Origin: Eunapius fragilis
Lineage: Eukaryota; Porifera; Demospongiae; Spongillida; Spongillidae
Direction: 5' to 3'
NCBI GenBank assembly: GCA_963681505.1
Contig: OY811986.1
Location: forward strand, 4,586,423-4,650,422
Length of the DNA stretch: 64,000 nucleotides
Shown here: piece by piece, positions 1 to 64,000 of the stretch
Layout of the letters: each line of letters starts with the position of its first letter
Numbering within the stretch: position 1 is the stretch's first letter
Made by a program: the position numbers and the translations under genes
Notes under the pieces: generated by a model
What the model saw: the letters and a program-made list of their open reading frames with translations, nothing else
Told to the model about the DNA's origin: nothing
Database searches by the model: none

Positions 1-1
1 T

Positions 2-3000
2 GATCAGTCACAACTTGATGCAATTCGACAAGCCCTCACTCAGGAAATAGCTGTTATACAGGGTCCTCCAGGTACTGGAAAGACCTACATTGGATTGAAG
101 ATAGTAGAAACTCTGCTTCGTAATAGAAAGGTTTGGGATCCTGATAGGCAGTCACCAATACTAGTAATGTGTTATACCAATCATGCACTGGATCAGTTTC
201 TTGAAGGTATCTTGAATATTCAGTTACCTGAAGATGATGATGAGGATGATGATAGTGATAATAGTCTATTTGAAGTAAAAGACGATGATATTGATAACAG
301 TTTATCAAAAATATTGAGGAATGCAAATATAGAGCCTCCATCTGTGATACCAAAGATTGTTAGGGTTGGAGGGCGGTGTCAGAATGAAGCAATCAATGAA
401 TACAATGTTGAAAAGTTGGCAAGAAAAGTTTATGTCCCAAGAGAGATATTGCAAGCTCATTACAACTGTGAGGGTAGAATCAAAGGGTTTCGTCATGCCT
501 CTGAATTGGAAGAAACTGAAAATTTCTTTGATCCTAAAAAACACAAATTTCTCAAACTGTCTGAACTCTCTGCACTGGTTGATGACCCTGATCATATTTA
601 TCAGCTTTCTCAGGTAGCCAGAACAAAAGAGGAGCATGGTAATGAGCTGGAAATATGGTTAGGTTTGTGGAATCAGGTAGAAATTACAGCCAAAGAGGAT
701 GGAGAAATCATCGGTGAAGAGATTATTGATTCAGTGTACCCCATGGTTGAAACACAGGATGCACAGACAGACATGAATCTTACTGCCAATGAGGATGTTG
801 TGGATGCTTGTGATGATGTTTCAGACACTTCTGATATGGAAAATGGAAATCATCAGGGTAAAGGAGATAGCCATTTTGATAATGCGAGAGAAGTTATGGA
901 AAGCTCCTCAGATGAGGATGTGCAAGGGGAAATAGATATAGAGGAATCCACCAGGGTGCTTACAGAAGATATTGAAGATTATCAACTGGTTGACTTTGGA
1001 ATAGCCAAAAGACATGAGTTCTTAACTGATTTAGTCAATGATGAACCTCATATTGAGGAATCTATTTCAATTAATGATGGAAATAGTACCACTGAAGAAG
1101 CAACTAATGGTGATATTCTAGATGACAGCGATATACAGAAAACAGACAGTGAGGCTCTGGACAATAAGTATGTAACTAATAGGCAAAAGTCTCCAGCAGC
1201 AATACACAAGAAGATTGTTGTATGGCGACGCAAAACAAATGCAAATGAATCTGTGATCAAATATCTCTTTAAATCAACAATGTCACCAGCACAAGCCAAA
1301 ACAATATCAAACATTTCTGCAATGAAATTACAAAAGAGATGGCAACTCTATAATTACTGGGTTGAGAGAAAGTATAAATGTATGGTTGATATGAATCAGG
1401 ATTCATTTAAGGAATATTCTGAACTGTGTGAAGAATATAAAAAAACAAAGCAACAAGCACATCGCTATGTTTTTGAAACGAGTGATGTTATAGGCTTGAC
1501 TACAACAGGAGCTGCAAAGTACCAGCATATCATCCACATGGTTAAGCCTAGAATTGTTATTGTTGAAGAGGCTGCAGAGGTCCTGGAATCGCACATTGTC
1601 TCAGCTCTGTCGGCTGGGACGCAGCATCTAATCCTTATTGGAGATCATAAGCAGCTGCGACCTAAACCTAATGAATATGAATTAGTCAGAAAGTACAACT
1701 TGGACATTTCATTGTTTGAACGTCTTGTGCATTGTCGATTACCACATGCAATGCTTAACATCCAGCATCGCATGCGACCAGAAATATCACAACTTGTTCA
1801 CCCACACATTTATGCCTCACTTTACAACCATGAATCTGTACTTCAGTACGATAAAGTGAAAGGTGTTTTTAAAAATATGTTCTTCATAAATCATGAATAC
1901 CCTGAGGAAACTGAGGAAAACCTTATGAGCCATGTGAATGACCATGAAGCCAAATTTATTGTGGCCCTGTGCAAATACCTGCTCCAGCAAGGTTATGATA
2001 AGAGCCAGATTACAATCCTTACTCCGTACACTGGACAGTTGTTAAAACTGAAAGGTCTTTTGCCAAAGGCCACATGCATCGGCATACGTGCAACATCTGT
2101 TGATAACTTTCAGGGAGAAGAAAATGACATTATCTTATTGTCCCTTGTTCGAAGCAATGCAGAAGCTATGTTGGGATTTCTGAAAGAGGAAAACAGAGTG
2201 TGTGTTGCTCTCTCAAGAGCTAAGAAAGGTTTCTATTGCATTGGGAACTTTAAGATGCTGAGAGCCAATGCACCAATTTGGGAACAGATAATGTCAGACA
2301 TGGAAAGCAAAGGATACGTTGACAATGGAATCCAATTACAATGTCAAATTCATACAAAGAGTACATTTATAGCTCGGCTTCCTAAAGATTTTGATAAATA
2401 TGCAGCTGAAGGTGGCTGCACACTTCCTTGTGAGTATAGACTTCAGTGTGGACATAAGTGCACGAAAATGTGCCACATGCAAGACCAGAAACATGAAAAT
2501 TACAAATGCAGTCAGCCATGTGCTAGATGCTGTTCCAGAGGCCATAGTTGTGATAAAGACTGCTTTCAGCCATGTGGAGAATGCAATGTTCATGTGGAAA
2601 AGGTTATCCCCATATGCAAACATGTGTCGACGCTTCCGTGTCATCAGGATCCTGCATCATACTTATGCAAAGCACCTTGCCTTAAATGTTGTGAGAGGGG
2701 TCACCCGTGCAAAAAGGTGTGCCATGAGACATGCAAATGTGACATACTTGTTATGAAGGAAGTGCCAACGTGTAAGCATTCAGTGGAAATGCCATGCCAC
2801 ATGGATCCAAGCATGTTTAAATGCAACATTATTTTGCATGTTCTATGTAAGAATGAAATGCACAAATTGGAAAAATTGTGTGGCAGTTTGAAACAAGCTT
2901 GTAGCATCCTGGTGGAAAAGTCAATTAAAACATGTGGACATACACAATTAATGCCATGTGATCAAGATCCTGGTACATTTTCCTGTTTGGCTCCTTGTGA

Positions 3001-4801
3001 AAAATGGATGAGCTGCTGCCTGCACAAGTGCCCTAAGTTATGTGGTAAGCCATGCCAACGTTTGTGTAATGCCAAAGTAGAAAAGATTCTGATGTGTGGC
3101 CATACAACAAAAATAGCATGCCATTTATTACATGACATGACTATTCAATGCCCTCAAAAGTGTGCAAAAACTCTTCCCTGTGGCCATCCATGCAATAAGA
3201 TGTGCAACGTACCATGCACGCCATGTAATAGAAAAGTAAATAAGCTCTTGCCATGTGGACACAAAGTAAACCTATTATGCTACCAATCGGAGACTCCAGG
3301 TTTATCTCTTTGTAAAATGGAGCTAATAGTCAAGTTAGATTGTGGTCATAATGCTTCTGTAAAATGCTGTGAATCAAACAACGTAATCGAATGTAAGAGA
3401 ATTGTACTATGCACATACCCTTGTAAACATACAACAAAAGCTCCATGCCATCTAAATGTCCATCCTTCCAACTGCAAAGAGAAGTGCCAAACTATATTAT
3501 TGTGCGGTCACCAGTGTTCTGGTAATTGCGGTGAGTGCTATGAAAGACGTATGCATCAGTTATGCCCATTCGATGTCAAGCTTAATCGACTATGTGGCCA
3601 CACTATATCAACCCGATGCAAGGGTCTTTATGACTCATGCAGTATGAAGTACACTTTCAGTTGCCCACATGTAACAGTTAATCTCAATTGCCCTGAGCCT
3701 TTTCCTTTGTGCACTGAACGTTGTTCCTGGGCTTGTCCTCATTATATCTGCACAAAGTTGTGCCATGAACTATGCAATCGACCTCATTGTAATAAGCGTT
3801 GTGGCAAAGTCCTCAAATGTGGACACCAATGTTTTGGTGTGTGTGGGGAATCATGTTTAACATTATGCCTGGAATGTAATGAAAAAGAATTTAAGCAGCA
3901 TCTTCGTGGGCTAAACCTTGGTAAAAAAGGCAAGGTTCCCAGACATGTGTTGTATGTTCAGCAGAAGCTGTGTGGGCATATTCATACAGTTGAGTATATG
4001 GATAGTTATGTAGATTCAAAAAAATCTACTTTAGTTAGACCAATCCAATGCCCAGAAAATAGTTGTCAAAGTGGGCGAATTGAAGTTGGCTTTCGTTATG
4101 GTAATGCACAGAAGATGCTCTTGAAAGATGTTAGGCAAGTAGCAGTTTATCAAAAAGAGAGGGAGACAGAGTTCACTGATACGATTTTGGATGAAAAATA
4201 CAGCACCAGCCCAACCATCATGGTTCACAATGCATCCATTGTACAGAATATTAAAAGTTTGTTAGATCTTGAACTTGTAGGAAAGGATGAGGCTTCAATG
4301 GTGCACCTTTTAATGCAAGCCAGCAATGTCATTGAATATATTGAAAAAATGGAAATAAGTGTCCACGTTCAGCAGTTTGCTCAGATGTGCTTAAATTTTT
4401 TCGAGCTGTCTAGCGCCAAAAATTCACTCAAGTGTCAGCTGTCAGAGCAACTTGTTGTTGACTTCCTCAGTGAATTGTATCAAATTATGTTGCGGACTCA
4501 CTGCATTGAAGCTAAAAGACATTGTATTTCAGAATCAGTTAGAAATCTCCACATAACTCCAGTGGAAGATATTTTGGATACTCTAGAAATTAAGCACAAT
4601 GAAAGGATGTCTGAGGCTGATTATAAACAACACAGAGCATCGTTGCAGGTGATCTGCCCAATGGATGGTGTGGTCACACACTCCAAGGTTTTCATTGCAA
4701 GATGCCATTGGTTGAAATGCGGCAGGTGTCACGGCTACTATTCAGTTGCGCCGAAGTTTACTAACGCTGCGTGTCCGCAGTGCATGGTACGCGCAATATA
4801 A
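2..4801 (+). CDS. ZNFX1-like: ZNFX1-like SF1 RNA helicase with NFX1-type zinc fingers (5' partial)
   Basis: The frame is open from base 2 to the stop at 4799-4801 (1599 residues, one exon); the N-terminus lies upstream of the window. Superfamily 1 (Upf1-like) helicase motifs appear in order: Walker A GPPGTGKT (residues 21-28), a Walker B-type VEEAAEVLE (about nt 1561), IGDHKQLRP (about nt 1640), QHRMRPE (about nt 1763), VDNFQGEEND (about nt 2099) and VALSRAKKGF (about nt 2204). A long acidic segment (about nt 230-1180, DDDEDDD and many E/D) separates motif Ia from II. From about nt 2410 to 3880 follow many Cys/His clusters of the NFX1 type (LPCGHPCNKMC and similar). The tail has HWLKC..CHGYYSV..CPQC, resembling an RZ-type finger. 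Family knowledge: mammalian ZNFX1 is an interferon-linked RNA sensor and nematode ZNFX-1 acts in small-RNA inheritance. The role in this animal is inferred. Other NFX1-finger helicases are less likely because of the C-terminal finger. Confidence 0.9.
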   Translation, partial: DQSQLDAIRQALTQEIAVIQGPPGTGKTYIGLKIVETLLRNRKVWDPDRQSPILVMCYTNHALDQFLEGILNIQLPEDDDEDDDSDNSLFEVKDDDIDNSLSKILRNANIEPPSVIPKIVRVGGRCQNEAINEYNVEKLARKVYVPREILQAHYNCEGRIKGFRHASELEETENFFDPKKHKFLKLSELSALVDDPDHIYQLSQVARTKEEHGNELEIWLGLWNQVEITAKEDGEIIGEEIIDSVYPMVETQDAQTDMNLTANEDVVDACDDVSDTSDMENGNHQGKGDSHFDNAREVMESSSDEDVQGEIDIEESTRVLTEDIEDYQLVDFGIAKRHEFLTDLVNDEPHIEESISINDGNSTTEEATNGDILDDSDIQKTDSEALDNKYVTNRQKSPAAIHKKIVVWRRKTNANESVIKYLFKSTMSPAQAKTISNISAMKLQKRWQLYNYWVERKYKCMVDMNQDSFKEYSELCEEYKKTKQQAHRYVFETSDVIGLTTTGAAKYQHIIHMVKPRIVIVEEAAEVLESHIVSALSAGTQHLILIGDHKQLRPKPNEYELVRKYNLDISLFERLVHCRLPHAMLNIQHRMRPEISQLVHPHIYASLYNHESVLQYDKVKGVFKNMFFINHEYPEETEENLMSHVNDHEAKFIVALCKYLLQQGYDKSQITILTPYTGQLLKLKGLLPKATCIGIRATSVDNFQGEENDIILLSLVRSNAEAMLGFLKEENRVCVALSRAKKGFYCIGNFKMLRANAPIWEQIMSDMESKGYVDNGIQLQCQIHTKSTFIARLPKDFDKYAAEGGCTLPCEYRLQCGHKCTKMCHMQDQKHENYKCSQPCARCCSRGHSCDKDCFQPCGECNVHVEKVIPICKHVSTLPCHQDPASYLCKAPCLKCCERGHPCKKVCHETCKCDILVMKEVPTCKHSVEMPCHMDPSMFKCNIILHVLCKNEMHKLEKLCGSLKQACSILVEKSIKTCGHTQLMPCDQDPGTFSCLAPCEKWMSCCLHKCPKLCGKPCQRLCNAKVEKILMCGHTTKIACHLLHDMTIQCPQKCAKTLPCGHPCNKMCNVPCTPCNRKVNKLLPCGHKVNLLCYQSETPGLSLCKMELIVKLDCGHNASVKCCESNNVIECKRIVLCTYPCKHTTKAPCHLNVHPSNCKEKCQTILLCGHQCSGNCGECYERRMHQLCPFDVKLNRLCGHTISTRCKGLYDSCSMKYTFSCPHVTVNLNCPEPFPLCTERCSWACPHYICTKLCHELCNRPHCNKRCGKVLKCGHQCFGVCGESCLTLCLECNEKEFKQHLRGLNLGKKGKVPRHVLYVQQKLCGHIHTVEYMDSYVDSKKSTLVRPIQCPENSCQSGRIEVGFRYGNAQKMLLKDVRQVAVYQKERETEFTDTILDEKYSTSPTIMVHNASIVQNIKSLLDLELVGKDEASMVHLLMQASNVIEYIEKMEISVHVQQFAQMCLNFFELSSAKNSLKCQLSEQLVVDFLSELYQIMLRTHCIEAKRHCISESVRNLHITPVEDILDTLEIKHNERMSEADYKQHRASLQVICPMDGVVTHSKVFIARCHWLKCGRCHGYYSVAPKFTNAACPQCMVRAI

Positions 4802-5119
4802 AGCTAAAGCAAATGGACGTATCTCCTCCGGTAGTGTCAAGTTTAAGCGTGATTTATAGGAAACACTGCAGCTATTGTATTTACTGACTTTATACAAATA
4901 TTGTAAGCCGGTTGCATTCAACGGAATTATTTTAAGTATATTAAAATTTGGTTCTGAGCCAAGAGGTTTAATTAATTTAATTTTAATTCATGCGTTGGAT
5001 AATCCGGCACTGCATGCTCACGGCATACCCTATAGTTTTCCGTGACGAACGAATCGTTTATTAAATCGACTGCGCGCCGGTATTGTAGACAGTCGTTTGT
5101 CACGAAAATTTTTGTCTGC
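4802..5119. other. 3' flank of the ZNFX1-like gene
   Basis: AT-rich DNA after the stop codon with no open frame of note. It presumably holds the 3' UTR. I see no clear AATAAA signal close to the stop, so the polyadenylation site is not placed. Confidence 0.4.
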
Positions 5120-5540
5120 CTGATAATTATATATATTATAGTTTATATAACCTATTAAAGCTCATTCCAGGTGGCAAATCTATGTCTAACAGTAGTTCAG
5201 AAAGAGATACAGACTTAGTTGACAGTGAATGTGCTTCAAAAGCTATCCAAAGGTATGATCCAACGCGAGGAAAGGCAAATCAGAAAAAGAAAGGTTCTCG
5301 TGATGAAGGAAGGTCACCTCAGAGTCTAATGCACCTTTTATAAAGCAGGCCTTGGGAAACAGGTACAACAAGCGATCGCATCACCGCAGCTTCTTTATAT
5401 TGTACTGTTTGGCGTATATAGAAATTTACTGGGAGGTATTTACAGAGCCGATTCGAACAAGTGTGCGCGGCACAATCACATTGATGTCGGTGTCGCTTCG
5501 GGCCGTTTTGGTGTCACTAAAACTAAAACAGTGACAAGGT
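5120..5540 (+). pseudogene. KRBA2/Ginger-type transposon fragment, copy 1
   Basis: This segment aligns along its length with 11810-12300: both start near a stretch like ATAACCTATNAAAGC, share CCAACGCGAGGA, AAAGGTTCTC and GAAGGAAGGTCA, and then GGTATTTACAGA.CCGAT. A 53-codon frame from the ATG at 5181 is polar (SNSSSERDTDLVDSE) and stops at 5342. In the second copy the matching stretch runs into an H2C2 integrase zinc-binding motif, so this is read as the N-terminal part of a KRBA2/Ginger-like integrase gene. In this copy the H2C2 residues are not preserved. It is a decayed dispersed repeat, not a host gene. Confidence 0.45.
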
Positions 5541-5639
5541 TCAAAGAGTAGAGTTTTTCTCTATAGCCTCATTGCTTCAGACAAAATCTATGTCTATGGA
5601 GCATGAACAAATTGACAAAAACATGCAACCAGGGCTGCC

Positions 5640-6960
5640 GCGATATATCGCGATATTTTATATAATAATCAGTATCGCAATATGCGATCACAGCAATAAA
5701 AATGCGCAAATCACATTTTGATTTTGGTTTGATTTTACAATGTTATCTGTTGATTTCACGTGTGATTTTTCAACCTTACAAATCATACGCTGATTTCCGA
5801 TATAATTACAAATCACGTTGTGAAAGCCCTCGACGCTTTATGAATCGCTGCATACTTATTCCTAGTGACAAAGGCACAACATACACTGTGGCTGAACTGC
5901 CACGCTAACTTTACAACAATGTGCATTTTTGTCTGTAATTTTTGCTTTGCAAACCAAATGTTAATGCAAGGAATACATTGAGTGAATTTTATAATCACAG
6001 TATTGAAACTAAAATCATTGCAACATTTGTCAAAAGAATTAGAATCTAAAACATATCCTAATGCGATTTTAAATTCCTAACAAACATCATCAAATGATTT
6101 CTCATGCATGTTGAAAAAATCATATGTGAAACTAACATTACCACTGTAAAGATCAAAATTTGATTTTCTGATTATATGATACATAGAACCATTTGGAAAA
6201 TCACCGAAATGTCGTTCTCAGATTTGTCAAAGGATTTAGGATCATTGACATAAATTTAGTTGTGTTGGTAAAATAATTCGTTTACTATATAAAGACCAGA
6301 ATGATGATCCTTTTCAGGTGTCCAGGTTGCACGTGATAAAGCAGTACAGGAGATACAAAAGAATGAACTTAATGCTGGGGATGCTGAAGCAATTAAAGTA
6401 TTTAGGTGTGCGGTCAGAATTTATGCTGGTGCTGTTTCACCTGTTGTCAGTTCAGATGATGATGAAGCTGTTGCCCAGAACAAAAAAAAAAGAACGTTTG
6501 GAGAACCTTGCACTGAAGAGCTCGAGCTTCTCGTCAGCAACAATATCAACAGTTGGATAATTAAGTTGCTGTTTCTTATCCTTTTTTGTCTTCGATTTTC
6601 ATGTATGATGATTTTTTACAGTGTTTTCTTTATATACTTCATGGATACATATGTACATGAGAAATCATTTGAACAATCAAGAGCAATGATTATGAAATGA
6701 TTAATCATGTGATATCACAAGCTGAATCACATGAAAAATCGGGCAGAAATCTTTGATTGATTATACATTTGAAATTTAAAGTGATTCTTTGTAAAAATCA
6801 TATAATAAATCCTACTGTGATTTTAAAATGATTTGTCAGTCTCAAATTACTATCAGATCATCTGATGATCTTGTGTGTGATTTCCGTAACAAAATCACTC
6901 GACAAATCATAAATATGATTCGCGAGGTTTTTTTGCTGTGGATATTTTTTGGTACAAGCG
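5640..6960. repeat. TGATTT/AAATCA-rich interspersed region
   Basis: Short TGATTT or AAATCA words recur every 10-30 bases on both strands, for example around 5708-5815 and 6660-6920, often forming small palindromes. The right edge (6925-6945) carries TTTTTTTGCTGTGG, the same end as a MITE family seen at 56603-56756. It is probably a decayed AT-rich element, but unit length and ends are not clear. Confidence 0.3.
6318..6565 (+). other. Possible isolated exon, unrecognised
   Basis: A CCTTTTCAG acceptor-like site at 6309-6317 precedes an open frame (VQVARDKAVQEIQKNELNAG...) of about 83 codons, rich in E, D and K, ending near an AT-rich stretch. Part of the segment (DDDEAVAQNKKKRTFGEP) looks like coding composition. 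No family is recognised and no partner exons are visible. It may be part of a decayed transposon gene. Confidence 0.2.
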
Positions 6961-7359
6961 TGCATGGGATATACGGAGATAGATGACGGAAATAGACGAA
7001 AAGTAATTCAGCAGCTAGGTGCAACATGTGTTTAGCCATACGCGCTGCCGTATGCTGGGTACACATACCGCAAATTATCCGCCCGGCCCCCATCGAAATA
7101 AAAAACGGCTCATATTTAATGTGCAACCGCGAAACGCTTATAAGTACCTTTTTTCGTTAGGAGTACATGAGTTTTATGGATTGGCGGGGTAGGGGGGGGG
7201 GTGGCTACTTGTATAGCGGCAAAATTACAACACGAACCCCGCTCTGAATTATGCCACTGAAAAATGCATTTAACCTGGCCAGCCGTTCTGGTATGTGGCT
7301 CCATCATTCTGGTTTGTATAACTCATGCCTTGGGAAACCCTTCTGAAGGCGTGGTCGAG

Positions 7360-7475
7360 GGATGGCAACTAGAGTTGCCGACCGGCCTGCCAGGTCGGAC
7401 TTTGAGCTTGGCCTGGCAGGTCGGAGCCTGACCTGACAGGCGGACCCTGACCTGACAGGCCGGGATCCACCCACT
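7360..7475. repeat. GC-rich short tandem repeat
   Basis: Imperfect units of about 25-28 bp built on GCCTGACCTGACAGG and its variant GGCCTGGCAGGTCGGA repeat four to five times. The GC content is much higher than the surrounding DNA. No coding frame is associated. Confidence 0.55.
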
Positions 7476-8514
7476 AACTATGAATACAGTCCATATGAAT
7501 TGAATTGAATTGAATTGTAACATTTGATATTACTGCATGCAGCAGCGATGCAGGCGGTTGCTAGATACCTGTAAATGACCACGGATTGTGTTAAAGCATG
7601 ACACATTGCCTCCAAACGTTGAGGGAGAACCGTTGGACAGTTGCTCTTTATGATGTCGTTGTAGATGCTTAAGAAGAGTTGAGTACTCCCTGACATACAG
7701 GGATCACATCATTGTTTGTCAGCAAGCACAGCGCATTTCTTTTCCTTAGAGGCATGGAGTCTGTGGACCTTGAAATGCGACCACACAACGGCTCCTCTGG
7801 TGGACCGTAAGTGTTGTGCAGAGTACAGTTTGCACACCTCGTCTAATTGTGCAATTTTGAGCCAGGCAGTTTACTTCACCTAATGGGATTTTTTTTTGGA
7901 ATGCTGAAAATATAGTTCTCTGAACAGTTAACTATAACGATGTTTGTGCAGTTCTAATGTTGTACTGTGAACTGGCCCTGTATTCTAGACAACAGATGGT
8001 GCTTCTTGACCCTAGTGTCTGTTTAATGTTAGATGGCATCAGCAGTAAATTTTACTTTTAGCTAAACAATACAGTTGGATGTGTTTACCAGTGTCTGTGT
8101 GCCACACCTGTGCCCTGTTTACTGCACCTTATGCTATCACCATTATGCCGCTTCTACTGACTTTTATAACTTATTTTCCCAAAGCAGAATGTTTATATAT
8201 CCTGGGAAGGGGGAGGCACTGTTGCCTTTCATGGTCACTAGGAACACAATGTAAAAGCGGGATGCTTAATTGTAGCACTTGAACATCACACAGACTGAGT
8301 ATAGTGTAAACATAGGTTATGTACCTAACGCCAATAGTCTATGGTTTAGGTGAACTAAGAAGCTGCTAAGAAAAAGGTGCACACAGGTCTTGTCTCTGCC
8401 ATATTGGATTATAATGCAGTAGTTGTAGCTGGTGACAAGGGGATGTATCTATCTCAGGACTTCTAGTGGGCCTCCAGCATATAGGAACTATAGCCAGTTT
8501 AATAAACTATTTGC
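7476..8514. other. Intergenic DNA, no gene seen
   Basis: Short random frames only. Nothing here resembles a known domain, and no clear repeat structure was found. Confidence 0.4.
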
Positions 8515-9575
8515 CAATTCATCTTTGCCAGACAGAGCACGTCTCTTCCTCCCATGCTGGAGCCTGGCTTTCTGTTATCCCTGCTCCAGGGCTTAACTTA
8601 CAACTTGACCCTTTGAATTTCAAACAGCCATACAGTGGTGGCTAGGCATGAGTATCTCACAGCGTGCTAGCTGTCCCTACTGCCCAGCTCATTCTTTGGA
8701 CTCCCCAGATCATCATGCTTTGACTTGCAAGCACGGAGGTGATGTGGTCACCCGCCATAACAGGCTTTGGGGTGTTCTTGTGGAGTCATGCTGAAGAGCC
8801 TGCGCTGGTGTTCAGGTAGAGGCGGGGAGTGGTTATGGTCTTCATGAGCAGGTAGAGGTGGGGAGTGGTTATGGTCTTCATGAGCAGGTAGAGGTGGGGT
8901 GTGGTTATGGTCTTCATGAGCAGGTAGAGGCGGGGAGTGGTTATGGTCTTCATGAGCAGGTAGAGGTGGGGAGTGGTTATGGTCTTCATGAGCAGGTAGA
9001 GGTGGGGAGTGGTTATGGTCTTCATGAGCAGGTAGAGGTGGAGAGTGGTTATGGTCTTCATGAGCAGGTAGAGGTGGGGAGTGGTTATGGTCTTCATGAG
9101 CAGGTAGAGGTGGGGAGTGGTTATGGTCTTCATGAGCAGGTAGAGGTGGGGAGTGGTTATGGTTTTCATGAGCAGGTAGAGGTGGGGAGTGGTTATGGTT
9201 TTCATGAGCACAGTAAATGACCAGCCGAAGTTCTTGCTGCAAATTGGATGATGGGCAAGCCGGCTGCATTCGACTTCACTGTCAAGGAAGTGTGACAGTG
9301 AGGTCTGCAGCCTTTGCCGCCGGGGAACGGAAGCATAGGTCCAATGATGCCAAATGTGCTGAACTGGGATGGGTGTCCATCCCACTTGCAGTGGAGATGT
9401 ATGGTTGCTGGGGTACAGAAGCTAAGTGGGCATTATCTCAGCTTGCTTCCCAATTGGGTACCAGACAGAACTGCCCAAAGTCCATAGTCATCACAGCTCT
9501 ATATGGGAGGCTAAACCTGACCCTTGTTAGAGCCAACGTCAGGGCAATTCTTAGTAGAGCATTCCAAGATCATTA
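8515..9575 (+). pseudogene. Non-LTR retrotransposon C-terminal fragment, copy 1 (with minisatellite)
   Basis: Three frames together encode the C-terminal part of a retrotransposon protein that recurs four more times in this window. Before the repeat array: DRARLF, FEFQTAIQWWLGM, then CPYCPAHSLDSPDHHALTC and GGDVVTRHNRL. This is a C-x2-C-x8-H-x4-C zinc knuckle followed by RHN, as found before the restriction-like endonuclease of RLE-type non-LTR elements. After the array: NWMMGKPAAFDFTV, then KHRSNDAKCAELGWVSIPL, YGCWGTEA and YGRLNLTL. Frameshifts and stops show it is dead. Known family layout: reverse transcriptase, zinc knuckle, endonuclease; only the last two parts remain. Reading R-P-A-D...A-F-D as the nuclease core is an inference. 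Confidence 0.75.
8814..9209 (+). repeat. Minisatellite, 11 copies of a 36 bp unit
   Basis: Eleven near-identical units of exactly 36 bp (396 bp in all) with a few single-base variants. In the frame of the surrounding retrotransposon each unit encodes 12 residues, VEVGSGYGLHEQ, so the array keeps that frame. The long open frames on both strands here are a by-product of the 36 bp period. Confidence 0.97.
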
Positions 9576-9737
9576 ACTATTGATACTTTTTATGTGTTAC
9601 ATTGTAAAATATTCTCTTGTATTAATAATAATAATGCGTTAGGATAAGTATATGTTAGGTCGTGTTGTTGTTAGCCATATGTGTATGTATTCCTGTAATC
9701 ATGAAATGATAAATAAAATAATAATAATAATAGTAAT

Positions 9738-11035
9738 AATTTTGATATACTTGGGGCCCCAATAGGAGATTTTTTGTTTTGTGCCAAGTATATTGCACAA
9801 AAGTGTACAGATACATCCAATTTGCTCCAGCAATTAGCCCAGGTAGGTTCTTCAGATCCTCATGTATCCATGCTCCTACTCCGTCAATGTGGAGGGTTTT
9901 GTAGGCTGATACATCTGGCCAGAACTATCCCACATTCTTTAACTGGTGATGCCCTCAGTCTATTTGATGATGAGGCATATTTAGCCTCAGCAGTGTTTTG
10001 TGGAGTGTACTGCAGTAGATACTCCTGACTTTGCATGGTCAGCAGGCACAACTTAGTTTAAGTCGGGGTGGTCTATGCTTGCGTCGTGTCTTCTACCTCT
10101 CTCCTGCTGCATATTTAGCCTCAGCTGTCAGTTCAGGCTTATCTTATGAGGTTTGTAGGTACTTGGACCACTCTAAGACCTTTATAACAACCTTTTTGAT
10201 CCACCTGACTCACTGACTCCTGATTCTGTTGACAACAGCTGTTCCTCACTCACTCAGAAGTTCCTGTCAAACAAATTTGAGGATTGTCACTTCAGGAAAC
10301 TACTTGATAACTCCACTCCAATCGACAGGGCTCGTCTATTATCCATTTCATCACCTCATGCCTCAGCTTGGCTATCAGTTACTCCATCCCCTAGCATAGG
10401 CCTTCACTTGGAGCCCTCTGAATTTCAAGTGGCGATGAAATGGTGGCTAGGTATCCCAGTTGCTCAAGGTCAAAGTTGCTCTCAATGTAATGCTGCCTTG
10501 GATGCTTATGGCCATCATGCACTGTGTTGCAAGTTGGGGGGTGATGTTGTCTCTCGTCACAACAGGTTGAGAGACATCTACAATGATTTTTGTCACTCTG
10601 CATGTCTTGCTCCACAACTCGAGATGGGTGGGTGGTCTATGAAACATACTCGTCCAGCTGATATTCTTATTCCAAACTGGGTCCTGGGTAAGCCAGCAGC
10701 ATTTGACCTGTCTGTCACATCAACGCTAAATGCACAAATTTTTCAAGAAGCGAATGTGACAGCAGGTTCAGCTGCCTTGGCTGCCCAGATCCGCAAGCAT
10801 ACAGTAAATGATGAAAGGTGCACGGAACTAGGCTGGGTCTGTATCCTCCCTTGTGGTAGAGACATACAGATGTTGGGGTACTGAGGCCATTCAAGCACTG
10901 TCAAGACTTGCCACCCGTTTGTCCACTAGGCAGGGACGTCCCAAGTCACTCGTCTGTAGTGAAATATTTGGAAGACCTTGTGAGAGCAAATTCCCGAGCC
11001 ATTCTATCCCGCTCTCTGTAAGCTGTGCATGTTAG
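9738..11035 (+). pseudogene. Non-LTR retrotransposon C-terminal fragment, copy 2
   Basis: Starts with YLGAPIGD-like sequence (ILGAPIGDFLFCAKYI) and LLLRQCGGFCRLIHLART, typical of the region after a reverse transcriptase palm. It continues with DRARLLSISSPHASAWLSV (about 10328-10383), FQVAMKWWLGIP, CSQCNAALDAYGHHALCC, GGDVVSRHNRLRD, TRPADILIPNWVLGKPAAFD, RKHTVNDERCTELGWVC and a frameshifted YRCWGTEA. Breaks occur near 10028, 10216 and 10860. An AATAAT microsatellite (about 9708-9740) precedes it and an (AAT)n run (about 11203-11219) follows. It is the longest copy here and shows C-terminal features missing from the others. The reverse transcriptase core is absent. Confidence 0.8.
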
Positions 11036-11407
11036 GTAAAGTGTGTATTATACGTACTGTAGGTTATAGCAATAGTTATTTGATTAGCATATTTTCGAAA
11101 ATAATAATAATGTTCATGTTCGTGTATCCATGCATTCCCTATACATATTATTACTTGAATATAATTTATACACATTGCTTCTACTGCCAGTATTTGAATA
11201 TAATAATAATAATAATAAAAAACTTCCAGAGCGCTAATTTTGAAAACTTTTATGCTTACATTATCTTCAGTTCCGGATCAATTCGTATATAAGATGCCTT
11301 AACTACGTATCACAAGCGCACAGGAAAGGTTACCCTGGAAGAGTGCGCAACAAAAGTTCGGTGCATATATATATATATAAGAATTTGGGAAGGAAACCAC
11401 TGTGAAC

Positions 11408-14400
11408 ATGAATTTATACACGTTGCTTCTACTGCCAGTATTTGTGCTTGCCTCGAACAGTCCAAATTACTCTCTCAGCTTCATGTTTATCACGTCCTTC
11501 GGTGAGTATGGTCTCAACTCCTCCGGCGTGATTCCCGCGGCGGAGATGGCCGTCAGGGACATCAACAACAGCTCCACACTCCTCCCTGGCTACATGCTGA
11601 ATTACGATGTCGTTAGAAACTCGCAGGTGAGCTCTGATCATGCAACAATATTCTACGATGTACCATTTAATAATTGAACGCGCGGTATCAATCGGATTAG
11701 CGACGTACGGCAAGTGGATTTTTGTTTTCCCGCCATTGAAGTGGTTAATTGGTACATGCATATGCAATTAGCATTCCCGTGGTGGTTTTGCCGTTCGGTT
11801 CGGGGGTTGTATTGAGCACATACTCTATATTAGGCTATATCATATATAATATATTATTATGTTACATAACCTATAAAAGCAAGTAGACATAGTGGAGGAT
11901 GTTATGCTTATTTGGTTCAAAAAAAGTTATCAAAGGGATGTTCCAACGCGAGGATAGAAAAAGGGCTGAAACTGAAAGGTTCTCCGTAAAGGAAGGTCAT
12001 CTATACTACACCTTTAAGAAAGCAGGGGAACAATTACAGAAAGCGAACTCATCGCCCACAGCTTATTTAGATTGTACTTGTTCGTCGTAGGAAGTAATTG
12101 TGAGGTATTTACAGATCCGATCTGAACAGATGCGAGTGGCACAAGCTTGTCACGTTGATGTCACTACAGGCCATTGCGGTATCATAAAAACAGTGTCGAT
12201 AATCAAAGAGAGCTTTATACGTGGGAGTGGGAAATTAAAAGGATATGAACAGGATTTGGGATTAATAACTCTATATGCACCTAAAGCTTTGTTGGGCCAC
12301 GGCCAGCTACGTAAAACCAGAGATAATATATGCATTATCTCTGGCAAAACTATTGTGCAATGGAGGTAATAATTTGTAAGTACAACGTGATTTATTTGAC
12401 CCTGGAGTAGCGTTCTCACAACTATTGTACAGTGGGACAAAAAGTTTCAGAGTAGGACAAATAGTTTCAGAAACTTTTTTACCCATAGGATAACAAGTTT
12501 CAGAAATTTTTTGTCCTAGGATTAAAACTTTTAGTCCCACGGATAAAATTTATATAGGTAAAAATTCGCATGACAGACCGTCATGGAGGCAGAATATTGA
12601 GAGGTAGCGATCTGAGAAGGGTTAAGTATGACACGTCTTCTAAGCGAGCAGAAAAAGCTAGTAATCTCTCTCTCCAGATCAGAGGGTGCTGCACAGCCAG
12701 TGAGTGAAGGAATAAATTTGGTTCTGAGTAAATGTTCCAGTGGTTGTAAAAGATATTGGGGATAGTTCTTGCCACATAAACCCATCTGCTTGCTAAACTA
12801 TGCATGGGTAAGAGCTCAGTGAGAATGCGGCATGTGGTCGTGTGTTTGGCGATGGAAGCAAGCTGTTCCAGTTCCAGTGACCAATTTTTGACGTTTGCAT
12901 TCACAAATTCAGTTACTAGGTACCCGGTGCACGCTGCTCTTTTCGTTAATTTATACAAATAATTAAAAACATTCTCTATACGGGAAGGTAATTGGTGGTA
13001 TATAGGAATCAAAGGCGATGGCGGTAAAAAGCAAGGGAAAAAGGCTTCTGATTGAAAATGAAAAATGAAATAGACCTATATTAGCACACACAGTTTTGAA
13101 GGGATTTGAACGTTCCTACCTGAAGATTGGCCATTTTGATTCCCCACGTGCATGGGGTATCAGACCTCGTAACGTCGGTACCCCGCTTGTGCAAGAGACC
13201 ATATGTATTTTCCCATATAGGACCGAAGTCGTTGTGGTATGTAGTGCTAAAAATACAAAGTCGATAGTGTTACAGCAGTTCAGAGAATATATCCATTTGA
13301 TTTGGATGCTATATAATTATGGAAAATCTAGAAGGGTCAAAATTTCGTAGACTGCATGCCTGGCCAAATCTATGTATCTGTTTTTCTGATACCTAACATG
13401 TTGATACATGCACAGGTGTGCATTTGCATGTACCGTCAACATCAAATAAAATTACTGACTAAGGAGGTGGCAAAAGTAAACATAAATGAAACAATATAGC
13501 AGATGTACGTTTACAGAACTTCATAATGTGCCAACATGCAAGATGTTACAAAATCAACAATGAAACTAGTTCTTTTCATTGATTCCTTGCTATATTGCAA
13601 CCTCATGTTGGTACAATTCAGTGAGAAAAAGAAACTTGATAGAAAGTGGATATTTACAACGCATATAATTACTTCCTCAATGGTGTCCTCAATCCCATTA
13701 TAAGGTATAAAGTAACATGATGGATAAAAAAAGCAATACTGGAAAACAGTAATGAACTACTTTCCTTTTTCAGTGCCAATATGACAGATCTCTGGATGCA
13801 TTCTTTCAAGGGATCCAAAGTGCCCCAGTGAAGCTGGCTATCATCGGATGTGGGTGTTCTGTGGCTACTGAGCCTGTAGCTGCCATCAGCCACCATTGGA
13901 ATATCTCACAGGTAAGGAATACTCAATTACAACCATAAACGGAAACCGAATCCTGCCTGCAGATAAATAATAGCATGTGGCTTTATATGCAATTTGAATT
14001 ACGTGGGATATATTTGAATAGACTTTAATGATAACGTGGATTTGATATTTTTAAACACCGGGTCCGTGAGATTTTAATACCAAAAAGTGCACCCCATACT
14101 ATTATAGGAATCGATATATTCTTAAAGCGAATTGATTGCTGGTTCTAGATCTGTCGTAGAAGTGATCAGCGCGTCCTACAGATGCTGATAAACACGATGG
14201 CCTAGCTAGAATTTTAACGGTAATGACACAAACTATTTTTTTAGCTACATTTATTTTTGACCTTAAAAAAGGTTTTTTGCTATTCCTGATAGTTTGTGGA
14301 CCATAGAGCACATCAATTAACTTTCTAGCCTTTCTAGTGAGCAATTTCAAAAATGTGTTGACTATCGCCATGCCTCAAGTGGTTAACAACCGGATATAGC

Positions 14401-17400
14401 TAGCTTTGGTTATTATGTCTGACAAGGATAAAACTCTCCTCTGTAAAATCGTGTCTGGAGTTTTTAAAGATCACGTACTAGCTTGCCTTACAGTCTAGAT
14501 TTTAATATGGATATGACATGTGAGGATGAACCTTAGTACCGTATATACCACGTTTATGTACAAATAGATGGTAATATTTTAATTGATGGTGGCGGTACCT
14601 AATTTCCAGGTCTGGGAAGGGGTATCTGCTTTCTCTTCGATGGCTACAGGCATGGTCAGAGGTCAAGGATTGAATTGTGTATTGACTGTTAGACATAAGA
14701 ATGAGCAAACTGATGGTGGTAGGTGCTAGTAGACATGTCCGGAAAAATAGAGTACAGTTTTAAGCAACGAGCTCGACCCGCTGTCTTTGGCTACATAGCG
14801 TGCGTCAACTATAAGACCTGACAATGTAGAAACGAGTATTTTCATCCAAACGATCATTTTATCATACGCAATGCAAATATCGTTGTTTGAAAAACCCACT
14901 AGCAACAACTTTTTGTTTGAGGCCGTTCGCACTTTTTGCTGATTTTGGTATCATGGACCCCGTGTTAAAAATTATGACATGAACAAAAACAATAGTCATT
15001 GCACGGAGTGGGTCGTCAATGTATTTCTTTGTATGATATTGTTCTAAAATCCATTCAGATAGCATACTTTTCTGGAAGTGCAGACCTTAGTGGCAGAAGC
15101 AGGTACAAGAGATTCTTTAGGAACATACCCTCCAATTCACTGGACCCTCCAGCGTTTCTCAGTCTTATGAAGCATTTTGGTTGGAAGAGAATCTTCTCTA
15201 TTACACAGAATGAAGCCCTCTTCACTAATGAAAGTTACCTTTCACAGCGAGACAATCAGCTAATTGTGTTACCAAAAACGCACTGATGGAGGCTCACGTG
15301 CACTTTAATGTCCTAATTTTGATGACTGTATCAGTTTGAATTAGGCTTATGCCACTTTGCTAAACTATTTATAAGGGGGGCTATGAAGGAAGTATATTGT
15401 GGCTAATATGAGGCCGTATAAAAATAAATAAATTCTTCTCAACCAATAGGCTAACACTAATCTGCAGGTTGCATTGCAACAATCAAACTACACTCTTGGA
15501 AGTGCAATATTCAAGACATCATCAGATCCTGTAACATTGCTTGACAGCATCTTTGTGAGTATGAAAACCCAAGAAATGATCGATGCTTCATTGAATTGAT
15601 ATATTTATAGCTTAACACTGATGATTACAGGATCTTTTACTTCAACTGCTATTCTAGGCCAGCAAGAAGAATCATCTGTGCGGTACTGTGAAAAACATAT
15701 GCATGTGAGTATGTGTGGTACTGTGTTTATATACCATCCACAGGTCAGCAAGCGAGGCTATACATACCCCAACTATGCCTGGATATTCCCTGATTGGTAC
15801 ATTGATAACTGGTGGACAGCAGCTGTTGATGGAGGCAACGTCAGCTGCACAGACCAAGAGCTGGAAACATTCCTGGAGAAAACACTTGCCCTACAGAGAT
15901 ACCTATCACCAGAATCCAATACAATACTCACAGATGCTGGAATAGTAAGAAAGTACTATTACTTAGCAACTACATACACTGTATGAAGTAGGACCTGGGT
16001 CATCAAGAAACAAACAAAAAAAAAAAACGATGCTATGATGCCTTTGCTGGTACATAACATTGTTTCATGACAAAGCCCAACAATAACTACTCTGTTTGAT
16101 GGCTTGTAAACATGATCCCTTAAAGTTATAAACACATGAGTATAAAGTTTAATCTTATGATCAACCAGATGAAGCAGTAACCTAATCTTTTCATGTTAAT
16201 GTGATGCATTGGAAATAGACTGGTGCTTCATGTGTTCAAATGCATATTCAATGTAAACTGATGTTTCACCAATTTTTGCAAAATGAAGGCATATATATTT
16301 GAACATTCTATTTATCCTTTCACTAGAGTAAACTGCAGTAAAATAGTTTCAAGACTGGCTATACAATCAAACAGAAAAAATGGCGTACTAATATAGATAT
16401 TTTTTGTTGCAATTGTGATCGCAACCTTTTCATGAATAATTTTGAATTGCTTCTCAGACACCACAACAATTTCAAGATGAGTATCAATACCTAGCTCAGC
16501 ACAATGGGCATGACATAACTGATGCAGGAGCAAGGCTCTATGATGCTGTGTGGATATTAGCTATTGCCTTGAAGCGTACTATGGCCATGGTGAAGAGTGG
16601 TGACATCAATGGAACAGGATGTGAGAACACCTCTGGTTCACTGGTACCGCTAGAGCAGTTCCAGTACTCAAATGAAAAGATGGGATGTCTGATCCAATAC
16701 AACATTCAAGTAACTAACTTTTCAGGAGTGTCTGTAAGTTTATAATATCTAAGATACTCTGCATTGTATATATATATTGATGGCACCTTTCACAGGGACA
16801 TATCCTGTTTGATTCAAATGGAACATGCATTCAGCACACACTGAGACTGAAGCAATACAAACATGATCGTATGCATGTGATTTGCATAAAATCCCTCAAT
16901 CACAGTTAATATCACTTCAGGTTATGGTAACCTAAAGAAAACAAAATTTGCATACTTTAACACTCAGGACAGCTACGAATTTAAGTTTGAATACGGATTT
17001 TCCGACATGATAGTGTATCCAAGTTAGCAACCATTGCAGTTGTAATGGATTAACAGTTGATATACTTTTAATTTGGCAGATGGAATACCACCAGATGGTT
17101 CACCAGTGGAAGTTACTCTGTCATCAGCCGTTCCATTAGTTGTAATCATATACATCTTAGCAGCATGTGGCTTTATATTTGCAGCTGTGTGTCTTGCATT
17201 CAACATTTTCTTCAGGAAAAGGAAGTAAATGCATGCCATTCTATGCAGAAATATTCACCCTATTGCCTATTCAATTCAAAATACAGAGTGGTACAAATAT
17301 CGAGTCCCAACTTGAATTACATCATCATTCTAGGAGCAGTCTCTATGTACAGTTCTATTTATATTTATATTCTCCCAATCACAAATACCAGTGAAATAGG

Positions 17401-18561
17401 AGGCACATGTGTGGTATGGATGATGAAAATGATGAAACCGATGTCACAATTTCTCTACACACAGCTGAGGGAATGGCTATTTGTGGTAGGTTATGCATTG
17501 TGTTTTGGATCGGTACTTGCAAAGATGTGGAGGATATACTACATTTTCCAAAATCCAACTGCTAAGAAAAATGTGAGTACAAGTTATTTACCAAAGAAAC
17601 ATTTCAACAAGAAATTTCTTTCTGTTGTAGGTAGTCAAGGATTCGTACTTGATAATGGCTGCACTGAGTGTAACATGCATTGGTGTTATACTTCTCATAT
17701 TTGGAAGCGCTGTTCCCCAGCTGAGAGGGCATGTGGTGCAGAAAAAGAACATGGAAAAACCCAGTGGAATTGCCGTATGTCTGATACTGCATTGGATAAG
17801 TAGATGACCAGACCTCTCTGTCTTCAGAAAGGAAGAATATTTCATCTGGATATGCTATGCTTCATCTACTCCTTCCTTCTATTGGAAGATATTAATTTAT
17901 ACTTACCTCGGCATACTCCAAATTATTGGCATCACGTTGGCATTTCAGACAAGGAAGGTCAAATTCCCAGGATTGAATGACTCAATCCATGTTGCTGCAA
18001 TAATTTACACTTCAAGTCTTGTACTAGTGATCCTGATTCTGGATGTTTTTGTCCTGAACATATATCTCAATACATTTGGAGCCATCTTCACACTTGGAAT
18101 AATGATTTTGACAACAGTGTTTTTAGCTCTGACATTTGTACCAAAGGTACCATTCAGCCGTGCATACAGAAAGGCTATGGAAGTAGTATAGCATGAATTA
18201 TGTGATTTCATGACAATAGTTACGTGCTAACAGTTTCAACAGTACTTTTCTTTTAGATGTGTCTCCTGCACAAAGACCCTGGTGTGTCCATTAATTGCAC
18301 TCCAAGTATTAAAAAGGCTGGGGCCCAAGAGCTCAATCATGGATCAAAGGGTACATCATTTGAAGGCACACGACCAGACACAAATCATCAGACTATCATC
18401 ATAGAGTTAAAGGTGGCAAATTCTATGTCAAAGGTGAACCATCTCTGCTACTGCTAAATACTACTGTAACCATGCAACATCCTTTACAGGAAATGCTTGA
18501 TAAAGTTCCGCAAGTCTCAAATAGCTCAACTGTACCTACAATGAAGGAGTCAAATGTGTGA
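11408..18561 (+). CDS. GABA-B-like class C GPCR, gene A
   Basis: Coding exons from splice signals and paralogue comparison: 11408-11626, 13774-13911, 15059-15229, 15450-15554, 15611-15682, 15744-15944, 16458-16733, 16796-16868, 16921-17022, 17080-17224, 17287-17572, 17631-17774, 17832-18146, 18257-18433, 18490-18561 (831 aa). Exon 1 gives a signal peptide (LYTLLLLPVFVLAS) and the start of a Venus-flytrap domain (SFMFITSFGEYGLNSSGVIP); exons 2-8 complete it. Exons 10-13 hold seven hydrophobic helices and the family signatures AFQTRKV.FPGLNDS and TFVPK, matching the TM5-TM7 region of GABA-B receptors. A polar tail follows. Such receptors sit in the plasma membrane and couple to G proteins; the ligand is unknown. 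Oddities: the site after exon 3 reads GAAAGT instead of GTAAGT, and exon 13 (17832) needs an acceptor 4 bases downstream of the usual one to keep frame. It may therefore be a young pseudogene. Confidence 0.8.
11810..12300 (+). pseudogene. KRBA2/Ginger-type integrase fragment, copy 2 (in intron 1 of gene A)
   Basis: Contains FSVKEGHLYYTFKKAGEQL and, after a stop, RVAQACHVDVTTGHCGIIKT followed by IKESFI. The H...H....C..C-like order with ACH..TTGH.G..KT is the H2C2 zinc-binding domain placed before the integrase core in KRBA2-like and Ginger integrases. Stops at 12088 and elsewhere break it. It aligns with 5120-5540. The integrase core is not visible here. It lies inside the 2.1 kb first intron of gene A. 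Confidence 0.6.
12318..12345. repeat. Perfect 11-bp-arm palindrome
   Basis: CCAGAGATAAT, a 6-base loop, then ATTATCTCTGG: a hairpin with perfect arms in intron 1 of gene A. No terminator or regulatory role is claimed. Confidence 0.8.
12430..12545. repeat. Small foldback repeat (GTGGGACAAAA ends)
   Basis: Begins GTGGGACAAAAAGTTTC and ends with the inverted form CTTTTAGTCCCAC. In between, the word AGTTTCAGA recurs four times with GGACAA or its complement. This looks like a MITE-like or foldback repeat of about 116 bp within intron 1 of gene A. Confidence 0.55.
12550..13012 (-). pseudogene. Reverse-transcriptase-type retroelement fragment
   Basis: Two minus-strand frames read as one broken protein: LELEQLASIAKHT, then LASRWVYVARTIPNI in one frame; LLQPLEHLLRTKFIPSLTG, CAAPSDLERE and NPSQIATSQYSAS in the other. 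From memory this pattern (SRW.Y.ART.PNI..LLQPLE, P.LTG...DLER) occurs near the C-terminal end of reverse-transcriptase proteins in invertebrate retroelements. A frameshift near 12690-12760 kills it. The clade is not assigned. Confidence 0.5.
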
Positions 18562-18610
18562 TGTGTTTTGATATCTGTATCATAGTTTCATAGTGTGCAG
18601 GTCTTTGCCA

Positions 18611-19280
18611 TCCAGTTAGTGGATACTGATTTTGAGGCTAACTTCAGGCGAATTTGGACTATTGTATCTCAGTAGGGGGATAAAAATAACAGTATGGAAA
18701 AATGTCCTATACTAAGCATGAGTGGATATTGATTTAGAAAGGTGCCTAGGGTGATAATCTTATTGGAAAGGAAAATGGTGTACCGACTAAACATTAGTAG
18801 ATATTGATTTTTACAGCAACCTTGGCTGATTTGAACTATTGGATCTCAGTTGGATCTCAGTAGGGAGATAAAATATTAGTAGCAGGAAATGTTAAGTACT
18901 AGCCATGAGCAGATATTGATTTTGAGTGGTGCCTTGGGGGATTAGAACTGATGGATCTCCGTAAGGATATAATTTTATCACTAAGCATTAGACAGCAACC
19001 ATTGTGAATTTGGAGTATTGGATCTCGGTAGGGGGTAAAATTATCATGGATAAAAATATGTATTACTAGGCATAAGTGGATATTGAATTTGAGAGGAACC
19101 TGGGTGGAATTGGACTATTGGATCTTGGTAGGGAGATAAATGTATCGGTAAGTAACTATTACTAAACGCCAGTGGATATTGATTTATTGAGTTCCCCTTG
19201 GTGGATTTGGACCAATCACTATTGGGAGATAAAGTTATCAGTTGGGGAAAAGGCATGCTATCTATGCTTTAGTGGATAGT
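18611..19280. repeat. Diverged tandem repeat, period about 100 bp
   Basis: Phrases like AGTGGATATTGATTTTGAG, GGATTTGGACTATTGGATCT and CAGTAGGGAGATAAAATTATC recur about seven times between 18611 and 19280, with starts near 18618, 18721, 18795, 18908, 19076, 19172 and 19273. Units differ by substitutions and indels. The array lies just after the stop of gene A, between tail-to-tail receptor copies A and D. Confidence 0.65.
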
Positions 19281-19495
19281 AAGCCAGGTGGATGTCAAGG
19301 TACCAACCACATGCGTGAGCTACTTGGACAGAGTTTCCAGTTAACAGCACAGACCTTGCACCAAGAATCTCCTCAATGAAGATGTACAACTGCTTAAATA
19401 CTTCATACTTAACAATATGTCCACACACAGGTACTTCTTGAGCTAGGGGCCTCTGCTATTCAGGTTCTTGATTGACACCTCTATTAGCCTTTCCA

Positions 19496-19830
19496 TCAAA
19501 GGTTGGGCACTCTTCTGAAGGTGTGGATTATATGTGGGAAGAGACCTGGGACTAACTTGAATGGCTGGAAGGCAAGGTTCCACCTAGTTAACTTGCTGTT
19601 AGTTTCCATTTTGACAAGCCATTCCAGAGCATGGTAGTCTGTTTGAATGACAAATGACAAATTCTGGAGCAAGTATATTTGGAAAGCTTCAGTACCCATT
19701 CAGATTGCAAGGCACTCCTTTTCCATTAGCTCTCTTGGTAACAGCTTTTGGCAAAAAAATGCAGCAGTTCCCTCACATTCATTGTCATCCAACTGACTTA
19801 GAACAGCTTCCATGAAATAATTTGATGCAC
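19496..19830 (-). pseudogene. Ty3/Gypsy RNase H fragment
   Basis: Minus-strand frames read SQLDDNECEGTAAFFCQKL, ELMEKECLAI, then SFVIQTDYHALEWLVKME and LTRWNLAFQPF. The F.I.TD..AL.WL....L.RW order is the RNase H region of Ty3/Gypsy polyproteins. A frame change near 19700 and the absence of flanking domains show it is a fragment. Confidence 0.65.
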
Positions 19831-19966
19831 CCATGTGACTTATCCGGACACATCAGCACAGGTGATGATGTTATATGGGCCTTGAGACAGTTGAATGCAG
19901 GTTGGGTCTGTGGTGACCATCTCACTTTCAAAGGTGCTGTCTTCCTAGTTCAGTCTTCAGTCTGTC

Positions 19967-19989
19967 GGGGGGGGGGGGGGGGGGGGGGG
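19967..19989 (+). repeat. Homopolymer G tract (23 bp)
   Basis: Uninterrupted run of G. A length error in the assembly is possible at such a tract. Confidence 0.9.
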
Positions 19990-20599
19990 AGCAGCAATAG
20001 AAAAAAAGTTGCAAAAATACCACCTATAATAACTAGCCAGACCCAGGAATTGTTGGATTTATTTTTTCGTCATTGGAATAGAGATTTTTTTGATTTCTTC
20101 TATTTTATAATTTTCAGGCCTCACTTCCTCTGCCTATAACATGACCCAATTATGTGCACTCAAACATTGCAAATCAACGTTAGCTGGGTTTGGCTGAGTT
20201 TCGTATTCTGCAACCTCATTAAAATGTGCTGCATGTGCTCTTTCCAGCTGGAACTGTTATTTAGAATTACAGGCTAAATTTTGCTCCTAGCTTTCAACAT
20301 TAATTTCCAAAAGGTAATATAGGCTTATACTTCTAAAGTACAGGACTATGTGAAGGCAAATCTACTGTTGCCAAATTGAAGGCTTCATAGATCATCACCA
20401 TTGAACAAGAATGTTTCAATGCAAAGGAGGTAAATTCAACAGTTGCTGCTACCAGTGGGAAAATATGCAAAACATTCCTTCGCCTTTGTCACCCATGTAA
20501 AGCTTCACTCTCTCCTTGGTAAGCATCAGAGCTGGCTATAGTGTGTGTAAGTTCACAGTCAGCTCCAGTGACTTCTTGAACAAATGGGCTTCAATGTCT

Positions 20600-21042
20600 G
20601 TTTCGATGGGGAGGAGTAGTGACTCGTAGATTTTGGGTCTTCTAAATCACAACCATTGGAATAAAAATCCAGTTGCATCCATCAGTTTTACTTTACCTAC
20701 ATGCTCACTTGTGTGGCAGTTAATTTTACTCTAGTGTATATGATTTCCCCATGACTATCAATAATAGTGATTCTAGGGATGGGGTCAGAGTCAATTATTC
20801 ATTGAATATATTTGGTATCACCTGTCCCCATGCATACAGTGAAAATTGAGTAGGACGTTGGCCTCCCCTATTCCTGCTCCTATGCCATTGAATAAGGAGG
20901 AGCATCTGGTGCAGACAGAAGACAGTTCCAGAATTATGACACAGTACACGAAGCAATAATGAAATGATCATTTATTTGTCTATTGAGTGACCTATGCGCT
21001 ACATGTATGAATCACTATAGAACTATAATATCTCAACAAGCA
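20600..21042 (-). repeat. Duplicated 3' flank of receptor copy D
   Basis: Matches 35040-35584 (downstream of gene B) and, for its inner part, 59400-59637 (downstream of gene C): shared stretches include CATCAGTTTTACTTTACCTA, ATTGAATAAGGAGGAGCATC, and GCGCTACATGTATGAATCAC. The receptor duplication unit therefore extended past the stop codon. It has no coding content. Confidence 0.75.
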
Positions 21043-24000
21043 TCAAGAACTAGATTCTTTGAGCTGATCGTGAGTTGGGAGGATTGATCACACTTCAAGC
21101 TACAAGACGTAAGCTTCTCCTACATAAATAAACAAACAAATAAATAACTACGCTTGTGTAGTGCAGTCTGTTTACCTTGAGCATTGAATTTTCTGATCTT
21201 AACTCCATTATGATCAGCTTTATGTTTGCATCTGACTGAGCAATTTCTAGTGGTTTTTTAAAAGCATCCATCTATGCCTCTGCCTCCCTGCGTACCATTC
21301 TTCTTACCAGGTTCAGAGATAAAAGATGCACCCCGGGATCTTTGAATAGGAGATACATCTGAAAGGAAGATATTACAAGGGTTAACACTGTAAAATAAGT
21401 CATGTATTTAGTTGACATGGCTGAACAGACAGATAGCATTAAGCTTAGACCTTTGGTACAAAGGTCAGGACTAGGAATGCAGTTGTCAGAATCATTATTC
21501 CAAGTGTGAAGATGGCTCCAGATGTATTGAGATAAGTCTCCAGAACAAAATAACTCTCACTCAAGATCACAAGTACGAGACTTGAAGTGTAAAGCATTAT
21601 AGCAACATAGACTGAGTCATTCAATCCTGGGAATTTGACCCTCCTTGTCTGAAATCCCAACAAGATGCCAATAATTTGGAGTATGCCAAGGTAAGTATAA
21701 ATTAATATCCTCCAATAGAAGGAAGGAGTATGTGAAGCATAGCATATCCAGTTGAAATATTCTTTCTTGATACCGAGGTTCTGAAGATGGAGAGGTCTGG
21801 TTATAGACTTATCCAATAGAGTGTCAGACATACAGCAATTCCACTGGGATTTTCCAGGTTCTTTTCCTTCACCACATGCCCTTTCAGCTGAGGAACAGCA
21901 CTTCCAAATATGAGGCGTATAAAACTAATGCCCGTTACGCACAGTGCAACTATTATCATAAATGAATCCTTGAATACCTACAACAGAAAAAATACTTGTT
22001 GAAATGTTTCTTTGGTAAATAACTAGTAAGCCCACAATTTTCTTAGCAGTTGGATGATGGAAAATGTAGTATATCCTCCACATCTTTAGAAGTACTGATC
22101 CAAAACACAAAGCATGACCTACAACAAATAGCCACACCCTCAGCTGTGTGTAGAGAAAATGTGATATCGGTTCATTATTTTCATCATCCATACCACAAAT
22201 GTGCCTCCAATCCCACTGATGTCTGTGATTGGAAGAATGTAAATATAAATGGAACTGTACATAGAGACTGCTCCTAGAATGATGATGTAATTCAAGTTGG
22301 GACTGGAGCGTTTTACCACTCTGTACATTGGGAGAAATCTGCATCATGGAGGCATTCCCCCAAATCCTACCTCTGTTTCCTGAAATATATATTGAAGACA
22401 AGACACACAGCTGCAAATACAATGCCACATGCTGCTAAGATGTATACGATTAAAACTAATGGAATGGCTGATGACAGAGTAACTTCCACTGGTGAACCAT
22501 CATGGTATTCCATCTGCCAATGAATTAAATAAACTCAATGCATGCCCAGTAACATTGCGATTGGCTGCTAACTTGGATATATTATTAGATCAGAGAAACC
22601 AGACTCGTACCTAAATGTGTAGTTTTCCAGATCATTGAAGATTGCAAATTGTGATTTTGTTAGATTTCCATAAACATTATAAGTTGAAGCAATATCAGAT
22701 AGATTAGATGAATATCCCGTAATCTCACGCCTGCATTGCTTCATTCTCAATATGTGCTGAATGCATGTTCCATTCGTATCAAATTGGATATTCCCCTTCA
22801 AAAGAACCGTCCAAACATCAATCACACACTAAGTTGACATGTTACAAACTTACTGAGACTCCTGAAAAATTAGTGTTTTGAATGTTGTATTGTATCCGAC
22901 ATCCCATCTTTTCATTTGAATACTGGAACTGATCTAGTGGTACCAGTGAATCAGAGGTGTTCTCACATCCTGTTCCATTGATGTTACCACTCTTCACCAT
23001 GGCCATAGTATGGTTCAGAGCAATGGCTAATATCCACACAGGATCATACATCCTTCCTCCACCATCAGCTGGATAATATCTGCCTTGAAGCGCCAACTGT
23101 TTGTACTCATTTTGAAACTGTTGAGGAGTCTGGAAATAAAATTACAACTTAGTAATGCATGTGCATGCATGTGTGTCTGTGTGCGAATGTGTGTGTGCAT
23201 GTATTCAGTATGATATGCTCATTACTGTATATACTAACACCTAATAAGAGTTGTTGTGTTAACCCATCAAAATTCTCCATGTAGAACAATACGTCATAAT
23301 TACAATGTGAAGATGATGTTATGGAGACCATCATTTGAAATTATGATGTTTGGTGTGTTTACAAATAAGGTAACATTTTGGTGATCATATTGCACCAGAA
23401 AGATAAACGAATGGTTCATGGTTGACTACTTGAATACCACTTGCTTAAGAAATGCTGCAACTTTCACGTAATTTCCCATGCAAACGTACTAATATTGATT
23501 AAAAACTATGACATGTGCATATGAATAGTTTGTATGAAAGTGTTCAGCATGTGGCTGTGCCTGTGAAAGCTATATATTTTAAAATGAGGGACTTCTAACC
23601 ATTGTAGCACAGGCACTTGAACAGAACAAGCTTAATTCATATGTATTAGGTTTTTCAAAGCCTCTAGATACACACATACACTGTGCAGCTGATGTTGCCT
23701 CCATCAGCAGCTGCTGTACACCAGTTATCAACATACACATCAAGGAATATCCAGGCATAGTTGGGGTAGCTATAGCCTCGCTTGCTGGCCTGTGGATATG
23801 TTCCCATACCCATAACAGCACACAGCTATGTATACTTGTCTATTCTTATAAGGAAGACTTGCTTTGCAGTTTACCTCACATATAATCTTTCTTGCTGATC
23901 CAGAGTAGCAGTTGAGGTAAAAGATTCGGTAGTCATCATAGGTAAGCTGAGAATTAAGTGCTTATGTATAAGCAGGATTTTCGCACATTATGGAACTTAC

Positions 24001-25186
24001 ACTCATCAAGATGGCTTTAAGTACTGCTATAGGATCATCAGATGTTTGGAATGTTATACCTCCAAGTGTATAATTAGCTTGGGACAACACAACCTGAAGG
24101 TTGGCTTTAGCCTGTTGATTTAGAGAAGCATTTTGATCAGTGCCATGCATGGCTGATATGCATTCACATGTACATTTATATGCACATGTCAAGTAGACAC
24201 GTAAGTTGCATTGGCTTTGGCCTTATAAAATTTACGTGTTTATTGACTGAAATCAAATAAATATCAATACATGAAACTTTAATGTACAAATTAACTTGCA
24301 GTGTAACTTTTCAATGCTTAAGTTTACAAGCACACATGGTTAAATAATGGATATACGAGATCTCTTTGGAGTGATATATTTTGGCAAGGTAAATGAACAA
24401 ATTTTATGATAGCAAGAAAAGAAAAGCTAGGTTAATTTCCTTTTGCAATCATCGTTCTTATAATAGTACACAATATGCACTCCTATTGCATGTAAGATCT
24501 GATTATATATTGTGCATCACTGAGCAGAAGCTATGATCATGACTACTGACACCAATACCATGACAAAATGTTTTGCTATACGTTTCAAAACTGATGCAAT
24601 TTCAAGGACTTGCACCAGTGAAGGTGCTTTCATCTTGTGTGATAGCGAAAATTCTCTTCCATCCAAAATGCTTCATAAGACTGAGAAATCCTGGAGACTG
24701 CTGTGAAATGGAAGGTACGTTCCTAAAGAATCTCTTGTACCTGCTTCTGTCACGAAGGCCAGCACTTCCAGAAAAGTATGCTATCTGTATGTATAGAAAG
24801 TGACTTATACCTATGCATGCAGCAGATAGGTTCTGCATGTTATATATAGTATATGCTGGGTCATCTTTGTATTTGATGCTTATAATAATATTATACAATT
24901 ATATAAATAATTTAAATGTGAGTTGGATAATATCGTCGTCACATGTGCATGCGTATATATTATTACCATGCATGCAAACCAAAGTATTTTCTATAATAGT
25001 ATTATGCCGGTCTGGTAACAATTCCATATTTAATGACGTGATCCTTACCTGTGAGATGTTCCAATGGTGGCTGATGGCAGCTACAGGCTCAGTTGCCACA
25101 GAACACCCACAACCAATGATAGCAAGCTTCACTGGGGCACTTTGGATCCCTTGAAAGAATACATCCAGAGATCTGTCTTAGTTACA
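21043..25186 (-). pseudogene. Class C GPCR pseudogene D
   Basis: Exon remnants on the minus strand, in gene order: 25049-25186, 24614-24784, 24001-24111, 23875-23946, 23682-23789 (truncated), 22854-23129, 22573-22795, 22371-22513, 22036-22320, 21834-21977, 21451-21780, 21176-21358, 21043-21119. Lesions: exon 1 is absent; exon 2 has a TAA where gene B has TAC (C-N-stop-D-R-S); the donor after exon 3 is GC instead of GT; a deletion of roughly 250 bp removed the second half of exon 6 and its donor; exon 9 is 2 bases short, exon 10 one base short; exon 13 shifts frame and exon 14 is 13 bases short. The Ty3/Gypsy composite sits just upstream of exon 2. Seven-helix signatures (GLNDS, TFVPK) are still readable. 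It cannot encode a full receptor. Confidence 0.85.
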
Positions 25187-25240
25187 CTAAGCCGTGAGAT
25201 GGTACAAAAATGTAATCAATTTTTTCCATTCCAAAAATTC
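25162..25240. repeat. 79 bp host duplication, left copy
   Basis: Identical to 28067-28145. The sequence is the exon 2/intron 1 border of pseudogene D (starts CATCCAGAGATCTG, ends CCAAAAATTC). The two copies bracket the Ty3/Gypsy composite, so it behaves as an unusually long target duplication. Confidence 0.95.
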
Positions 25241-26629
25241 AGTGGAAACTGCACAGAGAAGACTTAGCAAGGAGTGCGGGCATGGTTCGTCGGTGGCATC
25301 CAGCGGTGTTGAGGAGTTAGCAGCGGGTAGCGGACTCGCAGCATTGTCGGTCCAACAGCTCCAGAAACAGGCCCAAGATTCTGAAAGAATGGTGGAGGAC
25401 CTTAGAAAACAAGTCGAAGAGCTGAACAGACGGCTATCTGGCAAAGGAAAAACTACCGCTGCTGACCAACAACGTCAGTCCTCTACCAGAAAGCAAGGGT
25501 CTGCAGTGATTACATGTTGGAACTGCGGGGAGCGAGGTCATGTTCGGCGTAACTGCCCTCGCAAGCGGAAGGACCATAAGGATTCTTGGCAGGCGGCAGC
25601 CGTAAGTTCCACGTTAATGGTGGAAGGTAGTATAGAAGGGCGAGTCACTAGAATGCTTGTAGACACGGGTTCGGCGGTGACGTTAGTGAGGGAGGATGTT
25701 ATTAGAATGGTACCATCGGGAAAGTCACTTACAACGCAGGTACCTGCGAATTCGGTAGTAGCAGCAAATGGGGAGAAGTTGGACATTATTGGGCAGTGTA
25801 AATTGAGCATAAAGGTCGGGGTATCAGCCAAAGATCATCCAGTTTTGATAGCAAAGAATTTAAACCAGGAGTGCCTTCTTGGGGCGGATTTTTTGATTAA
25901 GCATGGTTGTATCGTTGACCTTCAACAACAAATTTTGCTCACAAAAGAAGGTCCTGTGCAATTCTTGTCACCTATGCGAAGTGGTGTTCAAAGTTCCCCA
26001 GTTTGTTTTGTGACGTTGTCTGAAACCATAAATGTCCCTCCTTATTGTCAAATGTGCCTTCCTGCAAAGGTGTCACGGCATGCAGGTCATTGCACCAGCA
26101 GCTCTGGTGCCCTCCTGGTGGAACCAGTGGGACGGTTTATGGATCAGCATGGCCTCTTGGTTGCTTACTCCATCATGGATGCTGCTGCTAGTCACACAAT
26201 GGTCCAAGTTCTTAACCCTGGCTTCGCACCGATTACAGTGCACAAGGATGAGATAATGGGTATGTTAAAACCTATTGATGATAGTGCTGATTGTGCATCA
26301 GTACAATACCCTGCCTGTAAGCAATCCACCCAGTCTGTTAAGCATTGTATAGAGCAGATGACAGACGGCCTGGCTCCTGAGGTTCGAGAGAAAGTGACTG
26401 CCTTGCACTGGCAGTTCCAAGACGTCATCGCGTCGGATGACAGTGACCTTGGGCGTACCCGATTGACATCCCATAAAATCAACACAGGGGATACACAACC
26501 AGTCTGCCAGCGTGCACGGAGGCTACCCTTTCATCAGCAGCAAGAGGTACGTGGGTTACTAGATGACATGCTTTCTCGAGGTATCATTGAGCCTAGTTGT
26601 GGGCCATGGGCATCACCCATTGTCTTGGT
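25241..26629 (+). pseudogene. Ty3/Gypsy gag-NC, protease and RT N-terminus fragment
   Basis: An open frame of about 460 codons begins in the retroelement at SVETAQRRL and stays open into the LTR, with a chance stop at 26655. Visible parts in order: a coiled-coil-like stretch (LQKQAQDSERMVEDLRKQVE), the zinc knuckle CWNCGERGHVRRNC (CCHC), the aspartic protease motif MLVDTGSAVTLV with a later CLLGADFL, and the reverse transcriptase entry RRLPFHQQQEVRGLLDDML, GIIEP...WASPIVLVRK. It stops before the catalytic YVDD box, so it cannot act alone. The apparent ATG at 25194 lies in host DNA and is not a real start. Confidence 0.85.
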
Positions 26630-26764
26630 AAGGAAATGGTCACAACCAAAGTCATAAGAGCAGCAACAGATTCAACTGATTTTGCATGCACATACATCAA
26701 TATATATACACAGCCGATTGTCTAATTAACTAACTAATTATTACCAATTGGTCATGTCACTACA
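26630..26764 (-). repeat. Ty3/Gypsy 3' LTR, truncated
   Basis: Same sequence as the LTR at 27919-28066 but lacking about 11 bases at its outer (U5) end, where it joins the inverted pol fragment. On the minus strand it is preceded by the purine run AAGAGGGGGAGTAG (about 26765-26778), a good polypurine tract. Confidence 0.9.
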
Positions 26765-26802
26765 CTACTCCCCCTCTTGAAAGAGTGGTCCCTCACTCCC
26801 AG

Positions 26803-27315
26803 TCATTCAATGATTTCAGCAGTGTCCATGTTGTCTGGTAGTACCAGAGGGTTTCCATAGCGTACAGGCGGTTTGCTTATACTGCTAGAGCGTCGCAGTA
26901 CAGGAGCCTCCTCTGCTACAGGAGGAAGGACTTGGATTGGAGGAAGAACTTGGGGTACAATTGCTGGGTGCTCCATCTCAGGAACTGGATGATTTAGTCG
27001 GTCCTGTGGCAGTCCCTCCAATGTAGGGGTTTGATGATCAGCACCCACTGGAGTACCCACAAGTGGCAGATCCGGCATTCTGTGAACAATGATATCATCG
27101 TCACCCAGCTCTTCTATAGTATTTTGCGGCGGTGCAGGTTTTAACCGATTAAAGTGCACCACTTTACGTTTTCTGGGATTATCGCAGTCCGCAATCCTAT
27201 AGATGGAAGGTCCGAGGACTTTGACCACTTTAAAAGGCCCCTGCCAAGGTCTGTGGAGCTTATTTGAAAGGCCCCTGCGAACTGCTGGATTGTGGAGAAA
27301 AACGAGATCATCAAT
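26803..27315 (-). pseudogene. Ty3/Gypsy integrase C-terminal region
   Basis: Minus-strand frame reads DPYCIDDLVFLHNPAVRRG, KLHRPWQGPFKVVKVLG, YRIAD and VVHFNRLKPAPP, then a proline-rich tail ending near PVRYGNPLVLP. This is the part after the integrase core (GPY/F-type module). The core itself is missing: the frame is joined directly to gag at a TGGAAACAGCAC overlap. Confidence 0.85.
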
Positions 27316-27901
27316 ACAGTATGGATCGTGCTGTTTCCACAGACTCCTGTTGAATCGCCAATTGTAGCGCTTCGTCCAGAGTATTGGGCATTTCTTTCAT
27401 GAGTCTCAGCTGCACAGTGGAAGAGCACACCCCTTGCACAAACTGGTCCCTTACCAATTGTAACCGTTGTTCGTTGGTCCATCCAGGATATGCCTTGTCC
27501 GCTAACGCACGCAGTTCTCCAACGTACGTCACCAAGTTTTCGTCCGCCTTCTGGCCTCGTCTATGAAACTTCGCCTGCCACTCCAAATGGTTTCCCTCGG
27601 GCGCGTATTGAGCGCGGAGGCACATTGTCACAGCCTCGTAATCATCCGAATCGACCAGTCCTTGCTGGGACACAACCCTGAAAGGCCCATCGTCCAACAA
27701 CGGAAGAAGTTCGCCCGTCCATTGGCTCTCGTCAACCTGTGCTTTGCGTACGTACATCTCGAAGCGCTTTAACCAAAGGACGAGGTCTGTTCCTCCTGAA
27801 TAACGGGAAGGGGGCCGTAAGCTCATTCTCACCATTTGTACTTCCGGAAGTAGCTCCTTGGTCCGTTCCTTGCTATCAGCCGTATCCATGGGTTCCGCCA
27901 T
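27311..27901 (-). pseudogene. Ty3/Gypsy gag N-terminal part
   Basis: Starts at the ATG 27899-27901 next to the primer binding site: MAEPMDTADSKERTK. It contains LRPPSRYSGGTDLVLWLKRF and YVGELRALADKAYPGW, LVRDQFVQGV, typical of Ty3/Gypsy capsid. About 190 residues follow before the break at SVETA and the jump into integrase sequence. The zinc knuckle that should follow is found in the inverted part at 25241. Confidence 0.85.
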
Positions 27902-27918
27902 CCCACTTCTGACACCAA
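27901..27918 (-). other. Primer binding site of the Ty3/Gypsy element
   Basis: On the minus strand TTGGTGTCAGAAGTGGGA directly follows the LTR end ACTACA. The TGG start and position fit a tRNA primer site. The tRNA was not identified. Confidence 0.7.
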
Positions 27919-28066
27919 TGTAGTACCCACCAAGGAAATGGTCACAACCAAAGTCATAAGAGCAGCAACAGATTCAACTGATTTTGCATGCACATACATC
28001 AATATATATACACAGCCGATTGTCTAATTAACTAACTAATTATTACCAATTGGTCATGTCACTACA
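27919..28066 (-). repeat. Ty3/Gypsy 5' LTR, 148 bp
   Basis: On the minus strand it begins TGTAGTGACATGACC and ends GGTGGGTACTACA, so it has TG...CA ends. It is nearly identical to 26630-26764. The outer end abuts the duplicated host DNA at 28067. Confidence 0.92.
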
Positions 28067-28145
28067 CATCCAGAGATCTGTCTTAGTTACACTAAGCCGT
28101 GAGATGGTACAAAAATGTAATCAATTTTTTCCATTCCAAAAATTC
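28067..28145. repeat. 79 bp host duplication, right copy
   Basis: Identical to 25162-25240. From here the sequence continues as intron 1 of receptor pseudogene D. Confidence 0.95.
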
Positions 28146-29040
28146 TAATTATCCAGTATACCTATGCCCGGTTAGATACTGAAACCGATCGGGATCTATT
28201 TAGAATCAAATAGGATCCCTGGCTGTAGCTAACCAATTTAGACAATAACAATGGCAAGCAATAAATTATCCGAGGACTCTAATGATTCTACTTGCCGTTT
28301 GACAGACACAGCAAAAAAAAAAGCGTCACATCAATTTGCAATTGATTGTATAGCGTTTCAGCATAGCAGCAACGAATAGGTTCTAAAATGACGTGTTATT
28401 CCTATTATGACATTTAAGAAAAGCGTCAAATCAATTCGCAATTGGTTTTAGCGTTTCAGTATAGCAGCAACGATTAGCTTCTAAGATGACGTGTTATCCC
28501 TATTAAGACTTAAAGAACGATGTGTATCCATGGATCCTTTTCTCTAATTGAAATCGCTATTTTTCCCTCTGTTACCCATCTTGCTTGATAAAGAACTTAT
28601 AGAACGTTTACTGTTGCCATGCAACGCTCTGCTGAACGAAATATTAAAAACCTCATGCACATTAATACGTGAGACCCCATTAGGTGTGAATTTCATTACC
28701 GTCGGGATCAATATTTCATCGCGCACCCCCGGGGAGGGGTATGGGTGTCACGCAACAGTGATAGGTGATATTAGCACCGCCAAAGCGACGACGATAACAG
28801 TTCAATAGATTACCTGCATTTTCTCAGACGTACGCGAGAACTCACTTCGGAAGGCTCTTCATATATATAACTAATTATGTGGCTGCTTAGCTCGCGAAAT
28901 TGCACCACGAGAGTGTCGCAGCAATGTGTGGTATATATACCCGGGATGTTACTAATGTGTTTCGGGATCAGCAATATATGCATGCATACATGTGCATGCG
29001 TCATATCAAGGCGCGTTGTCACTACCTGGCGGTGCCACGC
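28146..29040 (-). other. Intron 1 remnant of receptor pseudogene D
   Basis: Collinear with intron 1 of gene B (about 40114-41055): shared stretches include CTGTTGCCATGCAACGCTCT, GATAGGTGATATTAGCACCG and TATATACCCGGGA. Collinearity ends near 29040 at a retrotransposon fragment, before exon 1 would be reached, so exon 1 of copy D was lost. Confidence 0.8.
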
Positions 29041-29175
29041 ACTTGCTTTCCACTTCTTGCTGCAAGCCACAGTGTGCCCAAATCAAAGGCAGTAGCTGAC
29101 ATTTATGGCCGTCTAAACCTGACCTTAATGAGATCTGTGGCCAGGGATATCCTGGCTAGGGGTCTAAGGCCCTAG
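29040..29175 (+). pseudogene. Non-LTR retrotransposon 3' end, copy 3
   Basis: Encodes PKSKAVADIYGRLNLTLM followed by RSVARDILARGLRP and a stop, matching the last residues of copies 1, 2 and 5. It marks the breakpoint where similarity of copy D to gene B ends. Confidence 0.75.
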
Positions 29176-32100
29176 ATTAAGAAGTATGATTTATCCTGTT
29201 TTTGTAAATAAGTTATGTGTATGGTTGTATATATTACATACGCATAATTTAAATTTCAATAGAAAGTACAATGAACTATGGTCAAGTTAAAGTTGAAGTG
29301 TTCCTGTCTGCGCGTACCACGTTCCAATAAATCATCCATTGCGTGCGATTTTGTACTCCTTCAGTTGTGTAATTGGTCAGCACAGTAGCATGTTAATGAC
29401 AACACAGACAAGGAATACAGACTGACTACGAATACAAAAATAGGGCTTATCTATCACCTGATTCTAATATTGCAGGTGCACCAAGTGTCACATACAGTAC
29501 GCAAGCGCGCACCCGCTTCAGTTGCTTGCAATCAGAAATCATCATTCGACCGTTCCAATTATAGAGAGCAACCGTGCCGCGTGACTTCACCCACCGATAA
29601 TTTGCATTCCCTACCGATATCGATTATCTAAATACCTCTCAAAATATGTCTCTTTGTGAATTTTAATTAACATACGATAACTCAGGATTGAAATTAAAAC
29701 TTGATTTCATTAATATAAATTACTGTCATTAGGATAACACTATAAAATCGAATTAGATTAAAATTATTATAAGCGGTTAAGTAATTGTGTCAACTTATTC
29801 AAAGCCTCACGGGGGTTACGTTACATTGAAACGGCACAGTTGTTTGCGGCCATTCAAATCGTGGACATTAGCCTCGTTCCCCGAAATATTGAAATGATCA
29901 CGTAATGACCTAGCAACGAGCCTTGACAACCACCGACCTTTGAAACATGAGACTGCTTGTTAACACGACACGTCCTATTGCCATTTACAAGCCATACAAG
30001 GACTGTACCACTATTGTTCTATTTATTGCCCAAATCACATGGCGCTGTGATGTTTCCAAGATGTGGTATAGGCCTAGCTCGCGAAAAGCGACAAACTTTT
30101 GACGGATATCTCCACTTTGAAGCGCTTATTCTCCCTGAAGGACAAATTCTACGGCCAAACTAAAAGTGGAAAACCAAAGAAGATAGAAGGTACTTACAGC
30201 GTATCGTATGGAACTATTGTCACATTTTTTCTTGGCGGTCGTAGATACGTTTAAAGTTGAGTGTGCGTATAGCGTATATACACACGTACACTTGTGGTGT
30301 TCAATTAAAGGTTTTACTCGTGAGGTGGCTTCGCTCATTCTGTGCTGCATTGAGCATCATGATACAAGACATGGTAGGTCCTCTGCAAGATATTAAAACC
30401 TGGCGTGGTTGGACTCAGCCCCTTGCTCTTCGAGGAGGCCAAACCCTGCACGGGTACGCCTTGCCCATGTGGTGGTATGAAACGCATCTTCAGTGGTACT
30501 AGTATTGAGATGCCTGGGAATGATGCCCTAAGGTTGGCCATGGAATAGTGATGTTCCATGCTTTGTTGATAGACTTCAAATGGTGATATGTGTACATAGT
30601 GATGCATGTGTGTAGGGCGCATCTCTTGAGCTACAGTAACCATTAATGTATAAGTGTTGATACTTGATGGCTAGTATGCATCAAGTGTGGTCTATGCTTG
30701 AAGAGCCTTATGAGGTTCTGTAAAAATACACCACTAAAGTATTGTTGATGTTTGGCCTTAAATGTCTGACAAAGGGTGCATCATGATGGTTGAAACCCTT
30801 ATCAGTGGCTCTGGTGGTTTTGACTATTTCATTCTTCTGTATGTGTTTAGTAGACATATTGGAATCGTATCATTGCCTCCTGTAGCTTCCCCTTCTCAAC
30901 CTGTTTGATCACTGTTGACCTCTACATAACCCTATGCCGTCATAATCTACAAGTAAGAATGTACAGAAAGCTTAAAAAAGCTGGATGTGCTGGTTGTGGT
31001 CATGTGTACAAAGACCAGCTGCAGGTCACAGTTACAACAGAAAGAGCTCAAAGATCTTCATGAAGATTCCATGGGTCATGTGGAGCCCAGGTATCCATCC
31101 TACCAGTGTAAATACGCAATTGAGATACTGACCTGTGACTGCTTATGTGTATGGGAACATCAAAGTGTGGCTCTGATATGCAATACATCTCCAGAAGCCA
31201 TAAGGACCTATGGTTAGAATGGTTAGATGTGATGGTTTCCAGTGTTCTTTCTGGAAAGGCTCCTATGCAACTAGCATTTTGATCCTTCTCTATTTCTGGT
31301 CAGCGGTGGACATTAGGTGAGTGATGCGGTGGTACAACCCTTTATTTTATTATCTGTGATGAGACCTTTTGGATGTGCCTGTGAATGCGTGTCACCTCTC
31401 GTGGGCTGATATCTGGGTAGATTTTATATGCACATGTATGTACATGTAAGCTTTCATCATGTGGCTTCCATTGATATACATTTGTGGAGCTGTAATATGT
31501 TGTAGCTCTGTCCTGCTATTCAGAAGTACAGAAATTCGGCACACTTATATGATGGCCTCTTTCTCTTTCTTGTGGCCACCAAAAGGCTTCCACACACTCT
31601 GCAGCGTTGCTGGACCCTATAGTTGTGCGGATCGAGTCAACTACTATGACCGGATTGTATAACAAACTATGCCGATTATTCATAAAAAACACATTCGTGA
31701 TTTGTGTGTTGAAAGAAAAAATGTGACACGCTCTAAACCATGTGTTTGCCTATTGTGATGCTTCTTCTCGATGATGCTACGTCCTGACCTCCTTGGGAAT
31801 TTGCCTGGCGTCCGCCTCATAGGCTTGAACTTACCCCCCTCCCCTATGGCAATGGTGTAAAAGTAGGATGCGCGTTTAAAGGAAACGCAACAAAGCGCTT
31901 GCGCATATGGGATATACTTACCTACGATGAACGTCAAGATCAAAGAATCATGTTTAGCCCATATCTGACCTATATGAAGGATGGATATGGCTCGCTCAAA
32001 AAGTAGCATTGATAATGAGGTGTGGATTATAGCTCCAAAACCATTTACGGTATTGTTCTAATTGTAACCTAATGTCCAGCCGCAAACAACTGTGACGGTG

Positions 32101-32555
32101 GACAATAACCTACGCCCGCAATGAATTGGTAATTACCTAGCAACGACACCATTAAGTCCTTAGTTACCACATGCCTTTGTTTACGGCTTGGCACTTTGTT
32201 ACTGCTTCACGTGGCACTTATAACAATGATAAGGTTAGTATTAGCATTCCATGCTCTACCAAGAGATGTTAACAACTTGGTACAACAGTTTCTTAGCGCT
32301 CGGATTTGTTGCTGGAGACTCGCCTATACGATTGCGGTAGGGTTCAGAAAAGGTCTTGGACTGAACTATCCGCCAGAGGGAATGGCTAAAGCCTTTGTGT
32401 GCACTTCATAGACAAGGCGAGCTACAATATTTTTGTATTTTCTTAGGTGGCCATTGCTTTAGTGGCTTGATAAACCACTCGCGAAAGCCCTGTAAACTAC
32501 CGCCATGTTATACATTTAATTAAAGGTACGGTGTGCTCATGACGGACCAGTTTTT
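29176..32555. other. Intergenic DNA, no gene recognised
   Basis: Only short frames without family resemblance. An inverted repeat pair (about 29836-29876 and 32064-32092, core CACAGTTGTTTGCGGC and GGACATTAG) brackets 2.2 kb and could mark a decayed DNA transposon. A separate direct repeat ACCTAGCAACGA occurs at about 29908 and 32136. Confidence 0.4.
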
Positions 32556-33662
32556 TTTTTCCTTTTGGCTTGTGGAGGTCGAAGGGACCGTAATTGTGGT
32601 GACAAGTTCAGAAAATGCTCCTGCACGACTCTTTTGAGCCTTTTCACCTTGTTTGGAATCCATCCTCACCTTCAAACTTCACACTATCACCTGTCCTGGG
32701 TTCACCAACTTGGCTCTTTGCTAACTGGTCTGTACCCATACCAAGGAATGGAATCATCACTGGATACACTGTGAATGCAGCTGTCAGTCATCATCAGAGA
32801 ATTAAACTGTGCATGGATGGCTTCAGCACCAATTTTTGCCTGTAGCATGATCCTCAAGCAGGTGCATTTTCACTGTTCGATGTACTGTTAGAAAGGCTGC
32901 AGTGAAAGCTTCCATAAATTCCCTGATCGATAGGTCTATGTATAAAATGTAATAAATACACTTTAGATACATAAGGAATTGACCTAGGCGAGTGTTATCT
33001 TCTTTTTTTGACATGTGTACAGGTGATGGCACGTTGCAAACTTAGTACCAATGTGGTGAACTTCTCACACCATTGCATTCTCCATAAGGGCTGGGCATTG
33101 TTCAGCAGTTTTTTACACTGAAGAGCACAGAGTTGCTATGTTTGATGGCTGCAACAGTAAGAAATGGAGATTTTGATACAGGTTTGTATAAATTACTACC
33201 TGTAGTGCCCTGTTGACATGATTCCCAATGAATGCCCCATCTCGTTTGCATGTCATGCATTTCACCAGTACATCTTGCAGCAACCTTAGTATCATCTGTG
33301 ATGCTGGTTTGATAGTCTCTGGCATCAGTTGATGTGGTGGAGAACAGAAAGGGCAGAACGTCTGTGCAGAAGCTGTTAATTGCTGTACCAAACATCCTGT
33401 ACACACCAGAGTATCACATGACAGCTGTACTGGTTGATCAAGAGTCTTCTGGCATATGACACATAACAGCATTTCAGCAATAGAAAGGACTTGGTTGGCA
33501 GATACTACTGGATGTTAGTTGGAAAAGATAAGTTTTTGTAGGGCAATCTGCTCAATGTGTTAGATAAGGTTCTTGGTTTGTGCTATGTCCATGGATTGTT
33601 TTGCAGGATACCTGCTTATCTTTGTCCAGCGACATTGTCTGTATGATGTGCACTCCTGCATA

Positions 33663-33698
<36 letters not shown>

Positions 33699-34066
33699 TG
33701 TGTAAAGTGTTTGGCTGGTGATGGGGTTACAATGTTTACCTTGCAATTGTTGGCAGCATGCTTAGACCAGTCATAAACCTTTACCATGCATCTTGAAACC
33801 AAGTTAGCTTTTATTGCCTTAACAGCATGTTCCATCGATTGGTAATATGGCCTACAGAAAGTATTTGGGAGGCTCATTTGCAGGTCGTTGGTGATATCAA
33901 TGCCAAAGGCCCTTTGCAAATCGACTGCATGTGGAGCGCAGTCAAATACACGTTTAGCCTTCACTATTTCCTTTGCTTTCTTTATCTTGAAACCACAAAC
34001 TCTGCAATGACTGCTCAGATCGCATAACCGGTCACCTTGCATCCTTGATTTATGTGGGCACACCAT
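32556..34066 (-). pseudogene. Decayed transposon gene with RAG1 N-terminal-like and RING regions
   Basis: Minus-strand exon-like pieces. (1) 34066-33740: SSHCRVCGFKIKKAK, DCAPHAVDLQRAFGIDI, FCRPYYQSMEHAVKAIKA, YDWSKHAANNC, ending at an AAG/GTAAAC donor; the Cys/His spacing resembles the N-terminal region of RAG1 and of N-RAG-type transposon proteins. (2) About 33513-33200: LLCVICQKTLDQPVQLSCD, VCTGCLVQQL, FCPFC, then VKCMTCKRDGAFIGNH, a RING finger with a second zinc motif, ending at a CAG/GTAGTA donor. (3) 32980-32823: FTAAFLTVHRTVKMHLLEDH, then in another frame IGAEAIHAQFNSL. (4) About 32680-32560: IPNKVKRLKRVVQEHFLNL. Parts 3 and 4 match, from memory, the C-terminal end of the same proteins. 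The middle is missing and frames are broken, so it is a fossil. Confidence 0.6.
33670..33697. repeat. (TA)n microsatellite
   Basis: Simple TA run located in what would be the intron between the RAG1-like and RING exons; it makes a spurious YIYIYI frame. Confidence 0.85.
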
Positions 34067-35039
34067 TCAAGTGATTCGTGTGGTTTGATGGCATAAAAGA
34101 GAGGCCAAGAAAGCAATGGCCACAAATAAAAACATGCTTAAGAGACTGTACTAGGACCACTGAATGTATGCTAATAAAGACAGCTCGAACCCTCTGGCGG
34201 ATTGGAAGCAAAAGCCCTCTCCAAGTAAGTCACCAAAATGGCTGTCTTTACGGTACACCAATGCGCGGGACTTCTGATTTATCAAGAGGGTACTTTTTTA
34301 TGCGGATTTGAATTAGTTTATTATGGTACTACTTTGTGAATAGGTTCATATAATTCTTTTGGCATTTTGTCGTTGTGCGAAAGAACTATAAGCATGGAAA
34401 AACAGCCGTTTTTTTTCGACGAAAATATGAATGTACGATTGCGTATACCGCAATAGAACTATACGTTCTAATTATACAACTTAATGTCCGCGTCTGGACC
34501 ACCGTGGCCTCTATTGTAAAAATTATTCAAGATTACGGTTAGAGATAACTGATACGAAAAATTATTTATAAATAGCAAACGATATGACTATGCAGTGGAA
34601 CAACATTGATTCAAGTTACTTCCGGTTCGAACCATTCGAACCGAACATCGAACCGAACCGGTAAAACGCGGACGCACAAACGTGTACATGTATGTGTATT
34701 AGGTAGCGAATCATACAGTTATTGGTGATGGTTTATATACGCAATGAATATTTAATGAGCGGTTCGAAAGGTTCGAAATTCGTTCGAACCGAACATCGAA
34801 CCGAGTCAAACCTCGACACGATTCGAGCAGAACCGGATTTAATAGTGAGATATTAACATTTAAAATCATAATCTGTTTTAAAGTTATTAAGGTTTAAGCT
34901 GTTGTTTGATAACTAAGTGTAATAAGCATATCTAATTAGTCCATTATCAAATGAAGTAGGAAGCACAAATTTTAAAATTATGTAATTACGTAATAGTGAG
35001 TTTTTAAAACTCGAAGTTCATCAAAATTACAGTAGTCTG
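34067..35039. other. Intergenic DNA between the transposon fossil and the gene B 3' flank
   Basis: AT-rich, no open frame of note except the repeat cluster at 34621-34840. From about 35040 the sequence becomes the duplicated receptor 3' flank. Confidence 0.4.
34621..34840. repeat. GGTTCGAACC-motif cluster
   Basis: The words GGTTCGAA, TTCGAACC and CATCGAACCGA recur at 34623-34662 and 34760-34832, including a direct repeat of about 22 bases (TTCGAACCGAACATCGAACC plus two). The word overlaps the Pol III B-box consensus GGTTCGANNCC. No tRNA cloverleaf fits. Confidence 0.6.
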
Positions 35040-35584
35040 GGCTCAATGGGGAGGAGCAGTGACTCATGAACTTTAGGTCGTCTAAATCACAATCATTGAA
35101 ATACAAATCCAGTTGCATCCATCAGTTTTACTTTACCTACATGCTCACTTGTGTGTTAGTTAAGTTTACTCTAGTGTACATGTATATGATTTCACCATGA
35201 CTATCAATAACAGTGGTTCTAGGGATGGGGTCAAGTCATATTATTCATTGAATTTCACCTCAGAGTCCACAGTAAGTCCCACCTGACCATCCATTACTTC
35301 CAGCAACCGTCTGCCATATTTTAACACAGCAGGGTGATAAGTGTGAAATCAATTATTTGGTATCACCTGTCCTCATGAATACAATAAATAATAGGACTTT
35401 GGCCACCTCTATTCCTGTTTCTATGCCATTGAATAAGGAGGAGCATCTGGTACATACAGAAGACAGTTCCAGAGTTATGACACAGTACAAGAAGCAATAA
35501 TGAATATGACTATTTATTTGTCTATTGCGTGACCTATGCGCTACATGTATGAATCACTATAGAACTATAATATCTCAACAAGCA
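35040..35584 (-). repeat. Duplicated 3' flank of receptor gene B
   Basis: Matches the flank of copy D (20600-21042) and partly that of copy C (59400-59637). It probably contains the 3' UTR of gene B. An insertion of about 110 bp at 35246-35358 relative to copy D is visible. Confidence 0.7.
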
Positions 35585-38500
35585 TCAAGAACTAGATTCT
35601 TTGAGCTGATCGTGAATTATTGTGCCATTTGGGGAGGATTGATCACTCTTCAAAATACAGGACATAAGCTTCTCCTGCAAAATAAATAAATAAATAAATA
35701 AATAAATAACCACACTTGTGCAGTGCAGTCTGTTTACCTTGAGCATAGAATTTTCTGATCTTAGCTCCATTATGATCAGCTTCATGTCTGCATCTGACTG
35801 AGCACTTTCCAGTGGGTTTTTTAAGCATTCATCTATGCCTCTGGCTCCTTGCATACCAATGTTTTGACCAGGTTCAGAGTTAAAACAGGCACCCTCGGGG
35901 TCTTTGAATAGGAGATACATCTGAAAGGAAGATATTACAAGGGTCTACACTGTAAATTAAGCAATTAAGTCATGTATTTAGTGGAAATGGCAGAACAGCT
36001 AGTTAGCATTAAGCTTATACCTTTGGTACAAAGGTCAGGGCTAGGAATGTAGTTGTCAGAATCATTATTCCAAGTGTGAAGATGGCTCCAGATGTATTGA
36101 GATAAGCCTCCAGAACAAAATCTCCCACAATCAAGATCACAAGTACAAGACTTGAAGTGTAAATTATTGAAGCAACATAGATTGAGTCATTTAATCCTGG
36201 GAGTTCGACCCTCCTTGTCTGAAATGCCAACGTGATGCCAATAATTTGGAGTATGCCAAGATAAGTGTAAATTAAGATCCTCCAATAGGAGGAAGGAGTA
36301 TGTGAAGCATAGCATGTCCAGATGAAATATTCTTCCTTGATACCGAGGTTCTGAAGATGGAGAGGTCTGGTTATAAACTTACCCAATACAGTATCAGACA
36401 TACGGCAATTCTACTGGGGTTTTCCAGGTTCATTTCCTGCACCACATGCCCTCTCAGTTGGGGAACAGCACTTCCAAATATGAGGAGTATAACACCAATG
36501 CATGTTACGCTCAGTGCAGCTATTATCAAGTACGAATCCTTGACTACCTACAACAGAAAAAAATTACTTGTTGAAATGTTGCTTTGGTAAATAACTAGTA
36601 AGCCCACAATTTTCTTAGCAGTTGGATGATGGAAAATGTAGTATATCCTCCACTTCTTTGCAAGTACTGATCCAAAACACAAAGCATAACCTACAACAAA
36701 TAGCCACTCCCTCAGCTGTATGTAGAGAAAATGTGACATCGGTTTCATTATTTTCATCATCCATACCACACATGTGCCTCCTATCCCACTGATATATGTG
36801 ATTGGAAGAATGTAAATATAAATGGAACTGTACATAGAGACTGCTCCTAGAATGATGATGTAATTCAAGCTGGGAGTGGAGCGTTTCACCACTCTGTGCA
36901 TTGGGAGAAATCTGCATCATGGAGGCATTCCCCCAAATCATATCTGTTCCTACCTCTGTTTCCTGAAATATATATTGAAGACAAGACACACAGCTGCAAA
37001 TACAATGCCACATGTTGCTAAGATGTATATGATTACAACTAATGGAACGGCTGATGACAGAGTAATTTCCACTGGTGAACCATCTGGTGGTATTCCATCT
37101 GCCCATGAATTAAATCAACATAATGCATGCCCAGTAACATTGTGATTGGCTGCTAACTTGGATATATTATTCGATCAGAGAAGCCAGATTCAAACCTAAA
37201 TGTGTAGTTTTCCAGAGCATTGAAGTTAGCAACTTGTGATATTATTAGATTTCCATAAACATTATAAGTTGAAGCAATATCAGATAGATTAGATGAAAAT
37301 CCCATATTCTCACGCCTGTATTGCTTCAGTCTCAGTATGTGCTGAATGCATGTTCCATTTGTATCAAATTGGATATTCCCCTTCAAAAGAACATGCAAAA
37401 AATCACTCACATGCTAACTTGACATGTTACAAACTTACTGAGACTCCTGAAAAATTAGTGTTTTGAATGTTGTATTGTATCAGACATCCCATCTTTTCAT
37501 TTGAATACTGGAACTGCTCCAGTGGTACCAGTGAACCAGAGGTGTTCTCACATCCTGTTCCATTGATGTTACCACTCTTCACCATGGCCATAGTATGGTT
37601 CAGAGCAATGGCTAATATCCACACAGCATCATACATCCTTCCTCCACCATCAGTTGGATTATATCTGCCTTGAAGAGCCATCTGTTTGTACTCATCTTGA
37701 AACCGTTGAGGAGTCTGGAAATAAAAATATAACTTAGTAATGCATGTGCATGCATGTATGACTGTGTGCGAATGTGTGTGCATATATTCAGTATGATATG
37801 CTCATTACTTTACATACTAACACCTAATAAGAGTTGTTGTGTTAACCCATCAAAATTCTCCATGTAGAACAATACGTCATAATTACAATGTGAAGATGAT
37901 GTTATGGAGACCATCATTTGAAATTATGATGTTGGGTGTGTTTACAAATGAGGTAACATTTTGGTGATCATATTGCACCAGAAAAATAAACGAATGGTTC
38001 ATAGTTGACTACATGAGTATCACTTGTTTAAGAAATGCTGCAACCTTCATGTAATTTCCCATGCAAGCGTACTAACATTGATTAAAAACTATGACATGTG
38101 CATAGAAATAGTTTGTATGAAAGTGTTCAGCATGTGGCTGTGCCTGTGAAAGCTATATATTTTAAAATGAAGGAATTCTAACCATTGTAGCACAGGCACA
38201 TGGAGAACAAACTTAATTTATATGCATTTGGTTTTTCAAAGCCTCTAGATACAGATTTGTTCCTGCTTGCATGGGTGATCATGAAACGTATAAAGGACTC
38301 TTTGTACTGGAGAATGCGTTAGTATTCTAACATGATGGGATTACACAAAATCATGTAAGAACTGTACCTCAAATGAAAACCGTTGAATCAACATACAAAA
38401 CACTTACAATTCCAGTATCAGTGAAAACAGTGTTGGATTCTGGTGATAGGTATTCCTGTAAGATGAAGTTTTTCTCCAGGAATATTTCCAGCTCTCGATC

Positions 38501-41500
38501 TCGGTCTGTGCAGCTGATGTTGCCTCCATCAACAGCTGCTGTCCACCAGTTATCAACGTACACATCAAGGAATATCCAGGCATAGTTGGGGTAGCTATAG
38601 CCTCGCTTGCTGGCCTGTGGATATGTTCCCATACCCATAACAGCACACAGCTATGAATACGTGTCTATTCTTATAAGGAAGACTTGCTTTGCAGTTTACC
38701 TCACATATAATCTTTCTTGCTGGTCCAGAGTAGCAGTTGAGGTAAAAGATTCGGTAGTCATCATAGGTAAGCTGAGAATTAAGTGCTCATGTATAAGCAG
38801 GATTTTCGCACATTATGGAACTTACACTCGTCAAGATGGCTTTAAACACTGCTATAGGATCATCAGATGTTTGGAATGTTATACCTCCAAGTGTGTAATT
38901 AGCTTGGGACAACACAACTTCAAGGTTGGCTTTAGCCTGTTGATTTAGAGAAGCATTTTGAACAGTGCCATGTATGGCTGATATGCATTCACATGTGCAT
39001 TTATATGCATATGTCAAGTAGACATGTAAGTTGCATTGGCTCTGGCCTTATAAAATTTAAGTGTTTATTGACTGAAATCAAATAAATATCAATTCATGAA
39101 ACGTTAATGTACAATTAATTTGCAGTGTAACTGTTCAATGCTTAAGTTTAAAAGCACACAGCTAAATACGGATCTCTTCCTGCTGGAAGTGCAGAATGTA
39201 GCAGATACATTGCCTTTGGAGTGATATGTTTTGGCAAGGTAAATGAACAAATTTTATTATTGCAAGAAAAGAAAAGCTAGCTCAATTTCCTTTTGCATTC
39301 TATTAAAATTCATTGTTCTTTTAATAGTACACAATATGCACTTCTATGGCATGTAAGATATCTGATTATGTATTGCGCATCACTGAGATCATGACTACTG
39401 ACACCATGACTACTGACACCAATACCATGACAAAAAATTTTGCTAAACGTTTCAAAACTGATTCAATATCACCTAGACTTACACCAGTGAAGATGGTTTC
39501 ATCTTGTGTGATAGCGAAAATTCTCTTCCAACCAAAATGCTTCATAAGACTGAGAAACGCTGGAGACTGCTGTGAAATGGAGGGTACGTTCCTAAAGAAC
39601 CTCTTGTACCTGCTTCTGTCATGAAGGCCAGCACTTCCAGAAAAGTATGCTATCTGTATGCATAGAAAGTGAATTCATACCTATGCATGCAGCAGATTGG
39701 TTCTGCATGTTATATATAGTATATGGTGGGTCATCTTTGTATTTGATGCTTATAATAATATTATACAATTATATAAATAATTTAAATGTGAGTTGGATTA
39801 TATCGTCGTCACATGTCATGCGTATATATTATTACCATGCATGCAAACCAAAGTATTTTCCTCACTATAATAGTTTTATGCCGGTCTGGTAACAATTCCA
39901 TATTTAATGAAGTGTTCCTTACCTGTGAGATGTTCCAATGGTGACTGATGGCAGCTACAGGCTCAGTAGCCACAGAACACCCACATCCAATGATAGCAAG
40001 CTTCACTGGTGCACTTTGGATCCCTTGAAAGAATGCATCTAGAGATCTGTCGTAGTTGCACTAAGCAGTGAGATGGTACAAAAATGTAATCAATTTTTTC
40101 CATTCCCGAAATTCTAATAACCCAGTATACCTATGCCCATGTATATAGGTTAGATACTGAGATCGAACGGATCTAGTTAGAATCTCATAGGGTCCCTGGC
40201 TGTAGCTAACCAATTAGGACAATAACAATGGCAAGCAATAAATTATCCGAGGACTCCAAAGGTTTCTACTTGCCGTTTGACAGACACAGCAAAAAATAAA
40301 AAATAAAAAAATAGCGTCACATCAATTCGCAAATGATTGTATAGCGTTTCAGTATAGCAGCAGCGAATAGCTTCTAATGTTATCCCTATCATGACATTTA
40401 AAAAAAGCGTCAAATCAATTCGCAATTGATTTTATAGCGTTTCAGTATAGCAGCCGCAACGATTAGCTTCTAAAATGACGTGTTATTCCTATTAAGACTT
40501 AAAGAACGATGTGCATCCATGGGTCCTTTTCACTAGTTGAAATCGCTATTTTTTTCCCTCTGGTACCATCTTGCTTGATAAAGAATTCATAGAGCGTTTA
40601 CTGTTGCCATGCAACGCTCTCAACGAAATATTAAAAACCTCATGCACGTTAATACGTGAGACCCCGATTGGTTGTGAATTTCCTCACTGGCCGGGACCAA
40701 CATTTTATCGCGCACCCCCAGGTCGGGGAGGGGGGCGGGTGTGGGTGTCACGCAACAGTGATAGGTGATATTAGCACCGCCAAAGCGACGATAACAGTTC
40801 AATAGATTACCTGCATTTTCTCAGATGTACGCGAGAACTCACTTCGGAAGGCCCTACATATCTATAACTAATCATGTGTCTGCTCAGCTCGCGAAATTGC
40901 ACCACCGAGGGTCCGGTGTCGCAGCAATGCGTGGTATATATACCCGGGACGTTACTAATGTGTTTCGGGATCAGCAATATATATATATGCCTGTATACAT
41001 GTGCATGCGTCATAGCAAGGCGCGAATGTCACTACCTGCCGGTGCCACGCACTTGCATTCACGGGCTGACCTTGTTGCGAACTGATCTGCTATATACATC
41101 CATGGATACCCGCCATGGATGCACACTTTATTCAAACGCAATATATACATGCATTCATGCCACGACATTGCATGTATTATGTGCATGCATGCATGCGTGT
41201 GCTTGTCCCATGAATTCCGATGTTGTATGCATTCATTATATGTAAGAGTTAAGCACACATGCACGATCCGCCATGTCGGTGTAAGGGTCTATATATCGAG
41301 CCATGCATGCCTCGATGTAGACTACCCTTTTCATCACTCTGATATTATCATAATAGTTTAGCATCGACATGGCGGATCGTGCATGTATTTGTTTGGTATG
41401 TCATATTACGGAGCAGTCACTGAAAAGGGTCTACAAGTACCAACTGTACATGTAGGATACCAACACAATTTCAAACTATATACGACACAACAATTGCAGC

Positions 41501-42224
41501 CTATCCGACACGGTCCAGGCGTATTCTAACCGCCAAAACCGTTAAATCTCGAATTTGGCGGTCACGGTCCGGGCCAACCGTCAAGGGACGGGAAGTAAAT
41601 TACTTGCATACCTGTACTAAGTTTAGGCGTCATGTATAATTTGAGTGTAATTGATTTTGTTTGGAATAATGGAAGCATCATGCACTACAGAAATACAAAT
41701 ACGAACACCTGACGCGGGGGAAGGGTATCTGTTTAAACACTAGAGAAGTTATGTTAACAAACAAATAAACACAGTAATTAACGTTATATAACACAAAAGA
41801 GAAGACATTGCCAATGGACAATAATGCGGGCCGCGGCATGGACAAAGAAAAAAAAACAACGCACAGATGCGCAAGCAGCTCTTTTGTTACGCGGTGATAT
41901 CCTCGCATACTATGTTTACAGCATAATTTTTATAATTGTAATTTTATTACGTAAGTTATAGATATATGTAGATACACATGGCGAATACAAGAGAATGCAC
42001 CAACAATATAGTTCCAACAATTAACTGACCGTGAAGAGCTAGCTAGCTAAGACCTAGTACCTATATAGCGCTAGACCGGTTCAAATTTTTGACGGTCGGT
42101 CGCTAGATGTACTTACCTGACGGCTCAGACGGCCAGGCGCATAGGTGGCCCACAGTGACGGCCAGCGACAAAAAATTTTGGCGGCTGCCGAACGCTTCAT
42201 GGCCGCGGTAACACTGCATGCAGC

Positions 42225-42256
<32 letters not shown>

Positions 42257-42622
42257 CCTTCGGGGATTCTAAATCATATAGAGGCTTCGTATATTACTAG
42301 TTGGCATGCCAATTAATACACTGATATACAGTAAAGCTAGGAGTTGCTATCTAATATAAATAATAAGCATATAGTGATGAATGCTCGCGCGACGAAAACT
42401 CACTTGTGAATTCCTAACGACGTCATAATTCAGCACGTAGCCAGGGAGGAGTGAGGAGCGGTTGTTGATGTCCCTGACGGCCATCTCCGCCGCGGGAATC
42501 ACGCCGGAGGAGTTGAGACCATACTCACCGAAGGACGTGATAAACATGAAACTGAGAGTGTAATTTGGACTGCCGTGTACAAATCCATAGAATGGAAGTA
42601 AAAGCAGATAGTAAACGCTCAT
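35585..42622 (-). CDS. GABA-B-like class C GPCR, gene B (complete)
   Basis: Minus-strand coding exons: 42404-42622, 39923-40060, 39483-39653, 38826-38936, 38700-38771, 38408-38614, 37439-37714, 37158-37380, 36954-37098, 36608-36893, 36404-36547, 36021-36350, 35738-35920, 35585-35674. Lengths sum to 2595, giving 864 residues with every phase consistent. Start ATG gives signal peptide MSVYYLLLLPFYGFVHG and a Venus-flytrap (ANF-receptor type) ligand domain to about residue 475; there is no cysteine-rich linker. Seven helices lie at about 490-770, with AFQTRRVELPGLNDS before TM6 and FLALTFVPK at the end of TM7, as in GABA-B receptors. The tail (IIMELRSENSMLK) may form a short coiled coil. The intron before exon 12 is only 53 bp (GTATGT..TTCAG). 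The donor after exon 10 (GTGGGC) is weak. Exon 8 reads through a segment that is an intron in A and C. Ligand unknown. Confidence 0.88.
41259..41386. repeat. MITE-like inverted repeat, 21 bp arms
   Basis: Left arm CATGCACGATCCGCCATGTC (to about 41279) is mirrored by GACATGGCGGATCGTGCATG at about 41367-41386. Size about 128 bp. Copy E (56331 on) has only the left-arm start. A second, nested inverted word GTAGAC...AAAAG lies at 41317-41435. Confidence 0.65.
42224..42253 (+). repeat. Homopolymer C tract (30 bp)
   Basis: Uninterrupted run of C in intron 1 of gene B, G-rich on the coding strand. Its length may be unreliable. Confidence 0.9.
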
Positions 42623-44501
42623 GTTGACTGATTTTCTCCCCCAGTTGTGTCGCATACACATCAGTCAAGAATTTGAATTTCAATAACTCAGGGTATAACA
42701 CTGGCCCATTTATGTATATAGGTGCTATATACGGAGACGTTTTGCAAAGTGTCCGGAGATAGTATCCGCCCACGAAAATTCGGCGAATTATTAAGAGGGC
42801 CATCCAGTATCTTTGTTCTATAATGAACTGCACAACCAACGGCAATGCGCTTATAATGTGATATCTCCCTGCGAAACTGGACTGAGTCAATGGATCGAAG
42901 TTGTCGATCGATCAACAACGATTCATTCCGTGTGATATAGGATTCAGTGCAAGGCAACAGTGGTGTAAAAAGGACGGAAACATTGATGAGAAAAAAAGAA
43001 AAAAGCTCCATATTTGATCAGATTCTCACTTTCACTCATGCACCTTTGATTCCTTTCTTCCTTTTCACTCACCCTTGTTTTTTTCCCCACCCCACGCACT
43101 TACCATGTGCAAAAATGAAGGAAACATAGCATACATGTGCAATCAGTGGACCTACATCAGTATCATGTCATCAACACCTATTGGCAGAGTCATGCGCACG
43201 GATCAATATGACTGTAGCCTGGGCTCAATGTCAATTTATGAAAAACTTCATTGTCTTTCCAGCTATCAGCACTGAAACTTTGGAGAGAACAGGGACCTAG
43301 TGGCCCATGCACGTGATGGTCGACGCCATCTTACGTTACTGATTCATGAACTCAGCTCCTGTTATGGTGGACATCAGAATTGTGGTCATCAACGACCCTA
43401 CCTGCGACTGCTTTGCAAGGTGATTCACTGAGGTTGGTACAGTGATAGAGGTGGGGGGCCCAGACCCATGCCCTGTGATCATGGGGCCTCTGGACAGCCC
43501 AGACCCATGCCCTGTGACAGTGGAGCATCTGAACAGCTTTGCATTGATGCATGGGTATTCATTTTATGCGCTTCCATTCAACTGGGTCATTACTAGTCTG
43601 TCCTTTCTATGCAGGGAATAACTCGGAGGAACAGGCCAAGACATTGAAGTCTGAGGTCATAAGCACTGATTCATACGGTTGTAGTAACGTGGTTCGGCAC
43701 GCGAATGTACGATGCAGCCGCTCGCGCAACAACAACGAGATAGCACGCACTACATGAAATATCAACGGATCACCAGGCTGTGGGCAAGGCCTCGGCATAC
43801 GAATATGAATGGTTCAGCGGCTGTTCGACCCGCGCTGCCTGCTAGTTTCTCTATAGTCATGTTTGATGTGTTTAGATTATTATTCCTCGAGCGTTAACTG
43901 TTGTATGCATGGTTGATAACAAGGTTGAACGGTACCTGCATATGGCACGCTATGGGTGGGGTACATATATGCACACGCAGCTTTTTAAAAGAGCCCCTTT
44001 CTCTCGATCCGTCCCGCAAGTATTTTATCCGCGTAAAGTATATACGTCAGCATAGCGGGACAAATGATAGGCAGTCTGTTTCGGTCCTAGGACCAAATCA
44101 GGTGCTTGTTTTTTTTTTTCGCCTGTGTAGGACCAAAATGAGCAGCGTAGGATCAAATTCGGCAGCCTGTTTTGGTCCTAGGACCAAATTAAGCAAAGCC
44201 TGTTTTAGTCCGCCGGACCAAATCAGGCTGCCTAAAACGGTCCTAGAACCATTTCAGGATAGGACAAAATTAGCCGTGACAGGACTCCCTGGGCAGAAGG
44301 ATATTTACGTTTTGAACCACTGTGGGTAACACCCTTTGTATACACCATACGAAGAGGACCTAGGGATAGACATAAAATACGCAATAGAAGAATGGTGTGG
44401 TAGAATGTGCTGCAGATATTAAGTCGGTAGCATTATTCGTTCGGAAGTTATAGCGATGAAAACGGAGAGCGTTTTATTATACATGCATATATATATATAT
44501 A
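42623..44501. other. Intergenic DNA upstream of gene B
   Basis: No gene recognised. It must contain the gene B promoter, but no TATA box or other element stands out. A twofold repeat of about 46 bp (CCCAGACCCATGCCCTGTGA) lies at 43459-43540. Confidence 0.4.
44068..44280. repeat. GGTCCTAGGACC palindrome repeat
   Basis: Variants of GTTTTGGTCCTAGGACCAAAT occur several times (about 44082, 44170, 44200, 44240) with TAGGACCAAA spacers. It looks like a small foldback element of low sequence complexity. Confidence 0.5.
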
Positions 44502-44533
44502 TGTTCTGTCCGGATGCAGTACAATTATCCGGT

Positions 44534-44603
44534 TGAACAACCGGTCGTCCGGTTAATCAACCGGATACCCGGTTGATTAACCGGACGACCGGTTGATCAA
44601 CCG
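44534..44603. repeat. Left subterminal palindrome array of the Ginger-like element
   Basis: Four units of CCGGTTGANCAACCGG or CCGGTTAATCAACCGG, each a near-perfect palindrome, separated by 0-6 bases. Confidence 0.85.
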
Positions 44604-44849
44604 GATTAATAAAAAAAAGTATTGCGCATGCTCAATAAAGTGTGAACACGCCGATCATGGGTAAGAGCGCCAGCTGCAAGATCTTTGAAGAGTAATATGT
44701 AGATTCCTTGTTTCCTATTTGAGGGAAGCGTTTCAGGAGTGCTGTGATACGGCAGGACTTGGCCAAACGAATCGTTGATCACTTGAAAGGAAAACAAATC
44801 CAGATGCCTCATTTGGACATTTCGTCAAAAAGGGTGGCTTTGCTCTACT

Positions 44850-45735
44850 GGATATGCCATCGGCAGGCATTCGTGATGTACTAGTTGTCTCTTTGAAGGA
44901 AGAAAAGCAGGTAAGATTTCACGGCGTCGCATGAAGTCAGATATTTACACTTCGCTGTACCAGAATTCACTATCAGAGATGAAAGCTTCTCGCAGAGTTG
45001 CTACAGTGAAAGAGTTTTATAGCATATTGGAGCAGGTTCACTCTAAAGACTGTCTACATGCGGGCCGGGCTCAAAAAAGACATTTGCCAAGGTTTGCACG
45101 TTTTAAATGTTCCTTATATGCTTTAGTTACATGCATGCAGGTGATTCTAATTGTCTAGGTTCAATCTTTGTACTCGCATGTTTCTAGAAGTGTGGTAGAG
45201 CATTTCGTTAAGCTTTATGAAACTTGCAGTCTTCGTGTGCCTCAAAAACCCAAACTGAGGCCTATAGTGGCAAATGGATTCTTGTCACGTGTACAGGTCA
45301 GTATATATTTTTGCCCAAACATTTTTATTATCCACTTTACAGATTGATCTAATTGACATGAGGCAAATGCCTCAAGATGGCAATAGGTGGATCTTGCATA
45401 CCATTGGTCAAAGTTCAATTTAGCACCACAGAAGACTGCCAAAGAAGTGACAAATGCTCTTGAGAAGTGGATTTTACATATGTTTATTTTCCCTACGATC
45501 CTGTATAGTGGCAATGGGAGAGAATTTGTGAATCATTTGATTGAGGACGTTCTAGCCACTTGACCAGGAGCTGTACAGCTAGTGAGTGGTCGGCCGCGAC
45601 ATCCTCAATTGCAAGGCCTGGTGGAACAAGTTCACTATACCCTGGAACGAATGATGAGTTCCAGAATTGCAGAGCCATGCAGCATCTAATTCTCCTACCT
45701 GGACTCACTGGCCATCACACATTGTCTGTAAGTTC
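44850..45735 (+). pseudogene. KRBA2/Ginger integrase, broken
   Basis: Pieces in order: KEFYSILEQVHSKDCLHAG (zinc-domain entry, about 45010-45062), FVKLYETCSLRVPQKPKLRP and IVANGFLSRVQ ending at a CAG/GTCAGT donor (45296), then after TTTACAG (45342) IDLIDMRQMPQDGNRWILHT (first catalytic Asp), a frameshift, KTAKEVTNALEKWILHMF, YSGNGREFVNHLIEDV (altered second Asp motif, usual form SDNGREF), and GRPRHPQLQGLVE (catalytic Glu). Known relatives are KRBA2-like host genes and Ginger integrases. Stops at about 45420 and 45561 and the D-to-G change make it non-functional. Confidence 0.75.
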
Positions 45736-45816
45736 TGTCTTGCAAATGAATATAAAGAAACAAAACCCATTTATTGACGGATTTCAGTTTATTTTATTCA
45801 GTCTTTTAAATTTCAA

Positions 45817-46200
45817 ATGGAGCATAAAAGAACACCCTTTATTCAGATATTGAATATTAACAACAGTCATTGGATTACAATATCTATCATTGGTGTACCA
45901 CCATCTACTGTCAAAGTGCATGATAGCAACCATGGACAACTGCCTCATCATGAGCAAAAGTTAGAGGCAGATATTTTGCAGTCTTGTCAAGTTGAACCTG
46001 ATATTGTAATCCATTACATTGATGACCAAAAACAAGCTAATACATGTGATTGCGGCTTGTACTCAATAGTATTTGCAACTGCACTAACCTTTGGTCAAGA
46101 TCCTGCCATGATATATTTTGATCAGGAAAAAATGAGGCATCACGTTGTCAACTGCTTTGAAATTGGACACATGTCATTGTTCCCAACCCATGGTCACCGA
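45817..46200 (+). pseudogene. Ulp1/SENP-type (C48) protease domain of the Ginger-like element
   Basis: Open frame with the cysteine protease order His, Asp, Gln, Cys: LNINNSHWITISII, VKVHDSN, then DDQKQANTCDCGLYSIVFAT and FDQEKMRHHVVNCFE. These domains cleave SUMO-like or polyprotein targets in other proteins. The catalytic residues look intact although the upstream integrase is dead. It was probably part of one protein with the integrase and the PHD finger; a one-base shift separates it from the PHD frame. Confidence 0.7.
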
Positions 46201-46202
46201 AA

Positions 46203-46375
46203 CCCGCAGCAACACACCACAGAAACCTTCTATTTATTGTATTTGCCGTCTCATCGCTGAAGGCACCATGATACAATGTTTCTCCTGTAAAGAATGGTTT
46301 CATAAGTCCTGTCTGTCTGTTCCCTCGAAAGTCATTCATAACAAAAAACTTGTCTGGAACTGTCAGTCGTGTGCT
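46203..46375 (+). pseudogene. PHD finger of the Ginger-like element
   Basis: Reads IYCICRLIAEGTMIQCFSCK, EWFHKSCLSVPS and VWNCQSC: the C4HC3 pattern of a PHD finger is complete. PHD fingers usually bind histone H3 tails, which could guide element targeting; that role is an inference. It ends at a stop near 46394. Confidence 0.75.
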
Positions 46376-46443
46376 GGTAATTCAATATACCACTGATGAT
46401 AGCATTCTTAGTGTTGTATTTGTTTCAGGTCTTCAGTGATACA

Positions 46444-46797
46444 TTCACACTCATTCACCCATTGAACAACCGGGTATAAGTCCTGTTGAACAGCCGGGTT
46501 CAACAAGTCGGTATACGTAAGTTCCGATGAACAGCCGGGTAAACTATACTGCCCCGTTAGGCAACCGAATAACCCATTGAACAGTCGGGTTAGACAACTG
46601 GATAACCCATTGAACAACCGGGTAAGTCCCGTTGAGCAACCGGGTAGATCCCGTTGAACAACCGGGTAAACTATATTGCCCCGTTAGACAATCGGATAGT
46701 AATAACGCAACCGGGTACCCGGTTGAACAACCGGGTACCCAGTTGATCAACCGGGTGCCCGGTTGATCAACCGGCGTCCCGTTGATCAACGGGACAA
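46444..46797. repeat. Right subterminal palindrome array of the Ginger-like element
   Basis: About fifteen variants of CCCGTTGAACAACCGGGTA and CCGGTTGATCAACCGG, with spacers of changing length. The same motif forms the left array, so both ends of the element are covered. Confidence 0.85.
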
Positions 46798-46822
46798 ATT
46801 GATCATCGGTACGGAACATATA

Positions 46823-47079
46823 TATGGGACAGTGTCCAGCTAAATCACCCTTATGGTACTTTTTCAAAATTTCCAGAACAAGCAAAAGAAAAGTAACGCT
46901 CGCGTTGAAATATATGGCTAATTATAAATTCAGTGCCTAATAACTTTGTGATGGATAGTCCGATTTAGGATGCGTAAGGACCATTTGACAGAAGCCCATA
47001 AGTGTTCAAGGAAAATCAAAAAATTTGAAAACTTGAAAAACTAGCCAGAAAGGTGATTCTGCTGGTCACTGTCCCATAT
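46823..47079. mobile_element. MITE with about 29 bp terminal inverted repeats
   Basis: Left end TATATGGGACAGTGTCCAGC (then TAAATCACC) and right end, reverse complemented, TATATGGGACAGTGACCAGC (then AGAATCACC) agree at about 26 of 29 positions. Length about 257 bp, no coding. TA-rich flanks fit a TA target site. The terminal word TATATGGGACAG is shared with the neighbouring long inverted repeat. Confidence 0.75.
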
Positions 47080-48671
47080 ATATATATGGGACAGGGTTTG
47101 GTATCGCTATATATATATAAAGGTTATAAAAATGATTCACTTTAAAATCGCTACATCTCCCGAACCGGAAATGCTATTGACTTCCTATTTTCAACACTTC
47201 ATACTACATCATTTCTCTCTGCTAAAATAAATTTTGAGCTCTTGCATTAGCTTCGTGCCAGTGTTGCAACGTCCGATACCCCTTGGGGTTCAAACTGGCC
47301 ATATCTTTCGGTAGGACATCTCAATTAACTTCAAATTCGGTTTATACGCAGAGGGGTCCTGTACCTATCGATTTGTCCTGTTCGTTAATTTTTACTTGAT
47401 CCGTTACGGAGATACAGCTGTGCAAAGTAATTGCACATTTCTCGTTCATTTCGCGCCATTAACCTGGTTCCCGCTACTCCGAGCACATGAATATACAATA
47501 ACCTCCCGTGCCCATGCCACTACATGTACAACTGAAGTACCACCGTTAATATACGTTCTTCAGTACAAACGTCAGTGGTTCTCTTCTATAACGAACAAGA
47601 TTCGTTAAGCGATCAAAATGCGTGGGATTCAGCTACCATCACCATACAAAACACGGTACGTACTATCAGTACCGATACGCGCGCACAACAATATGTGTCC
47701 CTGTCGATTCGGTCATACTCTTTGGGTGCCACTCATTGCGTGGCCATTTATAGGCTCACAACCTATAACAGTACGTCAGAGCCATGAGATATAGTGCACG
47801 GTGTATCAGCTAGGCTATGGGAGAGGCTTGGTCGATTTAAAGACGCATGTAACCCTTCCTTATTGTCGGGATTTGCGTTCTGCTGGCACATATATTTTAA
47901 ACGCCCACCGTTTTTCATTTCATCTGCATGGCTGGCACACACACACACACCCATGAACCAACACATACACACGTCTCACGTCACACTTATACACACTCTT
48001 TCCACTATTCTTTCCCCTTGCTGTACACCCTGTAAATTGCTATGTGCTACATGGATTCACTAATAAGCTTTGTCTATTTGAACTTTTTTTGGTTACAGTG
48101 CTTTCACTGGCTTACTATCCAACTATTTATATTCTGACTGATGTGTTTTTCACGTGTGTAACTGGATTGTGTGTTTTATACACTGTGGTATAGGAGCATG
48201 GGAGCCATGGGGGCAAAGGCCCCAACAATTTTTTCAGAGGAAGGCCCCCCTCCCAACCCCTCCCCCCATTGGTTGTATGTACTGGGTTAATGTGTTGTAT
48301 GTACTGGACTATTTGTTCCTGTCTCACAGTACCTGCCACATCATGACGTACCATGCCTCATGTCCCATATTCCATTACATGCATCCATTTACACACTCAC
48401 ACACTAATACAGACACAAATCACTATAAACGCTGAAGATATGAGTGTGTACCATTGAGAAGTTTAAAAAGACATAGGACGTACTATTTATTACCTTCCTT
48501 TGTTATATAAAATTTCCAGGGCCCTGATCTTTATCTTTAGGGATAAAGCAGGGATAAATATTCCTGCCGGGCTTATATACAAAAGTAGGTTTAAAGAGTA
48601 GTAGATCTACATGTAATATCACAAAAGATAAATAGCACAGATTCCTAGAAGGGGCCCATGTATAATGCTAT

Positions 48672-48751
<80 letters not shown>

Positions 48752-49245
48752 ATGCACACACATACGTATACATACACACACAAACCAGTGCTACTTAGAA
48801 TTAGTGGTTCTGGGGGGTATGACTGTCAGTTTGCTATGACCAGATGCAAAGTCACCCATGGAAGTCACCCATGGAATGTTGATTTACACGAGATGGTGGC
48901 AAATAGATAGGCTAATGCCTTTGTGTTTAGGACTCTGCCATTAAGAGACATATGGTCACATACCCTCCTGAGGATCAGAGCACTTGGTGTCATATTTTAT
49001 GTATTTTTTTTGGATCTGGGGCAGTGCTGCTTCCAAACACGTTACAGACCTGTGAGTTCCATAGGCTTTTGCATTTGGTCATATGTGTAGCAAACATGAC
49101 AGTCATCCTCACCAGAACCACTAATCCTAAGTAGCATTGGAATTTCCGTATGTGTTTGTGTGTGTGGGTATGTGTGTGTATGTGTGTGTATTTGTGTATG
49201 TGAGTGTATGTATGTCTACGTAGCATTGGAATCTTTCTTTGCAAT
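47080..49245 (+). repeat. Left arm of the long inverted repeat
   Basis: Pairs with 53120-55290 on the opposite strand with a few percent mismatches and small indels. No domain recognised in its frames; shared short frames in both arms simply reflect the duplication. Confidence 0.8.
48674..48760. repeat. (CA)n microsatellite in the left arm
   Basis: About 35 CA units with interruptions, partner of the (TG)n run at 53600-53655 in the right arm. Confidence 0.95.
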
Positions 49246-49626
49246 TTATTTTTGTTATGTGTTGACAAGCTACTTCTAGATCTGCTCACCTAGAGATGGA
49301 AGCCTTGCATACAAGTAATAAAGACATTCTCTATGAGAAAGTTGATGGCATATAGGATTGGAAGGCAAAAGGAAGAAAACAAGGGTCTACTAAGGGGAAA
49401 TGTAATACGCACACAGTTGAACAACATAATGTCCTACAAATGTGCTAAATATAGGGCTATTACATATTTCCTTTTTACACCTATATTGCCTTTTTAAAAT
49501 CATATATACCAACTTTCTCACAAAGAATGTTTTTTTTTTACTTGTTCCGTCAGTTCTTTTTCTTCATGAGATAGAACATAACAAATTTAGAGTATTTTGA
49601 AATAAGACCATTTGGTGTTACACAGT

Positions 49627-49900
49627 TTAGGAGGGGTATACTGTGTGGAGGAGGAGGGGGGGTGTCTCCTGGATGGAATGGTAAAAAGGGGGAAGGAGAT
49701 CCCTACGTAGAAGTGTGACATCTATGGAAGAGGGGATGCCCTGATGTGGAGGAGCAAGGGGCACCTGCTGTGAAGTGGGTGGGAAATCCCATGTGAAAGA
49801 GGTGTCTACTGGTGGGGATGGAAGCCCTGATGTGGAGGAGCAAGTAACATGTATCCATTGGTGGCCTTGAAGTGCCATGGGTGTCCCAACATAAAGGGGC
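49627..49900. repeat. Imperfect tandem repeat, about 93 bp
   Basis: GCCCTGATGTGGAGGAGCAAG occurs at about 49737 and 49831 with similar flanking words; purine-rich on the plus strand. No gene seen. Confidence 0.45.
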
Positions 49901-49960
49901 TAGCTTAGTGTCCACTGGTGGAGGTCCGGATACAGCTTGCTAAGCTTTTTCAAGACCACC

Positions 49961-50122
<162 letters not shown>

Positions 50123-50934
50123 TGTAGCATTGGTACCTTTCTTTCTCTGAGGAGTTTATTTTTTGTGCAAGCTACTTAGGAAGCCTTGCATAAGTGGTAG
50201 TGGCTAGCCTATCTCAAAGATTTGGAAAGACTGGGCCACTGTACAGTTTATACAGAGCATTCACTGACATGGCTTCTATTTACCCAATGGGTATACACGC
50301 AGCACCGAGTTGGTATTTTACTTGCACAACAGAGATGAAGCTTCAGGACTAGTATGCAGCTATATATACAAGAGCACCTGATGGGGACATGACATTTGAG
50401 CCCATCCCCCCCCACCCCCCCTCCTACATCATTCCAACTCTTTCATGACCACTATCAGCTGAAATAGAGGAGTCTTTAAAACCCTCCCAATGAAGCACAG
50501 TCTGAATTTGAGTACAGTTAATGGTATATGGGACATGTATAGTGGAGCCTCATGGGGGCCTCTGACAAACGTATTGTGACATTTGCCCCCACGACCCCCG
50601 TGCTTCCTACCCCACTGACACCAGTCCAATACATGCATACTGCATACTGGTCTGTTGATACCATGCATGTGTCTACTGCAATTCTAACGCATATGATCCT
50701 TTAATTCTGGGAGGCGATGATTGTTATTACAGGGGTTCGTACAGGTTATCATTAGTTGTGTGTGACACATGCATGCACCAAATTTGTGAACCCCTCCTTT
50801 TGGTGTGTGACATGTAAGTATATATTGTATCTGCATTGCTAAAGAGATCAGGATGTTATCAGTTGTCATTGCTATTGAGATCGGGATCTACGTTCCACTA
50901 CACTAGGTAAGTTCAGATCTCAGTCAAAAAAAAA

Positions 50935-51480
50935 AACTTTACTAGCCAGGTTTCATGACAATCAATTTGACCACTTGTACCCTCATCTCATCTCCAGCCA
51001 ACCGTGCCCTTCTGTTATTGACTTATTCTTAGCTTGATCTTAAAACGGTGACTTCGAATGTACACATCCTCACAGGTACATTGCCCTCACTGCCCTGACC
51101 ACCAGCTGGCCATGGATCCTCTGGGGCATCATGCCGTGAGGGTGGTGATGTTGTTGTGTGCCACAATGCCCTGAGGGATGTTTTTGCCTAATTCTGTCAT
51201 AGGGCTCGGCTGGGTGGGCAACTTGAAGTAGGTCACTGGTCTGAGGTGATGGTACAAATAGCAGGCCAGCGGACATCCTGGTTGACTTGCAAGCCAGCTG
51301 CTTTTGATTTAACTGTAGTCTCTAAGCTTAACTCCGAGACATTGAACAAAGTAGGAGCTACAGGTGCATCAGCAGCTGGTAATGCTGAAGCTCGCAAACA
51401 TATGGCCAACAGTCAGAAGTGCAGAGAGCTAGGTTGGATCTACATCCCCTTGGCAATAGAGACCTATGGTTGTTGGGGTG
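50935..51480 (+). pseudogene. Non-LTR retrotransposon C-terminal fragment, copy 4
   Basis: Broken frames give SPANRALLL, CPHCPDHQLAMDPLGHHAV, TCKPAAFDLTVVSKLNSETL, ARKHMANSQKCRELGWIYI and YGCWGV, the same series as copies 1 and 2. It ends abruptly at 51480 without the YGRLNL end. It lies within the middle of the long inverted repeat. Confidence 0.75.
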
Positions 51481-52259
51481 TCATTTCACATGAAACAGGA
51501 CCACCCTCAAACCATCACCATCTCATATCCTTACACAACTTTCCATATATATTTTCCCTTCAACTACACTCAATTGCTGCATATTTGTATACCCCAAGTC
51601 AGTTTAGTGTATAAAATGCAACCATTTGAATAATTTAGCACTTCAAATGGAGATTTCTATAGGGTCTCTACCAGATTTTGTACAGTAACTTGCTCTGTAT
51701 CATAGATGCTAGCACATGCAACAAAAAGCAATGCAGATTTTGCATATAATAATGTTAATATATATATATGTATCGACAATTATAGCAGCAAAAATAACAT
51801 ACTCCCAATTACACTAATTTTTTAATGAGTTGCTCATTATATCGCTAGGGATTCATATGCATTGGGCTGGGAGGCCTGCTTTAGGTATGTGGGTCCTAGT
51901 TAGCCACTCATGGTGGAGTGTATGTTGCGTTGACCTTGCATTTTGTGTATATTCAAAGATGCTGTTGAAATGTGTACCTTGGCGTGGTTTGAACCACTGA
52001 CCAAGCACTGTGATTACACCGATGTAACCACTGTGCCAATCTGACCACCCCCTACCCCCTCCCATTTAGGGAAAGAGCCATGCTTTATGGGACATCACAT
52101 GCCATAAAAAGAGGTGCAAAATTGGAAGTAATTAAACGGACAGTTGATATAACACACACAATTTAAAATTAAAATAGGAGGGTCAGTATAATAATACAAT
52201 AGAAACTGAACAACTAATAATGTTGCTGGCGATGTGCAAGTTTAAGGCATGATCATGGC

Positions 52260-53095
52260 ATTTGCCCCCACGGCCCCCGTGCTTCCTACCCCACTGACAC
52301 CAGCCTAATACATGCAACACACAGTCCAGTTACATGCATGAAAAACACATCAGTGACATGGAGGCCTTTGGACATGACCATGTAGAGGAGGCCATGGGAT
52401 ATGAGCATACAGTGGTGGGCATGAGTCTGACAAGACATACTACCATTTTGTGCTGATATAATTATGACCACTAAAGAAATAGAAGGTAATGGAATATTTG
52501 CACATGTAGGACCAAACATAAAGAGAATGAATCTGAATATAAATAGTTGAGAAAGAGGTTGTTTATTAGGCCAGTGAAAGCACTGTGACCGAAAGACATA
52601 GAAAAAAAAGTTCAAATTGACAAAGCATATGAGTGAATCCATGTAGCACATAACATAACAATTTACAGGGTTTACAGCAAGGGGAAAAGAGTAGTGTCTT
52701 ATGGTGGAAAGAGTGTGAATAGTCATGACATGAGACATGTGTATGTTCATGGGTGTGGTTCATGGGTGTGTGTGTGCCAGCCATGCAGATGAAATGAAAA
52801 ACGGTGGGCATTAAAAATATATGTGCCAGCAGAACGCAAATCCCGACAATAAGGAAGGGTTACATGTGTTCCAGCCTAGCTGCGCTGCATGTGTCTTTAA
52901 TTCGACCACGCCTCTCCCATAGCCTAGCTGATACACCATGCACTATATCTCATGGCTCTGACGTACTGTTATAGGTTGTGAGCCTATAAATGGCCACGCA
53001 ATGAGTGGCACCCAAAGAGTATGACCGAATCGACAGGGACACGATTTCTACATGATGTTATGCGCGCGTATCGGTACTGGTAGTACGTACCGTAC
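52260..53095 (+). repeat. Third partial copy of the inverted-repeat arm
   Basis: Runs in the same direction as the right arm (about 54100-54690): shared GTGAATCCATGTAGCACATA, ATTTACAGGGT, CAGCAAGGGGAAA and AGTATGACCGAATCGACAGG. It is more diverged than the two outer arms. Confidence 0.75.
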
Positions 53096-53119
53096 AATCC
53101 TTGTCAGACATTACAAAAA

Positions 53120-53600
53120 TATATTGCACATCCTCCAAGAAAAAAAGGTTCCAATGCTACACACACAAACACTCATACTCACTCACACACAAAAACACAC
53201 ACACACACACACACATACGGAAATTCCAATGCTACTTGGGATTAGTGGTTCTGGTGAGGATGACTGTCATGTTTGCTACACATATGACCAAATGCAAAAG
53301 CCTATGGAACTCACAGGTCTGTAACATGTTTGGAAGCGGCACTGCCCCAGATCCAAAAAAATATGACACCAACTGCTCTGATCCTCGGGTGGGTATGTGA
53401 CCATATGTCTCATTAATGGCAGAGTCCTAAACACAAAGGTATTAGCCTATATATTTGCCACCATCTGATGTAAATCAACATTCCATGGGTGACTTCCATG
53501 GGTGGCTTTGCATCTGGTCATAGCAAACTGACAGTCATACCCACCAGAACCACTAATTCTAAGTACCACTGGTTTGTGTGTGTGTACGTGTATGTGTGTG

Positions 53601-53659
<59 letters not shown>

Positions 53660-55290
53660 ATAGCATTATACATGGGCCTTTTCTGGGAATCTGTGCTATT
53701 TATCTTTTGTGATATTACCACTCTGTAAACCTACTTTTGTATATAAGCCCGGCAGGAATATTTATTCCTGCTTTATCCCTAAAGATAAAGATCAGGGCCC
53801 TGGAAATTTTATATACCAAAGGAAGGTAATAAATAGTACGTCCTATGTCTTTTTAAACCTCTCAATGGTACACACTCATATCTTCAGCATTTATAGTGAT
53901 TTGTGTCTGTATTAGTGTGTGAGTGTGTAAATGGATGCATGTAATGGAATATGGGACATGAGGCATGGTACGTCATGATGTGGCAGGTACGGTGAGACAG
54001 GAACAAATAGTCCAGTACATACAACACATTAACCCAGTACATACAACCAATGGGGGGAGGGGTTGGGAGGGGGGCCTTCCTCTGAAAAAATTGTTGGGGC
54101 CTTTGCCCCCATGGCTCCCATGCTCCTATACCACGGTGTATAAAACACACAATCCAGTTACACACGTGAAAAACACATCAGTCAGAATATAAATAGTTGG
54201 ATAGTAAGCCTGTGAAAGCACTGTAACCAAAAAAGTTCAAATAGACAAAGCTTATGAGTGAATCCATGTAGCACATAGCAATTTACAGGGTGTACAGCAA
54301 GGGGAAAGAATAGTGGAAAGAGTGTGTATAAGTGTGACGTGAGACGTGTGTATGTGTTGGTTCATGGGTGTGTGTGTGTGCCAGCCATGCAGATGAAATG
54401 AAAAACGGTGGGCGTTTAAAATATATGTGCCAGCAGAACGCAAATCCCGACAATAAGGAAGGGTTACATGCGTTCCAGCCTAGCTGCGCTGCATGTGTCT
54501 TTAAATCGACCACGCCTCTCCCATAGCCTAGCTGATACACCGTGCACTATATCTCATGGCTCTGACGTACTGTTATAGGTTGTGAGCCTATAAATGGCCA
54601 CGCAATGAGTGGCACCCAAAGAGTATGACCGAATCGACAGGGACACATATTGTTGTGCGCGGCGGCGCGTATCGGTACTGATAGTACGTACCGTGTTTTG
54701 TATGGTGATGGTAGCTGAATCCCACGCACTTTGATCGCTTAACGAATCTTGTTCGTTATAGAAGAGAACCACTGACGTTTGTAAGAACGTATATTAACGG
54801 TGGTACTTCAGTTGTACATGTAGTGGCATGGGCACGGGAGGTTATTGTATATTCATGTGCTCGGAGTAGCGGGAACCAGGTTAATGGCGCGAAATGAACG
54901 AGAAATGTGCAATTACTTTGCACAGCTGTATCTCCGTAACGGATCAAGTAAAAATTAACGAACAGGACAAATCGATAGGTACAGGACCCCTCTGCGTATA
55001 AACCGAATTTGAAGTTAATTGAGATGTCCTGCCGCAAGATATGGCCAGTTTGAACCCCAAGGGGTATCGGACATTGCAACACTGGCACGAAGCTAATGCA
55101 AGAGCCCAAAATTTATTTTAGCAGAGAGAAATGATGTAGTATGAAGTGTTGAAAATAGGAAGTCAATAGCATTTCCGGTTAGGGAGATGTAGCGATTTTA
55201 AAGTGAATCATTTTTATAACTTTTATATATATATAGCGATACGACATTTTCTCAGACCCTGTCCCATATATATATATATATATATATAGT
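53120..55290 (-). repeat. Right arm of the long inverted repeat
   Basis: Inverse copy of 47080-49245. It contains the (TG)n run at 53600-53655. The outer end is a (TA)n run next to GTCCCATATATA. Confidence 0.8.
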
Positions 55291-55299
55291 GACACATTT

Positions 55300-57060
55300 T
55301 CGCGCGAATGGTCCCAATTATATTATTATAAATTTACATGTGAGTTGGATAATACCCTCCTCACATGTGCACATGTGCATGTTATTACCATGCAATGCAA
55401 TGTATAGTATTTATATCACTATAATGGTATTATGCGCTTCTGGTAATAATTCCATATTTAATGGAGTGTTCCTTACCTCTGATATGTTCCAATGGTGGCT
55501 GATGGCAGCTACAGGCTCAGTAGCCACAGAACACCCACATCCAATTAATGATAGCCGGCTTCACTGGGGCACTTTGGATCCCTTGAAAGAATGCATCCAG
55601 AGCTGTCATATTGGCGCTAAGCAGTGAGATGGTACAAAGATGTAATCAATTACCCCTTTTTCCATTCTCGAAATGTACCTATACCCATGTATATACTGAA
55701 ACCGATCGGGACTATTTAGAATCTCGTAGCTAACAAATTTAGACAATAACAATGCGCATACGTAGCAAGCATCTGATACCACAGAACATCCACATCCAAT
55801 GATAGCCAGCTTCACTGGGGCACTTTGGATCCCTTGAAAGAATACATTCAGAGATCTGTCGTAGTGACACTAAGCAGTGAGATGGTACAAAGATGTAATT
55901 AATTACCCCTTTTTCCATTCTCAAAATCTACCTATACCCATGTTTATACTGAAACCGATTTAGAATCTCACAGATCACAAATCTAGACAATAACAATGCG
56001 TACGTCGCAAGCAACTGATACATTATCCCAGGACTCGAAAGGTTTCTACTTGCTGTTTGGCAGGCACAGCAAAAAAAAAAAAAGAAAAAAAAAAGAGTAA
56101 AATCAATTATTAATTTGCAATTGATTAGCAGCAAAGATTAAAAATGATGCATGAGTTATCTCTTTTTAAGATTCATGGATCCTTCTTACTTTCCCCTCTG
56201 GTACATAAAGCGTTATAGAACGTACACCTCTACCATCAACGCTTTGAACGAAATGTTATTAATACGTGAGACCCCGATTGGGTGTGAATTTCATTACCGA
56301 CCGGGTCTAATATTTCACCCCGCACTCCCATGCACGATCCGGTGTAAGGGCCTATATATCGAGTTATACATGTCACGTTATGTATACCCTTTTCATCTAC
56401 CGATGACGTATGTCAGATCAGTTACGGAGCAGTCATGCACTGACTCACTGACATGACATGTGAAAAGGGTTTACACAATTTTAAACTATATACGACACAA
56501 CAATGGCAGCCTATCCGACACGGACCAGGCCAATTCTATGACCGCCAAAACAGTCAAATATTAAATTTGGTGGTCACGGCCCGGCGGCCAACCATCAAGG
56601 AACCACAGCGTCGAATCAATTCTTGATTTTCAATTGATTTGTCACTTACATTCTGGTACAAAATTTTTACATACCTGGTACAAACTGTTAACATTATGTA
56701 CCAGAATGTAAGTGACAAATCAATTGAAATTGATTCGACGCGTTTTTTTGCTGTGGACGGGAAGTAATTACTTACGCCGACTTGCACACGTACTAAGTTT
56801 AGGCGTCATGTATGAGTTGAGTGTAATTGATTTCGTTTGAAATAATGGAAACACCATGCACTACATAAATAATACAAACACCTGGCGCGAGGGAAGCGTA
56901 TCTGTTTAAACACTATGAAGAAGTTATGTTAACAAACAAATAAACACAGTAACGTTAAAACACAAAAGAGAAGACATTGCCAATAGACAATGATGCGGGC
57001 CGTGGTATGGACAAAAAAAAAACGCACAGATGCGCAGGCAGCTCTTTTGTTACGTGGTGT
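55300..57060 (-). pseudogene. Class C GPCR fragment E (exon 2 and intron 1 only)
   Basis: An exon 2 copy at about 55477-55613 carries a 4-base insertion (CCAATTAATGATAG vs CCAATGATAG) and an altered start. A second, shorter exon 2 copy lies at 55785-55876 after a tandem duplication of about 250 bp. From 56150 to 57060 the sequence follows intron 1 of gene B (for example TAAGTTTAGGCGTCATGTAT at 56795 vs 41619). No other exons are present, so this is a non-coding remnant of a further receptor copy. Confidence 0.75.
56603..56756. mobile_element. MITE, 154 bp, with CCACAGC ends
   Basis: A strong foldback: left CCACAGCGTCGAATCAATT...TTGATTTGTCACTTACATTC, right GAATGTAAGTGACAAATCAA...AATTGATTCGACGC followed by TTTTTTTGCTGTGG. 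Gene B intron 1 (about 41581-41590) has the same flanks without it, so the empty site is visible. Confidence 0.85.
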
Positions 57061-57241
57061 ATATACCCCGCCAACTAATAAATACATCTATGTAAATATT
57101 ACAATTATAACGGTTACGTTCATAATTTTTATTATTGTCATTTTAAATACGTACGTCATAGGATACAAGAGAACACATGAAAAAGTTAAACTACATGTAC
57201 AGCCTAACTATTAACACTATAGCTACAAGGAAAACAATACA

Positions 57242-57600
57242 CTAGAGGCGGATTGGGCTAAGGCCTCTTCCCAGGATGGCTCTTGCCACAGCTCTCACCA
57301 AGCAGATGTTTAGGCGGCCATATATGACAGCCAGAACGCTGGACTTGGGGCAGGAAAGATGGATAGCTAAATAGGTAGCCAGTCTTGAGAACATTTTTTG
57401 GGCCTCCTTCCCCCAGTTACCATACATTTCAACTGCCATTGGTATACAAATCCATCCCAATTCTCGACTCTTTGGGTCATTGGCAGCATGCTTCCTTGTT
57501 TCTGCAGACAGAGGTGCCACACCTGCAATTCTACTTGACTCTTTCAAGGAGACTGGAGTGGGGTGATGCTGAGCAGAAGGCTTTGTGGATCTGAAGATCC
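57242..57600 (-). pseudogene. Non-LTR retrotransposon 3' end, copy 5
   Basis: Minus-strand frame with TRKHAANDPKSRELGWICIP, MAVEMYGNWGKEAQ, SRLATYLAIHLSCPKS, YGRLNICLVRAVARAILGRG and a stop after GLSPIRL. It is the cleanest C-terminal end of the family in this window. Upstream domains are absent. Confidence 0.8.
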
Positions 57601-57604
57601 TGAT

Positions 57605-59099
57605 ATGTGAAGACCAGTTTTTAAATTTCTTTGACGTCACCAAGCCAGTCGTCATTCAGTATGACGCTAGCACATAGGGTTTGGGAGCAACTCTGATGCA
57701 GGGGGGAAGGCCTGTTTTTTCAGCATCCAGGTCACTAACAAAGTCTGAAAAAAAAAACAATGTGGCCATTGAACTGGAGTGCCTTGTCATAGTGTTTGCT
57801 TGTCGCAAGTTTGACCAGTTCATATATGGTGGTGGAAACTGATCACAAGCCTCTGGAGGTAATTGCTAAAAAGACCCATTTAGCAGCCCCAAGACGATTC
57901 CAAAGAATGTTGCAACTGCAGAGATATGATCTGGATATTATGTACAGTCCTGGCAACCAACAAGTGATTGCAGATGCGTTTTCAAGGTTTCCAGTAGGGT
58001 AACTGTCAGCTGAGGAACTAACCTCACAGGAAGTGTTTGGGGTACAGCTGGATGATATGATCACCCAGGAGATTAAGGTCATCAGGCCACCTGACTTCAT
58101 CAGTGTTCACAGTGAGAGGTGAGGAAGGCGGTGGAAGCAGATGCAGAACAATGTACCCTTCGGAGATATATTGGTGAAGGATGGCCACCGAATGTGCGAC
58201 AGGTTCCTACATTGGTCAGACCCTACTGGAATTTCAGAGAACTTCTGGTGATGCAAGATGGGATCATTTACAAAGGGGCCGGGATAAGATAGTGGTTCCC
58301 CTATCACTTAGGGCTGATTATATGGGGTTGCCTTCATGCCAGTCACATGGGCTGTGAATCCACACTTCGTAGGGCTCGAGAGGTGGTTTACTGGCCGAAC
58401 ATGGCAGAGGACATACAAAGAGTCACCCAGTCATCGATTGTCATCCAGGCACTGAAACAACAGTTCGCATTATATGGAGTTCCACTGGTTGTTCATTTGG
58501 ATGAGGGGCCGCAGCTTACAAGCGAGGAGTTCAGAGACTTCTCAAAGTCTTGGGGTTTTTCACATACCGTCTCATCATACCACAGCCAATCAAATGGGAA
58601 GGCAGAGTCAGTGATAAAAATTGCCAAGAGACTTTTCAAACGGAGTCCAGACCACTACATGGCTCTCCTGGAGTATCGCAACACCCCAACAGTAGGTTTG
58701 GGATCCAGCCCAGCTCAACATCTGCTGGCGAGGCGAACTAGGAGTGTGTTCCCTGTTAGGGATACCCAGTTACACTATGCTCCTCAGGATCAAATGTGGG
58801 TGAAAAAGGTTCACCGGCAACAAACTATTCGGTCGAACCTGTCAGCTAAGGGACGGGACCTGCCTCTGTTGAGAGTTGGACAACCGGTGTTATTGCAAGA
58901 TGTGCATGTGAAAAAGACAGAATGGAGAAGAGGACTGTGCCAAGGACAAATGTCAAATAGATCTTACGTGGTAGAAGTGGATGGCCAGCCTATGCATTGC
59001 AATATGCGCTTTCTAAAACCGAACAAAGTTGTTCCTAACCCACATGAAGGAACAGAGGGTGAGATAAAGACACCGGAGATGGAGGTTCAAAGACCTTGA
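57605..59099 (+). pseudogene. Ty3/Gypsy RNase H and integrase fragment
   Basis: Frames in order: FFDVTKPVVIQYDAS, stop, GLGATLMQGGRPVFSASRSL, AIELECLVIVFACRKFDQFI, then after a frameshift VETDHKPLEVI, FQRMLQLQRYDLDIMYSPG and VIADAFSRFPVG (RNase H). The integrase zinc domain follows (SHMGCESTLRRAREVVYWPN, about 58338-58403). The core is shortened: after VTQ it jumps to VHLDEGPQLTSEEFRDF and YHSQSNGKAESVIKI (Glu region), then YRNTPT and a long basic C-terminus to the stop at 59097-59099. About 120 residues with the first catalytic Asp appear deleted. No LTRs were found. Confidence 0.8.
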
Positions 59100-59637
59100 A
59101 AGCATCCCCAGTCCAATCAGAATGCCCCAAGCTGTTGCAGAAGGAGCTACCACTGTCTGAGCCATGGGACTATCCTACAGTCGGAGGTAGACTAGCCAGG
59201 TAGATGCAACTACCACTAAGGAGTCTTTGGGAGTACCAGACTGGAGGACAAACTGAACCTTGCCATCCAAGGAATCAGCACTGCTATCCAGTACAACCGT
59301 TACTACACACTATGGTAGAATTGTTTGGAAACCCTCCAGATTTACTGACTAGGTCCAGGTATAAACATTGGTGTATGCAGTTGAATTTCACCAAATACTT
59401 GGTATTACCTGTCCCCCATGTATACAGTGGACATTGATAAATAATAGGACTTTGGCCACCCCTATTCCTGTTCCTATGCCATTGAAAAAGGAGGAGCATC
59501 TTGTGCATACAGATAACAGTTCCTGAGTTATGACACAGTACACAAAGCAATAATGAATATGGCTATTTATTTGTCTATTGCGTGACCTATGCGCTACATG
59601 TATGAATCACTATAGAACTATAATATCTCAACAAGCA
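59100..59637 (-). other. 3' flank of receptor copy C
   Basis: The part from about 59400 matches the duplicated 3' flank of B and D. The part before it (59100-59400) shows no gene. Confidence 0.5.
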
Positions 59638-62600
59638 TCAACAATTAGATTCTTTGAGCTGATTGTGAGTTATTGTGCCATCTGGGGAGGATTGATCACT
59701 CTTCGAACTACAAGTCGTAAGTTTCTCCTGCATAAATAAATAAATAACCACACTTGTGCAGTGCAATCTATTTACCTTGAGCATAAAATTTTCTGATCTT
59801 AACTCCATTATGACCTGCTTCATGTCTGCATCTGACTGAGCATTATCCAGTGGTGTTTTTAAGCATTCATCTATGCCTCTGGCTCCCTGCGTACCAATGT
59901 GCTGACCAGGTTCAGAGTTAAAACAGGCACCCTCAGGGTCTTTGAATAGGAGATACATCTGAAAGGAAGATATTACAATGGTCTACACTGTAAAATAAAA
60001 CGTTTAAGTCATGTATTTAGTGGAAATGGCTGAACAGCTAGATAGCATTAAGCTTATACCTTTGGTACAAAGGTCAGGGCTAGGAATGCAGTTGTCAGAA
60101 TCATTATTCCAAGGGTAAAGATGGCTCCAGATGTATTGGGATAAGTCTCCAGAACAAAATCATCCACAATCAAGATCACAAGTACAAGACTTGAAATGTA
60201 AATTATTGCAGCCACATGGATTGAGTCATTCAATCCTGGGACTTTGACCTTCCTTGTCTGAAATGCCAACATGATGCCAACAATTTGGAGTATGCCAAGG
60301 TAAGTATAAATTAAGATCCTCCAATAGAATGAAGGAGTATGTGAAGCATAGCATATCCAGATAAAATAATCTTCCTTGATACTGAGGTCCTGAAGACGGA
60401 GAGGTGTGATTATAGACTTATCCATTACAATATCAGACATACGGCAATTCCACTGGGGTTTTCCAGGTTCTTTTCCTTCACCACATGCCCTCTCAGCTGA
60501 GGAACAGCACTTCCAATCATGAGGAGTATAACACCAATGCATGTTACGCTCAGTGCAGCTACTATCATATATGAATCCTTGACTACCTGCAACAGAAAAA
60601 ATAAATACTTGTTGAATAGTTTCTTTGGTAACTAACTAGTACACACATTTTTCTTAGCAGTTGGATTGTGGAAAATGTAGTATATCTTCCACTTCTTTGC
60701 AAGTACTGATCCAAAACACAAAGCATAACCTACAACAAATAGCCACTCCCTCAGCTGTGTGTAGAGAAAATGTGACATGGGGTTTCATTATTTTCATCAT
60801 CCATACCACACATGTGACTTCTATCCCACTGATATTTATGATTGGAAGAATGTAAATATAAATGGAACTGTACATAGAGACTGCTCCTAGAATGATAATG
60901 TAATTCAAGTTGGGACTGGAGCGTTTTACAACTCTGTACATTGGGAGAAATCTGCGTCATGGTGGCATTCCCCAAATCAAATCTTTTCCTACCTCTGTTT
61001 CCTGAAATATATACTGAAGACAAGACACATAGCTGCAAATACAATGCCACATGCTGCTAAAGTGCATATGATTATTACAACTAATGAAACGGTTGATGAC
61101 AGAGTAACTTCCGTCGATGAACCATCTGGTGGTATTCCATCTGTCAATGAATTAAATCAACACAATGCATGCCCAGTAACATTGCGATTGGCTGCTAACT
61201 TGGATATATTATTAGGTCAGAGAAGCCAGATTCAAAACTGAATGTGTAGTTTTCCAGATCACTGAAGTGTGCAAATTGTGATTTTGTTAGATTTCCGTAA
61301 CCTTAATAAAAATATTATGAGCAATGTAAGATAAATTAGATGAAAATCCCATAATCTCACGCCTGTATTGCTTCAGTCTCAGTATGTGCTGAATACATGT
61401 TCCATTTGTATCAAATCGGATATTCCCCTTCAAAAGAACCATCCATAAATCATTCATGCACTATGTTACAAACTTACTGAGACTCCTGAAAAGTTAGTTA
61501 CTTGAATGTTGTATTGGATCAGACATCCCATCTTTTCATTTGAGTACTGGAACTGCTCCAGTGGTACCAGTGAACCAGAGGTGTTTTCACATCCTGTTCC
61601 ATTGATGTTACCACTCTTCACCATGGCCATAGTACGATTCAGGGCAATAGCTAATATCCACACAGCATCATACATCCTTCCTCCACCATCGGTTGGATTG
61701 TATCTGCCTTGAAGAGCCAACTGTCTGTACTCATCTTGAAACTGTTGAGGAGTCTGGAAATAAAAATATAACTTAGTAATGCATGTGCATGCATGTGTGT
61801 CTGTGTGTGCATATATTCAGTATGATATGCTCTCTCCTATACATACTAACACCTAATAATAGTTGTTTTTTTAATTATATTAACCCATCAAAATTCTCCA
61901 TATAGAACAAGACGTCCAAATTAAAATATCTAGAAGATGTTATGGTGCCATCATTTGAAATTGACATTGGGCGAGTTTACAAATGGAGTGACATTGGTGA
62001 TCATAATGGTTCACAGTAGACTACTTGAATACCACTTATTTAAGAAATGCTACAACCTTCATGTAATTTCCCATGCAACCTTACTAATTATGACATGGGC
62101 ATAGAAATAGTTTGTGTGTTCAGCATGTGGCTGTGCCTGTAAAAGCTATATCTTTAAAACTGAAGGACTTTAACCATTGTAGCACAGGCATTTGGAAAGA
62201 ACAAACTTGATTAATATGCTTTTGGTTTTTCAAAGCCTCTAGATACACATTTGTTCCTGCTTGCATGGGTGATCATAAAACATATAAAGGACTCTTTGTA
62301 CTGAAGAATGTGTTAGTATTCTAACATGATGGGATTACACAAAATCATGTAAGAACTGTACCCCACATGAAAACCGTTGAATCAACATACAAAACACTTA
62401 CAATTCCAGTATCAGTGAAAACAGTGTTGGATTCTGGTGATAGGTATTTCTGTAGGATGAGTGTTTTCTCCAGGAATGTTTCCAGCTCTTGGTCTGTGCA
62501 GCTGATGTTGCCTCCATCAACAGCTGCTGTCCACCAGTTATCAACGTACACATCAAGGAATATCCAGGCATAGTTGGGGTAGGTATAACCTCGCTTGCTG

Positions 62601-64000
62601 GCCTGTGGATATGTTTCCACACACATAACGACACACAGCTATGTATACTTGTCTATTCTTATACATAAGACTTGCATTGTAGTCTACCTCACATATAATC
62701 TTTCTTGCTGGTCCAGAGTAGCAGTTGAGGTAAAAGATTCGGTAGTCATCATAGGTAAGCTGAAAATTAACTGTTTATGTATAAATAGGATTCTCACGCG
62801 TTATGGAACTTACACTCGTCAAGATGGCTTTAAACACTGCTATAGGATCATCTGATGTTTGGAATGTTAAACCTCCAAGTGTGTAGTTAGCTTGGGACAA
62901 CACAACTTCAAGGTTGGCTTTAGCCTGTTGATTTAGAGAAACATTTTGAACAGTGCCATGCATGGCTGATATGCATTCATATGTACATGTATATGCGCAA
63001 TTCAAGTAGACGTGTAAGTTATGCTGGCTCTGGCCCTATAAAATTTATGTGTTTATTGACAGAAATCAAATTAAGATCAATCCATGAAACTTTAATGTAA
63101 GTGTAACATTTCGATGCTTAAGTTTATAAGTGCATGCTAAATAATGGATACATGGGATCTCTTCCTGCAGGAAGTGTGGAATGCAGAGATACATTGCCTT
63201 TGGAGTGATATATATTCAAGCTTAACGAACATATTTGATTATTGCAAGAAAAGAAAAGCTAGCTCAATTTCCCTTGTGGATTCATTGAAATCATTGTTCT
63301 TTTAATAGTACACAATATGCACTCCTATGGCATGTAAGATATCTGATTATATATTGCGCATCACTGAGCAGAAGCTATGATCATGACTACTGACACCACA
63401 ATACTATGAAAAAGTATTGTGCTAAACATTTCAAAACTGAGGTAATGTCATGCACTTACACCAGTGAAGGTGCTTTCATCCTGCGTGATAGCAAAAATTC
63501 TCTTCCAACCAAAATGCTTCATAAGACTGAGAAATGCTGGAGACTGCTGTGAAATGGAGGGTATGTTCCTAAAGAATCTCTTGTACCTGCTTCTGTCATG
63601 AAGGCCAGCACTTCCAGAAAAGTATGCTATCTGTATGTATAGAAATAAATTATACCCATGCATGCAGCAGATTGGTTCTGCATGTTATACAGTATATGCT
63701 AGTTCATCTTTGTATTTGATACTTACAATAATAAATGTGAGTTGGAATATATCATCGTCACATGTGCATGCACATATATTATTACCATGCAAACCAATGT
63801 ATTGAGGTAGTATTTTCTTCACTATAATGGTCTGGTAACAATTCCATAGATAATGAGATGTTCCTTACCTGTGAGATGTTCCAATGGTGGCTGATGGCAG
63901 CTACAGGCTCAGTAGCAACAGAACACCCACATCCAATGATAGCCAGTTTCACTGGGGCACTTTGGATCCCTTGAAAGAATACATCCAGAGATCTGTCATA
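59638..64000 (-). pseudogene. GABA-B-like class C GPCR copy C (partial, one frameshift)
   Basis: Minus-strand exons: 63869-64000 (cut by the window), 63460-63630, 62814-62924, 62688-62759, 62402-62602, 61478-61753, 61361-61427, 61200-61301, 60993-61140, 60647-60933, 60443-60586, 60060-60389, 59776-59958, 59638-59727. Exon 1 lies outside. Ligand domain, seven helices and tail follow gene B, with AFQTRKVKVPGLNDS and TFVPK. Exon 8 is split by a 58 bp intron (GTGAGA..TTAAG) as in gene A. Exon 9 has one extra codon. Exon 10 is 287 instead of 286 bases because of an extra G near 60778-60782, which breaks the frame between TM2 and TM3. If that base is an assembly error, copy C would be an intact gene, so the pseudogene label is provisional. 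Confidence 0.8.

Follow-up and report, generated by a model that had tools for sequence, protein, structure and literature searches.

The 64,000-nucleotide stretch of Eunapius fragilis DNA analysed here (the window) very probably holds, at 32097-34506 on the minus strand, a dead, non-autonomous and internally deleted copy of a cut-and-paste DNA transposon of the Chapaev type. Judging from its translation, the element is predicted to have formerly encoded one spliced protein, composed of a RAG1-type zinc-binding (Chapa) domain, a RING finger and then a transposase C-terminus. As a transposon relic it is ordinary but informative. RAG1 is the enzyme behind antibody diversity, and a genome with many Chapa-RING Chapaevs offers material for studying its N-terminus outside vertebrates.

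When the element was searched for at DNA level in the genome from which the window comes (219 Mb, 24 contigs; 40 matches scored of 151 candidates), it proved to be a 2.4 kb repeat, whose long matches besides the window itself are 88-97% identical. The linked copies that the first-pass annotation proposed to look for are thus present. We fetched 20 copies with their flanks (L009-L028) and compared them with the window to place the element ends, which were found by searching for the terminal motif; 19 copies could be followed to their ends, and L027, whose match breaks off at 34240, was not used for this. The right end reads CACCGTG in 18/19 copies and CCCCGTG in L020, which still keeps the GTG end. 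The left end reads CACGGGGG in 18/19 copies, so that CAC is kept on this side in all but L013 (TGCGGGGG). Accordingly, the CAC/GTG ends of Chapaev elements occur together in 18 of the 19 copies, while the terminal repeats of the two sides match each other along no more than ~8 bp. The window copy retains the right end alone, intact at 34500-34506 (minus strand, CACCGTG), and lacks ~25 bp of the left end. Against this extent, the span 32556..34066 given at first pass is too narrow; the peptide pieces quoted from it do lie there, on the minus strand.

A 4-bp direct repeat is flush with the ends in 16/19 flanked copies, the exceptions being L009, L013 and L019; the window copy, with its left end lost, falls outside this count. 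Flush repeats of other lengths were found in 2/19 (2 bp), 1/19 (3 bp), 0/19 (5 bp) and 0/19 (6 bp) copies, and in the controls mismatched left/right pairs agree in 0/342 and shifted pairs in 0/95 cases. The target site duplication (TSD) of Chapaev (CMC) elements is 3- to 4-bp long according to the excerpt of PMC4079192, a length with which the 4 bp of these 16 copies agree, and the same excerpt names the Chapaev motifs H(4)H, LH and C(2)C. KMHLLEDH (32847..32870, minus strand; from translation and the C-terminal search) is taken as H(4)H, and LH and C(2)C were not seen in the translation of the window copy. The fuller relative L050/L051, a copy broken by frame changes, contains a DKGG segment and, aside from it, CLLC, PGLHITQGIF and KMHILEDH, which we take as putative C(2)C, LH and H(4)H, respectively. 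Further along the minus strand, the window copy encodes GAEAIHAQFNSL, a transposase C-terminal block (32795..32830; translation, relatives), and IPNKVKRLKRVVQEHF, the transposase end (32612..32659; translation, L050/L051 pieces). The transposase-type C-terminus claimed by the first-pass annotation is supported; in Pfam, the two C-terminal window pieces have no match.

Upstream of these blocks, exon 1 (33740..34066, minus strand, with a Met at 34066 or 34042) encodes the RAG1-type N-terminal zinc (Chapa) domain, including CRVCG, FCRPYYQSM and the W-H and first C of a W-H-C-C site, and ends in ...YDWSKHAANNCK followed by GTAAAC. A predicted 84-bp intron, GTAAAC...GCAG (33656..33739, minus strand), which contains an (AT)15 microsatellite (TRF), separates it from exon 2 (33238..33655, minus strand). 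Exon 2 starts after GCAG with ECTSYRQC, the end of Chapa, and continues through a linker into a C3HC4 RING finger (33338..33469, minus strand), recognised by four Pfam RING models and with RAG1 1rmd as best PDB match; it holds stop codons at 33562-33560 and 33517-33515. The predicted splicing completes a W-x2-H...C-x2-C site resembling that of RAG1. For the gene model we used 16 copies, the window plus 15 flanked ones, omitting L013, L022, L026, L027 and L028 (inserts or cut ends); in this sample the splice donor (GTAAAC / GT) is found in 16/16 copies and the acceptor AG likewise in 16/16 (GCAG 15, ACAG 1). In relative L051 an exon ends at the same place as the window intron, with ...YDWCSHTISTCK, and L029 encodes the same region in a single uninterrupted frame of 363 residues. 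Two introns within exon 2 were discarded as a model, relatives having one continuous exon there. Two of the apparent breaks of the gene in the window are due to the intron (33739-33656) and to an old internal deletion. Under the spliced model, none of the 16 copies examined is open from Chapa through RING, which justifies the earlier description of the gene as a fossil; of the intact copies with terminal repeats that were to be sought, repeated copies with CAC/GTG ends were found, and it is the open frame through Chapa and RING that none of the 16 has kept.

The label "Chapa" rests on the homology of the N-terminal zinc domain to RAG1. Window exon 1 alone, in a single-sequence phmmer search of the PDB, yields four matches (E 0.56-0.88), none of them RAG1, so its link to RAG1 needs a profile. 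The ORF 33560-34066 matches Pfam RAG1_imp_bd weakly (E=0.018, 15.1 bits vs a cut-off of 23.3). For the RING ORF (33113-33514), RAG1 1rmd is the first PDB match (E=6.2e-6) and the match extends past the RING, with TRIM5 next (3.9e-5) and other RING proteins close behind RAG1; the window RING matches the four Pfam RING models at E 1.8e-4 to 5.7e-4, each under its cut-off. In Pfam, the joined 276-residue window sequence finds nothing but RING families, and it is collinear with a full-length RAG1 chain (query 50-244 to residues 154-357), though only at E=0.0067.

We thus turned to a profile, A1, in which the window protein is aligned with four relatives found in its genome and C-x2-C, C, C, W, C-x2-C and the RING cysteines are invariant. 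All four relatives sit at hit-list places of a RAG1 Pfam model, a choice that favours RAG1-like members, and two rows are joined from pieces (L051 across a frame change, another from exons of L037 and L031). So composed, A1 aligns collinearly with residues 101-377 of the RAG1 chain 6oem, which we take to be the mouse protein, at E=1.5e-18, and matches the RAG1 N-terminal fragment 21wb at 6.8e-10 over the Chapa part only. In the RING part, LNX2, which is not RAG1, ranks at 2.2e-10 above the isolated RAG1 RING 1rmd at 1.2e-9. Because other RING proteins equal RAG1 for the RING alone, it is the whole collinear match and the Chapa part that speak for RAG1. With the database size fixed at 1000, the spliced exon-1 protein of the window matches the four relatives at E=1.1e-13 to 8.5e-10, and 0/1000 shuffled controls reach E 10; the quoted peptide pieces are no product of chance. 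Altogether, the comparison of the translated pieces with RAG1 models that had been suggested at first pass gave a weak result with RAG1_imp_bd and a strong one through A1, whose collinear alignment supports the order then proposed, a RAG1-type N-terminus followed by a RING.

How the family lost its catalytic core can be traced at one related locus, C5:5666800-5669480, read from its two sides, where a RING (L052) and a C-terminus (L053) of the window family flank a core segment. L052 shares 92.8% DNA identity with window 33516-33238 over 279 columns and leads past the RING into a second zinc finger and then a catalytic segment with DKGG (C5:5667845-5667961; PF06918 33.3 bits vs a cut-off of 25), while L053 matches the window from ~33218 onward at 86.8% over 402 columns. 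At this locus, then, a 90%-identical window-type RING is followed by a Chapaev catalytic segment before the C-terminus. The two matches are 1,932 bp apart at the C5 locus vs 19 bp in the window, therefore ~1.9 kb has been lost. Since this core-bearing locus has the same RING and C-terminus, the window family is the product of an internal deletion at about 33238-33218 (junction 33218..33238, minus strand), whose RING side was placed against L052 and whose other side against L053. This deletion accounts for the missing PF06918-type core of the window copy. Aligned to the window, all 20 flanked copies cross the junction without a core; three of them have inserts, located elsewhere. The C5 locus itself has stop codons, and its L052-L053 stretch may be a nested insertion and not one element.

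Matches to all parts of such elements were found in the same genome. With an E limit of 10, Pfam RAG1_imp_bd is matched 144 times (the best match at 1.0e-7, 38.3 bits), and not once in 14 control genomes of unstated kinds. PF06918 comprises Chapaev transposases and is placed in one clade with RAG1 in the excerpt of PMC3985635; it has at least 131 matches at E up to 0.001 (150 scored of 168 candidates), and 0/14 control genomes contain it. With 150 scored in each case, 375 candidates were obtained for the C-terminal piece, 491 for the window RING, 653 for the L051 RING and 263 for the catalytic segment of L029, which itself reaches 63 bits with PF06918. At 16 loci, Chapa, RING, catalytic and C-terminal matches are ordered along one strand, with Chapa and C-terminus separated by 2.8-3.5 kb at 15 loci and by 5.5 kb at the remaining one; these were picked by eye from the match lists, with their order checked from the coordinates, and represent a selection, not a count. 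The Chapa match is individually weak in many of them (E <0.01 in 6, >1 in 4).

Elsewhere, Chapa and C-terminal matches lie only ~1.3-1.5 kb apart at C2:17012776/17011453, C3:1262246/1263555, C10:8190737/8189446 and C2:14325487/14324025, with no RING or catalytic match between them among the matches listed (150 each). The Chapa match is strong only at the last of these (5.6e-5) and lies at 0.03-0.06 in the other three. The four loci may represent deletion derivatives that arose independently in other families of Chapaev. At C12:711738-711983, a Chapaev catalytic segment lies in an open frame given as 622 residues, a length possibly inflated by N runs; it could belong to a transposase that is still intact or represent a domesticated gene. 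Around one RING copy of the window family, a very long open frame was rejected as an artefact, the adjoining piece reading mostly N.

A RAG1-like N-terminus, as seen with A1, might also be expected of a Transib/RAG-like (RAGL) relic, a direct relative of the RAG1 recombinase, and the right end, CACGGTG when read inward, is similar to the RSS heptamer, CACAGTG. Yet the 5-bp TSD of Transib and RAG-like elements is found in 0/19 copies, and the core pieces of the fuller relatives match PF06918, while those of L050/L051 have no RAG1 match in the PDB at sequence level. Moreover, the RAG1/Transib-type core model PF12940 has a single sub-threshold match genome-wide, unlinked to the family, the nearest listed Chapa match on its contig being >400 kb off. 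We consider a Transib/RAGL identity very improbable and discard it on account of TSD length and core type. The PF12940 match itself (L049, C20:1601751-1601978) is a lone fragment like the C-terminal end of a RAG1/Transib recombinase, with 21.3 bits in one search and 23.9 bits (E 1.4e-5) in a second, both below the cut-off of 25, and it is the only PF12940 match listed in the genome.

The first-pass annotation had pointed to the N-RAG-type transposons proposed as the source of the RAG1 N-terminus. Indeed, the window family lacks a core, and its 20 flanked copies all align through the junction, as would be expected of a free-standing N-RAG transposon that encoded a RAG1 N-terminal-like protein only and never had a core. 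Two observations leave such an origin very little credit: transposase C-terminal blocks persist, and L052/L053 show a core segment lying between the two protein ends of this family. Thus, the RAG1-type N-terminus, the RING, the C-terminus and the linked copies of the earlier interpretation stand, but the element is an internally deleted Chapaev and not a free-standing N-RAG source; its fuller relatives in the genome carry the N-terminus and the catalytic core together.

Improbable, too, is that selection maintained the truncated Chapa-RING product, either to regulate the element's own transposition or as a gene of the host, until the copies decayed. The pN/pS among the 16 copies is 0.35 in exon 1, and the fusion of Chapa-RING to the C-terminus preserves the reading frame in the window copy and L025; against this, pN/pS is 0.93 in the RING, private changes, with small counts, give ratios of 0.50 (8 synonymous and 16 nonsynonymous changes) and 0.71 (8 and 18), and in L014 and L017 the frame does not run through the fusion. 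The low value in exon 1 may reflect divergence on full-length parents, and it gives a small chance that selection once acted on the Chapa part. Also counting against selection, beside the absence of an open copy, is the spread of one subfamily with a stop codon: the window and L009-L012, with a mean identity of 99.1% (gaps ignored), have the stop codon 33562-33560 in common (5/5), and it occurs in 0/11 other copies. As these near-identical copies share one stop codon, the subfamily multiplied after its gene was broken.

For the internally deleted Chapaev, we propose the following course of events. A parent element encoded one spliced protein with Chapa, RING, a second zinc finger, a DDE transposase core and an H(4)H C-terminus, and the ~1.9 kb deletion brought RING and C-terminus together, so that the core was lost while both ends stayed. 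The family, one subfamily of which spread after its gene was broken, was presumably mobilised in trans: full-length Chapaev relatives would have provided a transposase that recognised the CAC...GTG ends and cut and reinserted the element, with the host filling the 4-bp staggered gaps. While its frame was still open, the Chapa-RING product would, by analogy with RAG1, have served at most as a zinc-binding fragment, with a possible ubiquitin-ligase or regulatory role.

Chapaev DNA transposons were reportedly described by Kapitonov and Jurka in 2007, and the N-RAG-TP of Aplysia is said to have been introduced by Panchin and Moroz in 2008. The Chapa-RING architecture in Chapaev is already known, as it was published in 2015 by Kapitonov and Koonin (PMC4411706): in the excerpt of that account, Chapaev contains the Chapa domain, followed in two of its subgroups by RING, as in RAG1, and Chapa and RING were already fused to the core in the ancestral transposase. 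The window family shows this Chapa-then-RING order and resembles these Chapaevs in its CAC...GTG ends, 4-bp TSD, H(4)H and, in fuller relatives, a PF06918-type core; unlike them, it is internally deleted, with the core gone and two protein ends left. With vertebrate RAG1 it shares the collinear zinc-binding pattern of N-terminus and RING (residues 101-377), but it is a Chapaev without the RAG1/Transib catalytic core. The protein of the Aplysia N-RAG-TP resembles only the RAG1 N-terminal part in the passages available from PMC8355894, PMC2996935 and PMC13337447. The coding part of the window family resembles the same RAG1 region, whereas, compared with N-RAG-TP as known here by description, it keeps a transposase C-terminus and has a traceable Chapaev parent.

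A 2021 hypothesis paper (PMC8355894) and a 2026 review (PMC13337447), as far as their excerpts go, have the RAG1 N-terminal part come from a separate N-RAG-TP joined to Transib, and mollusc RAG1-like proteins carry N-terminal zinc motifs and RING together with the RAG core in the excerpt of PMC7204232. In the titles and abstract openings of the literature searched, we found no description of N-RAG elements as Chapaev deletion derivatives. What is new here is this family, its abundance in the genome and, as a traced case, one way in which an "N-RAG-only" element can come about: with a core-bearing relative and a core-less derivative in one family and the junction mapped, the route to such an element becomes concrete and testable. 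We tentatively suggest, while leaning slightly against it, that N-RAG transposons generally, including the Aplysia N-RAG-TP, are internal-deletion derivatives of Chapaev that kept the Chapa-RING front end. If so, a core-less transposon was never needed as the source of the RAG1 N-terminus.

Around the element, the window contains repeated exons of class C G-protein-coupled receptors at 17072-17803 (+), 21445-22434 (-), 36015-37109 (-) and 60054-60635 (-); 7tm_3 matches cover 17072-17803, 36015-36410 and 60054-60635, the remaining stretches being alike by eye only. This suggests a receptor gene cluster with transposons in between. Retrotransposon pieces are found at 25191-26657 (+), with an aspartyl protease and a zinc knuckle, and at 58293-59099 (+), with an integrase and an H2C2 zinc-binding domain. 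A Ulp1-type C48 peptidase fragment, of a kind often carried by transposons, lies at 45778-46260 (+; E=1.1e-4), and a minisatellite at 8813-9210 consists of 11 copies of a 36-bp unit with 97% matches and has long open frames on both strands.
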